In this document: positions 1 to 37,288 of the stretch, in pieces | Layout of the letters: each line of letters starts with the position of its first letter | Numbering within the stretch: position 1 is the stretch's first letter | Virus record (IMG/VR): IMGVR_UViG_3300005264_000023 | Span: 1 to 37,288 of that record | DNA: 37,288 nucleotides | From: a virus | Direction: 5' to 3' (one strand) | Position numbers and translations under genes: made by a program | Notes under the pieces: generated by a model | The model's database searches: none | What the model saw: only the letters and a program-made list of their open reading frames with translations | What the model was told of the DNA's origin: nothing

Positions 1-108
1 TTTATTTATTATATCAACTGATCCTTGAGCATCATTTGTTGCAACATCACCTGCAACAATACCTTCTTCTCTTACTAAAAATTTATCAATTTTTTTAATA
101 ATATCCAT
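1..108 (-). CDS. Partial small protein, N-terminus only
   Basis: The reading frame starts at an ATG at 108 and runs off the left edge of the window, so only 36 residues are visible (MDIIKKIDKFLVREEGIVAG at the start). A ribosome binding site of the AAGGAAG type lies just upstream. The first 16 residues resemble the N-terminus of the basic protein at 5578-5859 (M-x-I-x-x-KID-x-FL), a region read there as a capsid-targeting tag. Function is not recognisable. It is the last visible gene of the minus-strand block that begins at 4086. Confidence 0.6.
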   Translation of the reverse strand, partial: MDIIKKIDKFLVREEGIVAGDVATNDAQGSVDIINK

Positions 109-123
109 TTTTTATACTTCCTT

Positions 124-759
124 TTAGTTCACACCTGGTATTGTATTATCAGTAGATCCAGGACTAAATGAACCGAAAATACTATCAGATGAACCTGGGC
201 TATATGGAGAAAATTGTGGATTATGGCTAGCATCAACTGCACTATCATCACCACTAAATCTCATATCTCTATGTGATCCATTAAGTTGATTATCTGATTC
301 TGTTTTATTATAACTATTTGATATATTACTGCTACCTTGATCTACTCCTCTAAGTACATAACCAATAGCCCAACCACCAGCAACTATACCTAATGGAGCA
401 CCTAACCAACTCATTGATGAAAGTACTGATGCTGTTTCAGATTTTGGTTGTTCCATTCTTTGACCATACCAAGTAGTCAAAGCAGCTTCAATAGTTCTAC
501 TTTCATTCATAGACATAATAGCATTAGATAAAGCAATAATACCAGCATCCTTTCCGGCTTTGTTCATCATTGTTATATTACTTTGTCTCATAGATTGACT
601 ACTTCTAACAAAAGATCTAAGAGCAGACATTTTTGCTAACTCAGATTGTCTCATTGTTTTATAATAATCTTTCATAACTTGTTGATGTGAACAACTTGCT
701 GTAAATAAAAACATGGAAAATGCTAAAATTAATAATATACTTTTTACTTTCTTCTTCAT
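124..759 (-). CDS. Predicted lipoprotein, unknown function
   Basis: This 211-residue protein has a lysine-rich start, a hydrophobic run (residues 8-20) and a Cys at 23 in the context FTASC, which fits a lipoprotein signal peptide although the -3 position is Thr rather than Leu. A glycine-rich hydrophobic stretch (about residues 118-137, WLGAPLGIVAGGWAIGYVL) could be a second membrane segment. The C-terminal 60 residues are Ser/Asn/Pro/Gly-rich and probably disordered. The start is set by AGGAG eight bases upstream of the ATG. It lies in a minus-strand block with another lipoprotein (1096-1494). A spanin-like or envelope role is possible but not shown. Confidence 0.7.
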   Translation of the reverse strand: MKKKVKSILLILAFSMFLFTASCSHQQVMKDYYKTMRQSELAKMSALRSFVRSSQSMRQSNITMMNKAGKDAGIIALSNAIMSMNESRTIEAALTTWYGQRMEQPKSETASVLSSMSWLGAPLGIVAGGWAIGYVLRGVDQGSSNISNSYNKTESDNQLNGSHRDMRFSGDDSAVDASHNPQFSPYSPGSSDSIFGSFSPGSTDNTIPGVN

Positions 760-790
760 TTCTTTTTCTCCTAAACTAATTTAATAAACT

Positions 791-1099
791 TTATTCATCA
801 CCTAACCAATATTCAGGTGGCATCATTGTATATTGTAATTCTCTTATATCCTCTGGATATATTGGTTTTTTAGTTTTTTCTAACATTTTTAAAAGATCTC
901 TAATAATATCAGATCCTTCCTTATCTACCATTTTAATTAATTCCATTATAGCTTTAGCCTTATACATAAATAAATCAGTACTATATACTATATCTACAAG
1001 ACCTTTTATAGCTTCCATTTTTACTTCATCATTTCCTAAATCATTAAGATCTAATAAATCTAAAATTACTTTTATTTTACTATCTATATTTTCAATCAT
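791..1099 (-). CDS. Small helical protein, unknown
   Basis: A 102-residue, mostly helical, mildly acidic protein without signal peptide or membrane segment. Leu/Ile spacing in residues 8-75 suggests a helical bundle, and the C-terminus is Pro/Tyr-rich (PPEYWLGDE). Its ATG overlaps the stop codon of the upstream lipoprotein gene as ATGA (1096-1099), so the two are probably translationally coupled. No family is recognised. Confidence 0.6.
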   Translation of the reverse strand: MIENIDSKIKVILDLLDLNDLGNDEVKMEAIKGLVDIVYSTDLFMYKAKAIMELIKMVDKEGSDIIRDLLKMLEKTKKPIYPEDIRELQYTMMPPEYWLGDE

Positions 1100-1494
1100 T
1101 GTACTATATCCATCCCCAGTATTTTATTTGATGCAGTCAAAAACATTCGATTTTTTTGTTTTAAATTATCAATAGAGTCAAATAATTTCTTTTCATTTAA
1201 AGGTGTTTTATTACTCACATAATTACCTAATAATTCTACAGAATTATCCCAAGCGATTAACAATAAACGAGCAGGACCAAATACTCCCTTAACATCAACA
1301 CCATCCAATTTTTCTTCTCTTAACAAAAACATATGAGTATCATAATTATCTTTAATATCTACAATAGTTTCATAACACTCTTCTACACTATCTGGTCTTT
1401 GAAAATCATATACATCAGGCATAGATGAACATCCTGTAAATAATAATACAAACCAAATAACAAATATTACTTTTAAGTAAACTTTTTTAAACAT
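1096..1494 (-). CDS. Predicted lipoprotein, unknown function
   Basis: A 132-residue protein starting MFKKVYLKVIFVIWFVLLFTGC: basic start, long hydrophobic core and the lipobox FTGC, so it should be exported and lipidated. An in-frame GTG at 1509 would give five more residues. The ATG at 1494 is preferred because GGAGGG lies seven bases before it and the GTG falls next to that site. The mature part is helical with no recognised domain. A late promoter box at 1523-1530 lies directly upstream, giving a leader of about 20 bases. It is coupled to the 791-1099 gene. Confidence 0.7.
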   Translation of the reverse strand: MFKKVYLKVIFVIWFVLLFTGCSSMPDVYDFQRPDSVEECYETIVDIKDNYDTHMFLLREEKLDGVDVKGVFGPARLLLIAWDNSVELLGNYVSNKTPLNEKKLFDSIDNLKQKNRMFLTASNKILGMDIVQ

Positions 1495-1522
1495 TATAAA
1501 ACCCTCCACGCACCTTTATTAC

Positions 1523-1530
1523 TATTTATA
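1523..1530 (-). promoter_or_regulatory. T4-type late promoter box
   Basis: TATAAATA on the minus strand in the short gap between 1534 and 1494. Position and strand fit late transcription of the lipoprotein gene and those after it. The match is to the T4 late -10 consensus; activity is inferred. Confidence 0.5.
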
Positions 1531-1533
1531 TTA

Positions 1534-2112
1534 TCAATCATCAATTACTAAATTTGGGTGAATTTTTTTCATTTTCTTTAAAATACTATTTTTTAATTCT
1601 TCATTATCAATTTTTATTTCTTCTCTAAATGAATCATTATCACCTTTTATTTCTTCTCTTAGTTTAGTATTTTCATCTTTAATTAAATCTATCAAATCTG
1701 TATGATCATTATAAGTAAAATATTTAACAACTATGTAAGAACCACCAGTAAGAAGAAAAAATGCAGCAATAATAGCAATAACAATTTTAAACTTTAATGA
1801 TAACCATCTTAGTATTTTCAATTTTTCCTCTTGATCTTTTCTAAATTTTGATAATTCAAAACTATCCATTTTTTTAAATGCTTCCTCGTATTTACTAAAA
1901 AATTTTTCTATTCTAATTAGAATTTTTAAATTTTCTTTACAATTTTCTTTAATAGGAAACATCTCTGTAGTTGTTAAATCTCTAACAGCATCAGCCATAG
2001 CGGATGTTTGACTAGCTAAACTTTCAATATCCTCACTATTTTTTTTACTTGATTCTTTTACTTGATCAAACAACTTATAAATAAAATCACCTGGTATTAA
2101 GTTGTTTTCCAT
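1534..2112 (-). CDS. One-pass membrane coiled-coil protein
   Basis: This 192-residue protein has a soluble helical N-terminal half, one hydrophobic segment at about residues 109-128 (IVIAIIAAFFLLTGGSYIVV) and a charged coiled-coil tail. The tail repeats the unit (L/F)REEIK-x-DN twice. Its ATG overlaps the stop of the upstream regulator gene by one base (TAATG), so it is likely coupled to it. Such a layout could suit a signalling partner or an envelope protein; no family is recognised. Confidence 0.65.
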   Translation of the reverse strand: MENNLIPGDFIYKLFDQVKESSKKNSEDIESLASQTSAMADAVRDLTTTEMFPIKENCKENLKILIRIEKFFSKYEEAFKKMDSFELSKFRKDQEEKLKILRWLSLKFKIVIAIIAAFFLLTGGSYIVVKYFTYNDHTDLIDLIKDENTKLREEIKGDNDSFREEIKIDNEELKNSILKKMKKIHPNLVIDD

Positions 2113-3395
2113 TACTTTTCTCCACTAAAATTTTGGATATCTTTTATAATAGAATCAATTTCATTGATCTTTTCTTTTCTCAAAACTATTCTAACATTTT
2201 CTTCTTCCTTCCATTTATTAAACTCATTTTCAAGATCAATATCAACTTTTGATTTTATTATATCAGACAGCATATGACTACTTTTTGACATAACTTCAAT
2301 TGATTTTTTTTCTTGTGTAATATCATGGACAAAGTAATAAATTTTATTTTCTAAAATATAAGCTGAAATAATACAATAAATTTCATCTTTATCTTTACTT
2401 AAGAAAGTAACTTCTTTATTTAAATTTTGACCATTTCTATGAAGTTCATTCAAAAATTTATCTCTTAATGATAAATCTTTCCATATATTTTTATCATTAA
2501 TATCTTTATCATTTAAATAATGATACTTTAAAAATTTATTAAATGATCTATTCCTATCTAAAACATTATGATCCATATCTGTAATAAAAATTATATCTCT
2601 ATTAAAATTAAAAGAACATCTGAGCATTTTTTCTTTTTCTTCCAAATCTTTTAAAATATTAATCATATTTGTTTGATCATAACAAACATTTACTACATCA
2701 TCACTTGGTAGTTTATAAATATAATTTGTTCTCCAAGTACCATCATCATATTGTTTTAAGTCGTCATCAAATGGATTTCCAGTCTTATAAACTTTTTTAA
2801 ATAAATTATTAAAATTATATTTACTTATATATGGAAATACATCTTTTCCATATTTACCAATAACATCTTTTCTATCTAATTTTTCAAGTTTTTCAGCTGC
2901 ACTATTCATATTAATAATTTTAAAATCCTTTCCGTTTTCAGTAGTATATATTATTATTGGGTCACTAGTTCCTTCCATTACCATTTTAAACCTTTTTTCT
3001 TCAGTCTTTATTTTATTTATCAATTTATATTTTTCAATAGTAAATAATATTGTTTGAATTAAAACATCACGACTAACTGGTTTTATTAAATAGCTTTGAG
3101 CTCCAGCTTTAGCAGCATCAATAGCTAAATCTGGATATCCAGATAAAATCATAATTGGACTATTAGTTGAAGATGAAATAATATTGTATAATTTTGTGCC
3201 TTTAGAATCAGGTAAAATCATATCTAAAATAATAATATCATAATTATTTAAATTTAACTTTAAAGATTCTTTTAAAGTTTTACATTCTTCAACAAAAAAT
3301 TTATATTTTTCATGAAAAGAAAGTAAAATTTTTATACCATCACAACTATCATCATCATCATCAATAATTAAGACATTAATTATATTATCACTCAT
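2112..3395 (-). CDS. Response-regulator receiver with two PAS-like domains
   Basis: Residues 6-120 form a CheY-like receiver: acidic cluster IDDDDDS (11-17), phospho-acceptor Asp58 in IIILDMILPD, Ser85 in MILSGYP and Lys105 in YLIKP, all in the expected order. Residues about 130-250 and 255-370 look like two PAS domains: the first has DPIIIYT and NMNSAAEKLEKLDRKDVIGK, the second has DIIFITDMDHNVLDRNRSFNKFL and ends in YYFVHDITQEKK. No histidine-kinase, DNA-binding or GGDEF/EAL module follows, only a helical tail, so the output is unknown. The gene is in a block with a coiled-coil membrane protein and two lipoproteins, all placed for late expression. Confidence 0.85.
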   Translation of the reverse strand: MSDNIINVLIIDDDDDSCDGIKILLSFHEKYKFFVEECKTLKESLKLNLNNYDIIILDMILPDSKGTKLYNIISSSTNSPIMILSGYPDLAIDAAKAGAQSYLIKPVSRDVLIQTILFTIEKYKLINKIKTEEKRFKMVMEGTSDPIIIYTTENGKDFKIINMNSAAEKLEKLDRKDVIGKYGKDVFPYISKYNFNNLFKKVYKTGNPFDDDLKQYDDGTWRTNYIYKLPSDDVVNVCYDQTNMINILKDLEEKEKMLRCSFNFNRDIIFITDMDHNVLDRNRSFNKFLKYHYLNDKDINDKNIWKDLSLRDKFLNELHRNGQNLNKEVTFLSKDKDEIYCIISAYILENKIYYFVHDITQEKKSIEVMSKSSHMLSDIIKSKVDIDLENEFNKWKEEENVRIVLRKEKINEIDSIIKDIQNFSGEK

Positions 3396-3408
3396 ATTTT
3401 TCTTTCCT

Positions 3409-4086
3409 TTATATTTTTTTCAAAGATCCATTTGATTGAACTAATAAACCATAAAATTCTATAGGATCAATACTTTCCTCTCCTTCTATATGATGTATAG
3501 ATCTTACTTTATCAATTATAGCAGGTGGTAATTTATTTTTTAATTTAAGAAAAGTTTTAACATTCTTAATATCATCATCAATTAACCTTACTCTACGATA
3601 CTCACCAGTAGATAAATATTTTTTTATTATTTTTTCTTTATTACTAGACACAGTACCAGTTTTCATATTACCAGCTCTTTCTACATATATATTATCAATT
3701 GGAATACCTATTTTTCTAAAAGTATCTAAAAATGTTTCTTTATTATCAAAATCCGCTCTAGCTGTTAAAAGTATTACTCTAGATCCGCGTTTATTTATAT
3801 TCTGAAACATTCTCTTAATTCTTTTAATAGTTTTTTCAATAGGAACTGATGTTTTATTAAATAAATCAGCACTTCTAAATTCTCTAAAATCAAATATTTC
3901 ATCATCTTGTAGTTTGTATGTATTAAATTCTTGATTATTTAATTTTCTTTTTAATTTACCTGTCTCTTTATCTAAAACATATATTTTTGCAAAAGTTTTA
4001 AATATAGTTTCATCAATATCAATAAAAGTAATACCTTTACCATAAATAGATGATAATTCATTTATATAACTAAAAAATCTACTCAT
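3409..4086 (-). CDS. HAD-superfamily phosphatase with possible capsid-targeting N-terminus
   Basis: HAD motifs are all present: motif I DIDET (Asp23, Asp25), motif II ILLTAR (Thr108), a basic motif III region (about residues 142-155) and motif IV LIDDD (Asp170-172). The form resembles the 3'-phosphatase domain of phage polynucleotide kinases, but no kinase domain is attached. The first residues, MSRFFSYINE, end in I-N-E, as in the candidate packaged proteins across the divergent promoter; residues 11 onward lead into the domain. Start is supported by AGGAG ten bases upstream. It is the first gene after the palindromic late promoter. Substrate (nucleotide, DNA or RNA 3' end) is not decidable here. 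Confidence 0.8.
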   Translation of the reverse strand: MSRFFSYINELSSIYGKGITFIDIDETIFKTFAKIYVLDKETGKLKRKLNNQEFNTYKLQDDEIFDFREFRSADLFNKTSVPIEKTIKRIKRMFQNINKRGSRVILLTARADFDNKETFLDTFRKIGIPIDNIYVERAGNMKTGTVSSNKEKIIKKYLSTGEYRRVRLIDDDIKNVKTFLKLKNKLPPAIIDKVRSIHHIEGEESIDPIEFYGLLVQSNGSLKKI

Positions 4087-4127
4087 TTTTACATTTCTCC
4101 TGATTAAAATATGATTATATTTAATTA

Positions 4128-4139
4128 TATTTATAAATA
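4128..4139. promoter_or_regulatory. Palindromic bidirectional late promoter
   Basis: TATTTATAAATA is a perfect 12-base palindrome that contains TATAAATA on both strands. It lies between divergent genes: the HAD gene (starts 4086, minus) and the gene at 4173 (plus). Predicted starts about six bases beyond each box give leaders of roughly 27 (plus) and 36 (minus) bases. The same palindrome occurs at the other divergent junction (20498-20509). Confidence 0.6.
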
Positions 4140-4172
4140 ATAAATAGAATATTTAACTAACAGGAGTAAAAT

Positions 4173-4724
4173 ATGAGATTTGAAAAATACATCAACGAAG
4201 GTGTAATAAAAAACTTATTAATAAAACAATTAAAAAAATATACTGCTGATAAAGCTTTAAATTTTTTAGAAAAACAATGGCAGAAAGCTATTAAAATGAT
4301 TAGAAAAAATGGATATGAAGATCAAGCATTACAAATATTAAATCAAAGTTTAAATACTAAATACAGAAGTTTAGATCAATTTAATAAACACAGTATGAAA
4401 AAAATGTTACCAGAAGAAGTACAAATTAGTAATAATCTTAATGAAGATTTTAAACATTGGTTTGATATGATAAAATCAGAGGCATTTCCTGCATTATCAT
4501 TTTATCCAGCACTTACAGCATGGTTAGAATTAGGTAAATTATTTGACGGTCCCGATGCTGTTGATTGGAAAAAATTTGCAGTATATGGTATATTTTGGGC
4601 ATTACTTGTATCTGGTAAATATATAAAAGAGTTTTTTAAATGGAAAAAACAAAATCCTAAAGAATATTATGCTGAAAGACCAAAGCTTGCAAAAAAACAT
4701 AATATAAATGTAGAGGAGTTATAA
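4173..4724 (+). CDS. Candidate packaged protein with hydrophobic segments
   Basis: A 183-residue protein starting MRFEKYINEG. The (I)NE|G end matches the T4 prohead-protease cleavage form (I/L)-x-E, and the start is the best example of a short N-terminus shared with 6139, 5859, 6672, 21404 and 23443. The rest is basic and helical, with two hydrophobic segments near residues 105-120 (AFPALSFYPALTAWLELG) and 130-148 (FAVYGIFWALLVSGKYI) that might insert into a membrane. It is first in the head block after the late promoter, with GGAG upstream. Delivery into the cell with DNA is an inference. Confidence 0.65.
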   Translation: MRFEKYINEGVIKNLLIKQLKKYTADKALNFLEKQWQKAIKMIRKNGYEDQALQILNQSLNTKYRSLDQFNKHSMKKMLPEEVQISNNLNEDFKHWFDMIKSEAFPALSFYPALTAWLELGKLFDGPDAVDWKKFAVYGIFWALLVSGKYIKEFFKWKKQNPKEYYAERPKLAKKHNINVEEL

Positions 4725-4725
4725 A

Positions 4726-5112
4726 ATGGAATTAGAAGAAAAATATATTTTAAGTACAAATTTTTCAGAACCAGTAGATCTTGATGAAAGTCTTTTTAAT
4801 AAAATGATGGACTTTATAATTGAATTAGATGAAAATGAACTAACAGAAGATCAAATTACAAAAGTAGTTGATATATTAAGTGATATTGAATTTGAAGAAG
4901 ATGTTAGTGAATTAAAAAGAACTAAAAGAACAAATATACAAAAAAAACAATATGCTAGAAAGTATAGAAAAGCAAATAGAAATAAAATTAAAATGAAAAA
5001 GAAAAAATTTCAAAGAAGTGCTGAAGGTAAAAAAAGAAAAAGATTAGCAAAACGAATGGCTAAATCAAAAAAGACACCAACTGGTAGACGTAAAGTAAAG
5101 TATAATAGATAA
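4726..5112 (+). CDS. Acidic-then-basic small protein, probably virion or DNA-binding
   Basis: The 128 residues split sharply: residues 1-62 are acidic (ELDENELTED, DIEFEEDVSE), and residues 63-128 are almost all Lys/Arg with few hydrophobics (KRTKRTNIQKKQYARKYRK and similar), ending GRRKVKYNR. The basic tail suggests DNA binding or condensation inside the capsid. The start MELEEKYIL resembles the tagged proteins but has no immediate (I/L)-x-E; a possible site is LDE|S at about residue 21. The upstream gene ends one base before it and carries GAGGAG at its end. Confidence 0.6.
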   Translation: MELEEKYILSTNFSEPVDLDESLFNKMMDFIIELDENELTEDQITKVVDILSDIEFEEDVSELKRTKRTNIQKKQYARKYRKANRNKIKMKKKKFQRSAEGKKRKRLAKRMAKSKKTPTGRRKVKYNR

Positions 5113-5571
5113 ATGATAAAAAAGGTATCAGGAAAAAATATAAGTAAATACTCTCCTGTAAACTTAAAAAAATATAAAGGTAAAATACCTATTATAGTAA
5201 GAAGTTCATGGGAAAGAATGTTGTGCCAATGGATAGATCATAATTCTAATATTTTAGAATGGTCTAGTGAGTCAATAATAATACAATATTTTGATCCTGT
5301 TCAAAATAAATTAAGAAGATATTATCCAGACTTTCTTGTTAAAATAAAAAATAAGTATGGAAAAATTGAAAAATGGATAATAGAAGTTAAACCTTATCAT
5401 GAAACACAGCCACCAAAATTTTCAAAAAAGAAGTCTAAAAAAACTTTATTACATCAAGAGTCAACATATATAACTAATACAGCTAAATGGAAAGCTGCTA
5501 ATAATTATTGTAATAAAATGAAATGGAAATTTAAAATACTTACAGAAAAACAAATGTTTAATAAAGGATAA
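5113..5571 (+). CDS. gp4: gp4-like head completion protein (TnsA/PD-ExK nuclease fold)
   Basis: The 152 residues match the T4 gp4 (gp50/65) head-completion family: VRSSWERMLCQWID, then NILEWSSESIIIQY, then RRYYPDFLV and IIEVKPY. These supply the nuclease-like residues Glu34, Asp73 and Glu91-x-Lys93. T4 gp4 is about 150 residues and acts after packaging, before the tail joins. The gene starts directly after the previous stop with no clear ribosome binding site, so translation is probably coupled. No targeting tag is present. Confidence 0.85.
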   Translation: MIKKVSGKNISKYSPVNLKKYKGKIPIIVRSSWERMLCQWIDHNSNILEWSSESIIIQYFDPVQNKLRRYYPDFLVKIKNKYGKIEKWIIEVKPYHETQPPKFSKKKSKKTLLHQESTYITNTAKWKAANNYCNKMKWKFKILTEKQMFNKG

Positions 5572-5577
5572 ATTATT

Positions 5578-5859
5578 ATGAATATATTAGAAAAGATAGA
5601 TTTATTTCTAATTGATGAAGGTGTATGGAAGAAAGTAATAAGAAATAAAAAGTTAGTAAAAAAATTAATTTGTCCTTCAGGATTTAAAGCTCAAGGTGGA
5701 AAATGTGTAAAAATGAAAGCAATAGAAATGCAAAAAAGAAAAAAATCAAGTAAAATTGCTCAAAAAAAATTACATGCTAATAAAGCAAAAATGTTTAAAT
5801 TAGAGAAAAAAAGAATGAAATCAATGAATAAAAGATCATCAGTTATAGGAGATCAATAA
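5578..5859 (+). CDS. Small basic candidate packaged protein
   Basis: A 93-residue, strongly basic protein starting MNILEKIDLFLIDEG; I-D-E|G fits a prohead-protease site at residue 14. A short Cys-containing motif, CPSGFKAQGGKCVKM (about residues 52-66 in the first half of the basic region), recurs in small basic proteins of large T4-like phages as far as I recall. The remainder is Lys/Arg-rich and probably binds DNA. AAGGA lies upstream and its stop overlaps the next start (TAATG). Confidence 0.6.
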   Translation: MNILEKIDLFLIDEGVWKKVIRNKKLVKKLICPSGFKAQGGKCVKMKAIEMQKRKKSSKIAQKKLHANKAKMFKLEKKRMKSMNKRSSVIGDQ

Positions 5860-6137
5860 TGAAATTAGAAAATAAATATTTAAAAGAATCTAAAATGTTT
5901 AAAAAAACTAAAGTTGAAATTAATGATGTATTAAAAGCTGCTGATAAATTAGTTATAGAAAATATGAATCTTGTTAGTAAATATACTGATAAATTAATGA
6001 AAGAAGCAGAAATGAAATATATTAAAAATGAAGATTCTATGAGTCCTGCAGCTGCAAGAGATATTTTCCTTTCAAGTTATACTAAATCTTTTGAAAATTA
6101 TATAAATGGTATTGTAAGATCTTTAGGAAAAATTTAA
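5859..6137 (+). CDS. Small candidate packaged protein, unknown
   Basis: A 92-residue, mainly helical protein starting MKLENKYLKES, with L-K-E|S fitting the protease-site form. It is nearly neutral, with no membrane segment or recognised fold. Its ATG overlaps the preceding stop by one base, and GGAG lies eight bases upstream. It belongs to the tagged cluster 4173-6899. Confidence 0.55.
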   Translation: MKLENKYLKESKMFKKTKVEINDVLKAADKLVIENMNLVSKYTDKLMKEAEMKYIKNEDSMSPAAARDIFLSSYTKSFENYINGIVRSLGKI

Positions 6138-6138
6138 A

Positions 6139-6675
6139 ATGAGATTTGAAAATTATATAACAGAAAAAAAATGGATGAAAGGCACAATGCTTGGATTCAC
6201 TATTGACCGTAACAAAATAAAAAGAATATCAGATTATGTTGAAAGTTGGTTAATTAAACACAAAATAAAATATACTAAACCTAAAGAACAACATTTTACA
6301 ATAGCTCAAATTCCAAAAAATTATCCTAAAGATGAACTAGTTAGAGAATTGAATAATCTTTCAAATTTAGATATTAAATTTAAACCAAAAGACTTACAGT
6401 TATTTCAAGGTTTAAGTACACCAAATGATTATATAGTATTAGAATATAAACCAAATTTTAAATTTCTTGAATCTTTTAATAGTGTAGCATCAAAATTTGA
6501 TATTAAAAAATTTGCTGGAGTAAAACCACATACATCAATTTTTATAATAGATAAAAACTCTATAGATCAAAATTTATTAAAAGATATTAAATTTAGTATG
6601 CCAAAATTACCTATCTTAAAATCAAAAGAAGTCGGTTTATGGAATAATAAATTTGAAATGGAGACAAAAATATGA
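6139..6675 (+). CDS. 2H phosphoesterase with capsid-targeting-like N-terminus
   Basis: The 178 residues contain the two signatures of the 2H (LigT-like) phosphoesterase superfamily: H52-F-T54 in EQHFTIAQI and H131-T-S133 in KPHTSIFII, about 80 residues apart as usual. The N-terminus MRFENYITE|K matches the tagged proteins. The superfamily includes 2'-5' and cyclic phosphodiesterases, tRNA-repair enzymes and the T4 anti-CBASS protein Acb1, so the likely chemistry is hydrolysis of a cyclic or 2'-5' nucleotide bond. Substrate cannot be told from sequence. The gene overlaps the next by ATGA. If packaged, it would reach the cell with the DNA. Confidence 0.75.
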   Translation: MRFENYITEKKWMKGTMLGFTIDRNKIKRISDYVESWLIKHKIKYTKPKEQHFTIAQIPKNYPKDELVRELNNLSNLDIKFKPKDLQLFQGLSTPNDYIVLEYKPNFKFLESFNSVASKFDIKKFAGVKPHTSIFIIDKNSIDQNLLKDIKFSMPKLPILKSKEVGLWNNKFEMETKI

Positions 6676-6899
6676 AATTAGAAGAAAAATATTTGATAAA
6701 CGAAAGCTGGGATGAAATAAAAAGAGAATTTATAAAAGATAAAAAAAATATGAAACTGGTCCATGAAGTAAGTAAAAAATTAAATTATGATGTATGGCAA
6801 ACAGCTGCATTCGTTCTTGAATTACTTACTGATGTTAATATGCATCCAGAATCAAAAAAAATTGAAACATACTTTAATAAAGAATATAAAAATATGTAA
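6672..6899 (+). CDS. Small candidate packaged protein, unknown
   Basis: A 75-residue helical protein starting MKLEEKYLINES; I-N-E|S fits the protease-site form. The body (WDEIKREFIKDKKNMKLVHE onward) is charged, with no recognised domain. The start overlaps the stop of the 2H phosphoesterase gene as ATGA, so the two are probably made together. Confidence 0.55.
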   Translation: MKLEEKYLINESWDEIKREFIKDKKNMKLVHEVSKKLNYDVWQTAAFVLELLTDVNMHPESKKIETYFNKEYKNM

Positions 6900-6901
6900 T
6901 T

Positions 6902-7390
6902 ATGGCAATAAGAAGAATATATAAGAAAAGGTTTAGTAATGTAACTGTAAAAAGTGGATATATTTATTCTTTTAAGTATCGTGCTTGGGCAAATGATCCA
7001 CGACCAACAGTAATAATGATGTATGCTTTAGAAGGTATTCATCCAAATACTGGACATCAATGGAGATTTTTTCAAGCAATTAATTTTACTTATATTCCAA
7101 GATCACAGAGAATGATGTTTGCAAGAGAATGGAAAATTATATTTGAAAGAACTAATGGTAATGTAAGACTTACATGGGAATTAGTAAAAAAAAGATATCC
7201 ATTTATGCAAAATGCTGTAAGAAGATATTTTTTTAAACCTAATTATTATATAACTGGTTTAAAAGAAATACCATTTGACGATATGGAAAAATATATTATA
7301 TCTACTTGGAGTAAAGACTTTTCTAAAAAAGTTAAATCTAGTTTGATAAATAAATTTAGAAATGTACTAAAACGTAGGAGAAATAGATGA
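6902..7390 (+). CDS. Conserved-looking basic phage protein, unknown
   Basis: A 162-residue basic protein rich in aromatic residues (KSGYIYSFKYRAWANDPRPT, then HPNTGHQWRFFQAINF and TYIPRSQRMMFAREW) with an Arg/Lys tail (NVLKRRRNR). I recall similar proteins beside portal genes in large T4-like phages but cannot give a function. It lacks the (I/L)-x-E N-terminus of its neighbours. No strong ribosome binding site precedes the ATG. Its stop overlaps the next start (ATGA). Confidence 0.6.
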   Translation: MAIRRIYKKRFSNVTVKSGYIYSFKYRAWANDPRPTVIMMYALEGIHPNTGHQWRFFQAINFTYIPRSQRMMFAREWKIIFERTNGNVRLTWELVKKRYPFMQNAVRRYFFKPNYYITGLKEIPFDDMEKYIISTWSKDFSKKVKSSLINKFRNVLKRRRNR

Positions 7391-7680
7391 ACACATATCA
7401 AGAATTTTATGAAGGCGAAATAAGAACATTAAAATTATCAATAAGAGATAAAGATGGACAAAAATTTTATCCTATATCAGCATCAGCATCAGTAATTGAT
7501 TCTAATAGTGTTACAGTTTCTTCTGCTGGAACTTCAGCATCAGTAATTAATAATGAAGTATTTAAATTAATAGATGGGAATACTACAAATACACCTGGCC
7601 AATATAAAATAATATGGGAATTATCTAAAGATCAACATATATATAAGCATGTTACAGAACTAAGAGTGAGTAAATTATAA
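7387..7680 (+). CDS. Small beta-sandwich protein, probably structural
   Basis: A 97-residue protein with alternating beta-strand pattern: EIRTLKLSIRDKDGQKFYPI, then Ser/Ala/Val-rich strands and a closing PGQYKIIWELS and HVTELRVSKL. This resembles the small Ig-like or BppU-N-type domains seen in phage particle proteins (entry form Y-x-G-x-x-R-x-L-x-L). GGAG is nine bases upstream. The start MNTYQEFYEGE recalls the T4 internal-protein tag MKTYQEFIAE, but it is better explained as the first strand of this fold. Confidence 0.55.
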   Translation: MNTYQEFYEGEIRTLKLSIRDKDGQKFYPISASASVIDSNSVTVSSAGTSASVINNEVFKLIDGNTTNTPGQYKIIWELSKDQHIYKHVTELRVSKL

Positions 7681-7784
7681 TGGAATATAATAATACAGAA
7701 TATTTAATGTTTGAAATTGTATCCGAAGAATTGGATTTTAATAATGATACTGAATATTTAATGTTTGAACTTAGTGTCATATAA
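7680..7784 (+). CDS. Very small acidic protein with an internal duplication
   Basis: A 34-residue frame starting at an ATG that overlaps the preceding stop (TAATG). The sequence contains two near copies of NNTEYLMFE (NNTEYLMFEIV and NNDTEYLMFELSV), matched at DNA level by a repeated gaatatttaatgtttgaa. GAGTGAG lies upstream. Whether it is expressed is uncertain, but it fills the gap before the portal gene and has start and stop placed as in neighbouring genes. Confidence 0.4.
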   Translation: MEYNNTEYLMFEIVSEELDFNNDTEYLMFELSVI

Positions 7785-7794
7785 AGGGGTTAAT

Positions 7795-9342
7795 ATGAAA
7801 TTTTTTGATAAATTTAGAGATAAAAGTAAAGAAGAAGAATTAATAGTAGAAAAAACTGAAGCATTTAAACCAAAAGTAAAAGAAAAATATCCACCAACAG
7901 ATGCAGGCGAAGGTGCTGACATACTTGCTGCTTTAGCAATGTTTGATAATATAGGACTATCATCATTCAATTTATTTTATAATACTTATATAAATCAACA
8001 CTATAAAAATAATATACATAGAATAAGATCTTATAGAGAAATGGCTGTTGCGACAGAAATTGCTGATGTTATAGAAGATGCTGCTAATGAATCAATACAA
8101 ACAGATGAAGATGGAAATGTAATTCATTTGGAAATAAAAGATAAAAACTTGAATGAAAATATGATAAAAAATCTAAATAAATCTTTTAATGATTTATTCT
8201 ATAAAAGACTAAACTTAGTAGATTTATTATGGGATATGTTTTTTACTTATCTAGTAGATGGAAAAGTATTTTATGAAAGAGTTATAGATACTAAACATAA
8301 AAAAAATGGAATAGTAAATCTTAAAAAATTACCAACAACTACAATGGATATAATTATTGATCCATTAACAAATAGAATTAAGGTTTTTCTTCAATATTTA
8401 AGTGAAAGACCAGGTTCGTTTGTATCTATAGAACAAGCAGAAGCAGATCCTAAAATAGTAGTTTTTTATCCTGATCAAATTGGATATATAAATTATGGTT
8501 TATTTGGTCAAACACAAATGGATATTATTGGATACCTTGAAAAGGCTAAAGTACCGTTTAATCAATTAAAATTACTTGAAACATCCGTTATTATATATAG
8601 AATAGTAAGAGCACCGGAAAGATTAGTATTTAGAATTGATACAGGTAATATGCCAAAAGATAAAGCACTTGCTTATGTTGAAAAAATTAAATCAAAAATG
8701 ACAAGAAAACAAACATATGACACTAAAACTGGACAACTTACAAGTAGTCCAGAAATTATGTCAATGTTAGAAAACTATTATGTTCCACAATCTGCTGATG
8801 GTAGAGGATCAAATATTGATACTGTTGGTGGTGATTCAAAAGGATTCACAGAACTTGATGATATTTACTATTTTTCAAGAAAATTATATAGAGCTTTAAA
8901 ATATCCTATATCAAGAGTAACAGCAGAACAAGAAAATAGAGGAGCAGATATTGTATTTGGTGGATCTAACGTTGGTGAAATAAGTAGAGATGAAATTAAA
9001 TGGGCAAGATTTCTTGAAAGACAACAAGATAGATTTACTAAAAATCTAGAAGAAACTTTTTTAATCCATTTAGATTTTATAGGATTAAAAAAACAATATA
9101 ATTTATCAAGTAGATCATTTAAAATTAGAATGAATCCACCATCAAAATATAAAGAACAAATGGAACAAAACTTTTTAGAATCAAGATACAATAATTATAT
9201 GGCACTTGCTGATAGAGATGAAATATCAAGATCTTTCTTAATGAAACGATTTTTGAAATGGTCAGAAGAAGATATTGAGGAAAATGTGGCTGAGCTGGAT
9301 AATGATTATAAACTTGGATTTAGAGTAAAAGAAGAAATGTAA
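7795..9342 (+). CDS. gp20: Portal vertex protein
   Basis: This 515-residue protein is a T4 gp20-type portal, the dodecameric ring through which DNA is packaged and to which the neck joins. Recognisable are the N-terminal helix region (SYREMAVATEIADVIEDAAN), LDIIIDP-type strands, RAPERLVFRIDTGNMPKDKA, the long helical stretch and IYYFSRKLYRALKYPISR followed by FLERQQDRFTKNLEETF. T4 gp20 is 524 residues. A TTG at 7765 would add ten residues, but the ATG at 7795 has AAAGGGG eight bases before it and overlaps nothing, so it is chosen. It is followed by protease, scaffold and capsid genes in T4 order. Confidence 0.93.
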   Translation: MKFFDKFRDKSKEEELIVEKTEAFKPKVKEKYPPTDAGEGADILAALAMFDNIGLSSFNLFYNTYINQHYKNNIHRIRSYREMAVATEIADVIEDAANESIQTDEDGNVIHLEIKDKNLNENMIKNLNKSFNDLFYKRLNLVDLLWDMFFTYLVDGKVFYERVIDTKHKKNGIVNLKKLPTTTMDIIIDPLTNRIKVFLQYLSERPGSFVSIEQAEADPKIVVFYPDQIGYINYGLFGQTQMDIIGYLEKAKVPFNQLKLLETSVIIYRIVRAPERLVFRIDTGNMPKDKALAYVEKIKSKMTRKQTYDTKTGQLTSSPEIMSMLENYYVPQSADGRGSNIDTVGGDSKGFTELDDIYYFSRKLYRALKYPISRVTAEQENRGADIVFGGSNVGEISRDEIKWARFLERQQDRFTKNLEETFLIHLDFIGLKKQYNLSSRSFKIRMNPPSKYKEQMEQNFLESRYNNYMALADRDEISRSFLMKRFLKWSEEDIEENVAELDNDYKLGFRVKEEM

Positions 9343-9351
9343 TTGAAATAT

Positions 9352-9359
9352 TATAAATA
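9352..9359 (+). promoter_or_regulatory. T4-type late promoter box
   Basis: TATAAATA in the gap after the portal gene, 22 bases before the next ATG (9382), giving a predicted leader of about 15 bases containing AAAGGGG. Assignment rests on match to the T4 late consensus and position. Confidence 0.5.
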
Positions 9360-9381
9360 TAAATGAAAGGGGAATTATGTT

Positions 9382-9537
9382 ATGTCAATTGATAAAAATA
9401 ATATTAAAAAAGCTTTAGATCATTTTGAAAATGATGAATATGTTGAAGCAAAAGAGATTTTAAGCAAAGAAATTTCAACTTATAAAGATGAATGGCTAAA
9501 AGATAAATTAGAATTGAAAAATGATAAAGAATCATAG
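9382..9537 (+). CDS. Small protein between portal and protease (gp67/68 position)
   Basis: A 51-residue acidic helical protein (starting MSIDKNNIKKALDHFENDEY). AAAGGGG precedes it; an overlapping ATG at 9377 in another frame gives only 13 codons and is rejected. In T4 the small prohead-core genes 67 and 68 lie exactly between genes 20 and 21, so a core role is inferred from position only. Confidence 0.55.
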   Translation: MSIDKNNIKKALDHFENDEYVEAKEILSKEISTYKDEWLKDKLELKNDKES

Positions 9538-9545
9538 GAGTTAAA

Positions 9546-10166
9546 ATGATGAAATTAATAACGGAAATTTCAAAAGAATTAGTAGTTAATGAATCTAAAA
9601 GTAAAGGCACTTTTATTACTGGTATTTTTAGTTCTGCTGAAATTGAAAACAACAATGGTAGAATATATAAAAAACAACTTTTAGAACGTGAAATTAAAAA
9701 AATTATTCCTAAAGTAGAAAAGAAATGTTTATGGGGTGAATTAGGACATCCACCAAATCCAGAAGTAAATCCTGATAAAATAGCTATTCTTACTACTATG
9801 TTAGAATGGAAAAATAATGATGTATATGGAAAATCAAAAGTACTTGATACACCTTTTGGTAATATTTTAAAAACTCTAGTGAAAGAAGGTAGAATGGGTA
9901 TTAGTTCTAGAGGTCTTGGTACTGTAGGAGAAGATGGATATGTAAATGAAGATTTTAGTTTACTTGTTTATGATGCTGTAACAGATCCTTCAAATAACCC
10001 TTCATGGGTAAAAGGAATTTTTGAAGCAAAAGATTTTAATATTATTGAAGATCCAAAAGAAAGAGAAAAAGAAATTGATGAACATTTAACAATTTTGCAA
10101 AATTTTGCAAAAGCACCTAAATCAAAAATCTTTAAAGCTTTAGGTTATGATAAAAAAATTAAATAA
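9546..10166 (+). CDS. gp21: Prohead core protease
   Basis: A 206-residue T4 gp21-type serine protease (herpesvirus-assemblin-like fold). The catalytic His is in WGELGHPPNPEVN and the Ser in GRMGISSRGLG. T4 gp21 is 212 residues and cleaves prohead proteins after (I/L)-x-E once the shell is built. Its own N-terminus has VNE|S near residue 17, a possible self-cleavage site. GGAG is placed for the first of two adjacent ATGs. It is the presumed processing enzyme for all the tagged proteins in the window. Confidence 0.92.
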   Translation: MMKLITEISKELVVNESKSKGTFITGIFSSAEIENNNGRIYKKQLLEREIKKIIPKVEKKCLWGELGHPPNPEVNPDKIAILTTMLEWKNNDVYGKSKVLDTPFGNILKTLVKEGRMGISSRGLGTVGEDGYVNEDFSLLVYDAVTDPSNNPSWVKGIFEAKDFNIIEDPKEREKEIDEHLTILQNFAKAPKSKIFKALGYDKKIK

Positions 10167-10217
10167 AACTTTATATACCAATAGTTTTAATACTATTTTA
10201 TATAATTCATTAATAAT

Positions 10218-10225
10218 TATAAATA
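10218..10225 (+). promoter_or_regulatory. T4-type late promoter box
   Basis: TATAAATA in the 84-base gap before the scaffold gene, giving a leader of about 20 bases with a very strong AAGGAGG site. This would feed scaffold and major capsid, the most abundant head proteins. Confidence 0.55.
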
Positions 10226-10250
10226 ATAATAAAAAAGGAGGAAATTCCTA

Positions 10251-11099
10251 ATGAAAGATCTTTTGAAAATGTTGGGAGTAGATAAACTTGATGAATCTCA
10301 ACAAGAAAATATTAAGGATAAGATAGAAACAATTATTGATTTAAAAGTTAGTGAAAAAGTAACAGAAAAACTAACAGAAGAAAAAGAAAATCTAATTGAA
10401 TCTTATGAACAAAAATTTGATGAATATAAAGATGATATTACATCAAAATTTAGTAATTTTGTTGACTCAGTAATTGATGAAGAATTAGTAATTCCTGATA
10501 AAATTATGGAATACGCAAAGAAGGGTGAACTTTATGATGATCTTATTGAACAATTTAAAGTAAGACTTTCTATTGATGAAGGACTAATTGAAGATGAAGT
10601 AAAAAGTCTTTTGAAAGAAGCAAAAGAAGAAATCATTAAAATGAAAGATGAAATGAATGATTTTGTATCTGAAAATCTTGAACTTAAAACAGATGCTCAA
10701 AAATTAGCAGCTGAATTATACTTGAGAAAGAAATCAGATGGACTAACTGAATCACAAAAAGCAAAATTATTTGCAGTATTGGAAGGTATTGTAAGTAAAG
10801 AAGAAATTGACAAGAAGTTTGATATTATCATCGAAAGTCTAAATGAGGGTGATGAAGAAGATGATAAGAAGAAGGGCGATGAAGACGAAGACGAAGATGA
10901 TGATAAGAAGAAAGAAGGTAAGAAGAAAGAAGGTAAGAAAGGTGATGAAGACGAAGATGAAGATGATGAAGATGATAAAAAGAATGAAGGTAAAGGCCAT
11001 GCTAGTGTAGATGGTGATAACGACCTAAATGAAAATGATTCACCTTTTGATACATACATTAAAAGTTATGTAAAAACCCTCAGAGAAAGTAAAATATAA
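10251..11099 (+). CDS. gp22: Prohead core scaffold
   Basis: A 282-residue, highly acidic coiled-coil protein in the gene 22 position between protease and capsid. The N-terminus (LLKMLGVDKLDESQQ) and the long Glu/Lys helices fit the T4 gp22 scaffold (269 residues). Residues about 200-248 form a low-complexity run of Asp/Glu/Lys blocks (GDEDEDEDDDKKKEGKKKEG and similar) built on a repeated gatgaagacgaagatgat DNA unit. The end, SPFDTYIKSYVKTLRESK, looks like the conserved capsid-binding tail. LDE|S at residue 15 is a possible protease site. Confidence 0.88.
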   Translation: MKDLLKMLGVDKLDESQQENIKDKIETIIDLKVSEKVTEKLTEEKENLIESYEQKFDEYKDDITSKFSNFVDSVIDEELVIPDKIMEYAKKGELYDDLIEQFKVRLSIDEGLIEDEVKSLLKEAKEEIIKMKDEMNDFVSENLELKTDAQKLAAELYLRKKSDGLTESQKAKLFAVLEGIVSKEEIDKKFDIIIESLNEGDEEDDKKKGDEDEDEDDDKKKEGKKKEGKKGDEDEDEDDEDDKKNEGKGHASVDGDNDLNENDSPFDTYIKSYVKTLRESKI

Positions 11100-11128
11100 T
11101 AAAGAATTATTCTATTTAGGAGGAAAAA

Positions 11129-12352
11129 ATGGAAATTAAAGAATTAGTAAAAAAATGGAGTGAAGTGATCAATGAAGGATCAAAGATCAGAAGTGATAAA
11201 GTAAAAAAAGCCACAGCAATTATGTTGGAAAATCAACATAAATTCTTGGAAGCAAGAATAGATGAATCAACAGCTTTTGCTGGTGATAGTTTAAATACTA
11301 CTGGTGGTTATACTGGATCTGGTATGTTTCATAAAATCGCTGTACCAATGGTAAGAAGAACATTCCCAGAATTGATTGCTCACGATTTAGTAGGTGTTCA
11401 ACCAATGACTGGTCCTGTTGGATTGGCTTTCGCGCTTAGATTTGTTTCAGGTCAAGCTTATGATAGTACAATTGGAACAGAATTAGGTTATAATACTATT
11501 GATAAGACTTATACTGGATCATATAATACTTCAGCCGGTGAAGTACTTGGTTCAAAATCTGGATCTGGTGTTGGTAATGATGTTGGTATTGGTCTTGGTG
11601 CTGGTACTCATATTAAAGAAGTAAATATGACAGTAGAAAAGGCTCAAGTGGAAGCACAAACTCGTAAGTTGAGAAGTCGTTGGTCACTTGAAGTAGCTCA
11701 AGATTTAAAAGCTATGCATGGTCTTGATCTTGAAGAAGAAATGATGGATATTCTATCATACGAAATTACCGCTGAAATTGATCGTGAATTGATTGATAAA
11801 ATTGATGCCGTTTGTGTTGCTGGTGGTGCTAGTTATTCTTCTACATGGGATTATAACGCAGCTTCTGGTACTGGTGTTCCAGGTGGTAGATGGGAACTTG
11901 AAAGATATAGAGAACTATATCACCACTTGATCAGAAAATCAAATGCTATCGCTGTTAATACAAGACGCGGTGCAGGTAACTGGGTTGTATGTAATCCAAA
12001 TGCTTGTGCAATCTTTGAAACACTTTCAGCTTTTACTATCGCACCTGTAGCCTCAGATGTAACAACAGCTAATACTGGTGTTGCAAGATTAGGCTCATTG
12101 GATGGTAGAATTGCTGTTTATCGTGATACATTTCAAACAAATGATCAATTTATTGTTGGATATAAAGGACCATCAGAATATGATACTGGTGTAATTTATT
12201 TACCATATATTCAATTGCTACCTGCAAGATCTACTTTTGAAGATTCTTTCAACTCAGCAGTTGGTCTTATGAGTCGTTATGCTATTCATGACCATCTATT
12301 TGGAAGTAAAGAATACTACCAAAGAGTAAACCTTGTAGCAATCCCAAAATAA
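11129..12352 (+). CDS. gp23: Major capsid protein
   Basis: A 407-residue HK97-fold T4 gp23-type capsid protein: KIAVPMVRRTFPELIAHDLV, GVQPMTGPVGLAFALRF, LRSRWSLEVAQDLKAMHGLD and the C-terminal LMSRYAIHDHLFGSKEYY. T4 gp23 loses 65 N-terminal residues to gp21. The equivalent site here is probably IDE|S after residue 46, just before AFAGDSLNTTGG; a second (I/L)-x-E site, INE|G, follows residue 16. AGGAGG lies upstream. G+C is a little higher than in neighbouring genes, as expected of a highly expressed gene. It ends just before a strong terminator. Confidence 0.95.
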   Translation: MEIKELVKKWSEVINEGSKIRSDKVKKATAIMLENQHKFLEARIDESTAFAGDSLNTTGGYTGSGMFHKIAVPMVRRTFPELIAHDLVGVQPMTGPVGLAFALRFVSGQAYDSTIGTELGYNTIDKTYTGSYNTSAGEVLGSKSGSGVGNDVGIGLGAGTHIKEVNMTVEKAQVEAQTRKLRSRWSLEVAQDLKAMHGLDLEEEMMDILSYEITAEIDRELIDKIDAVCVAGGASYSSTWDYNAASGTGVPGGRWELERYRELYHHLIRKSNAIAVNTRRGAGNWVVCNPNACAIFETLSAFTIAPVASDVTTANTGVARLGSLDGRIAVYRDTFQTNDQFIVGYKGPSEYDTGVIYLPYIQLLPARSTFEDSFNSAVGLMSRYAIHDHLFGSKEYYQRVNLVAIPK

Positions 12353-12381
12353 TGTAATAATCTTACATTATATCCCCAAAT

Positions 12382-12415
12382 AAAAAAGGGAACACTTAAT
12401 TGTGTTCCCTTTTTT
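12382..12415. terminator. Strong bidirectional intrinsic terminator
   Basis: Perfect 14-bp stem (AAAAAAGGGAACAC with GTGTTCCCTTTTTT) around a 6-base loop. The plus-strand T tract ends the capsid transcript. The mirrored A tract gives a T tract on the minus strand, where the opposing genes converge. Confidence 0.92.
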
Positions 12416-12422
12416 AACGCTT

Positions 12423-12533
12423 TTAATATAGTACCGCCGAAAAGGGCTTTAACTTAGAAATGGCGGCCTTTATAGCCTTTTTTACTCGTTTATTATCAAC
12501 AGAATAATAGGCAGATTCTAAGTGCCCAATTAC
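12423..12533 (-). pseudogene. Out-of-frame C-terminal extension of the 12530-12859 gene
   Basis: Directly behind the stop of the Fn3-like gene is a 36-codon open frame in the -1 phase, starting VIGHLESAYYSVDNKR and ending KLKPFSAVLY. It has clear protein character (basic amphipathic helix) and higher G+C than its surroundings, but no start codon or separate ribosome binding site. It joins the upstream gene in frame if the ribosome slips -1 on AAGGGGG (run of five G at 12533-12537) or if one G is missing. So it is a decayed 3' end, a sequence error, or a programmed frameshift product. Confidence 0.45.
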
Positions 12534-12859
12534 CCCCTTATAATTTCACCATCTGCTGGAGGATTTGGAGCAATAAAATCTAAAGGAACGTCATTTATAA
12601 ATATCATTGATGATTCATTACCCACTTCATCATATGCAGATAGACCTAGATTATAAATACCATCTTTTGTAGTCATACCTTCAAGTTGAGTAATATCATA
12701 TTTTACCTTTCCATCTATTTCCGGACTTTGATTTCCAATATCCCAATATTGACTTTCTCCACTAACAGCATTTGGTGCTTCTTCCATATAAAGAAAGTAT
12801 CCTTGAACATCTGGAGAGTCAGAAGGAGTATATGTCAAAAATGTTGGTTTTACAGCCAT
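12530..12859 (-). CDS. Fibronectin-III-like protein
   Basis: A 109-residue protein with one Fn3/Ig-like domain: PTFLTYTPSDSPDVQGYFLY, GKVKYDITQLEG and the typical GIYNLGLSAYDEVGNES. There is no signal peptide. ATG 12859 is preferred, with AGAGGTG before it; a GTG ten bases further up lies inside that site. It could decorate the capsid or be an adhesin module. Its stop is followed in the -1 frame by an open extension (12423-12533). Confidence 0.6.
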   Translation of the reverse strand: MAVKPTFLTYTPSDSPDVQGYFLYMEEAPNAVSGESQYWDIGNQSPEIDGKVKYDITQLEGMTTKDGIYNLGLSAYDEVGNESSMIFINDVPLDFIAPNPPADGEIIRG

Positions 12860-12879
12860 GTTTATCACCTCTTTTATTT

Positions 12880-13386
12880 TTATTTTATAATACTAATACC
12901 ACCACCTCCTGGTGGACTTATCCATGTGAATATCCACCAAGCTTTATTTACACCATTAACCGTTGCATACATAGGATCAATAGATTCTACCCAATCACTA
13001 TAACAAGGTACTAATGGTGAATTTGGATCATCTGGATCTTCATACTTACAATTATTTTTTACTGCTCTTACTTTAGGAATATAATGACCAACTCTAGATA
13101 ATATTATAGTAATTTGAGTATTTGGTGTTATACCTTTTATTAAATCAACACCCATATCTCTATGATAAATTTTAAATTCATATTCATCTGGATGTGTGCA
13201 ATTATCATCATTACAAGATTCTGTCCATCCAATAGTTATTTCTTTTCCTGTAAATCCTGAGTATGTAGTATATTCTAATTGTTCCCATGCAAATGAATCA
13301 CGAAGAAAATATGATCCAACCATTAAAAAAATAAGAAAAAATGTAACCGCATATTTTTCAAACTTTTTATCAAAACTCTCTTTCAT
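12880..13386 (-). CDS. Exported or membrane-anchored Fn3-like protein
   Basis: The 168 residues start with a basic stretch and a hydrophobic segment (about 13-29, YAVTFFLIFLMVGSYFL), then DSFAW, a possible signal peptidase site. The rest has Fn3-like strands (EITIGWTES, YEFKIYHRDMG, HYIPKVRAVKNN, CYSDWVESID) and paired cysteines, in keeping with an exported, disulphide-bonded protein. GGAG precedes the start. It neighbours a second Fn3-like gene, and the pair sits between capsid and terminase genes on the minus strand. Role unknown; superinfection exclusion or surface display are guesses. Confidence 0.6.
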   Translation of the reverse strand: MKESFDKKFEKYAVTFFLIFLMVGSYFLRDSFAWEQLEYTTYSGFTGKEITIGWTESCNDDNCTHPDEYEFKIYHRDMGVDLIKGITPNTQITIILSRVGHYIPKVRAVKNNCKYEDPDDPNSPLVPCYSDWVESIDPMYATVNGVNKAWWIFTWISPPGGGGISIIK

Positions 13387-13402
13387 TTAATACTCCGTTT
13401 CT

Positions 13403-14953
13403 TTAATCTCTCAAGTTTGATTTATCTAACCATGAAAAATCCCAATTATCTACAGTTTCTTCGATATCCGACAAAATTCCCCAACAATCTTCTTCATAAT
13501 CCTTTTCAATGAAAGTAAATGACTCATCAAAAATATTCATATTAATAACATAAATTGCCCAATATAAAGCACTTACACAATCATCAGGCTTATCTTTTCC
13601 AAAAAACTTACCTTTTTCTTCAATAAATGAAGCTAATTCTTCTACTGTATCAGAATCATATAAAAGAATACTTCCATCTTCTATAAGTTTTTTCATTAAT
13701 AAGACAGCTTTTGGTTTTGTTGTTCTTGAAGCTCGTATTCCAAGATTAATACTCTTAGATCCAGTATTAACTAATCTTTCATTTTCATATTCCCACCATA
13801 TTCTTTCAACAACAGCACTACCTTCACCATTATTTTCAACCATCATATATGCATTATTATAATATTTTGACAGTCTATTTAATATTTCAGAATAATTATA
13901 AACATCAGTATTATTATCCCTAAATACAGCTACTTGTTTCATTTTTACAGGTACTAAAGAATCAATTCTCATTACTTGTATAACAGAATAATTTTCACCA
14001 GTTCCTTTAGCTGGATCACATCCCATAACGTACTGTGCGTTCTCTTTTGGTTTTTCATAAATTTTTAATTTACTATTTAAATCAACTATTTTTGGTGGTT
14101 TAATACTTGATAATAATACATCTAAAGTTACTGAATTAATTAAAGTATTTGTACTTCCAAGAAATTCAACAGCAAATTCTTGTGCAAACTGTTGTTCACC
14201 TAAGTTTTCAAGTTGTTCTAAAGCCCATTCTTTATCACGACCAGGAACTGCTTGCCATGAAATCTTTGTTGGAACAAAAGTATTTTTTCCTCTTTCTGCT
14301 TGTGAATATATCCTATGGAAAATATTAAACATACCATTTGGTGTCGAAATAATAATAATTTTTGATTTTTTAGAAGAAGAAATAGTAGGATAATTAGCAG
14401 ACCAAAATTCTTCAGCTTGGTGACTATTAACAAAAGCAAATTCATCACATATTAATAAGTTAACAGCTTCACCACGCATAGCATCAGGTGAAGTAGCTGA
14501 AATAATTAATCTTGATCCGTTATCAAAAGTAGTTGCTGTTTTAGCATATTCACTAACACCAGGTTTTAACCAAGATGGAAGTGTTTCATACATTCTTTTT
14601 ACTCTTGAAAGAATCATTTTTGCACTTGATTCTTTATTACTAACGATACCTATAACTTTATCTTCATGAAAAATCGAATACCACAATGCATATATTCCAA
14701 CAATAGTAGTTTTTCCACTTTGTCTGGAACATAGTGCAATATTAAATCTTTCCTTTTGAAACTTTTCTAATAAATCTAATTGATAATCATAAGGTTCAAA
14801 TAATGTTTCACCTATATCTAAATTTATTATTTTTACATACTTTAAAAAATAAAACGGATCTTCTGAACATTTTTTTAATTCTAGTATTTGTTCTGGGTTA
14901 TATTCCGACTCTTCATTCGGTCTTTTTACCCACTCATCATATCTAATAGCCAT
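13403..14953 (-). CDS. gp17: Large terminase subunit
   Basis: A 516-residue T4 gp17-type packaging motor. ATPase: Walker A SRQSGKTT (residues 76-83), Walker B LLICDE (166-171), coupling motif ISTPNG (202-207). Nuclease: the RNase-H-like core starts VMGCDPAKG with Asp313, continues in MMVENNGEGS and ends with DDCVSALYWA. T4 gp17 is 610 residues, so this one has a shorter N-terminus. It is transcribed opposite to the head genes, directly behind spoVR. Its ribosome binding site AGAGGT lies in the 3' arm of a perfect 16-bp hairpin whose loop carries a late promoter, so expression should be late only. Confidence 0.95.
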   Translation of the reverse strand: MAIRYDEWVKRPNEESEYNPEQILELKKCSEDPFYFLKYVKIINLDIGETLFEPYDYQLDLLEKFQKERFNIALCSRQSGKTTIVGIYALWYSIFHEDKVIGIVSNKESSAKMILSRVKRMYETLPSWLKPGVSEYAKTATTFDNGSRLIISATSPDAMRGEAVNLLICDEFAFVNSHQAEEFWSANYPTISSSKKSKIIIISTPNGMFNIFHRIYSQAERGKNTFVPTKISWQAVPGRDKEWALEQLENLGEQQFAQEFAVEFLGSTNTLINSVTLDVLLSSIKPPKIVDLNSKLKIYEKPKENAQYVMGCDPAKGTGENYSVIQVMRIDSLVPVKMKQVAVFRDNNTDVYNYSEILNRLSKYYNNAYMMVENNGEGSAVVERIWWEYENERLVNTGSKSINLGIRASRTTKPKAVLLMKKLIEDGSILLYDSDTVEELASFIEEKGKFFGKDKPDDCVSALYWAIYVINMNIFDESFTFIEKDYEEDCWGILSDIEETVDNWDFSWLDKSNLRD

Positions 14954-14955
14954 AA

Positions 14956-14996
14956 AATTTTACCTCTTATAATTTATTTATATAAGAGGTAAAATT
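14956..14996 (-). promoter_or_regulatory. Hairpin hiding the terminase ribosome binding site
   Basis: Perfect 16-bp inverted repeat (14956-14971 with 14981-14996) around a 9-base loop, in the 51-base gap between spoVR and the terminase gene. In mRNA read from upstream the 3' arm contains AGAGGT, the only ribosome binding site of the terminase, paired to ACCTCT; the stem ends two bases before the ATG. On the plus strand the hairpin is followed by seven T, but no plus-strand gene precedes it. Confidence 0.7.
14975..14982 (-). promoter_or_regulatory. Late promoter inside the hairpin
   Basis: TATAAATA on the minus strand covers the hairpin loop and a few stem bases. Initiation about six bases downstream (near 14969) would give a leader of about 16 bases, AAGAGGTAAAATTTT then ATG, that lacks the 5' arm and so leaves the ribosome binding site free. 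Confidence 0.6.
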
Positions 14997-15004
14997 CTTT
15001 TTTA

Positions 15005-16492
15005 CTAATTTCTTTTATAATCTACAGAATAAACAAATTCTTTATCATTAATTTTTGTTTTTAACATACTTCTCCCACCCCACAAATAACTAATATGTTT
15101 CATAGTTTCTTTTGTATAATCTGGATCAAGATCAACTCCTGCCCATTTATGATGTAAAACAATTTCTTTTCTATCATATCCCTTCACAACTTCTATTGCT
15201 GGAATATGACTATGAACAAAACTGTTTACTATAATTTTTCTAGTTTCTTCTGCTTCATGATCTGTAATTATCCATCTTTCCCAATCTGGAACAGGAACTT
15301 GTTTTACATATAAATAAATGTTTAAATCTTTTACTAATTTTGCTGTTAAAAATTCTTGAATAAAAAACCAATCATTATAATTACTTAAAACAGTTTTAAT
15401 TTTTTCATTACCAGCCATTGTTTTTTTATCCCAATTTTCTAATTCTACAGCATTAGTACAATTTTTATAATCTTCACCAAATTTTCCTGTATTCCATCTA
15501 TCTTCAATATCTTCCCATATACTACATCCAACTAGATAAGGATTTAAAGAATAAGGATTTGTTGCTTTCACTAATGAATTTGCATAATTAAACTGTGCAT
15601 GTTCACTATCATTAAGAAATCCTCTTTTAAAAAGTTCTTTCATTACTTTTTGATGAATAAATGTTGCGAATCCTTCATTAGCATATTTTGATTTAATTGA
15701 TGGCCAATAATATCTACCTTCATCTCTAAGAGTTTCAAGTATATCTTTTTGCCAATCATCTAAAATTACAGAATTATCAACTAAAAACCTTAAAATATCT
15801 TCAGTAGGTTCAACAGGTTTTTTTAGTCTTAAAGTTCTCATTAACAATTGATTTTTTAAACCAACATCAATTTCCTTTTTATTATCATCTATAGTTAATA
15901 TATCACGAAATTCAGAATGAATCTCAGGTTCTTTTACTAACAATTTTTGTTTATAAATTCTTTCAATTTTTTGATCTTCAGTTTCATTATCAAAAGGACT
16001 TGAATGAAATTGAATTGCATGTCCAGCATCAATAGTTTTTTCAACTTCTTCAATTCCATAGATTTTTTCATATTTTGAAAATCTATTACTAGCAGATGAC
16101 ATTACTTCCAATATATCTCTACGAGAATTTTGAAATAATCTATTATGGTAAAAAAAAGCAGCGTGTCCACATACATGAGCCATTACCAAACACTGAACAG
16201 CTAAAGTATTAGATTTCATTAAATACGACCTAACAGGATCAGTATTTAAAACAACTTCATATGGCAATCCTGCATCCATATTATCATAAATAGTTTTTTG
16301 TCTTTCATAATCACGACCATATTTCCAATTAGAAATATTAGTAGGAATACGATAAGCCATAATTTCCATCATTTTAACATCTGGAATAATATCCCATTCA
16401 ATATCATAATATTCAAAACCCATTTCTTCTTTAACAATTTTATGAATTTCTTCTTCAATTTTGATAAGTCTTTTTAGTTCAGATCTATTCAT
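15005..16492 (-). CDS. spoVR: SpoVR/YcgB family protein
   Basis: A full-length, 495-residue SpoVR-family protein (E. coli YcgB is about 510). Typical are the N-terminal helical part with GFEYYDIEWDIIPDVKMMEI, MAYRIPTNISNWKYGRDYER, the CGHAAFFYHN stretch, RDEGRYYWPSIKSKYANEGF, YSLNPYLVGCSIWEDIEDRW and a C-terminal HHKWAGVDLDPDYTKET. SpoVR is needed for spore cortex in Bacillus; in other bacteria it accompanies yeaH and prkA in starvation-linked operons, with no known biochemistry. It follows yeaH by three bases and has its own AGGGGA site. There are no frameshifts or missing parts, so it looks functional. Confidence 0.95.
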   Translation of the reverse strand: MNRSELKRLIKIEEEIHKIVKEEMGFEYYDIEWDIIPDVKMMEIMAYRIPTNISNWKYGRDYERQKTIYDNMDAGLPYEVVLNTDPVRSYLMKSNTLAVQCLVMAHVCGHAAFFYHNRLFQNSRRDILEVMSSASNRFSKYEKIYGIEEVEKTIDAGHAIQFHSSPFDNETEDQKIERIYKQKLLVKEPEIHSEFRDILTIDDNKKEIDVGLKNQLLMRTLRLKKPVEPTEDILRFLVDNSVILDDWQKDILETLRDEGRYYWPSIKSKYANEGFATFIHQKVMKELFKRGFLNDSEHAQFNYANSLVKATNPYSLNPYLVGCSIWEDIEDRWNTGKFGEDYKNCTNAVELENWDKKTMAGNEKIKTVLSNYNDWFFIQEFLTAKLVKDLNIYLYVKQVPVPDWERWIITDHEAEETRKIIVNSFVHSHIPAIEVVKGYDRKEIVLHHKWAGVDLDPDYTKETMKHISYLWGGRSMLKTKINDKEFVYSVDYKRN

Positions 16493-16495
16493 ATT

Positions 16496-17806
16496 TTATT
16501 TCCCCTTCTTTTCAAAAAGAAAGTGTTTTAGTGTTGGATAAATATGCTCTTTATTTTTAATTAAACTCGCTAAAAAATGATGTTTTTCATCTTTATAAAA
16601 GAAAGTATCTTTTTGTTTAATTTCTTTAAAATTCCATTTTTCATAACTAACAATATGTTTTAAAAGTGATGTATATAATTCTTCACCTTGAAGATTAATT
16701 TGACAATATCCTAGCATATTAATTTTTCTTTCAATCATTTTATCAATAGTAGTCACTGTTTTTTTAGGATCGAAATCTTCACCATCAGAAACATAAACAC
16801 AATAAACATTCCAATCACTTACAGGATATTGAGTATCAATAATATAATTAGCCTTTTCAAATGCAGAAGAACAAAATGTTCCACCATAAGAACTTTCATT
16901 AAAAAATCTTTCTTCATCTGTTATTTCAGCTTCAGTTGTATGTCTAATAAATACAATCTCAACATTATCATATACTTTTTTCAAAAATTCCATCATCCAA
17001 AATAACATTGATCTAGCAAGATATTTTTTATCTCTTGTCATTGATCCAGATACATCCATCATTGCTATTACCACAGCATTTGAATGAAATTCAACATCTT
17101 GCTCTATTTGTTTATATCTTAAATCTTCATCACTAATAAAAATACCTGGATCATTTGAAGGTTCTAATGTGCCATTATTAATTATTTCAATGGCTTCATT
17201 AATATCACCAATAGCTTGAATTAATGCTTTATTAGCATCATCTTCTGAACACCCAGTTTCATTCATAATTTCATATGAAAAAGCAACATTTCTTTTAATT
17301 GATTCTAACATAGTACGTTTTTTATGTATCATTGGTACTATACCAGTTTTAGAAATGGTTTCAAATTTCCATCCTTTAGGAATTGCTTTTTCTTTTTTAG
17401 TTTTTTCTTCAATCCATGGCAATCCTAAATCATTAAACATAATTTTTATAATATAATCAATGTCAACTTCTGTTTCCATATAGTATTCACCATTTTTATC
17501 ACCAGCACCTTTACTATCATCTTTACCTTCTTTTTGATGAATAATATCACCGGGTTTCCCATCACCCTGCCCAACACCACCACTATTACCTTTACCACTA
17601 GGATTACCATATCTAAATTTATAATCTTTTAATCCACGAATAGGAATTTTAACTTTTCTACCACGTTTTGTTGTTATGATTGATTCTTCTGAAATAACAT
17701 CTTTCACACTTTTTCGAATTGACTCTTCAACTTTCTTTTGATGTCTCTCAATATCTTTTTTTCCTTTTTCAGAAAAATCCCAATCATCATGATATACAAC
17801 AGTCAT
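16496..17806 (-). CDS. yeaH: YeaH/YhbH (DUF444) von Willebrand A protein
   Basis: A 436-residue YeaH/YhbH homologue. Order: basic N-terminus (MTVVYHDDWDFSEKGKKDIE), the Arg/Lys region GRKVKIPIRGLKDYKFRYG, a Gly/Asp-rich linker (about 68-106), then a von Willebrand A domain with MIDAS DVSGS (251-255), RHTTEAEITDEERFF, the GGTFCSSAF loop and VYVSDGEDF. E. coli YeaH is about 427 residues. Between KRTMLESIKRN and GIFISDEDLRYK there is an apparent insertion (about residues 175-212) reading like a UBA/TS-N helix bundle. AAAGGAG and a near-perfect sigma-70 promoter lie directly upstream. It is first in a yeaH-spoVR-terminase transcript. Confidence 0.93.
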   Translation of the reverse strand: MTVVYHDDWDFSEKGKKDIERHQKKVEESIRKSVKDVISEESIITTKRGRKVKIPIRGLKDYKFRYGNPSGKGNSGGVGQGDGKPGDIIHQKEGKDDSKGAGDKNGEYYMETEVDIDYIIKIMFNDLGLPWIEEKTKKEKAIPKGWKFETISKTGIVPMIHKKRTMLESIKRNVAFSYEIMNETGCSEDDANKALIQAIGDINEAIEIINNGTLEPSNDPGIFISDEDLRYKQIEQDVEFHSNAVVIAMMDVSGSMTRDKKYLARSMLFWMMEFLKKVYDNVEIVFIRHTTEAEITDEERFFNESSYGGTFCSSAFEKANYIIDTQYPVSDWNVYCVYVSDGEDFDPKKTVTTIDKMIERKINMLGYCQINLQGEELYTSLLKHIVSYEKWNFKEIKQKDTFFYKDEKHHFLASLIKNKEHIYPTLKHFLFEKKGK

Positions 17807-17846
17807 AAATGACTCCTTTTATTTTTTAGTGTTCTCAATATGTTTT

Positions 17847-17875
17847 ATTATAACATATATCTTTCAAAATGTAAA
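17847..17875 (-). promoter_or_regulatory. Sigma-70-type promoter for yeaH-spoVR
   Basis: On the minus strand TTTACA, 17 bases, TATAAT, with TG at the extended -10 position (TATGTTATAAT). That is 5 of 6 and 6 of 6 consensus bases. The predicted start lies about 30 bases before the yeaH ATG. Confidence 0.8.
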
Positions 17876-17915
17876 TACCCCCATAAACATACATATTATA
17901 TATTCATGGGGGTAT
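17875..17915 (-). terminator. Probable prkA terminator overlapping the next promoter
   Basis: Perfect 10-bp stem ATACCCCCAT with ATGGGGGTAT and a 21-base loop, 29 bases after the prkA stop. A modest T-rich run (TTTACATTTT on the minus strand) follows and is also the -35 region of the yeaH promoter. The loop is long, so termination may be partial. Confidence 0.5.
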
Positions 17916-17943
17916 ATTTATTAAATTCTATCAGTTATGAAAT

Positions 17944-19899
17944 TTATTCGCGTCTTAAAATTTCACCAACAATACTTAAAATTACATTAGCACAATGTTC
18001 ACAGTGCCCCCTATCAATAAGCCTTTTTAGTGCTCTATTTCTAGAACGTTTTGACTTTTTATCAGTTCGTGTTGTATCTGAAAGTGACAAACTAACAACA
18101 TTTCTCAAGTCACCCATCAACTTTTTCTGAATGGCTTCTCTCAAAGGATCATAATCCATAAAAGAAAACTCTCTACCACTTTCTTGAACATCTGCTTTAT
18201 AAACAAATATCTGATTACGAAATTCTTTTTTAGAATTTTCAGGAACACCGATTTTTTCTTCAATAGACCTCATAAGTTTTTCATCTGGAGTTGAATACTC
18301 ACCAGTAATAGTATCCATAATCCTTTCATTCTTACAATATGCTTTTACATTAATCATATATCTATTGAATAGTTCATTTGCTTGTTCATCATAAGCATGT
18401 AAGAAAGCCATATTAACTTCTTTCTTTGCCCATTCTTTAAATTCAGATGTAATAGAATCTTTATCACCAAGAAGAAGATTACTAAAAGATTTAATTTCAT
18501 CTTCATCCAGGCTCATTTGATGTCCAAATTTATTTCTCAAACATCTAATTACATCAATAGGATTAATACACTTTTTATTAGTTTTAGAACCAAAACCAAC
18601 ATCCAATGCATCAATAACAAATCTTGGTGAAATACCTGTCATTCCTTCTTCGAGTCTTTTTCCTTCTTCTCTAAGAGCCTTTACATCAATATCAGTCTTT
18701 TTAAACTCTTGACTAACTTCACCATTATAAAGTTTCATTTTTTCTACCAAATTTGAAACTTTACTAGATTTTTTCAATCTAGAAAGAACAGCAAATTGAG
18801 CAGCGACTTCTAATGCTCTTGGAGCAATATGAAAATCATTAAAGTCAGATTCAGCAATCATTTTCTTATAAATTTTTACTTCATCATCAACTTTCAAATT
18901 CCAAGGAACTTTAACTGGATACATTCTATCATGAAGTGCTTCATTTTTCTTGTCACTTTTAAAAGAATCAAATTCAGTTTGATTAGTATGAGAAAGAATC
19001 AAAGCATCAATATACATTTGTGGAAAACCAGGTGCCTTAATTCTTTGTTCTTGTGTTGCTGTAAGAAGTACATAGTGAAATTTTACATCTGCTTTCAAAA
19101 TTTCAATATACTCAATAACACCACCGTTAGCTACTTGTAGTTCACCATTAAATTCATATGCTCTAGGATCTGTTTCACCATAACGAGCAACTTTAGCCAT
19201 ATTAACACGACCAATAAGCTCTGTGATATCCTGAGATTTTGGATCACTTGGTTGAAAAGTACCAATTCCAACTCTTCTTTGTTCAGAAAATACCACTTGC
19301 TCTACTGGAACAATTTCCCACTTTACATGACCGTCTTCATTAGTATAATTTTCATCAATCATACGTTGACAAGCAGGACACAATTCACCTTCAATTTTAA
19401 CACCTAAAGCATCAGACCAATATTCCCTATCCAATTCAGGTATCAAATGAAGTGGTTCTTCATGAAGTGGACATCCTTTAATACAGTACTTAGGAGTATC
19501 ATCCATTTCTAATCCTTTTTTAATAAGGGAAGCAATAGTTGATTTACCCGAACTTACAGGACCAACCATTAACAATACTCTTTTTCCTGTCTCAGTTTTA
19601 TGAGATGCGGCTTTCAAAAACCTCATCAAGTCATGAATAGGCTCCAAAGTACCAAAAATATTACCATCGAAAAAATTATATTTTACTAAATCTTCATATC
19701 CTTTAATTTTATCAACTTCTGGTACTTCACTAACACCTTTTTTCATAATCATATTGTAAATACGTCCAGATGCAAATTGTGCTACTTCTGGGTGTTCTTT
19801 TACAATATTCAAATAATCCAATACATTACCGTCCCATTTAATTGGATTTTTTCTTTCCCTCTGTTTCAAAATAATATCACGAAAATCTTGATTAATCAT
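17944..19899 (-). CDS. prkA: PrkA serine protein kinase / AAA+ protein
   Basis: A full-length 651-residue PrkA (bacterial forms are about 640). The AAA part has Walker A GPVSSGKST (113-121), the CPLHEEPLHLIP and CPACQRMI cysteine motifs, RVGIGTFQPSDPKSQDITEL, and GGVIEYIEILKADVKFHYVLLTATQE. The C-terminal PrkA domain has ISPRFVIDALDVGF, FMDYDPLREAIQKKLM and a final GHCEHCANVILSIVGEILRR. Bacterial PrkA is reported as a Ser/Thr kinase and, in Bacillus, as a Lon-like ATP-dependent protease; it usually partners YeaH and SpoVR. An upstream in-frame ATG at 19950 lies before the promoter -10 box, so ATG 19899 with AGAAAGGAA is used. Confidence 0.95.
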   Translation of the reverse strand: MINQDFRDIILKQRERKNPIKWDGNVLDYLNIVKEHPEVAQFASGRIYNMIMKKGVSEVPEVDKIKGYEDLVKYNFFDGNIFGTLEPIHDLMRFLKAASHKTETGKRVLLMVGPVSSGKSTIASLIKKGLEMDDTPKYCIKGCPLHEEPLHLIPELDREYWSDALGVKIEGELCPACQRMIDENYTNEDGHVKWEIVPVEQVVFSEQRRVGIGTFQPSDPKSQDITELIGRVNMAKVARYGETDPRAYEFNGELQVANGGVIEYIEILKADVKFHYVLLTATQEQRIKAPGFPQMYIDALILSHTNQTEFDSFKSDKKNEALHDRMYPVKVPWNLKVDDEVKIYKKMIAESDFNDFHIAPRALEVAAQFAVLSRLKKSSKVSNLVEKMKLYNGEVSQEFKKTDIDVKALREEGKRLEEGMTGISPRFVIDALDVGFGSKTNKKCINPIDVIRCLRNKFGHQMSLDEDEIKSFSNLLLGDKDSITSEFKEWAKKEVNMAFLHAYDEQANELFNRYMINVKAYCKNERIMDTITGEYSTPDEKLMRSIEEKIGVPENSKKEFRNQIFVYKADVQESGREFSFMDYDPLREAIQKKLMGDLRNVVSLSLSDTTRTDKKSKRSRNRALKRLIDRGHCEHCANVILSIVGEILRRE

Positions 19900-19929
19900 G
19901 AAATTTCCTTTCTTCTCAATTTTTACCAT

Positions 19930-19958
19930 ATTATACATCATCCCCAACAATATGTAAA
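19930..19958 (-). promoter_or_regulatory. Sigma-70-type promoter for prkA
   Basis: Minus strand TTTACA, 17 bases, TATAAT, ending 31 bases before the prkA ATG. Box sequences and spacing are identical to the yeaH promoter. It decides the prkA start, since the longer frame would begin upstream of the transcript. Confidence 0.8.
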
Positions 19959-19973
19959 TGTTTTTTTTATTTA

Positions 19974-20423
19974 TTATTCTTCAAGCTGATGTGGTGTTTC
20001 TCCGCTTTTTATAAATTTCAATAAATCTTCTCTGCTTGATACAATAATATTTTGATTAACAACACCACTGCCACTTCGTCGTACAACTTTTTTTTCTTTT
20101 ACAACAACTTCTCTTTCTTTTAATTTTATCATTTTATCCTTTAGTTGTAAACCCTCTTTTTGTAATGCATCATTAGATAGTTCTTTAGCTGATGCAGTAA
20201 TTCCATTAATTAAATCACTTGCTACTTCAACTAACCGAGCTGTGATGTTTCCTCTTGATAACTCATTATGTACTATATCAAGTATTTCATTTGCTCGATT
20301 TATATTATCTTTAATAATTTCAATAGGATCATCTTCATCTTTTCGTTGAATCAGTCCAGTCCTATTATCAATAGATGGTAAATTAAATTCATTATCTAAA
20401 TTTTCCATATTTAACTCAGGCAT
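19974..20423 (-). CDS. gp16: Probable small terminase subunit
   Basis: A 149-residue helical, coiled-coil protein matching the general form of T4 gp16 (164 residues): a disordered acidic start, a central helical pair (INRANEILDIVHNELSRGN then LVEVASDLINGITASAKEL), a charged coiled coil (KDKMIKLKEREVVVKEKKVV) and a short C-terminal segment NIIVSSREDLLKFIKSGE. It is transcribed toward prkA and, past the trio, the large terminase. AAGGAG lies upstream. The call rests on architecture and recalled family resemblance. Confidence 0.65.
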   Translation of the reverse strand: MPELNMENLDNEFNLPSIDNRTGLIQRKDEDDPIEIIKDNINRANEILDIVHNELSRGNITARLVEVASDLINGITASAKELSNDALQKEGLQLKDKMIKLKEREVVVKEKKVVRRSGSGVVNQNIIVSSREDLLKFIKSGETPHQLEE

Positions 20424-20454
20424 TTTTACACTCCTTATAAATAATACTAGAAAA

Positions 20455-20483
20455 ATCTTAACATATTTTATCTAATAAGTAAA
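20455..20483 (-). promoter_or_regulatory. Sigma-70-like promoter for the gp16-like gene
   Basis: Minus strand TTTACT, 17 bases, TAAGAT, with TATGT directly before the -10 box as in the yeaH promoter. It is weaker than the prkA and yeaH promoters. A late box lies further upstream (20498), so the gene may be read both early and late. Confidence 0.5.
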
Positions 20484-20497
20484 TACTATTATATTAT

Positions 20498-20509
20498 TAT
20501 TTATAAATA
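20498..20509. promoter_or_regulatory. Palindromic bidirectional late promoter
   Basis: TATTTATAAATA, identical to 4128-4139, between the divergent gp16-like (minus) and gp13-like (plus) genes. The plus-strand leader would be about 17 bases and includes AAAAGGGA; the minus-strand leader would be about 70 bases. Confidence 0.6.
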
Positions 20510-20531
20510 GTAATTAAAAGGGAATGGAATT

Positions 20532-21401
20532 ATGCTTACAAAAAGAGAACTTGCAGAAAAAATTATAAGAAGGTTTGGATATCCAGTAGTAAAAGTTGAA
20601 TTAGAGTGGGAACATATTTATGATGCTATTGATTATGCCAGAGATAAATGGTTAAAATGGTCTTCTGGTCAATCAACTAATGATAATATTTACTTTACTA
20701 TGTTATTATCCGCTGGACAAAATTTATATGATTTACCTGTGGGTGTAAGAGAAGTAATAACATATACTTCTGATAGTGGTGGATGGGGAAGTGTAAATAC
20801 ATTATTTACCCTTGATAATTATCTTTATAATTCTGGTCTTTATGATGGTATTTTAGGAATGACAAGATATGGTGGAGCTGGTGCATATGGTGCTCAAAGT
20901 ATATATAATGGATATAATTTAATAACATACCATATAACTTTAGATTTTCTTGAAACACTTAAAAGGTATTCACCAGAAAAATATGATTGGAGATATCACA
21001 GATTTACTAATCAATTAGAAATACATCCAACACCACCTTCTGGTAATTTTTTTAATGTTTATGATACAGATGGAACAATAGTAGAAGTTGACTCACCTGG
21101 ATATGCATTAATTAGAGCATCTATGGTTGAAGGAAGTACTTATATACCTAATTGGAAAGAAGGTGATAGTGATGAATATTTTTATGGATCACAATGGATA
21201 TTAGATTATGCGGAAGCTATGGCAAAAGTAACACTGGGTAGAATACGAAGAAAATTTGAAAACTTTTCTTCCATAGGTAATACTGGTATAGCTTTAGATG
21301 GAGCTGATTTAATACAGGAAGGTCGTGAAGATATGGAAAAACTATATGAACAATTAAAAGAAGAAGAATCATATGTCGGTGGGGAAATACTTATAGGATA
21401 A
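20532..21401 (+). CDS. gp13: Neck protein, gp13-like
   Basis: A 289-residue protein at the start of the neck/tail block. The N-terminus (LAEKIIRRFGYPVVKVELEW) and the conserved end (ILDYAEAMAKVTLGRIRRKF, then GADLIQEGREDMEKLYEQL) match the gp13 neck proteins that close the head after packaging; T4 gp13 is 309 residues. The Gly/Tyr-rich middle is variable. The next neck gene, gp14-like, follows after one inserted gene. Confidence 0.82.
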   Translation: MLTKRELAEKIIRRFGYPVVKVELEWEHIYDAIDYARDKWLKWSSGQSTNDNIYFTMLLSAGQNLYDLPVGVREVITYTSDSGGWGSVNTLFTLDNYLYNSGLYDGILGMTRYGGAGAYGAQSIYNGYNLITYHITLDFLETLKRYSPEKYDWRYHRFTNQLEIHPTPPSGNFFNVYDTDGTIVEVDSPGYALIRASMVEGSTYIPNWKEGDSDEYFYGSQWILDYAEAMAKVTLGRIRRKFENFSSIGNTGIALDGADLIQEGREDMEKLYEQLKEEESYVGGEILIG

Positions 21402-21403
21402 TT

Positions 21404-21982
21404 ATGAGACTAGTACAATTTATAAATGAAGATATAAATTTAGATAGAATAAAAAAACAATGTAAATATTATATTGATTTAGTAAAAAAAAGTAATTGTA
21501 ATAATAAATTTCTTTATAAAGGTATGAATAAACAACATGATTTTGATATAATAAAAACAAGAAAAAACAGAAATCCTTTAAATATGCCTTTAAAATTACA
21601 TACTTATTTAGACTATTTATTTAAGAAAAAATTTGGTGTAAAATTAAGAAGTGAAACAATATTTGTAACTAGTGATGTTGTATGGTCTGGTAATTATGGA
21701 TTTCGAAATATTATAATTCCTATAGGTAAATTTGATTATTATTGGAACCCACATATGGATGATCTTTATGAAGATCTTCCATTTTTTACATCAGATAGTA
21801 ATATAGAAAAAAATCTTGATAAATATAAAGAAGAAATTATTGAAATTGTAGATGGATATAAAAAAAATAAAGCTTTCAAAGTAATGAAAGATGTTTTTGA
21901 TGGTGAAGTAATGATTGATTGTAAATCATATTATGCTACTACATCAGAAGATTCAGAATATTTAAATCAATTATTTGAATAG
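21404..21982 (+). CDS. Candidate packaged ADP-ribosyltransferase-like protein
   Basis: A 192-residue protein starting MRLVQFINE|D, the tag form seen at 4173-6899. The body has a conserved pattern I recall from large T4-like phages: FLYKGM (36-41), a segment NRNPLNMPLKLHTYLDYLF, LRSETIFVTSD (81-91), then IIIPIGKFDYYWNPHMDDLY, and GEVMIDCKSYYA (167-178). The order (Y-x-G near the N-terminus, a TS strand, then an E-V strand) resembles R-S-E class ADP-ribosyltransferases, but the usual Arg of YRG is Lys here and the ExE is not clear. T4 Alt is a packaged ADP-ribosyltransferase, so the idea is attractive but unproven. It is inserted between neck genes. Confidence 0.55.
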   Translation: MRLVQFINEDINLDRIKKQCKYYIDLVKKSNCNNKFLYKGMNKQHDFDIIKTRKNRNPLNMPLKLHTYLDYLFKKKFGVKLRSETIFVTSDVVWSGNYGFRNIIIPIGKFDYYWNPHMDDLYEDLPFFTSDSNIEKNLDKYKEEIIEIVDGYKKNKAFKVMKDVFDGEVMIDCKSYYATTSEDSEYLNQLFE

Positions 21983-21990
21983 GATACATA

Positions 21991-22626
21991 ATGACAAAGA
22001 TAAGTGAATTAATAAAACCAACATGGGAACTTTACCAAATAAATGATAATGTTGAGCATGATTTATTTGAAAATTATATAGTAGAGTTTACTGATATATC
22101 AGGAATTAAAATTAATTACTTTATTCTTGATGAAAATAAAGTAATTTTAGATACTCTTTATGGTGAAGCCCAAAAACAAAATGAATCATATCTTGGTCCT
22201 TTTGAATCAAAAACAGTATATGATGTCACAGAAGAAACAACACTTACAAATAGTTTTGGAATAAATTCAGAAGATATAATACAATATCTTTCTATACCTA
22301 AATTTACTTTTTCAAGAGATATTAGTGCTTCATATGAACCTAAACCTGGTGATGTGATACAAACATTATGGAATGAAAGAAATTATGAAATTGTTGATGT
22401 TCATGAAGAATCAAGAATATTTCAATTAAAGAAAATGGCATGGGAATTTCTAGTAAAACCTTTTAGATTTAGTTCTGATACTGAATCAGCAAAATCAATT
22501 TTAAAAGATCCAGATAGTACAATGTCAAATCCATTATCTGCTTATGGTAATAATGAATGGTTAGAAGATGAAAGTGAAAAAATTCATGACTATTCAGATA
22601 CAGATAAATCAGTATATGGTTATTAA
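21991..22626 (+). CDS. gp14: Neck protein, gp14-like
   Basis: A 211-residue protein in the gene 14 position. FSRDISASYEPKPGDVIQTL followed by NYEIVDVHEESRIFQLKKMA and WEFLVKPFRFS fits the gp14 head-tail connector family (T4 gp14 is 256 residues), which joins the portal/gp13 ring to the tail terminator. The C-terminus is acidic and Ser-rich. AGGA precedes the start. Confidence 0.78.
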   Translation: MTKISELIKPTWELYQINDNVEHDLFENYIVEFTDISGIKINYFILDENKVILDTLYGEAQKQNESYLGPFESKTVYDVTEETTLTNSFGINSEDIIQYLSIPKFTFSRDISASYEPKPGDVIQTLWNERNYEIVDVHEESRIFQLKKMAWEFLVKPFRFSSDTESAKSILKDPDSTMSNPLSAYGNNEWLEDESEKIHDYSDTDKSVYGY

Positions 22627-22635
22627 GGGAAAATA

Positions 22636-23424
22636 ATGAAAGAATACTATTACTTACAAGGATTAAGAAAAACTATAATACAATTTTTAGATACTTTAAA
22701 TGATATTCAAATTGCTAGATATAATGAAAATGGTAATTTTACTCAATATTATAAAGTACCTGTAAAATTTGGTACTAAAAGAAAAATATGGTATTGGTTA
22801 GAGGAAAGAAAAGACGATCAAATGCATCCAATCATTTCAGTTCAAATGACTGGTCTTGATTATGATACAAATAGATTAACAAATAAAATGTTTAAAATAA
22901 TAAAAACTAGAAGTATAAGTGCTGGTGATATTTCAAGATTTTTAAATCCATCACCATATAATATTAATTTTAGCGTAAGTATTTGGGCTTTAAATATGGC
23001 TGATATTGATCAAATTATTGAGCAAATACTTCCTTTTTATAATCCATATATTTTTATTAAAATTAAAATACCTGAATTAGATGCAGATCTTGATTTAAAA
23101 GTAATGTTTAATAGTGTATCACCGGATGTTTCTAACGATATACCAGATGATGATTATAGGAATATTATATATAATATGGAATTTACTGTTCATGGTTATT
23201 TATTTAGACCTATTTCAGACGGTAAAATTATCAAACAAATTATTACTAAGTTTTATGCTGATCAAGAAGCTTGGGCTCATATGGGAACAGAATCAACATA
23301 TACTTCTGGTGCATCTGGACATGAAGCTGAATCAAGCTTTATAAAAGGTATAGAACCTTGGTATGATGAAGAAGGAGAAAAACTATATAAATATTATATA
23401 TTCCCAAATACTAATAAAACTTAA
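22636..23424 (+). CDS. gp15: Tail terminator / sheath stabiliser, gp15-like
   Basis: A 262-residue protein like T4 gp15 (272 residues), which caps the tail tube and binds the neck. Recognisable are the N-terminal YYYLQGLRKTIIQFLDTLND, the central YKVPVKFGTKRKIWYWLEER and PIISVQMTGLDYDTNRLTNK, and INFSVSIWALNMADIDQIIE. Position directly after gp14 supports the call. AAGGG lies upstream. Confidence 0.85.
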   Translation: MKEYYYLQGLRKTIIQFLDTLNDIQIARYNENGNFTQYYKVPVKFGTKRKIWYWLEERKDDQMHPIISVQMTGLDYDTNRLTNKMFKIIKTRSISAGDISRFLNPSPYNINFSVSIWALNMADIDQIIEQILPFYNPYIFIKIKIPELDADLDLKVMFNSVSPDVSNDIPDDDYRNIIYNMEFTVHGYLFRPISDGKIIKQIITKFYADQEAWAHMGTESTYTSGASGHEAESSFIKGIEPWYDEEGEKLYKYYIFPNTNKT

Positions 23425-23442
23425 AGTTGTTTAGGAGAATAA

Positions 23443-23637
23443 ATGAGAATAAAGAAATACTTATTAAATGAAAAAATATTTAATATGTCTGCTATTGTTG
23501 GTAATAAAAAAATTACAAAACCAGTAGTTGCAAAAAATGATAATGATGCAATAAAACAATTCGAAGATTTTTTAAAAATTCAAATTAAATATAAACACAT
23601 AAAAAATGGAAAAATAGAAAATGTTAAAATAAATTAA
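23443..23637 (+). CDS. Small candidate packaged protein
   Basis: A 64-residue basic protein starting MRIKKYLLNE|K, a form close to the tagged proteins. The rest (MSAIVGNKKITKPVVAKNDN onward) looks like a small beta-alpha unit and is not recognised. GGAG lies seven bases upstream. It sits between the tail terminator and the glycosyltransferase fusion. Confidence 0.5.
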   Translation: MRIKKYLLNEKIFNMSAIVGNKKITKPVVAKNDNDAIKQFEDFLKIQIKYKHIKNGKIENVKIN

Positions 23638-23651
23638 AGGAGTTTAAAAAT

Positions 23652-26198
23652 ATGTTGCAAAACAAAAAAATTTGTATACTATCTCACTTTGGAAGTTTTC
23701 AAGATAGTTATGCGTTACATATTGGATGGTTAGAAAGAGCAAAGATTTTAGAGTACTACAATATAGATTTTGATTTTTTAGTAAATGATAAATGTAATAC
23801 TGATGTATATCCACATCAAAGAAATGTATTAAAAAATGTTTCAAAAATGTCAACATTTAAAAAACGAGTTGAATTTTTTGAAAGAGAATATATTGAATTA
23901 TTAAGTGATTATGATATAATACTTACTTGTGATCTTGTATATCAAAGAGGTGGAAATTTCCTACCACAAAATCAAGCAATGAGAAATGTTTCAAAACATT
24001 TAAAAGCTCATTGGTTCCACTGGATACATTCAGCATGGACAAATCCTAATCCTAATGAAAAATACCCTGATTCTTTAAGAAATCAAATGCCACCAAGATC
24101 AACACTTGTTTATATGAATGAATCTGAAAAAGATGGTATAGCAAAAATGTATAATACAAGTATTAATAATGTTAAATGTGTGTGGAATCCTAAAGATATT
24201 AGATCATTTAAAGATTTTCATCCTTTAGCTTGGGAAGTAACAAAAAAATTAGATATACCAAATAAAGATATAGTACAAATATTTCCACACTGCGCAACAA
24301 GAATGAATGCTAAAGGTATTGATTCTATTATTAAAATTTTTGCATCATTAAAAGATAAAGGACAAAAAGTTGCTTTAGTTTTAGCAAATGGTAATGCCAG
24401 TAGAGTACAAGGTGATATAAAAAAGAAAAAGAAATATATGGAAGATTTAGGTCTAGTTAGTGGTGAAGATTTTTTATTTACACATGAAATAACACAATTA
24501 AGACCATTTCCTAGAAAAGCTGTTGCTGATATTTTTAGTATATCAAATTTATTTATTTTTGCATCATATAGAGAAGTGTCACCAAATGTATTACTTGAAG
24601 CTAAAATATCAGATAACTTATTAGTATTAAATAAAAGATTAAAATGTGTTCAAGAATTTGGTGGTGAAAATGCTATATATTTTGAATCATCATTTAAAAC
24701 ACCTGGAATTAGAGATGGTGAACCTGGTGATATGCAAGTAGTAAAATATAATAATGAAAAAAAGTATTTTTATAATCTTGCAAATGCAATAATAAAAACA
24801 GTTAAAAACAAAAAACACATCTGGAAATTTTCTTATGAAAATATATGGAAAAATCAATTATATCCACTACTAAATTCAGCTAAAACATATGAAGTAGAAG
24901 AATATAAAAAAGAAATTAAATCATCACCTATTGATATAAGTATTTATGATGATAAAAAATGGAATGGTGTAAGAAAAGAAATTCGATGGTTTATTGATTA
25001 TTTAAAACCAATAAGGTATTTAGAAATAGGATTAGGTGATGGAAGAAATTTTAATAATGCACCAATAAAAGAAAAAGTATGTATATCACCTAAAGGATGT
25101 GTAAAAAATCCAGACAGAATGTATCATGGCAACTCTGATGATATATTTGAATCACTTGGTGAAGATCCATTTGACTTAATTTTTATTGATGGTTTCCATA
25201 ATTATAAACAAGTAGTAAAAGATTTAAATAATAGTTTAGAATATTTAAAACCAAACGGTGTTATACTAATTCATGACGTTAATCCATTAGATAAACCAGA
25301 TTTTGTATCTGGTGATAAACAAAAAGGTGGAAAACCTTGGTGTGGTGATGTATGGAAAATAATACCACATATAAAGTATAAAAGAACAGATTTGGATTTT
25401 GTTAATATAGAAGAATTTCCTGGTCTTACTGTAGTTTGGAAAAGAAAAAATAAAAGAAAAATAATAATTAAAGATGAAAAAATGTTTAGTGATTATAGAT
25501 ATCCATGTGTTCACTTAACAATAGATTATGCAAGAAAGCATAAAAAACTATTTGACTTTTTACCATTTGAAGATGCCATAAAAAAATTCATTGATAAAAG
25601 AAATAATAGTATTGAAAATGCCGGTTTGATTTCTATATATAATTTTCCAATGGCTGATAAACTTATAATTGATCTTGCTAAAAGAGTTGATTATCTTTCA
25701 ATCAGATTAGATCCAAATGGTGATAAGTTACTATTTAAATCATGTATTGAAAAAGTAAAAAAAGAATGTGAACTAAATATAATTGAATCAAAATTAATAT
25801 GGAATAGATGGAATTGGAGAGAAGAACTTATAAGAAGTTTAGATAATATAAAACCTAAAAATGTTTTATTTTTAGATGAAGATGAAACATATAGCGATGA
25901 ATTTAACGAAGATTTTGAGAATTTTCAAAGAACAAATTTAAAATACATGGCATTTGATTATGAAATGATAACTGAAAATAGTACAAAAGTAGATAAGTAT
26001 CCTAAAGCAAGACATTGTAAAGTTTTTAAATGGATGGAAGGAATTACTTATCAACCATATAAAGGATATGCAATTCCAACATTTCCAATTAACCCCCAAC
26101 CAGATTATCATATTGGTGGATATAGATGTAAGTCAAAAATTAAACATTACTGTTTTTATACAGATATTTTAAGAAAAAATAAAAAATTACATAAATAA
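23652..26198 (+). CDS. Three-domain GT4 glycosyltransferase, methyltransferase and GT-A-like protein
   Basis: An 848-residue fusion. Residues about 1-400 are a GT-B (GT4-like) glycosyltransferase: strand KICILSHFGSFQDS, FPHCATRMNAKGIDSIIKIF, and the EX7E pair Glu308/Glu316 in REVSPNVLLEAK. Residues about 430-595 are a class I methyltransferase: EIGLGDG (458-464) and FDLIFIDGFHNYKQVVKDL, then GVILIHDVNP, the Methyltransf_24 pattern. Residues about 655-848 look like a GT-A-type transferase: ENAGLISIYNF and NVLFLDEDETYSDEF, with DED as a possible metal site. AAGGAG lies upstream. It interrupts the tail genes between gp15 and the tube paralogue, suggesting a virion or cell-envelope target, which is not shown. 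Confidence 0.75.
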   Translation: MLQNKKICILSHFGSFQDSYALHIGWLERAKILEYYNIDFDFLVNDKCNTDVYPHQRNVLKNVSKMSTFKKRVEFFEREYIELLSDYDIILTCDLVYQRGGNFLPQNQAMRNVSKHLKAHWFHWIHSAWTNPNPNEKYPDSLRNQMPPRSTLVYMNESEKDGIAKMYNTSINNVKCVWNPKDIRSFKDFHPLAWEVTKKLDIPNKDIVQIFPHCATRMNAKGIDSIIKIFASLKDKGQKVALVLANGNASRVQGDIKKKKKYMEDLGLVSGEDFLFTHEITQLRPFPRKAVADIFSISNLFIFASYREVSPNVLLEAKISDNLLVLNKRLKCVQEFGGENAIYFESSFKTPGIRDGEPGDMQVVKYNNEKKYFYNLANAIIKTVKNKKHIWKFSYENIWKNQLYPLLNSAKTYEVEEYKKEIKSSPIDISIYDDKKWNGVRKEIRWFIDYLKPIRYLEIGLGDGRNFNNAPIKEKVCISPKGCVKNPDRMYHGNSDDIFESLGEDPFDLIFIDGFHNYKQVVKDLNNSLEYLKPNGVILIHDVNPLDKPDFVSGDKQKGGKPWCGDVWKIIPHIKYKRTDLDFVNIEEFPGLTVVWKRKNKRKIIIKDEKMFSDYRYPCVHLTIDYARKHKKLFDFLPFEDAIKKFIDKRNNSIENAGLISIYNFPMADKLIIDLAKRVDYLSIRLDPNGDKLLFKSCIEKVKKECELNIIESKLIWNRWNWREELIRSLDNIKPKNVLFLDEDETYSDEFNEDFENFQRTNLKYMAFDYEMITENSTKVDKYPKARHCKVFKWMEGITYQPYKGYAIPTFPINPQPDYHIGGYRCKSKIKHYCFYTDILRKNKKLHK

Positions 26199-26206
26199 AT
26201 ATAGAA

Positions 26207-26704
26207 ATGAGTTTAAATACTACTATAAATAAAACAACACCATCAAATTTTTATTTAACACTACCGCTTATTCCAGGCCAACGTGATATTGAAAATAATA
26301 ATGAACTAATTTTAAACATATATTCAACAGTACTACCTGGAATATCATTAGATGTACAACTATCAAATTGGCAAGGTGCTCATGTTCCATTTGCAGCTGG
26401 ATCATCAACATTTGAAAATTGGCAGTTTACTTTTGTTGTTGATGAAAATTTTTTAAACTGGAAAATTTTATATAATTGGATATTAATTATAAATAATAAT
26501 AAGGATAAATTTATAGATAAGTTTACAAATTATGTAGTTGATAGTACACTTAATGTTTTAGACAATTTTGAGAAAAGTATATTCTCATTAAAAATTATAA
26601 ATATGTGGCCAACTGATTTAAGCCCAGTTGAACTTTCATACAGAGAAGGTGAAAGTATTTTAGAATGTAACGCAACATTTGCATATATGTATTATGAATT
26701 ATAA
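26207..26704 (+). CDS. Tail-tube-like protein, paralogue
   Basis: A 165-residue protein with tube-fold features: LPGISLDVQLSNWQG, FENWQFTFVVDENFLNWKIL, and WPTDLSPVELSYREGESILE before a final strand. The layout matches the gp19-like protein at 28624 (STLEQIITSWQG, then DITVTFNVDLNAK and FPTTLGPISLDYA), so the two are paralogues on either side of the sheath gene. It may be a tube cap or initiator ring. There is no strong ribosome binding site; translation may be coupled to the gene ending eight bases before. Confidence 0.65.
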   Translation: MSLNTTINKTTPSNFYLTLPLIPGQRDIENNNELILNIYSTVLPGISLDVQLSNWQGAHVPFAAGSSTFENWQFTFVVDENFLNWKILYNWILIINNNKDKFIDKFTNYVVDSTLNVLDNFEKSIFSLKIINMWPTDLSPVELSYREGESILECNATFAYMYYEL

Positions 26705-26711
26705 AATAAAA

Positions 26712-26742
26712 TAATATATGGAATGAAGGCTTTCATATATTA
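26712..26742 (+). other. Hairpin in the leader of the sheath gene
   Basis: TAATATATG and CATATATTA pair perfectly, with three more pairs (one G-U) inside, leaving a 7-base loop. It ends just before ATAAAGGAG, the sheath ribosome binding site, but does not cover it. It may stabilise or punctuate mRNA; no T tract follows. Confidence 0.45.
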
Positions 26743-26759
26743 ATAAAGGAGAATAAATT

Positions 26760-28553
26760 ATGGGTTTTTATCTTTCACCTTTGGTTGATGTTAATGAGAT
26801 CGACCTTAGTACAACGATACCAGCCGTTGCTACAAATATAGCTGTAACGGTATTAAGAAGAACATGGAAAGGACCAGAACTAAAAACACAATTCATTGGT
26901 AATGTTGATGAATTAATTCAAGTATTTGGTCAACCTACTAGTGGATCTTATAAAGATATACTTTCCGCTACTGGTTATTTAGCACATGGTGATAAACTTT
27001 ATTGTACAAGAGCTTGTCCACCAAGTGCCACTTTCGCTGGTGTATATACTACAGCAGCTACAGGAATGACAGTAACACAATATACACAAAGTAATGCTTA
27101 TAAGCTTACAGATTTGTCTACTCAAAATCCGGATGAAATTGGTGAAGATACAGTATTTTTTGATCCAGGCCGTCCAGAAGTATCTGATAATATGGTTATT
27201 ATTGGTAATTCAAGAGGTGATTGGGGTAATTATACTAAGATTTGTATGTGTGGTAAAGACGTTTATGATAAAGTAACCGCCGGATCATTAGCAGCTTCAG
27301 CAATTGGAATTTCATCTGAAATGTATGATGATATTGCTGGTGTTGATAAACCATTTGATCCAGGCGCAGGAGAAGGATTAAGAGATTTCTTAATCATAGT
27401 AAAATCAGCAGATCAAAGTGATATAAATGCATCATTAATTCCTTATAATCTAAGAGAAGTTTGGTTAGTTTCAACAGATGAAGGAAAAATTGATGATACA
27501 GGAAAAAACTTATTTGCTGAAGGTGTTATTAATAATGAATCACAATATATAAGAATAGTATTAAAAGAAACACTTAAAAATACTAATGTCAATACCATGT
27601 ATACTACAGACTATACATTACTTGGTGGTGGTTTACTTGGACCTTTTTATACTGGTGAAGAAGATCAAGCAGTAATTAGTAATCTTGACTTATTTGCTAA
27701 TGCAGAAGAAATTGATGTTAATCTTTTTATTGACTCTGATAAATCAGATACAGTAAAATCTTACATGATTACTATCTGTGAAGATAGAATGGATGCAATG
27801 GCAGTTCTTGACTGTAAAAGTGATGATGTTATTAATAAAGCTACACAAGAAACTGATTTACTAAGAACATATAGACGAGTAACATTTAATCCAAATACTT
27901 CATATGCTGCTATTTATGGTAACTGGTTAGAAGTATATGATAAATGGGCTGCTAAATATAGATGGATTCCATCTTCTGGTCATGTTGCCGGTATATATGC
28001 TTATACTGATGAAACAACTGATCCTTGGTTTGCACCTGCTGGTTTAAATAGAGCTGGTATTAATAATGTTAGAAGACTAGCTTGGAACCCAAAAAGAAGT
28101 CATAGAGACATTCTTTATAAAAATGGTATTAATCCTATAGTAGCATTTTCAGGACAAGGAAAAGTCGTTTGGGGTCAAAAAACATTATTAGATAAATCTT
28201 CAGCATTTAACAGAGTAAATGTGAGAAGATTATTCATGGTTCTTGAAAAGGCAATATCAACAGCCGCTAGATATTTCTTATTTGAACCTAATGATGAAAT
28301 TACCAGACTACTTCTTATAAATATGATTGAGCCTTACTTGAGAGATGTAAAATCAAGAAGGGGTATTTATGACTTCGCAGTAGTTTGTGACTCAAGAAAT
28401 AATACACCTGAAAGAATTGATAGAAATGAATTATGGTGTGATATTTATATCAAACCAGTAAGATCAGCAGAATTTATTGTACTTAACTTTATAGCTACAA
28501 AAACAAGTGCGGTATTCTCTGAATTAATCGCATCAAGAACTGCTGAAATTTAA
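26760..28553 (+). CDS. gp18: Tail sheath protein
   Basis: A 597-residue contractile sheath protein (T4 gp18 is 659). Typical: N-terminal YLSPLVDVNEIDLSTTIPAV, TVLRRTWKGPE, DILSATGYLAHGDKLYCTRA; and the conserved C-terminal domain with RAGINNVRRLAWNPKRSHRD, LYKNGINPIVAFSGQGKVVW, FNRVNVRRLFMVLEKAISTA and DIYIKPVRSAEFIVLNFIAT. AAGGAG precedes it, and it is adjacent to the tube gene as in T4. Confidence 0.95.
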   Translation: MGFYLSPLVDVNEIDLSTTIPAVATNIAVTVLRRTWKGPELKTQFIGNVDELIQVFGQPTSGSYKDILSATGYLAHGDKLYCTRACPPSATFAGVYTTAATGMTVTQYTQSNAYKLTDLSTQNPDEIGEDTVFFDPGRPEVSDNMVIIGNSRGDWGNYTKICMCGKDVYDKVTAGSLAASAIGISSEMYDDIAGVDKPFDPGAGEGLRDFLIIVKSADQSDINASLIPYNLREVWLVSTDEGKIDDTGKNLFAEGVINNESQYIRIVLKETLKNTNVNTMYTTDYTLLGGGLLGPFYTGEEDQAVISNLDLFANAEEIDVNLFIDSDKSDTVKSYMITICEDRMDAMAVLDCKSDDVINKATQETDLLRTYRRVTFNPNTSYAAIYGNWLEVYDKWAAKYRWIPSSGHVAGIYAYTDETTDPWFAPAGLNRAGINNVRRLAWNPKRSHRDILYKNGINPIVAFSGQGKVVWGQKTLLDKSSAFNRVNVRRLFMVLEKAISTAARYFLFEPNDEITRLLLINMIEPYLRDVKSRRGIYDFAVVCDSRNNTPERIDRNELWCDIYIKPVRSAEFIVLNFIATKTSAVFSELIASRTAEI

Positions 28554-28561
28554 TATAAATA
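28554..28561 (+). promoter_or_regulatory. T4-type late promoter box
   Basis: TATAAATA immediately after the sheath stop, in the 70-base gap before the tail tube gene. It would give extra late transcripts of the tube protein, with a leader of about 56 bases. Confidence 0.5.
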
Positions 28562-28623
28562 AATATATAAAATAGTGAAATAAACCTGTGTTTTTTATAT
28601 AATGAAAACAAGGAGAAAATAAA

Positions 28624-29154
28624 ATGGCCGATTTTGATATTAATGGTTATATTGGATATTTTAAAGGTGGTGCTCGTTCTAACCTATTTTACTTTAAACC
28701 AATGTTTCCTGCCGCAGCTGGACTTGATATGTCAAAACAAGGTAAGTTTTTAGTTAGAACTACTAATACACCAGACTCAACTTTAGAACAAATCATAACT
28801 TCATGGCAAGGATTTGACTATAAGATGGGTGGTAAACATACTTTTAATGATATAACAGTAACATTTAATGTTGATTTAAATGCAAAAATAAGACAAGCAT
28901 ATGAACAATGGATTGAACTTATTCATAATCCTTTTGATAATTACTATGCTCTACCATCAGAATATATGCAAGATCAATACATGCAAATGCTTGATTATCA
29001 AGGAAATATTATTCTTGAATTTAAAATTTATCAAGCTTTTCCAACTACTCTTGGTCCTATTTCACTTGACTATGCTACTGTTGATGTTGCTCAATTTGAT
29101 GTTACATTTACTTATCAATATCATACAACAGCTCAAGTTGGAACCGCTGTATAA
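28624..29154 (+). CDS. gp19: Tail tube protein
   Basis: A 176-residue tail tube protein (T4 gp19 is 163) directly after the sheath gene. Visible features are FYFKPMFPAAAGLDMSKQGK, a beta-rich core with STLEQIITSWQG and DITVTFNVDLNAKIRQAYEQ, and FPTTLGPISLDYATVDVAQF ending in YQYHTTA. It stacks in rings inside the sheath. It has its own late box and AAGGAG. Confidence 0.88.
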   Translation: MADFDINGYIGYFKGGARSNLFYFKPMFPAAAGLDMSKQGKFLVRTTNTPDSTLEQIITSWQGFDYKMGGKHTFNDITVTFNVDLNAKIRQAYEQWIELIHNPFDNYYALPSEYMQDQYMQMLDYQGNIILEFKIYQAFPTTLGPISLDYATVDVAQFDVTFTYQYHTTAQVGTAV

Positions 29155-29179
29155 TTAAAAATAAAGGAGTGATTATAAT

Positions 29180-29998
29180 ATGTCACAATTTGTTCAATTT
29201 GAAGATAATAATTTTCAAGAAACAGAAGAATCAAAAAAAGTAGAAAAAACTAAAAGTATTGATTTTAAACAATATTTAAATGTATTTGAATTTGAAACAG
29301 TTTTACCTGGAACTGGTGAATCAGTTAAATATAAACCTATAATAGTTAGTCAATTAAAAAAATTATTAACATTTGAAAATGAGAGTAATCAATCAAAAAT
29401 TGAAAATTTATTAGATGAATTAATATCTGAATGTGTTATTAGTGATAATTTTAATATTAATAATTTATACTTACAAGATAGATTTTTTATAATTATAAAA
29501 TTAAGAGAAAAAACAAAAGGTAGTATATATGATTTTACTTTAACCTGTCCAAAATGTAAAGGACAATCAATTATTAATGTTGATTTATCTAAGTTAAAAG
29601 TAAATAAAAGAAAAAATGATATTGAAAAAAAGATAAAATTAAATGATAATATATCTATAGAATTGGATTATATAAAAAGAAGTGATTATAAAGAGTCTCT
29701 AGACTTTATATCTAAAAAGAAATATAAGTCAAAATCAATTAATGAAATTGATAATTTAATGGCTATGCATGCATCAAGTATTAAAAAAATCATTACACCT
29801 GATGGGAATTTAGATAATCCAAATATAGAAAATAAAATCTACTTTATAGAAAACATACCAGCTTATTTTTATGATAAAATAAGAGAATGGCATGAAGAAA
29901 ATGATTTTGGTATTGATTTTTCAACAAAAGTAAAATGTATTCATTGTGATGAATATGAGGAAGAATTAAATATTCCTTTATCCAATTTTTTTTTATAA
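29180..29998 (+). CDS. gp26: gp26-like tail/baseplate assembly chaperone (short form)
   Basis: A 272-residue protein with two CxxC pairs, CPKC (about 133-136) and CIHC (about 253-256), a likely zinc site, in the order seen in T4 gp26-type hub-assembly proteins (YLNVFEFETVLPGTGE, KLREKTKGSIYDFTLTCPKC). It lies between the tube and tape-measure genes, where tail assembly chaperones are found in most long-tailed phages. The last codons are TTT TTT TTA TAA, a canonical -1 slippery site directly before the stop, followed in the -1 frame by 60 open codons. AAGGAG lies upstream. Confidence 0.72.
   Translation: MSQFVQFEDNNFQETEESKKVEKTKSIDFKQYLNVFEFETVLPGTGESVKYKPIIVSQLKKLLTFENESNQSKIENLLDELISECVISDNFNINNLYLQDRFFIIIKLREKTKGSIYDFTLTCPKCKGQSIINVDLSKLKVNKRKNDIEKKIKLNDNISIELDYIKRSDYKESLDFISKKKYKSKSINEIDNLMAMHASSIKKIITPDGNLDNPNIENKIYFIENIPAYFYDKIREWHEENDFGIDFSTKVKCIHCDEYEEELNIPLSNFFL
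29989..29995 (+). other. -1 ribosomal frameshift site
   Basis: T TTT TTA in zero-frame register (last T of one codon, then TTT, TTA), inside a run of nine T and immediately before the TAA stop at 29996-29998. This is the X XXY YYZ heptamer, same as the HIV-1 gag-pol site. Slippage joins the 29995-30177 frame. Confidence 0.6.
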
Positions 29999-30177
29999 TT
30001 AAATTGTTTACGAACTATGATTTAAAAAGCTTAACTGAAAGTCAATACTACTTATCGAAACATTCAAATATAAGTTTGACAGAATCATCATTACTTGCTG
30101 TATTTGAGTTTGATATTTTTGTAAATATGTTATTGAAAGATATTGAAAGAGAAATAGAAAAAACATCCTATACATAA
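29995..30177 (+). CDS. Trans-frame extension of the chaperone (long form)
   Basis: An open frame of 60 codons in the -1 phase: IIKLFTNYDLKSLTESQYYL, continuing to LLAVFEFDIFVNMLLKDIER and ending EKTSYT. It has no ATG near its start and no ribosome binding site, so it is most simply made by frameshifting from 29180-29998, giving a product of about 331 residues. The helical, acidic FEFDIFVNMLLKDIE ending resembles the T part of G/GT chaperones, which binds the tape measure. A TTG at 30004 is a weaker alternative start. Confidence 0.6.
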   Translation: MIKLFTNYDLKSLTESQYYLSKHSNISLTESSLLAVFEFDIFVNMLLKDIEREIEKTSYT

Positions 30178-30187
30178 AAATTCTCAC

Positions 30188-30253
30188 TTAGTATATATTT
30201 TTATACTAATGGATTCTTAAAAAGGAGTCTGAAGGTTTTTTAGACTCCTTTTT
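30188..30253 (+). terminator. Intrinsic terminator between chaperone and tape measure
   Basis: The main stem is a perfect 12 bp, AAAAAGGAGTCT (30219-30230) with AGACTCCTTTTT (30242-30253), with an 11-base loop and T tract to 30255. A smaller AT hairpin, TTAGTATA/TATACTAA (30188-30209), lies before it. No promoter box is seen between it and the tape-measure gene, so read-through or antitermination is implied. Confidence 0.85.
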
Positions 30254-30275
30254 TTCGTTTAGAAGGATTAAAAAT

Positions 30276-32312
30276 ATGCCTATAGAACAAAAAATACCAT
30301 CAAAAATTGAAGAAAATATTATTAATATTATAGATGAATTAAGATCTGAAAATAAAGAAAGCGTGAATATTCAAAAAGAAAACGTGAAAGAAAGTGTAAA
30401 AGCTAGTGAAGAAAATGTAAATATTCAAAAAGAAAGTATAAGTGTTCAAAAAGAAAGTAATTCATCATTACAAAAAATTTCAGATTTAACATCGAAAATA
30501 ATAGAAAATAATAAATCTGGTGATTTTGATACATCTTCAAAATTAATAAAAGAAGCTGCTATAATATTTAAAGAAACATCTGGTGCTGAACAATATTTAA
30601 ATTTTGTTGAATCTTTAATAGAAGAAAGTGCTAATGCTAATAAAAAATTTATAGATGATAATAGACAAAATATTATAGAGGGGAATAATTATAATGAAGA
30701 AATAGCTAATAGAATAGATAAAAGTTTTAAATTAGCTGATTCTTTAAGAAATACATACTTAAAAGTATGGAATGCTGAATCCGTTGGATATTTAAAAGAT
30801 ATGGCAAATACAGTTCAAGGATCTATTTCATCACATTTAAGTGATATATTAGGTCCGGTTCAAGAATTAATTGACGTAAGTAAAAGATTACTTCTATCTT
30901 CTTTTAAATTTATTAAATCTATTGGTAAAGATTTTTTTTCATTACTTGGTTTTGGTAAAGATGATGATGAAACTAGTTCAGAAAAGAAAAGAAATAATTT
31001 ACTTACTAAAATTAAAGATTCAATGAACTCCATGTCAAATTCATTTAAAAAAATGATTGGAATAGAAAAAGCTAGAGATAAAGCTGATGCAAGAAAAATA
31101 CCAGAAAAGAAACCAGAAGGTATATGGAAATTGCTTTTAATAGCTGGTGCTTTATTGGCTGGTATATTGTTTAAATATGCAAAAGATCTAACGAAAGCTC
31201 TAAGTTTTATATTAACACCATTTAAATGGTTTGGTAAAGTTCTCAAAAAAAGTTTAAATATGTTTAAAGAAGGTGGTGTATTTGAAAAATTTGGTAATAT
31301 ATTTAAATCTATATTTGGTAAAGAAGGAAAAATAGCAAAATTTTTTAAATCTATATTTGAAAGTTTTAAAAAAACAAAAATAGGTAAAGTTATTACTTTT
31401 GCTTTTGAAAAAATAGGTAGTTTTTTTAAATCAATTTTTAAACCATTAATGAATTTTAAAGGTGGTCCTATAATGAAATTATTAGGAAAATGGTTTGGTA
31501 AAGGAATGATTATTGGTAAAATACTTTTACCATTTGAAATGGCATATAAAGCAATAAAAGGAATTTTTAATGCTGAAGGAATTAGAGATAAAATACTTGC
31601 TGGTGCTGCTGGTATTCTTGATCCTATTTTAAAAATACCAGAAATGATTGGTAATGGAATACTTTGGTTATCAAGAAAAATATTTGGAAAAGATTTTCTT
31701 AAAGGAGTTAAATTAGATTTTGGTGCTGATAAAATTATCAGTGTTGTAAATTCTATTACTGAAACATTAGGAAATTTTATTGATCCTATATTTAATTTTT
31801 TTACTGAAACATTACCTAATCTTTTTGATGGTATATCACTTTGGTTTGAGAAAAAAGTTGATAAAATTAAATTTAAAATTAATCCTTTTAATTTTGGTAA
31901 AGACTATGAAGAAGAAAGACAAGGAAATAGAGTAGATAAAAATACTGGTGCATTACTACATAATGCCGGTGAAAGTCAAGATGATTTTGAAAAAAGATTA
32001 AAGAAATGGAGAAAGGAACAAACACCAATACAAATAGATAAAAAAATCATAAATATAGATGATATGGAAAATAGAAAAGTTGAAGTAGCAAAAAATGCTT
32101 ATAATATCAAACAACAACAAATTCAAGATCAAAATAAAAAAGCGGATGAATTATTAAAATCAAATAAAGAAATATCACAACAAAATCAAAATACTATACA
32201 AACAATAATGACTAATAATATTATTAGTCAAAATAAACAAGATCCAAAAGAAATACCAGCTCAAAATGAAAACGCAATACTATCATTAGTTTCAACAGGA
32301 GCATTAATGTAA
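30276..32312 (+). CDS. gp29: Tail tape measure protein
   Basis: A 678-residue protein in the tape-measure position, after the chaperone and before a baseplate tube protein; T4 gp29 is 590. Helical throughout: N-terminal coiled coil with a repeated (V)NIQKE(N/S) unit (residues 27-60), a hydrophobic segment (about 287-300, LLLIAGALLAGILF), then many amphipathic Phe/Lys/Gly helices (FGNIFKSIFGKEGKIAKFFK and like) and a Gln/Asn-rich C-terminus. Its length should set tail length, so the tail may be somewhat longer than T4's. AGAAGGA lies upstream. Confidence 0.75.
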   Translation: MPIEQKIPSKIEENIINIIDELRSENKESVNIQKENVKESVKASEENVNIQKESISVQKESNSSLQKISDLTSKIIENNKSGDFDTSSKLIKEAAIIFKETSGAEQYLNFVESLIEESANANKKFIDDNRQNIIEGNNYNEEIANRIDKSFKLADSLRNTYLKVWNAESVGYLKDMANTVQGSISSHLSDILGPVQELIDVSKRLLLSSFKFIKSIGKDFFSLLGFGKDDDETSSEKKRNNLLTKIKDSMNSMSNSFKKMIGIEKARDKADARKIPEKKPEGIWKLLLIAGALLAGILFKYAKDLTKALSFILTPFKWFGKVLKKSLNMFKEGGVFEKFGNIFKSIFGKEGKIAKFFKSIFESFKKTKIGKVITFAFEKIGSFFKSIFKPLMNFKGGPIMKLLGKWFGKGMIIGKILLPFEMAYKAIKGIFNAEGIRDKILAGAAGILDPILKIPEMIGNGILWLSRKIFGKDFLKGVKLDFGADKIISVVNSITETLGNFIDPIFNFFTETLPNLFDGISLWFEKKVDKIKFKINPFNFGKDYEEERQGNRVDKNTGALLHNAGESQDDFEKRLKKWRKEQTPIQIDKKIINIDDMENRKVEVAKNAYNIKQQQIQDQNKKADELLKSNKEISQQNQNTIQTIMTNNIISQNKQDPKEIPAQNENAILSLVSTGALM

Positions 32313-33101
32313 ATGATACAAAACCCATCTATAGGAAGATATGCAGATCCAAGTTTTGATGCTACTTGGGTAATTATAACACCAATGAAACTACACCATC
32401 AAACTACTGGTAATAGAGGTGGAGGTTTTGCTATTACTGGTAGAGAAGAAGAAATAAAATTAATGGCGCCACCTAATTTACAAGAAAATATTACTCATCA
32501 ATGGTCTGAATATCAAACTATGGCATCAAGAATATTATCAAAAGTTGCTGGATTTGATGATTTAACTGCTAATATTAGAGCACTTGGTGGTGTAGCTAAA
32601 GAATGGGATAAAATTTTAGATACAGCTAAAAATGCTAGAGGAGTATCCAATACAATTAGATCATCAATAAATGCAATAGGTAATGCTGCTCAAGGTGTTC
32701 AAATTCCGCATAATAAAATTGATAACCCTTTAGTATATGAAACATCCCCACATAGAAATATAACAATTAATTTTTCACTTGCAACACAATCTAGACCAAT
32801 AGGTAAAGATATATATGATATTACATTTAAATTTATTAACTATTCATCACCAGATTTAAAACCAGGTGATATTGAAGTAGATTTACCTTATATATTTTCA
32901 ATAAGAACAGAACCATCTGGAATAATTAATTATCCGGTTTGTGCTCTTACTTCAGTTCAACCAGACTATAAAGCACCTTATGTTGATGGATATCCAATGA
33001 CTATTGATCTAACACTTACCTTTGAAGATCTCCAACCTATTTTTAGAACCTTCCTTAATAAATCATACAAATCAAAAGTCACAGTTATTAAATCCAGATA
33101 A
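32313..33101 (+). CDS. Baseplate tail-tube protein, gp48/gp54-like
   Basis: A 262-residue protein with a tube-like C-terminal domain: INFSLATQSRPIGKDIYDIT, PYIFSIRTEPSGIINYPVCA, LTSVQPDYKAPYVDGYPMTI and DLTLTFEDLQPIF. This is the form of T4 gp48 and gp54, which cap the hub and start tube growth. Which of the two is unclear. The gene starts directly after the tape-measure stop and is the last structural gene in the window. Confidence 0.75.
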   Translation: MIQNPSIGRYADPSFDATWVIITPMKLHHQTTGNRGGGFAITGREEEIKLMAPPNLQENITHQWSEYQTMASRILSKVAGFDDLTANIRALGGVAKEWDKILDTAKNARGVSNTIRSSINAIGNAAQGVQIPHNKIDNPLVYETSPHRNITINFSLATQSRPIGKDIYDITFKFINYSSPDLKPGDIEVDLPYIFSIRTEPSGIINYPVCALTSVQPDYKAPYVDGYPMTIDLTLTFEDLQPIFRTFLNKSYKSKVTVIKSR

Positions 33102-33107
33102 TTTTAG

Positions 33108-33136
33108 TTTACATTTTTTCTTTTATATGTTATAAT
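33108..33136 (+). promoter_or_regulatory. Sigma-70-type promoter for the small-gene block
   Basis: TTTACA, 17 bases, TATAAT, with TATGT before the -10 box, the same form as the yeaH promoter. The predicted start is about 30 bases before the ATG at 33171. It marks the change from late structural genes to probable early genes. Confidence 0.8.
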
Positions 33137-33170
33137 AGATAAAATTGAAAATTTAACATGGAAAGGAAAA

Positions 33171-33359
33171 ATGATTAATAAAAACGAATTATTAGACCGA
33201 CTAGAGTTTTTGACTTCAGAAATGGACATTCCAATCTTTAGAACTAGAAGTGTTGTATGGTTAAATAGAAATATTCATTTCAGAAACCAAGATCATCCAA
33301 ATTTTAAAGAAGCCAGAGAAATTCTTAATATTCTTATGAAAATGGGGGTGAGAAATTAA
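33171..33359 (+). CDS. Small protein, unknown
   Basis: A 62-residue mixed-charge protein (MINKNELLDRLEFLTSEMDI, then SVVWLNRNIHFRNQDHPNF). AAAGGA lies upstream and a sigma-70-type promoter just before that. Not recognised; probable early host-interaction gene by position. Confidence 0.6.
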   Translation: MINKNELLDRLEFLTSEMDIPIFRTRSVVWLNRNIHFRNQDHPNFKEAREILNILMKMGVRN

Positions 33360-33608
33360 TTGAAAAATGAACCAATAAAACAAGAAAAAATAAATATATT
33401 ATTTTACAAAGATCTTACTATAGAAAATGATAGATCTACTGTTGCTTTTAAAACTGAAGAAATATCTTATATGGTTTTAAAGCCTTGGAAAAATAATAAA
33501 CAACTTTTATATTTTTATTTAAAAAGTAATGGAAAAGTAGATATACCATTAGTTATAAATGGTGATGTAAAAATAGAAGAACTAATTGAAATGTTTATGC
33601 ACGAATAA
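33360..33608 (+). CDS. Small protein with TTG start, unknown
   Basis: An 82-residue protein beginning at a TTG placed seven bases after GGGGGTGAG and directly after the previous stop. A nearby ATG at 33367 is in another frame and stops after three codons. Beta-strand pattern in the middle (TVAFKTEEISYMVLKPW, LLYFYLKSNGKVDIPLVING), helical end. Not recognised. Confidence 0.55.
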   Translation: MKNEPIKQEKINILFYKDLTIENDRSTVAFKTEEISYMVLKPWKNNKQLLYFYLKSNGKVDIPLVINGDVKIEELIEMFMHE

Positions 33609-33620
33609 GAAAGGAATAAA

Positions 33621-33776
33621 ATGATTTTAGGATTTTTTTTAATTTGGTGGCACATAGGATTTACTATGGGATTATATACTATTAATGGTGGTGGTGAATC
33701 TCTTAACGGATTTTGGGAAATCACCACTCTTTTAGTCATTTCACTCCTTGGTCCTTTTACATCTTTGGTTACTTAA
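33621..33776 (+). CDS. Small two-helix membrane protein
   Basis: A 51-residue frame starting MILGFFLIWWHIGFTMGLY, with a Gly/Asn/Ser turn (NGGGESLNG) and a second hydrophobic segment (TTLLVISLLGPFTSLV). AAGGA lies upstream, and the stop TAA overlaps the next start. Probable inner-membrane micro-protein; function unknown. Confidence 0.6.
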   Translation: MILGFFLIWWHIGFTMGLYTINGGGESLNGFWEITTLLVISLLGPFTSLVT

Positions 33777-34103
33777 ATGGAATTAGAAAAAGTAAAATAT
33801 AATTTAAAAAAAGGAACTGATTATTATTATATAGTTCCAAAAAATGAAAAACAGAGTAAAGAAATTCAAAAATTTCTTCTTAGTAATGGTTTTCAATGGC
33901 GGGGGAATGAAAAATGGATTCCAAGTAGAATTATAAAAAGATATAAAATATATTTTAATATGCAGTTTTTTATAATGTACGACTCATTTGTACCAAAATA
34001 TACTGTTGATGCATTAAATTTAGATTTTAAAGTATTAAAATCTGGACTATTAAAAAATAAGAATAAAGAGTTTATTAATGATTTATTCAAAGAAATAATA
34101 TGA
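33777..34103 (+). CDS. Tandem paralogue family, copy 1
   Basis: A 108-residue member of a local family: YYYIVP, then (Q)KFLLSNGFQWRG, RYKIYFNMQFFIMY and a C-terminal NKEFINDLFKEII. Family layout is a short helix, a YY-I strand, a QDFL-x-NGF-W helix-turn, a variable loop, a YY-x-I strand pair and a terminal F-I-D-x-LF-x-x-I helix. Its start overlaps the preceding stop. Function unknown. Confidence 0.6.
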   Translation: MELEKVKYNLKKGTDYYYIVPKNEKQSKEIQKFLLSNGFQWRGNEKWIPSRIIKRYKIYFNMQFFIMYDSFVPKYTVDALNLDFKVLKSGLLKNKNKEFINDLFKEII

Positions 34104-34175
34104 AATATATTATTAAAATAATGAAGTTAATTTTACACTTACCTTATAATATAATAAGAGTGAATTTTTTAGATT

Positions 34176-34505
34176 ATGATTAATGAAATAAAAAAAGAAT
34201 TAAAAAATACATGGTCATTATTTTATTATGTAGAAGTTCATAATCAAAAAGAATCATTTAGACTCCAAACATATTTATTTGAAAATGAATTTCAATGGAC
34301 TGGAGATAATAATCCTAGTTTTAATACTTTATCAAAAATAAATTATTATATATTACATGATGTTAGAGGAATTTTTACAATACAGTATTTAATAGGAGAA
34401 TTAAAAGAAGAACTTTTACGTCCATATACTGTTAAATTTATAGATTTTTCTGATTTGTTTTTAGAAAAGAAATTTTTAAATAGTCTTTTTGATGGAATTA
34501 TATAG
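34176..34505 (+). CDS. Tandem paralogue family, copy 2
   Basis: A 109-residue paralogue: MINEIKKELKNTWSLFYYVE, RLQTYLFENEFQWTG, INYYILHDVRGIFTIQY and KKFLNSLFDGII. The first ten residues are identical to those of copy 3. A 72-base gap separates it from copy 1. It ends two bases before copy 3. Confidence 0.6.
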   Translation: MINEIKKELKNTWSLFYYVEVHNQKESFRLQTYLFENEFQWTGDNNPSFNTLSKINYYILHDVRGIFTIQYLIGELKEELLRPYTVKFIDFSDLFLEKKFLNSLFDGII

Positions 34506-34507
34506 AT

Positions 34508-34852
34508 ATGATTAATGAAATAAAAAAAGAATTAAAAAAAAATAATAATAATAGTTGTAGATATTCATATTATATAAAGGTTAAAGGTAATGAAATATTT
34601 CGATGCCAAGACTTTCTTATAAAAAATGGTTTTTTATGGAACTCTGGATGTGATAATCTTGATGTACAAAATATTCCTATAAAGTATTATCGAATATATT
34701 ATCAAAATAGATTTAGAATACTATATAGTGATACAGAAGATATTGATTTTACATTACCATATGATAGTATAGTTGACTTTAAAGATTTAATAAAAGTTAA
34801 TTTTAAACCTAAAAATTTTATTGATAATCTATTTGAAAGCATAAAAATATGA
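34508..34852 (+). CDS. Tandem paralogue family, copy 3
   Basis: A 114-residue paralogue: MINEIKKELKKNNNNSCRYS, YYIKVKGNEIFRCQDFLIKN, GFLWNSG, YYRIYYQNRFRILY and KNFIDNLFESIKI. An Asn run follows the first helix. Its stop overlaps the start of copy 4 (ATGA), so the copies are probably translated together. Confidence 0.6.
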   Translation: MINEIKKELKKNNNNSCRYSYYIKVKGNEIFRCQDFLIKNGFLWNSGCDNLDVQNIPIKYYRIYYQNRFRILYSDTEDIDFTLPYDSIVDFKDLIKVNFKPKNFIDNLFESIKI

Positions 34853-35205
34853 ATAATATAGAATATATTAAAGATATAATGTTAAAAAATCATAATATAA
34901 CATATTATATTAATATAACTAAATTATCAATGAATGATAAAAGACGAGTACAGGATGTTTTTTTTAATAATGATATTTATTGGGCATCAGATAATTCTTG
35001 CCAGGGGAAAAAATATTTAAACTTAAAAAATTCAAACTATTATTGGATTTCTTGGAGTCAAATAAAAGGAAGATTTCAAATTTTTTGTTCTTTTAGTAAA
35101 ATTTTTAGTTTTAGTGAAATAGTAAGACCATTAATTTTTAATGATCTTATGAATGATAATGGAATAAATTTTATTGATGATTTGTTTGAAAGTATAAAAT
35201 TATGA
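34849..35205 (+). CDS. Tandem paralogue family, copy 4
   Basis: A 118-residue paralogue, the most diverged of the set in the middle: ITYYINITKLSMNDKRRVQD, VFFNNDIYWASD, YYWISWSQIKGRFQIFCSF and INFIDDLFESIKL. It overlaps copies 3 and 5 by ATGA junctions at both ends. Confidence 0.6.
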   Translation: MNNIEYIKDIMLKNHNITYYINITKLSMNDKRRVQDVFFNNDIYWASDNSCQGKKYLNLKNSNYYWISWSQIKGRFQIFCSFSKIFSFSEIVRPLIFNDLMNDNGINFIDDLFESIKL

Positions 35206-35612
35206 AAATTATGAATATTAATGAAATTAAAAGAAGTTTAAAAAATGGAAAGTTTAAAAGATGTTTAATAAATGTATATGATGTTTATGAATATAAAGTT
35301 AATTGTCAAGATTTTCTTCTTGAAAATGGTTTTCGATGGCCTGATGATAAGCGTTTAAATAAAAGAGAAATGTATAAAATTTTTTATTATAGTTTAGTAT
35401 GTAGAAATAATGATTTTATCATGTTTTTTTCCAGCTCAGCTTCTTTTGTTACTGATCATTATCCTAAACATGATATTAAATATTACTATATTGATTATAC
35501 TGATCTTATAAGAGATGATTTTCAAGATATAATTTCTCTTTTTGATGAGATAAAAAGCTGCTTAGGAAGTATGATAAGGATGATTTTTATTTATCTTATT
35601 ATATTAAGGTAG
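35202..35612 (+). CDS. Tandem paralogue family, copy 5, 3' end altered
   Basis: A 136-residue frame: INEIKRSLKNGKFKRCLINV, NCQDFLLENGFRWPDD, YKIFYYSLVCRNNDFIMFFS and DDFQDIISLFDEIKS. The family normally ends just after this. Here the frame runs on for about 18 more residues (CLGSMIRMIFIYLIILR) across DNA that in another frame encodes the beginning of copy 6. It looks like a junction where copy 6 has lost its start and copy 5 its stop. Confidence 0.55.
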   Translation: MKIMNINEIKRSLKNGKFKRCLINVYDVYEYKVNCQDFLLENGFRWPDDKRLNKREMYKIFYYSLVCRNNDFIMFFSSSASFVTDHYPKHDIKYYYIDYTDLIRDDFQDIISLFDEIKSCLGSMIRMIFIYLIILR

Positions 35613-35901
35613 CTATCAAAGAAAAAATCTTCAACGGATATTTTTTGAAAATGGTTTTCTTTGGAATAGTCTTGAAAAAGTGGAGTCTGAATTTACTTAC
35701 TATTGGATTAATAGTAAGAATACTAAATACTACTATTTTTTTATTAATAGTATTAAACGATTTTCTATTGTTGCTTCAAAGAAGTTAATTTTTGATTCTT
35801 TTGAAATTCCTAGAGAATTTTTCTACAATGATATATTAGTAAATGATATATTAGTAAATGATTTCCAAGATATTATTTCAATTTTTGATAATATTGTGTA
35901 A
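35549..35901 (+). pseudogene. Tandem paralogue family, copy 6, frameshifted
   Basis: Family sequence continues in two frames. From 35549 it reads DKKLLRKYDKDDFYLSYYIK (compare INEIKKELK and SYYIKV of copy 3). Near 35610-35620 it shifts, and the next frame reads QRKNLQRIFFENGFLWNSLE, TYYWINSKNTKYYYFFI and NDFQDIISIFDNIV. No start codon remains. A GTG at 35680 could still give a 73-residue C-terminal fragment. A single-base indel is enough to explain the shift. Confidence 0.6.
35827..35856 (+). repeat. 15-bp tandem duplication in copy 6
   Basis: AATGATATATTAGTA occurs twice back to back and a third copy begins (aatgat), encoding NDILV twice. It keeps the frame and looks recent. Confidence 0.8.
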
Positions 35902-36159
35902 CTTATCCCCATTAACTCCCCTATCTTTATACTTATCCAGATTCCATTTAAAGTATTCCCATTTATCCCCACATTTAATAATAAATACTCCTAAACATAC
36001 AAAAGGTCCAGAAATTCCACTAATTAAAATAATAATACAATCTTTAATATTAATATCAATGTGTCTACTACTATTTTCTAAATGTTTAAATCCTAACCAT
36101 ACACCTGTAGTAATCCATACTATCATAATAATTAATAATGCATTTATAGATACAAACAT
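35878..36159 (-). CDS. Small two-segment membrane protein
   Basis: A 93-residue protein with two hydrophobic segments (about 4-22, SINALLIIMIVWITTGVWL; and about 42-60, IIILISGISGPFVCLGVFI) and a charged C-terminal tail (GDKWEYFKWNLDKYKDRG). AGG lies about six bases upstream. Its 3' end overlaps the tail of copy 6 by 24 bases on the opposite strand. Confidence 0.55.
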   Translation of the reverse strand: MFVSINALLIIMIVWITTGVWLGFKHLENSSRHIDINIKDCIIILISGISGPFVCLGVFIIKCGDKWEYFKWNLDKYKDRGVNGDKLHNIIKN

Positions 36160-36167
36160 TTCATTAC

Positions 36168-36527
36168 CTACTTTTTCTTAAATTCAGCCATACAATCTTT
36201 ACATACAGTATTTCGATATACTTTTCCTTTAATTTCCACTGATTTAATGTCAAATTGTAAAAGGGGTAAAATTCTTCTACATTCTTTACACCTTCTTAAT
36301 CCTTCATCAAATAATATTCTGTTTTCAGCATTAATACTATTACATGATCTACAAATAGTATACCATCTATTTTTATCTTTTTTACCAAACCACTTTAATT
36401 CTTTTATTTTACCACACTCTTTACATCTTCTTTTCCCAGATTTCATGAGTATTTTATTTTCTTTAATATTAGAAATTTTTGATAATTTATCATTAACCAG
36501 TGGTGATTTATTATTAACAACACTCAT
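36168..36527 (-). CDS. Tandem zinc-ribbon protein
   Basis: A 119-residue basic protein with two copies of a CxxC...CxxC zinc-binding unit: GKRRCKECGKIKEL with ICRSC, then LRRCKECRRILPL with VCKDC. Both copies begin RRCKEC and space the pairs by about 20-25 residues. This is the form of the zinc ribbons found on phage HNH endonucleases, but no HNH domain is attached. It may bind nucleic acid or RNA polymerase; unproven. AGGAG precedes the start at a long spacing of about 11. Confidence 0.65.
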   Translation of the reverse strand: MSVVNNKSPLVNDKLSKISNIKENKILMKSGKRRCKECGKIKELKWFGKKDKNRWYTICRSCNSINAENRILFDEGLRRCKECRRILPLLQFDIKSVEIKGKVYRNTVCKDCMAEFKKK

Positions 36528-36570
36528 ATTTTTTTCTGCTCCTTTATATACTATTTAGTAATGTAATCTA

Positions 36571-36615
36571 AAAATACACCTAAAAAAAGTATTCCTGTAC
36601 TAAAAGGTGTATTTT
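36571..36615. other. Long-loop hairpin
   Basis: AAAATACACCT and AGGTGTATTTT pair perfectly (11 bp); within the 23-base loop AGTA and TACT can pair as well. It lies upstream of the zinc-ribbon gene's start on the minus strand and just before the first CGGCAAAAAA repeat. Confidence 0.55.
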
Positions 36616-36617
36616 CC

Positions 36618-36842
36618 CGGCAAAAAAATTTTGAAATCTGTTAAATAGGTGGGTTTTTGGAAATATACTACTTAATACTATTATTTTGCTGCTCTATATA
36701 ATAAGGTATAAAAATTTTCCGGCAAAAAATTAAAATATATGTGAATCTGTAAAAAATTCCTGATGAATAGGAGTTTAATCACACGGCAAAAAATTTTAAA
36801 TCTGGGAAAATCTATGAAAAACTGATGAATGTGGGGATTTAA
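36618..36842 (+). repeat. Direct repeats with CGGCAAAAAATTTT core
   Basis: Three copies of CGGCAAAAAA(A)TT followed by (G)AATCTG begin at 36618, 36720 and 36784. Copies 2 and 3 are a 64-base tandem period and also share CTGATGAAT and TTTAA further on. They lie in DNA with no gene, so they are not coding repeats. Confidence 0.65.
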
Positions 36843-36858
36843 GAGGATCTATCCCCAC
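36831..36858. other. GC-rich hairpin after the repeats
   Basis: GTGGGGAT and ATCCCCAC pair perfectly (8 bp) around a 12-base loop, at the end of repeat copy 3. No T tract follows, so it is not a typical terminator. Confidence 0.55.
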
Positions 36859-37288
36859 CCACCTGACCACCCTTTTCTACTTCACCTACCAATATTTCGC
36901 TCCTATAAAATACTTCTCAAATACTTTCAATTTTCATAATTTTTGGATTTTTACTAGTTTTGTCTCCGGCGGGGGCAAAAACCTTACCTTTTGGACCCTA
37001 AAACAGTGAAAACCCGTAATTTACTTCCTTTTTGGTAAAAACTGATAAAAACCTTACACTTTATGGATAATGGGTGATGAAAATTAATGAAAATGAGGCG
37101 AAAATTGACTTTTGTTGATATAAAAGGATCGAGTTAGGTTTTGGCCCCAGGCGAGCATCAAGATCAGTGGACTTAGGGCTGGATTTTTTGTGGTCTGAAA
37201 AATGGGTAGTAAATGATACGATGAAAAAAGATAGTAAAATGGTATAAGTGAGTTCTGGGGCTAGAAGTGAAGTCGGGCAGTGTCTGGG

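Follow-up and report, generated by a model that had tools for sequence, protein, structure and literature searches.

The short N-terminal leaders carried by a set of phage proteins with unrelated bodies are very likely T4-type packaging-and-cleavage tags on a greatly expanded set of cargo proteins, which, to judge from sequence, would be packaged into the head, cut there, and injected. A single virion would then probably bring a whole kit of proteins into the host cell along with the phage DNA. The stretch of DNA analyzed in full (the window) comprises the 37,288 bases (26.5% GC) of virus record IMGVR_UViG_3300005264_000023 and comes from an uncultured T4-type myovirus. Its gp23-type capsid protein is at best only about 35% identical to those of named phages, but IMG/VR holds many relatives whose capsid proteins are 54 to 73% identical to it. 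Eight of the 48 window genes, all of them singled out in a preliminary description of this DNA, open with a leader of 9 to 14 residues ending in (I/L)-x-E, and the N-termini are as given there. These genes and the head genes of the window are collected in Table 1; genes are named by their first coordinate.

Table 1. Leader-tagged genes and head genes of the window, with the match or motif on which each assignment is based.
Position	Strand	Feature	Basis
3409..4086	-	HAD-superfamily / PNKP-phosphatase-like protein, 225 aa	phrog_415 polynucleotide kinase, E 1.3e-7
4057..4086	-	Capsid-targeting-type leader MSRFFSYINE, then L	Exact four-determinant motif
4173..4199	+	Leader MRFEKYINE, then G	Exact motif
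4173..4724	+	Leader-tagged protein, 183 aa	Exact motif
4726..5112	+	Probable prohead core protein, basic C-terminus, degenerate leader NFSE, then PV	
5113..5571	+	T4 gp4-like head completion/closure protein	phrog_218 head closure, E 1e-48
5578..5859	+	Leader MNILEKIDLFLIDE, then G	Relaxed motif; phrog_3503 head scaffolding, E 2e-7
5859..6137	+	Leader MKLENKYLKE (one extra residue), then S; 92-aa protein	Relaxed motif
6139..6675	+	Leader MRFENYITE, then K; 178 aa, probable 2H phosphoesterase	Exact motif
6672..6899	+	Leader MKLEEKYLINE (two extra residues), then S; 75-aa protein	Relaxed motif
6902..7390	+	T4 gp2-like DNA end protector	phrog_429, E 8e-6
7795..9342	+	Portal protein, gp20-like	phrog_213, E 4e-95
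9549..10166	+	gp21-type prohead protease, presumed leader-cutting enzyme	Pfam Peptidase_S77, E 4e-28; phrog_207, E 5e-51
10251..11099	+	gp22-type scaffold, presumed leader-binding partner	Pfam T4_CASP, E 2e-11; phrog_237
11129..12352	+	gp23-type major capsid protein	phrog_138, E 3e-90; aligned with relatives and T4 gp23
13403 (start)		Terminase	Family match
21404..21982	+	Leader MRLVQFINE, then D; 192-aa protein, widespread phage family	Exact motif
23443..23637	+	Leader MRIKKYLLNE (one extra residue), then K; 64-aa protein	Relaxed motif

In the ten-residue leader of T4 IPIII, targeting depends on residues 4 and 7 and processing on residues 8 and 10, and T4 gp21 cleaves after L/I-X-E (PMC9026906). 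From these leader experiments (PMC9026906) we derived an exact pattern, with a hydrophobic residue at P7, Tyr or Phe at P4, Ile or Leu at P3, and Glu at P1, placed at residues 8 to 14. The window leaders share the IPIII spacing, as in MRFEKYINE with F3-Y6-I7-E9. The exact pattern was found in four window genes (3409, 4173, 6139, and 21404), where 0.2 were expected from protein interiors and no more than two were obtained in any of 300 rounds of shuffling the first residues. A relaxed pattern with room for one additional residue in each of two places picked out exactly the eight listed genes among the 48, and a loose regular expression matched 10 of the 48, compared with 1.9 in shuffles. Applied to T4, the exact pattern recovers three genes, ipII, ipIII, and the small gene 61.1. 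The leaders of 5578, 5859, 6672, and 23443 contain one or two extra residues; that half of the window leaders fit only with an extra residue counts against the reading. For 5859, the leader has a matrix score of 8.5 bits, reached by 0.2% of interiors.

Because the patterns were picked after the window had been seen, a fairer test comes from the relatives. When a weight matrix was trained on a single relative (G001), 87 of the 1,748 proteins held out scored 10 bits or more, compared with 2.3 expected, and four window genes are among these 87. With the exact pattern, 137 of 1,999 proteins from the window and its relatives were tagged, while 6.2 were expected. In five relatives that are whole or nearly whole, the exact cases number 32, 16, 10, 9, and 5, where chance would give about one or fewer in each (G001, 32 versus 1.1; G004, 16 versus 0.6; G005, 10 versus 0.3; G003, 9 versus 0.5), and two further relatives hold 15 and 9. 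By the same test, one 161 kb relative has at least 32 cases and T4 has three; the cultured T4-type controls S-CAM3, XG4, pf16, and HTVC008M gave 0, 0, 1, and 1. Gene starts came from a simple home-made caller, and the one start found wrong on checking erred in the conservative direction: the tRNA CCA-adding enzyme of G001 at first appeared leaderless, but its true start yields the leader MRFKRYLAE, so the number given for G001 is a minimum. At least ten such genes have been reported across T4 relatives, with three in T4 itself (PMC12373910), and among open-access papers we found no published case of thirty tagged genes in one phage. The preliminary description had put the cargo of this phage at seven proteins or more. 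For the window this is somewhat high, with four firm cases, three probable ones, and one likely core protein; for the phage group, where each large contig has 5 to 32 exact cases, it is a gross underestimate.

The K/N/E/I/L-rich N-termini common in AT-rich genomes could in principle yield such a motif as a by-product of composition or of constraints on translation starts, and the window, at 26.5% GC, is rich in just these residues. Shuffles and interiors, however, give about 0.2 to 1 case per genome against the 4 to 32 observed. Two more distant phages with 51% and 57% GC have six cases each, nearly all with the consensus MITFKQFLxE in the same register, and this occurrence at higher GC therefore speaks against a composition effect. 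Neither the conservation of the leader among orthologues nor the enrichment of small residues after the Glu, described below, is explained by such a bias, and we consider it ruled out for practical purposes.

Signs of cleavage come from the residue after the Glu (P1'), a column that was not used in selecting the leaders. Ala, Gly, Ser, or Thr occupies P1' in 51% of the tagged families compared with a background of 23% (binomial p 2e-8), and in only 19% of cases where the motif occurs inside proteins. Within the window, Gly or Ser directly follows the Glu in four of the eight leaders, as the preliminary description had noticed. In the other four P1' is bulky or charged (L, K, D, and K); cutting at such leaders may therefore be slow or absent. 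Across 60 distinct capsid proteins from the group, the predicted maturation site mostly reads Y/F/W, then L/I/M, then x-E, followed by T, A, G, or S. In the window capsid protein, the site that aligns with the mature start of the relatives is ARIDE followed by Ser, near residue 46. In T4 gp23, the known cut at position 65 falls between FLTE and Ala. The INE-G at the start of the window capsid protein, previously pointed out as a leader-like site, is present as VINE-G, but it is an unlikely cut site since the relatives' mature start aligns with RIDE-S instead. Since the capsid site and the tags have the same form, they look like substrates of one enzyme, and by their sequence the leaders would be cut after (I/L)-x-E by a gp21-type protease. 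Both a cognate gp21 (S77) protease and a gp22-type scaffold, the partners of a T4-type capsid-targeting sequence (CTS), are encoded in the window, within the same gene block. If the leader instead targeted another phage structure, such as a membrane or replication compartment, its likeness to the capsid site would be incidental; we regard this as very improbable, given that the register is that of the T4 CTS, the form is that of the capsid maturation site, and the P1' signature is specific for cutting.

The leader behaves as a detachable module. When the first 18 residues were left out of the clustering, the bodies of the window's tagged proteins proved mutually unrelated, in agreement with the preliminary description, and the 137 tagged proteins fell into 91 body families with nothing but the leader in common. 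One body occurs with different leaders at L051:2580 (MKFKRYLVE), L050:3635 (MLKENEKIFEAYKQVIVNE), and L017:2369 (MDLIDKIDHMISE), and L033:4873 and L043:3513 likewise share one body. The recognized domains of tagged proteins start downstream of the leader. A common leader on unrelated bodies, the hallmark of a T4-type CTS, is thus seen both in the 91 families and in the leader exchange.

Orthologues retain the tag. In those of gene 3409, the four determinants are kept in all eight aligned sequences while the remaining leader positions vary; P1' is bulky or charged in all aligned but one. All four members of the 4173 family are tagged (MRLEEYLNE in G005 74921, MRFNNYLKE in L058, and MPMRFDEYLKE in G004 99063), and three of four orthologues of 6139 (L201-L203) keep the leader. 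Among the relatives of 21404, 34 of 41 have a leader-like N-terminus, which is exact in 24 of the 41. Homologues without the motif had been named beforehand as the observation that would speak against the reading, but the leader is retained by most homologues of 3409, 6139, and 21404. Overall, the register, the protease and scaffold, the capsid site, P1', the orthologues, and leader exchange strongly support the earlier proposal of a T4-type CTS with gp21-type cutting.

A part of the tagged set may belong to the prohead core rather than to the injected cargo. Carried to the whole set, this would make the tagged proteins prohead core parts like T4 gp67 and gp68, which enter the head, are cut, and serve assembly without being delivered as effectors. 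Several small tagged genes are indeed interspersed among head genes and located close to the capsid operon. Because the head scaffolding family phrog_3503 matches 5578, its product is probably a prohead core (scaffold) protein and not cargo. The neighboring gene 4726, omitted from the preliminary description, resembles a basic core protein; a family search gave no match, its homologues bear leaders (NNFLSE followed by PV, or IEKYLQE), and its product is a probable prohead core protein. Yet many tagged bodies can be recognized as enzymes, such as tRNA CCA-adding enzyme, NT5C nucleotidase, and amidoligase, for which no part in assembly is evident. The tagged sets also differ strongly from relative to relative, with 57 of the 91 families being singletons, and many tagged genes sit in islands distant from the head genes, such as 140,679-148,186 in G001, where most consecutive genes are tagged. 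We therefore judge assembly service an improbable account of the tagged set.

Taken singly, the tagged proteins of the window are cargo with differing probability. The product of 3409 is probable leader-tagged cargo; its phrog_415 match spans residues 17 to 179, beyond the leader, and its Pfam HAD matches fall below the cut-off. The 4173 product, likewise probable cargo, showed no significant family in Pfam or PHROG. A marginal match of 4173 to Cas10 (16.5 bits), the sole match in a PADLOC scan of ten proteins, was judged to be chance. In 6139, H52-F-T54 and H131-x-S133 are invariant in four homologues, and these two H-x-(T/S) motifs, separated by about 80 residues, suggest a probable 2H phosphoesterase, which is also probable cargo. 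Searches for a 2H phosphoesterase by profile or fold gave no HMM match and no structure support for 6139, and its AlphaFold2 model from four sequences is unreliable (pLDDT 45.8). No homologues of 5578 or 6139 were found in named phages. The products of 5859 and 6672 are each probably cargo or core, and that of 23443 is possible cargo. The head closure protein encoded next to 5578 matches a TnsA-like endonuclease N-terminal domain (Pfam, E 1e-21).

The 21404 product is probable cargo as well. Its model, with a mean pLDDT of 87.5 and residues 1 to 8 below 50, pairs a confidently modeled body with a disordered leader. A search of viral contigs with a small alignment (A2) found 51 loci of the family, and none were found with the 21404 sequence alone. 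T4 Alt is an injected ADP-ribosyltransferase that is cut by gp21. The 21404 family resembles it as enzyme-sized tagged cargo with an ADP-ribosyltransferase-like order of conserved residues (YRG, S-x-F-x-T, E-I-M), although the window copy has Lys where most family members have Arg. Unlike Alt, 21404 has no sequence or structural match to any ADP-ribosyltransferase: no match was found in Pfam, PDB sequences, or Foldseek-PDB despite the confident model, which leaves the assignment unsupported. Against a viral structure library, the model matched only its own homologues (Atu_ph07, uncultured marine phages, and others).

The HAD/PNKP-phosphatase-like protein (3409), the 2H-motif protein (6139), the 21404 family, and unassigned bodies make up the tagged set of the window. 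In relatives, the tag is found on the tRNA CCA-adding enzyme (two genomes), NT5C nucleotidase, carbon-nitrogen hydrolase, amidoligases, methyltransferase, GNAT, and zeta-toxin-like kinases. The RNA-repair flavor of three cargo proteins is suggestive only. We tentatively propose, as a rather unlikely extension, that the virion of this group is a general protein-delivery vehicle, with a tenth or more of the genes tagged in some members, whose payload would include a preloaded RNA-repair kit (PNKP-like phosphatase, 2H phosphoesterase, and tRNA CCA-adding enzyme) that undoes tRNA-cutting defenses from the first moment of infection.

The closest known system is the CTS of T4 IPI-III, which shares the N-terminal leader of about ten residues, the hydrophobic P7, aromatic P4, Ile or Leu at P3, Glu at P1, a favored small P1', unrelated bodies, and the presence of an S77 protease and a T4-type scaffold. 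The consensus here is MR(F/L)xxY(L/I)xE in place of MKTYQEFIAE, tagged genes are far more numerous (at least 32 exact cases in one relative compared with T4's three), and several tagged bodies are recognizable enzymes. In the giant phages phiKZ and SPN3US, many head proteins are packaged, processed by a gp21-like protease that cuts after x-x-E, and ejected (PMC5694885), but their propeptides are often longer than 100 residues and are cut at S/A-x-E, in contrast to the 9 to 14 residues and I/L-x-E found here. The cultured Agrobacterium jumbo phage Atu_ph07 encodes a tandem array of 21404 homologues, gp053-gp063 by a numbering that agrees with gp4, gp5, and gp18 in its published description (PMC6102473). 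Each homologue has a short N-terminal leader ending in L-x-E; the leader, MRWxQLTE, has a different spacing outside the four-determinant register, and the array consists mostly of tandem paralogues, unlike the unrelated bodies here. The array lies inside CDS 31-76, 29 of whose products were detected in virions by mass spectrometry (PMC6102473), a count for this cluster as a whole out of 131 virion proteins; it gives a hint of packaging from a cultured phage. The testable sequence features of a T4-type CTS are thus present in our group, and what sets it apart from T4 is the consensus and above all the number of tagged genes.

Under the packaging-tag reading, the leaders would bind the gp22-like scaffold core during head assembly and bring their proteins into the prohead, where the gp21-type protease would remove 9 to 14 residues by cutting after (I/L)-x-E. 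The mature bodies would remain among the packaged DNA until infection, when they would be ejected into the host. In this phage group, dozens of unrelated proteins carry the tag as a detachable module. By analogy with T4 Ip1-3 and Alt, the proteins would be packaged, cut, and injected and may act on host defense or in host takeover.

Proteins injected with phage DNA act ahead of any phage gene expression, and those of T4 disarm host restriction enzymes. With a reliable tag, such proteins could be listed from the genome alone, and the cargo carried by uncultured phages would become readable as a catalogue. Lineage-specific versions of the tag permit a test of how protease, scaffold, and tag co-evolve, and the 91 tagged families, most of them without an assigned function, are candidate counter-defense or host-takeover proteins.

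A third type of leader, approximately M..(N/D)E(K/R)I..AY...(V/I)LNE, was found on many small genes around the protease and capsid genes of the relatives. Some of the bodies that follow it are common to genes tagged with the main leader, MR(F/L)xxYLxE. For the family of window gene 21404, a probable cargo protein, leader-bearing paralogues form an array in a cultured jumbo phage; by its BFVD name, a 778-aa member of this array carries a zeta-toxin domain.

In the window, several of the ORFs at 33777-35612 end in a similar C-terminal tail (NSLFDGII, DNLFESIKI, DDLFESIKL), and the five look like a tandem paralogue family; a Pfam search with one of them gave no match. The SpoVR, YeaH, and PrkA genes correspond to the bacterial prkA-yeaH-spoVR set, here located in a phage with the terminase on one side and the neck genes on the other. 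PrkA-like N-termini also occur in relatives (e.g., L028 12949).

Features of the window and of related phages
Feature	Location	Strand	Details
Third leader type	L017, L033, L035, L036, L039, L043, L050, L052		close to protease-capsid operon
21404-family tandem array	Atu_ph07 (MF403008; L130) 39484-50592		~11 paralogues
Receiver-PAS protein	window 2112-3395	minus	response-regulator receiver and PAS domains
Gene 7387	window 7387-7680		N-terminus MNTYQEFYEGE
SpoVR, DUF444 (YeaH), PrkA serine protein kinase	window 15005-19899	minus	three neighbouring genes; E 2e-94, 3e-90, 1e-114, respectively
Glycosyltransferase group 1-methyltransferase fusion	window 23652-26198		848 aa
Consecutive ORFs	window 33777-35612		five, 108-136 aa each

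The N-terminus of gene 7387 closely resembles the T4 leader, MKTYQEF; in the window, it departs from the I/L-x-E rule. Its counterpart in the 161 kb relative G001 (113052-113342) begins with MAETYQAFYINE, followed by Val. The capsid-targeting pattern is also fitted, as it is by ipII and ipIII, by T4 gp61.1 (54 aa; NC_000866 18966-19130), whose leader is MKTFKEFIKE. Although the Asp that follows the Glu counts against this reading, the leader suggests that gp61.1 may be a so far unrecognised internal protein of T4.

Follow-up and report, generated by a model that had tools for sequence, protein, structure and literature searches.

A PrkA-YeaH-SpoVR trio inherited at the terminase junction of a T4-like phage clade

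PrkA, YeaH and SpoVR occur widely in bacteria, where they are associated with sporulation and with survival of starvation, and the substrate on which they act is not settled. Cells need PrkA/YeaG to adapt to nitrogen starvation (PMC4664914) as well as to sporulate and survive stress (PMC13001217). The virus sequence analysed here, a 37,288-base IMG/VR record of 26.5% GC that we refer to as the window, encodes all three proteins between its small and large terminase subunits (TerS and TerL). This arrangement raises the question of what a phage gains from a bacterial stress operon, and why the operon sits among the packaging genes.

The window's structural module is T4-like: plus-strand head genes are followed by an inverted minus-strand block and then by plus-strand genes for neck, sheath stabilizer, tube and sheath, and the gp17-type TerL occurs together with T4-type portal, protease, scaffold, head, neck and sheath genes. 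The inverted block (12530-20423) consists of TerS, PrkA, YeaH (DUF444), SpoVR and TerL, in that minus-strand order and with every open reading frame intact, plus two small genes. The genes that concern us are:

7765..12352, plus strand: flanking head module (portal, head protease, scaffold, major head protein)
13403..14953, minus strand: TerL, T4 gp17-type terminase large subunit, 516 aa (PF03237, Terminase_6N, 2.2e-18; PF17289, 2.5e-9)
15005..16492, minus strand: SpoVR-family protein, 495 aa (PF04293, 1.9e-94; H106, H110, E273 and H280 invariant)
16496..17806, minus strand: YeaH/YhbH (DUF444) VWA protein, 436 aa (PF04285, 2.5e-89; VWA fold in the predicted model)
17944..19899, minus strand: PrkA-family AAA+ protein, 651 aa (Pfam PF08298, 1e-114; PF06798, 7.3e-66)
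19974..20423, minus strand: TerS-like terminase small subunit, 149 aa (weak match to PHROG 445, E 3.6e-5; position conserved in related contigs)
20532..28553, plus strand: neck, sheath stabilizer, tail tube and sheath genes of the other flank, interspersed with a few others

A sequence-only reading of this DNA had described a complete, full-length trio at 15005-19899 with its key motifs intact, and both the open reading frames and the Pfam matches agree exactly with that description. PrkA matches the AAA_PrkA and PrkA C-terminal domains over their full lengths and has a solved relative in 9xip (E 4.8e-125). Its score against the NCBIfam equivalog PRK15455, 316 bits, lies below the cut-off of 576, and by sequence it is a divergent member of the PrkA/YeaG family rather than the enterobacterial equivalog. 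The SpoVR domain and the SpoVR C-terminal domain (5.4e-7) are both above their Pfam cut-offs, and relatives of the 149-residue TerS-like protein occupy the same place in dozens of contigs. Among residues conserved in 95% or more of the cellular homologues, which we count as cell-invariant, the window PrkA keeps 87 of 101, including Walker A residues G113, P114, G118, K119 and S120; YeaH keeps 36 of 37, including D251, S253, S255, T310 and D341 of the MIDAS; and SpoVR keeps 43 of 56, including H106, H110, E273 and H280. Several bacteria-invariant residues are altered across the whole phage clade. The spacing of H106 and H110 in SpoVR suggested a zincin-like fold, an idea we set aside after a PDB fold search gave no significant match (best E 0.74); the weak matches, to M61 peptidase and DPP III, had probabilities of about 0.2 or less.

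How common is this arrangement? A PrkA query recovered 57 viral loci, and 52 loci, the window among them, form a single clade that we term G1. The complete TerS-PrkA-YeaH-SpoVR-TerL order is present in 39 of these 52 contigs, most of the others being cut by contig ends, and the trio is complete and together in all G1 contigs long enough to judge. Because the same five-gene order recurs so often, a unique or accidental position arising by chance can be rejected. A TerL query provided a survey not selected for the trio: among 28 contigs (not dereplicated) with at least 4 kb upstream of TerL, trio genes lie upstream in 25, with absent members falling beyond contig or locus ends, and PIN-PhoH genes replace the trio in 3. 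The position, which had been taken as the unusual part of this genome, is the rule for the whole clade. A strictly conserved link to the terminase is weakened by three of the 52 contigs (L021, L038 and L040), in which no terminase gene adjoins the trio and no recognisable TerL is found anywhere on these fragments, and by SpoVR-TerL gaps that vary in G1 from 4 bases to 5.5 kb.

The same junction holds other genes in relatives. Sister T4-like phages (L103, L091, L296 and L301) have PIN-PhoH between TerS and TerL, a gene family different from the trio but in the same position, and starvation-associated by name; no PrkA was found on the whole 171-kb L091 contig. Among trio contigs, PIN-PhoH occurs in one case only (L005), elsewhere on the contig. 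The L310 lineage has a lytic transglycosylase in the slot, and in a Kyanoviridae phage TerS and TerL directly overlap. In the TerL tree the PhoH lineage forms a separate branch (support 99) and the transglycosylase lineage falls inside the trio clade, a topology that would fit one gain of the trio with later loss or move. These observations show that the TerS-TerL junction in this family is a slot for accessory genes, with PhoH and the trio as alternatives.

The sequence-only reading had left it to phylogeny whether the phage proteins form one clade or scatter among host sequences. The G1 phages form a single branch in each of the three protein trees (PrkA, YeaH and SpoVR), with support of 100 and long stems of 0.8-1.1 changes per site, a pattern that refutes a recent capture of a host operon. 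The nearest cellular PrkA relatives among the matches listed belong to Chloroflexota and Bacillota and share at most 46% identity, and among the genome contigs listed no G1 clade member was found. The trees are quick ones with cellular sampling limited to 80 loci, a depth at which the exact number of captures is not fixable. Divergence is closely correlated among the three trio proteins (Mantel r 0.77-0.83) and more loosely between them and TerL (0.44-0.61), at similar mean p-distances (0.36-0.47 for the trio, 0.41 for TerL). Given the single branch, the stems and the correlated divergence, the trio is an old, inherited component of the G1 clade. Between the window and L004, dN/dS is 0.13, 0.16 and 0.20 for the trio and 0.15 for TerL, an estimate by which purifying selection on the trio is as strong as on the terminase itself.

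Two features of the locus had escaped the sequence-only reading, an insertion in YeaH and a pattern of promoters. The first is:

17171..17281, minus strand: UBA/TS-N-like insertion at about residues 176-212 of YeaH, specific to the G1 clade

The insertion, about 40 residues long, is flanked by the conserved segments KKRT..E..KR and DDLRYK. By profile comparison it is present in all 69 of 69 G1 YeaH proteins, and its profile matches none of 156 other YeaH proteins (68 from cellular contigs, 75 from the marine group, 9 from named phages and 4 others). Single insert sequences match several UBA Pfam families weakly, below the curated cut-offs, and the insert profile matches the UBA domain of archaeal NAC (1tr8, E 4.4e-6) and EF-Ts (E 0.0019). 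AlphaFold predicts high-confidence helices at the insertion, followed by the VWA fold. The segment thus resembles a UBA/TS-N-like domain, at the level of sequence profiles.

These data bear on whether the trio is plain cargo of the accessory slot, doing the job of the host copies (survival under nutrient stress) on no new client, with the insertion as decoration and the position as frozen history. Differing slot occupants between lineages and catalytic and MIDAS residues like those of bacteria agree with this idea, as does a viral spoVR from an oxygen minimum zone that has been proposed to aid host persistence (PMC8940887). Decoration, however, would hardly predict an insertion in every one of the 69 members, and several bacteria-invariant residues are changed clade-wide; we consider plain cargo unlikely.

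The second feature is regulatory. The window contains these sites:

14975..14982, minus strand: TATAAATA, candidate T4-type late promoter, 22 bases upstream of TerL
17847..17875, minus strand: candidate sigma70-type site TTTACA-17-TATAAT with TG extension, before YeaH (sequence match)
17875..17915, minus strand: hairpin resembling a terminator, in the PrkA-YeaH gap (consensus match only)
19930..19958, minus strand: candidate sigma70-type site TTTACA-17-TATAAT, before PrkA (sequence match)
20498..20509, no strand assigned: palindromic TATTTATAAATA, candidate T4-type late promoter reading both ways, towards TerS and towards the divergent neck gene

The sequence TATAAATA is the T4 late promoter, recognised in T4 by gp55. 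When G1 upstream regions were compared with shuffles, it was enriched before sheath (10/11), scaffold (19/32), TerS (25/43), TerL (30/60), portal (8/17) and neck (19/56), and it was absent before PrkA, YeaH and SpoVR (0/147 G1 upstream regions, with 4.3 expected). Sigma70-type sites matching at least 11/12 positions precede TerS (13/43), PrkA (8/47, 0.1 expected) and YeaH (5/50) and hardly occur elsewhere; in the same regions, strong sites of this type are absent before TerL, neck and sheath, and many G1 members are without one before PrkA. Upstream of TerS the late and sigma70-type motifs are often fused, as in TATAATATAAATA. The late-promoter claim rests on this comparative set, since the window alone shows no excess of TATAAATA over chance (22 against 17); there, sigma70-type and late sites are neither rarer nor commoner than chance, and the number of terminator-like hairpins in the region is not above that in shuffles. 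The simplest reading of these motifs, in DNA this AT-rich (26.5% GC), is that early transcription of the trio is possible even though late genes surround it. Because TerS carries late promoters, the trio is probably also read late. The locus combines an accessory slot inside a T4-type packaging pair with sigma70-type sites amid late genes.

Taken together, our data suggest that, when they infect, G1 viruses employ a bacterial stress machine in modified form. The sequence-only reading had offered either an effect on host physiology or a kinase/protease complex of the phage's own. We favour the former, since late promoters like those of the adjacent genes are missing from the trio. Calling the complex a kinase or protease is not safe, as the PrkA protein purified from B. 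anthracis showed negligible activity of either kind (PMC13001217). We propose, with confidence that is about evenly balanced, that the trio is an inherited host-takeover module. In this model, an ancestor of the T4-like clade would have acquired a complete bacterial prkA-yeaH-spoVR operon, which settled between TerS and TerL and then descended with the phage. As TerS, PrkA and YeaH have potentially host-readable sigma70-type sites and TerS also has a late promoter, the trio would probably be produced early and, along with TerS, a second time later on. We infer that the three proteins probably act as one machine, in which PrkA would be the AAA+ motor, with YeaH as its VWA (MIDAS) adaptor, much as in MoxR/VWA and midasin systems, and SpoVR, which has a conserved His/His/Glu/His site, as a partner. 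Through its UBA/TS-N-like insertion the YeaH adaptor would gain a new client, and the machine would then remodel a host (or phage) factor so that the cell is held in a starvation-like but productive state. The archaeal NAC UBA and the N-terminal domain of EF-Ts are the insertion's nearest solved relatives. One tentative idea, to which we give a fairly low probability, is that the insertion tethers the PrkA motor to a new client, with EF-Tu or some other translation factor as a plausible choice, for an early reset of host translation or dormancy control.

The main mechanistic rival to host takeover places the trio with the terminase as a partner: PrkA-YeaH-SpoVR would be a packaging or capsid-assembly chaperone that remodels TerL, the portal or the procapsid. 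Its appeal lies in a position kept in 39 contigs, in a TerS-trio-TerL block that stays whole even where it is inverted relative to its neighbours (the window, L004 and L066), in a Thermus phage, Lalka27b, whose trio adjoins TerL, and in a subset of marine phages with the trio between neck and sheath genes. Yet the trio genes have no late promoters; close relatives package their DNA with PhoH or a transglycosylase in the trio's place; L021, L038 and L040 carry the trio away from terminase genes; the SpoVR-TerL gaps are variable; and in most marine and huge phages the trio lies tens of kilobases from TerL. We judge a packaging role less likely than host takeover, and quite unlikely overall. Defence evasion or exclusion of competing phages, a role like that of many early-expressed accessory genes, would suit the sigma70-type sites, which suggest early expression, and the variable slot, but in cells the homologous genes serve in starvation and sporulation (PMC4664914, PMC13001217) and we regard this role as very improbable.

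PrkA, YeaH-like and SpoVR genes were already known in phages, and the annotations of this kind that the sequence-only reading mentioned with reserve are real: they occur in Thermus phages, in the Ralstonia jumbo phage RsoM2USA (PrkA and SpoVR; PMC8504454) and as viral spoVR (PMC8940887). The trio recurs in several phage lineages. Neither its place between TerS and TerL nor the UBA insertion nor the promoter pattern is described in the open-access literature searched. The other phage trios lie on branches separate from G1: a marine group (G2), a group with huge phages (LR756511 and others) and the Thermus phages. Huge phages, marine phages and RsoM2USA share with G1 a phage-borne PrkA and SpoVR. 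The marine trio has the order YeaH-SpoVR-PrkA, lacks the UBA insertion in YeaH, is mostly far from TerL in the longer contigs examined, and has PhoH 3-8 kb downstream of PrkA in 49 of 81 loci. Thermus phages phiYS40, TMA, YS40_Isch, phiLo, MN1, Lalka27a/b and Lalka8 carry PrkA (30-36% identical to the window PrkA), YeaH-like and SpoVR proteins, again ordered YeaH-SpoVR-PrkA, without the insertion and not between TerS and TerL; the Lalka27 PrkA as a query found nothing in viral contigs. The trio lies about 4 kb from TerL in YS40_Isch, and Lalka27b has the order portal, minor head, YeaH, SpoVR, PrkA, two small genes, TerL. This Lalka27b arrangement counts against our host-takeover model and is not explained by a purely accidental position.

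Beyond phages, MoxR/VWA and midasin systems pair an AAA+ motor with a VWA/MIDAS protein as the trio does, and our YeaH model matches the MIDAS domain of MDN1 (8ql1); PrkA is an AAA+ family of its own, and the likeness we draw is one of working principle, not of membership. The closest counterparts are the bacterial prkA-yhbH/yeaH-spoVR/ycgB operons (E. coli yeaGH and ycgB; the trios of Bacillota and Chloroflexota), which comprise the same three families and, in cellular contigs such as L112-L120, the same PrkA-YeaH-SpoVR gene order, with their conserved motifs kept in the window. The phage versions differ in forming a separate branch, with PrkA no more than 46% identical to the closest cellular sequence among the matches listed, and in the YeaH insertion, which is absent from 68 of 68 cellular YeaH proteins. 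Phage copies with an added, conserved docking domain may provide a handle on the client of this bacterial machine, and on why phages want it.

YeaH of the window's phage contains an insertion whose sequence resembles a UBA/TS-N domain (17171-17281, minus strand). This insertion is shared by all 69 members compared from the phage clade to which the window belongs, which carries the PrkA-YeaH-SpoVR trio at the TerS-TerL junction, and is found in none of the 156 other YeaH proteins examined. L021, a clade member with no terminase gene beside its trio, has a YeaH split by an intein that carries a LAGLIDADG endonuclease (L021:12444-15080); a gene for an HNH endonuclease follows directly.

In sister phages, related T4-like phages that lack the trio at this position, the TerS-TerL slot holds a PIN-PhoH gene:

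L103:8740-9924, PIN-PhoH gene
L091:6668-8908, PIN-PhoH gene, larger than usual, the enlargement intein-like in appearance
L301:4697-5914, PIN-PhoH gene
L296:2342-3523, PIN-PhoH gene

The TerL reading frame is itself split into several pieces in five of the loci compared (L026, L098, L100, L054 and L301), a pattern that introns or inteins could produce.

The trio also occurs in a separate marine phage branch. One contig filed under a Methylococcaceae MAG (L188; NHDW01000006.1, 305,838 bases) probably comes from a jumbo phage that ended up in a bacterial bin, since its trio is placed within this branch and a phage terminase is present on the contig alongside PrkA. In another marine trio phage, the gene directly after PrkA (L246:11790-13067) has a partial GroEL-like PHROG match and no match in Pfam.

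Further genes of the window include:

2112-3395, minus strand, 427-aa phage-encoded protein with response-regulator receiver and PAS domains
5113-5571, plus strand, TnsA-like endonuclease N-terminal domain, within a cluster of small genes
23652-26198, plus strand, 848-aa protein encoded between neck and tail genes, with a methyltransferase domain plus a weak match to a glycosyltransferase
26207-26704 and 28624-29154, plus strand, two tail-tube homologues, one on each side of the sheath gene

The receiver/PAS protein may represent another host-signalling gene. Exactly two copies of the palindrome TATTTATAAATA are present in the window (4128-4139 and 20498-20509), both between divergent genes, and by its sequence this palindrome is a predicted late promoter of the T4 type, acting in both directions.
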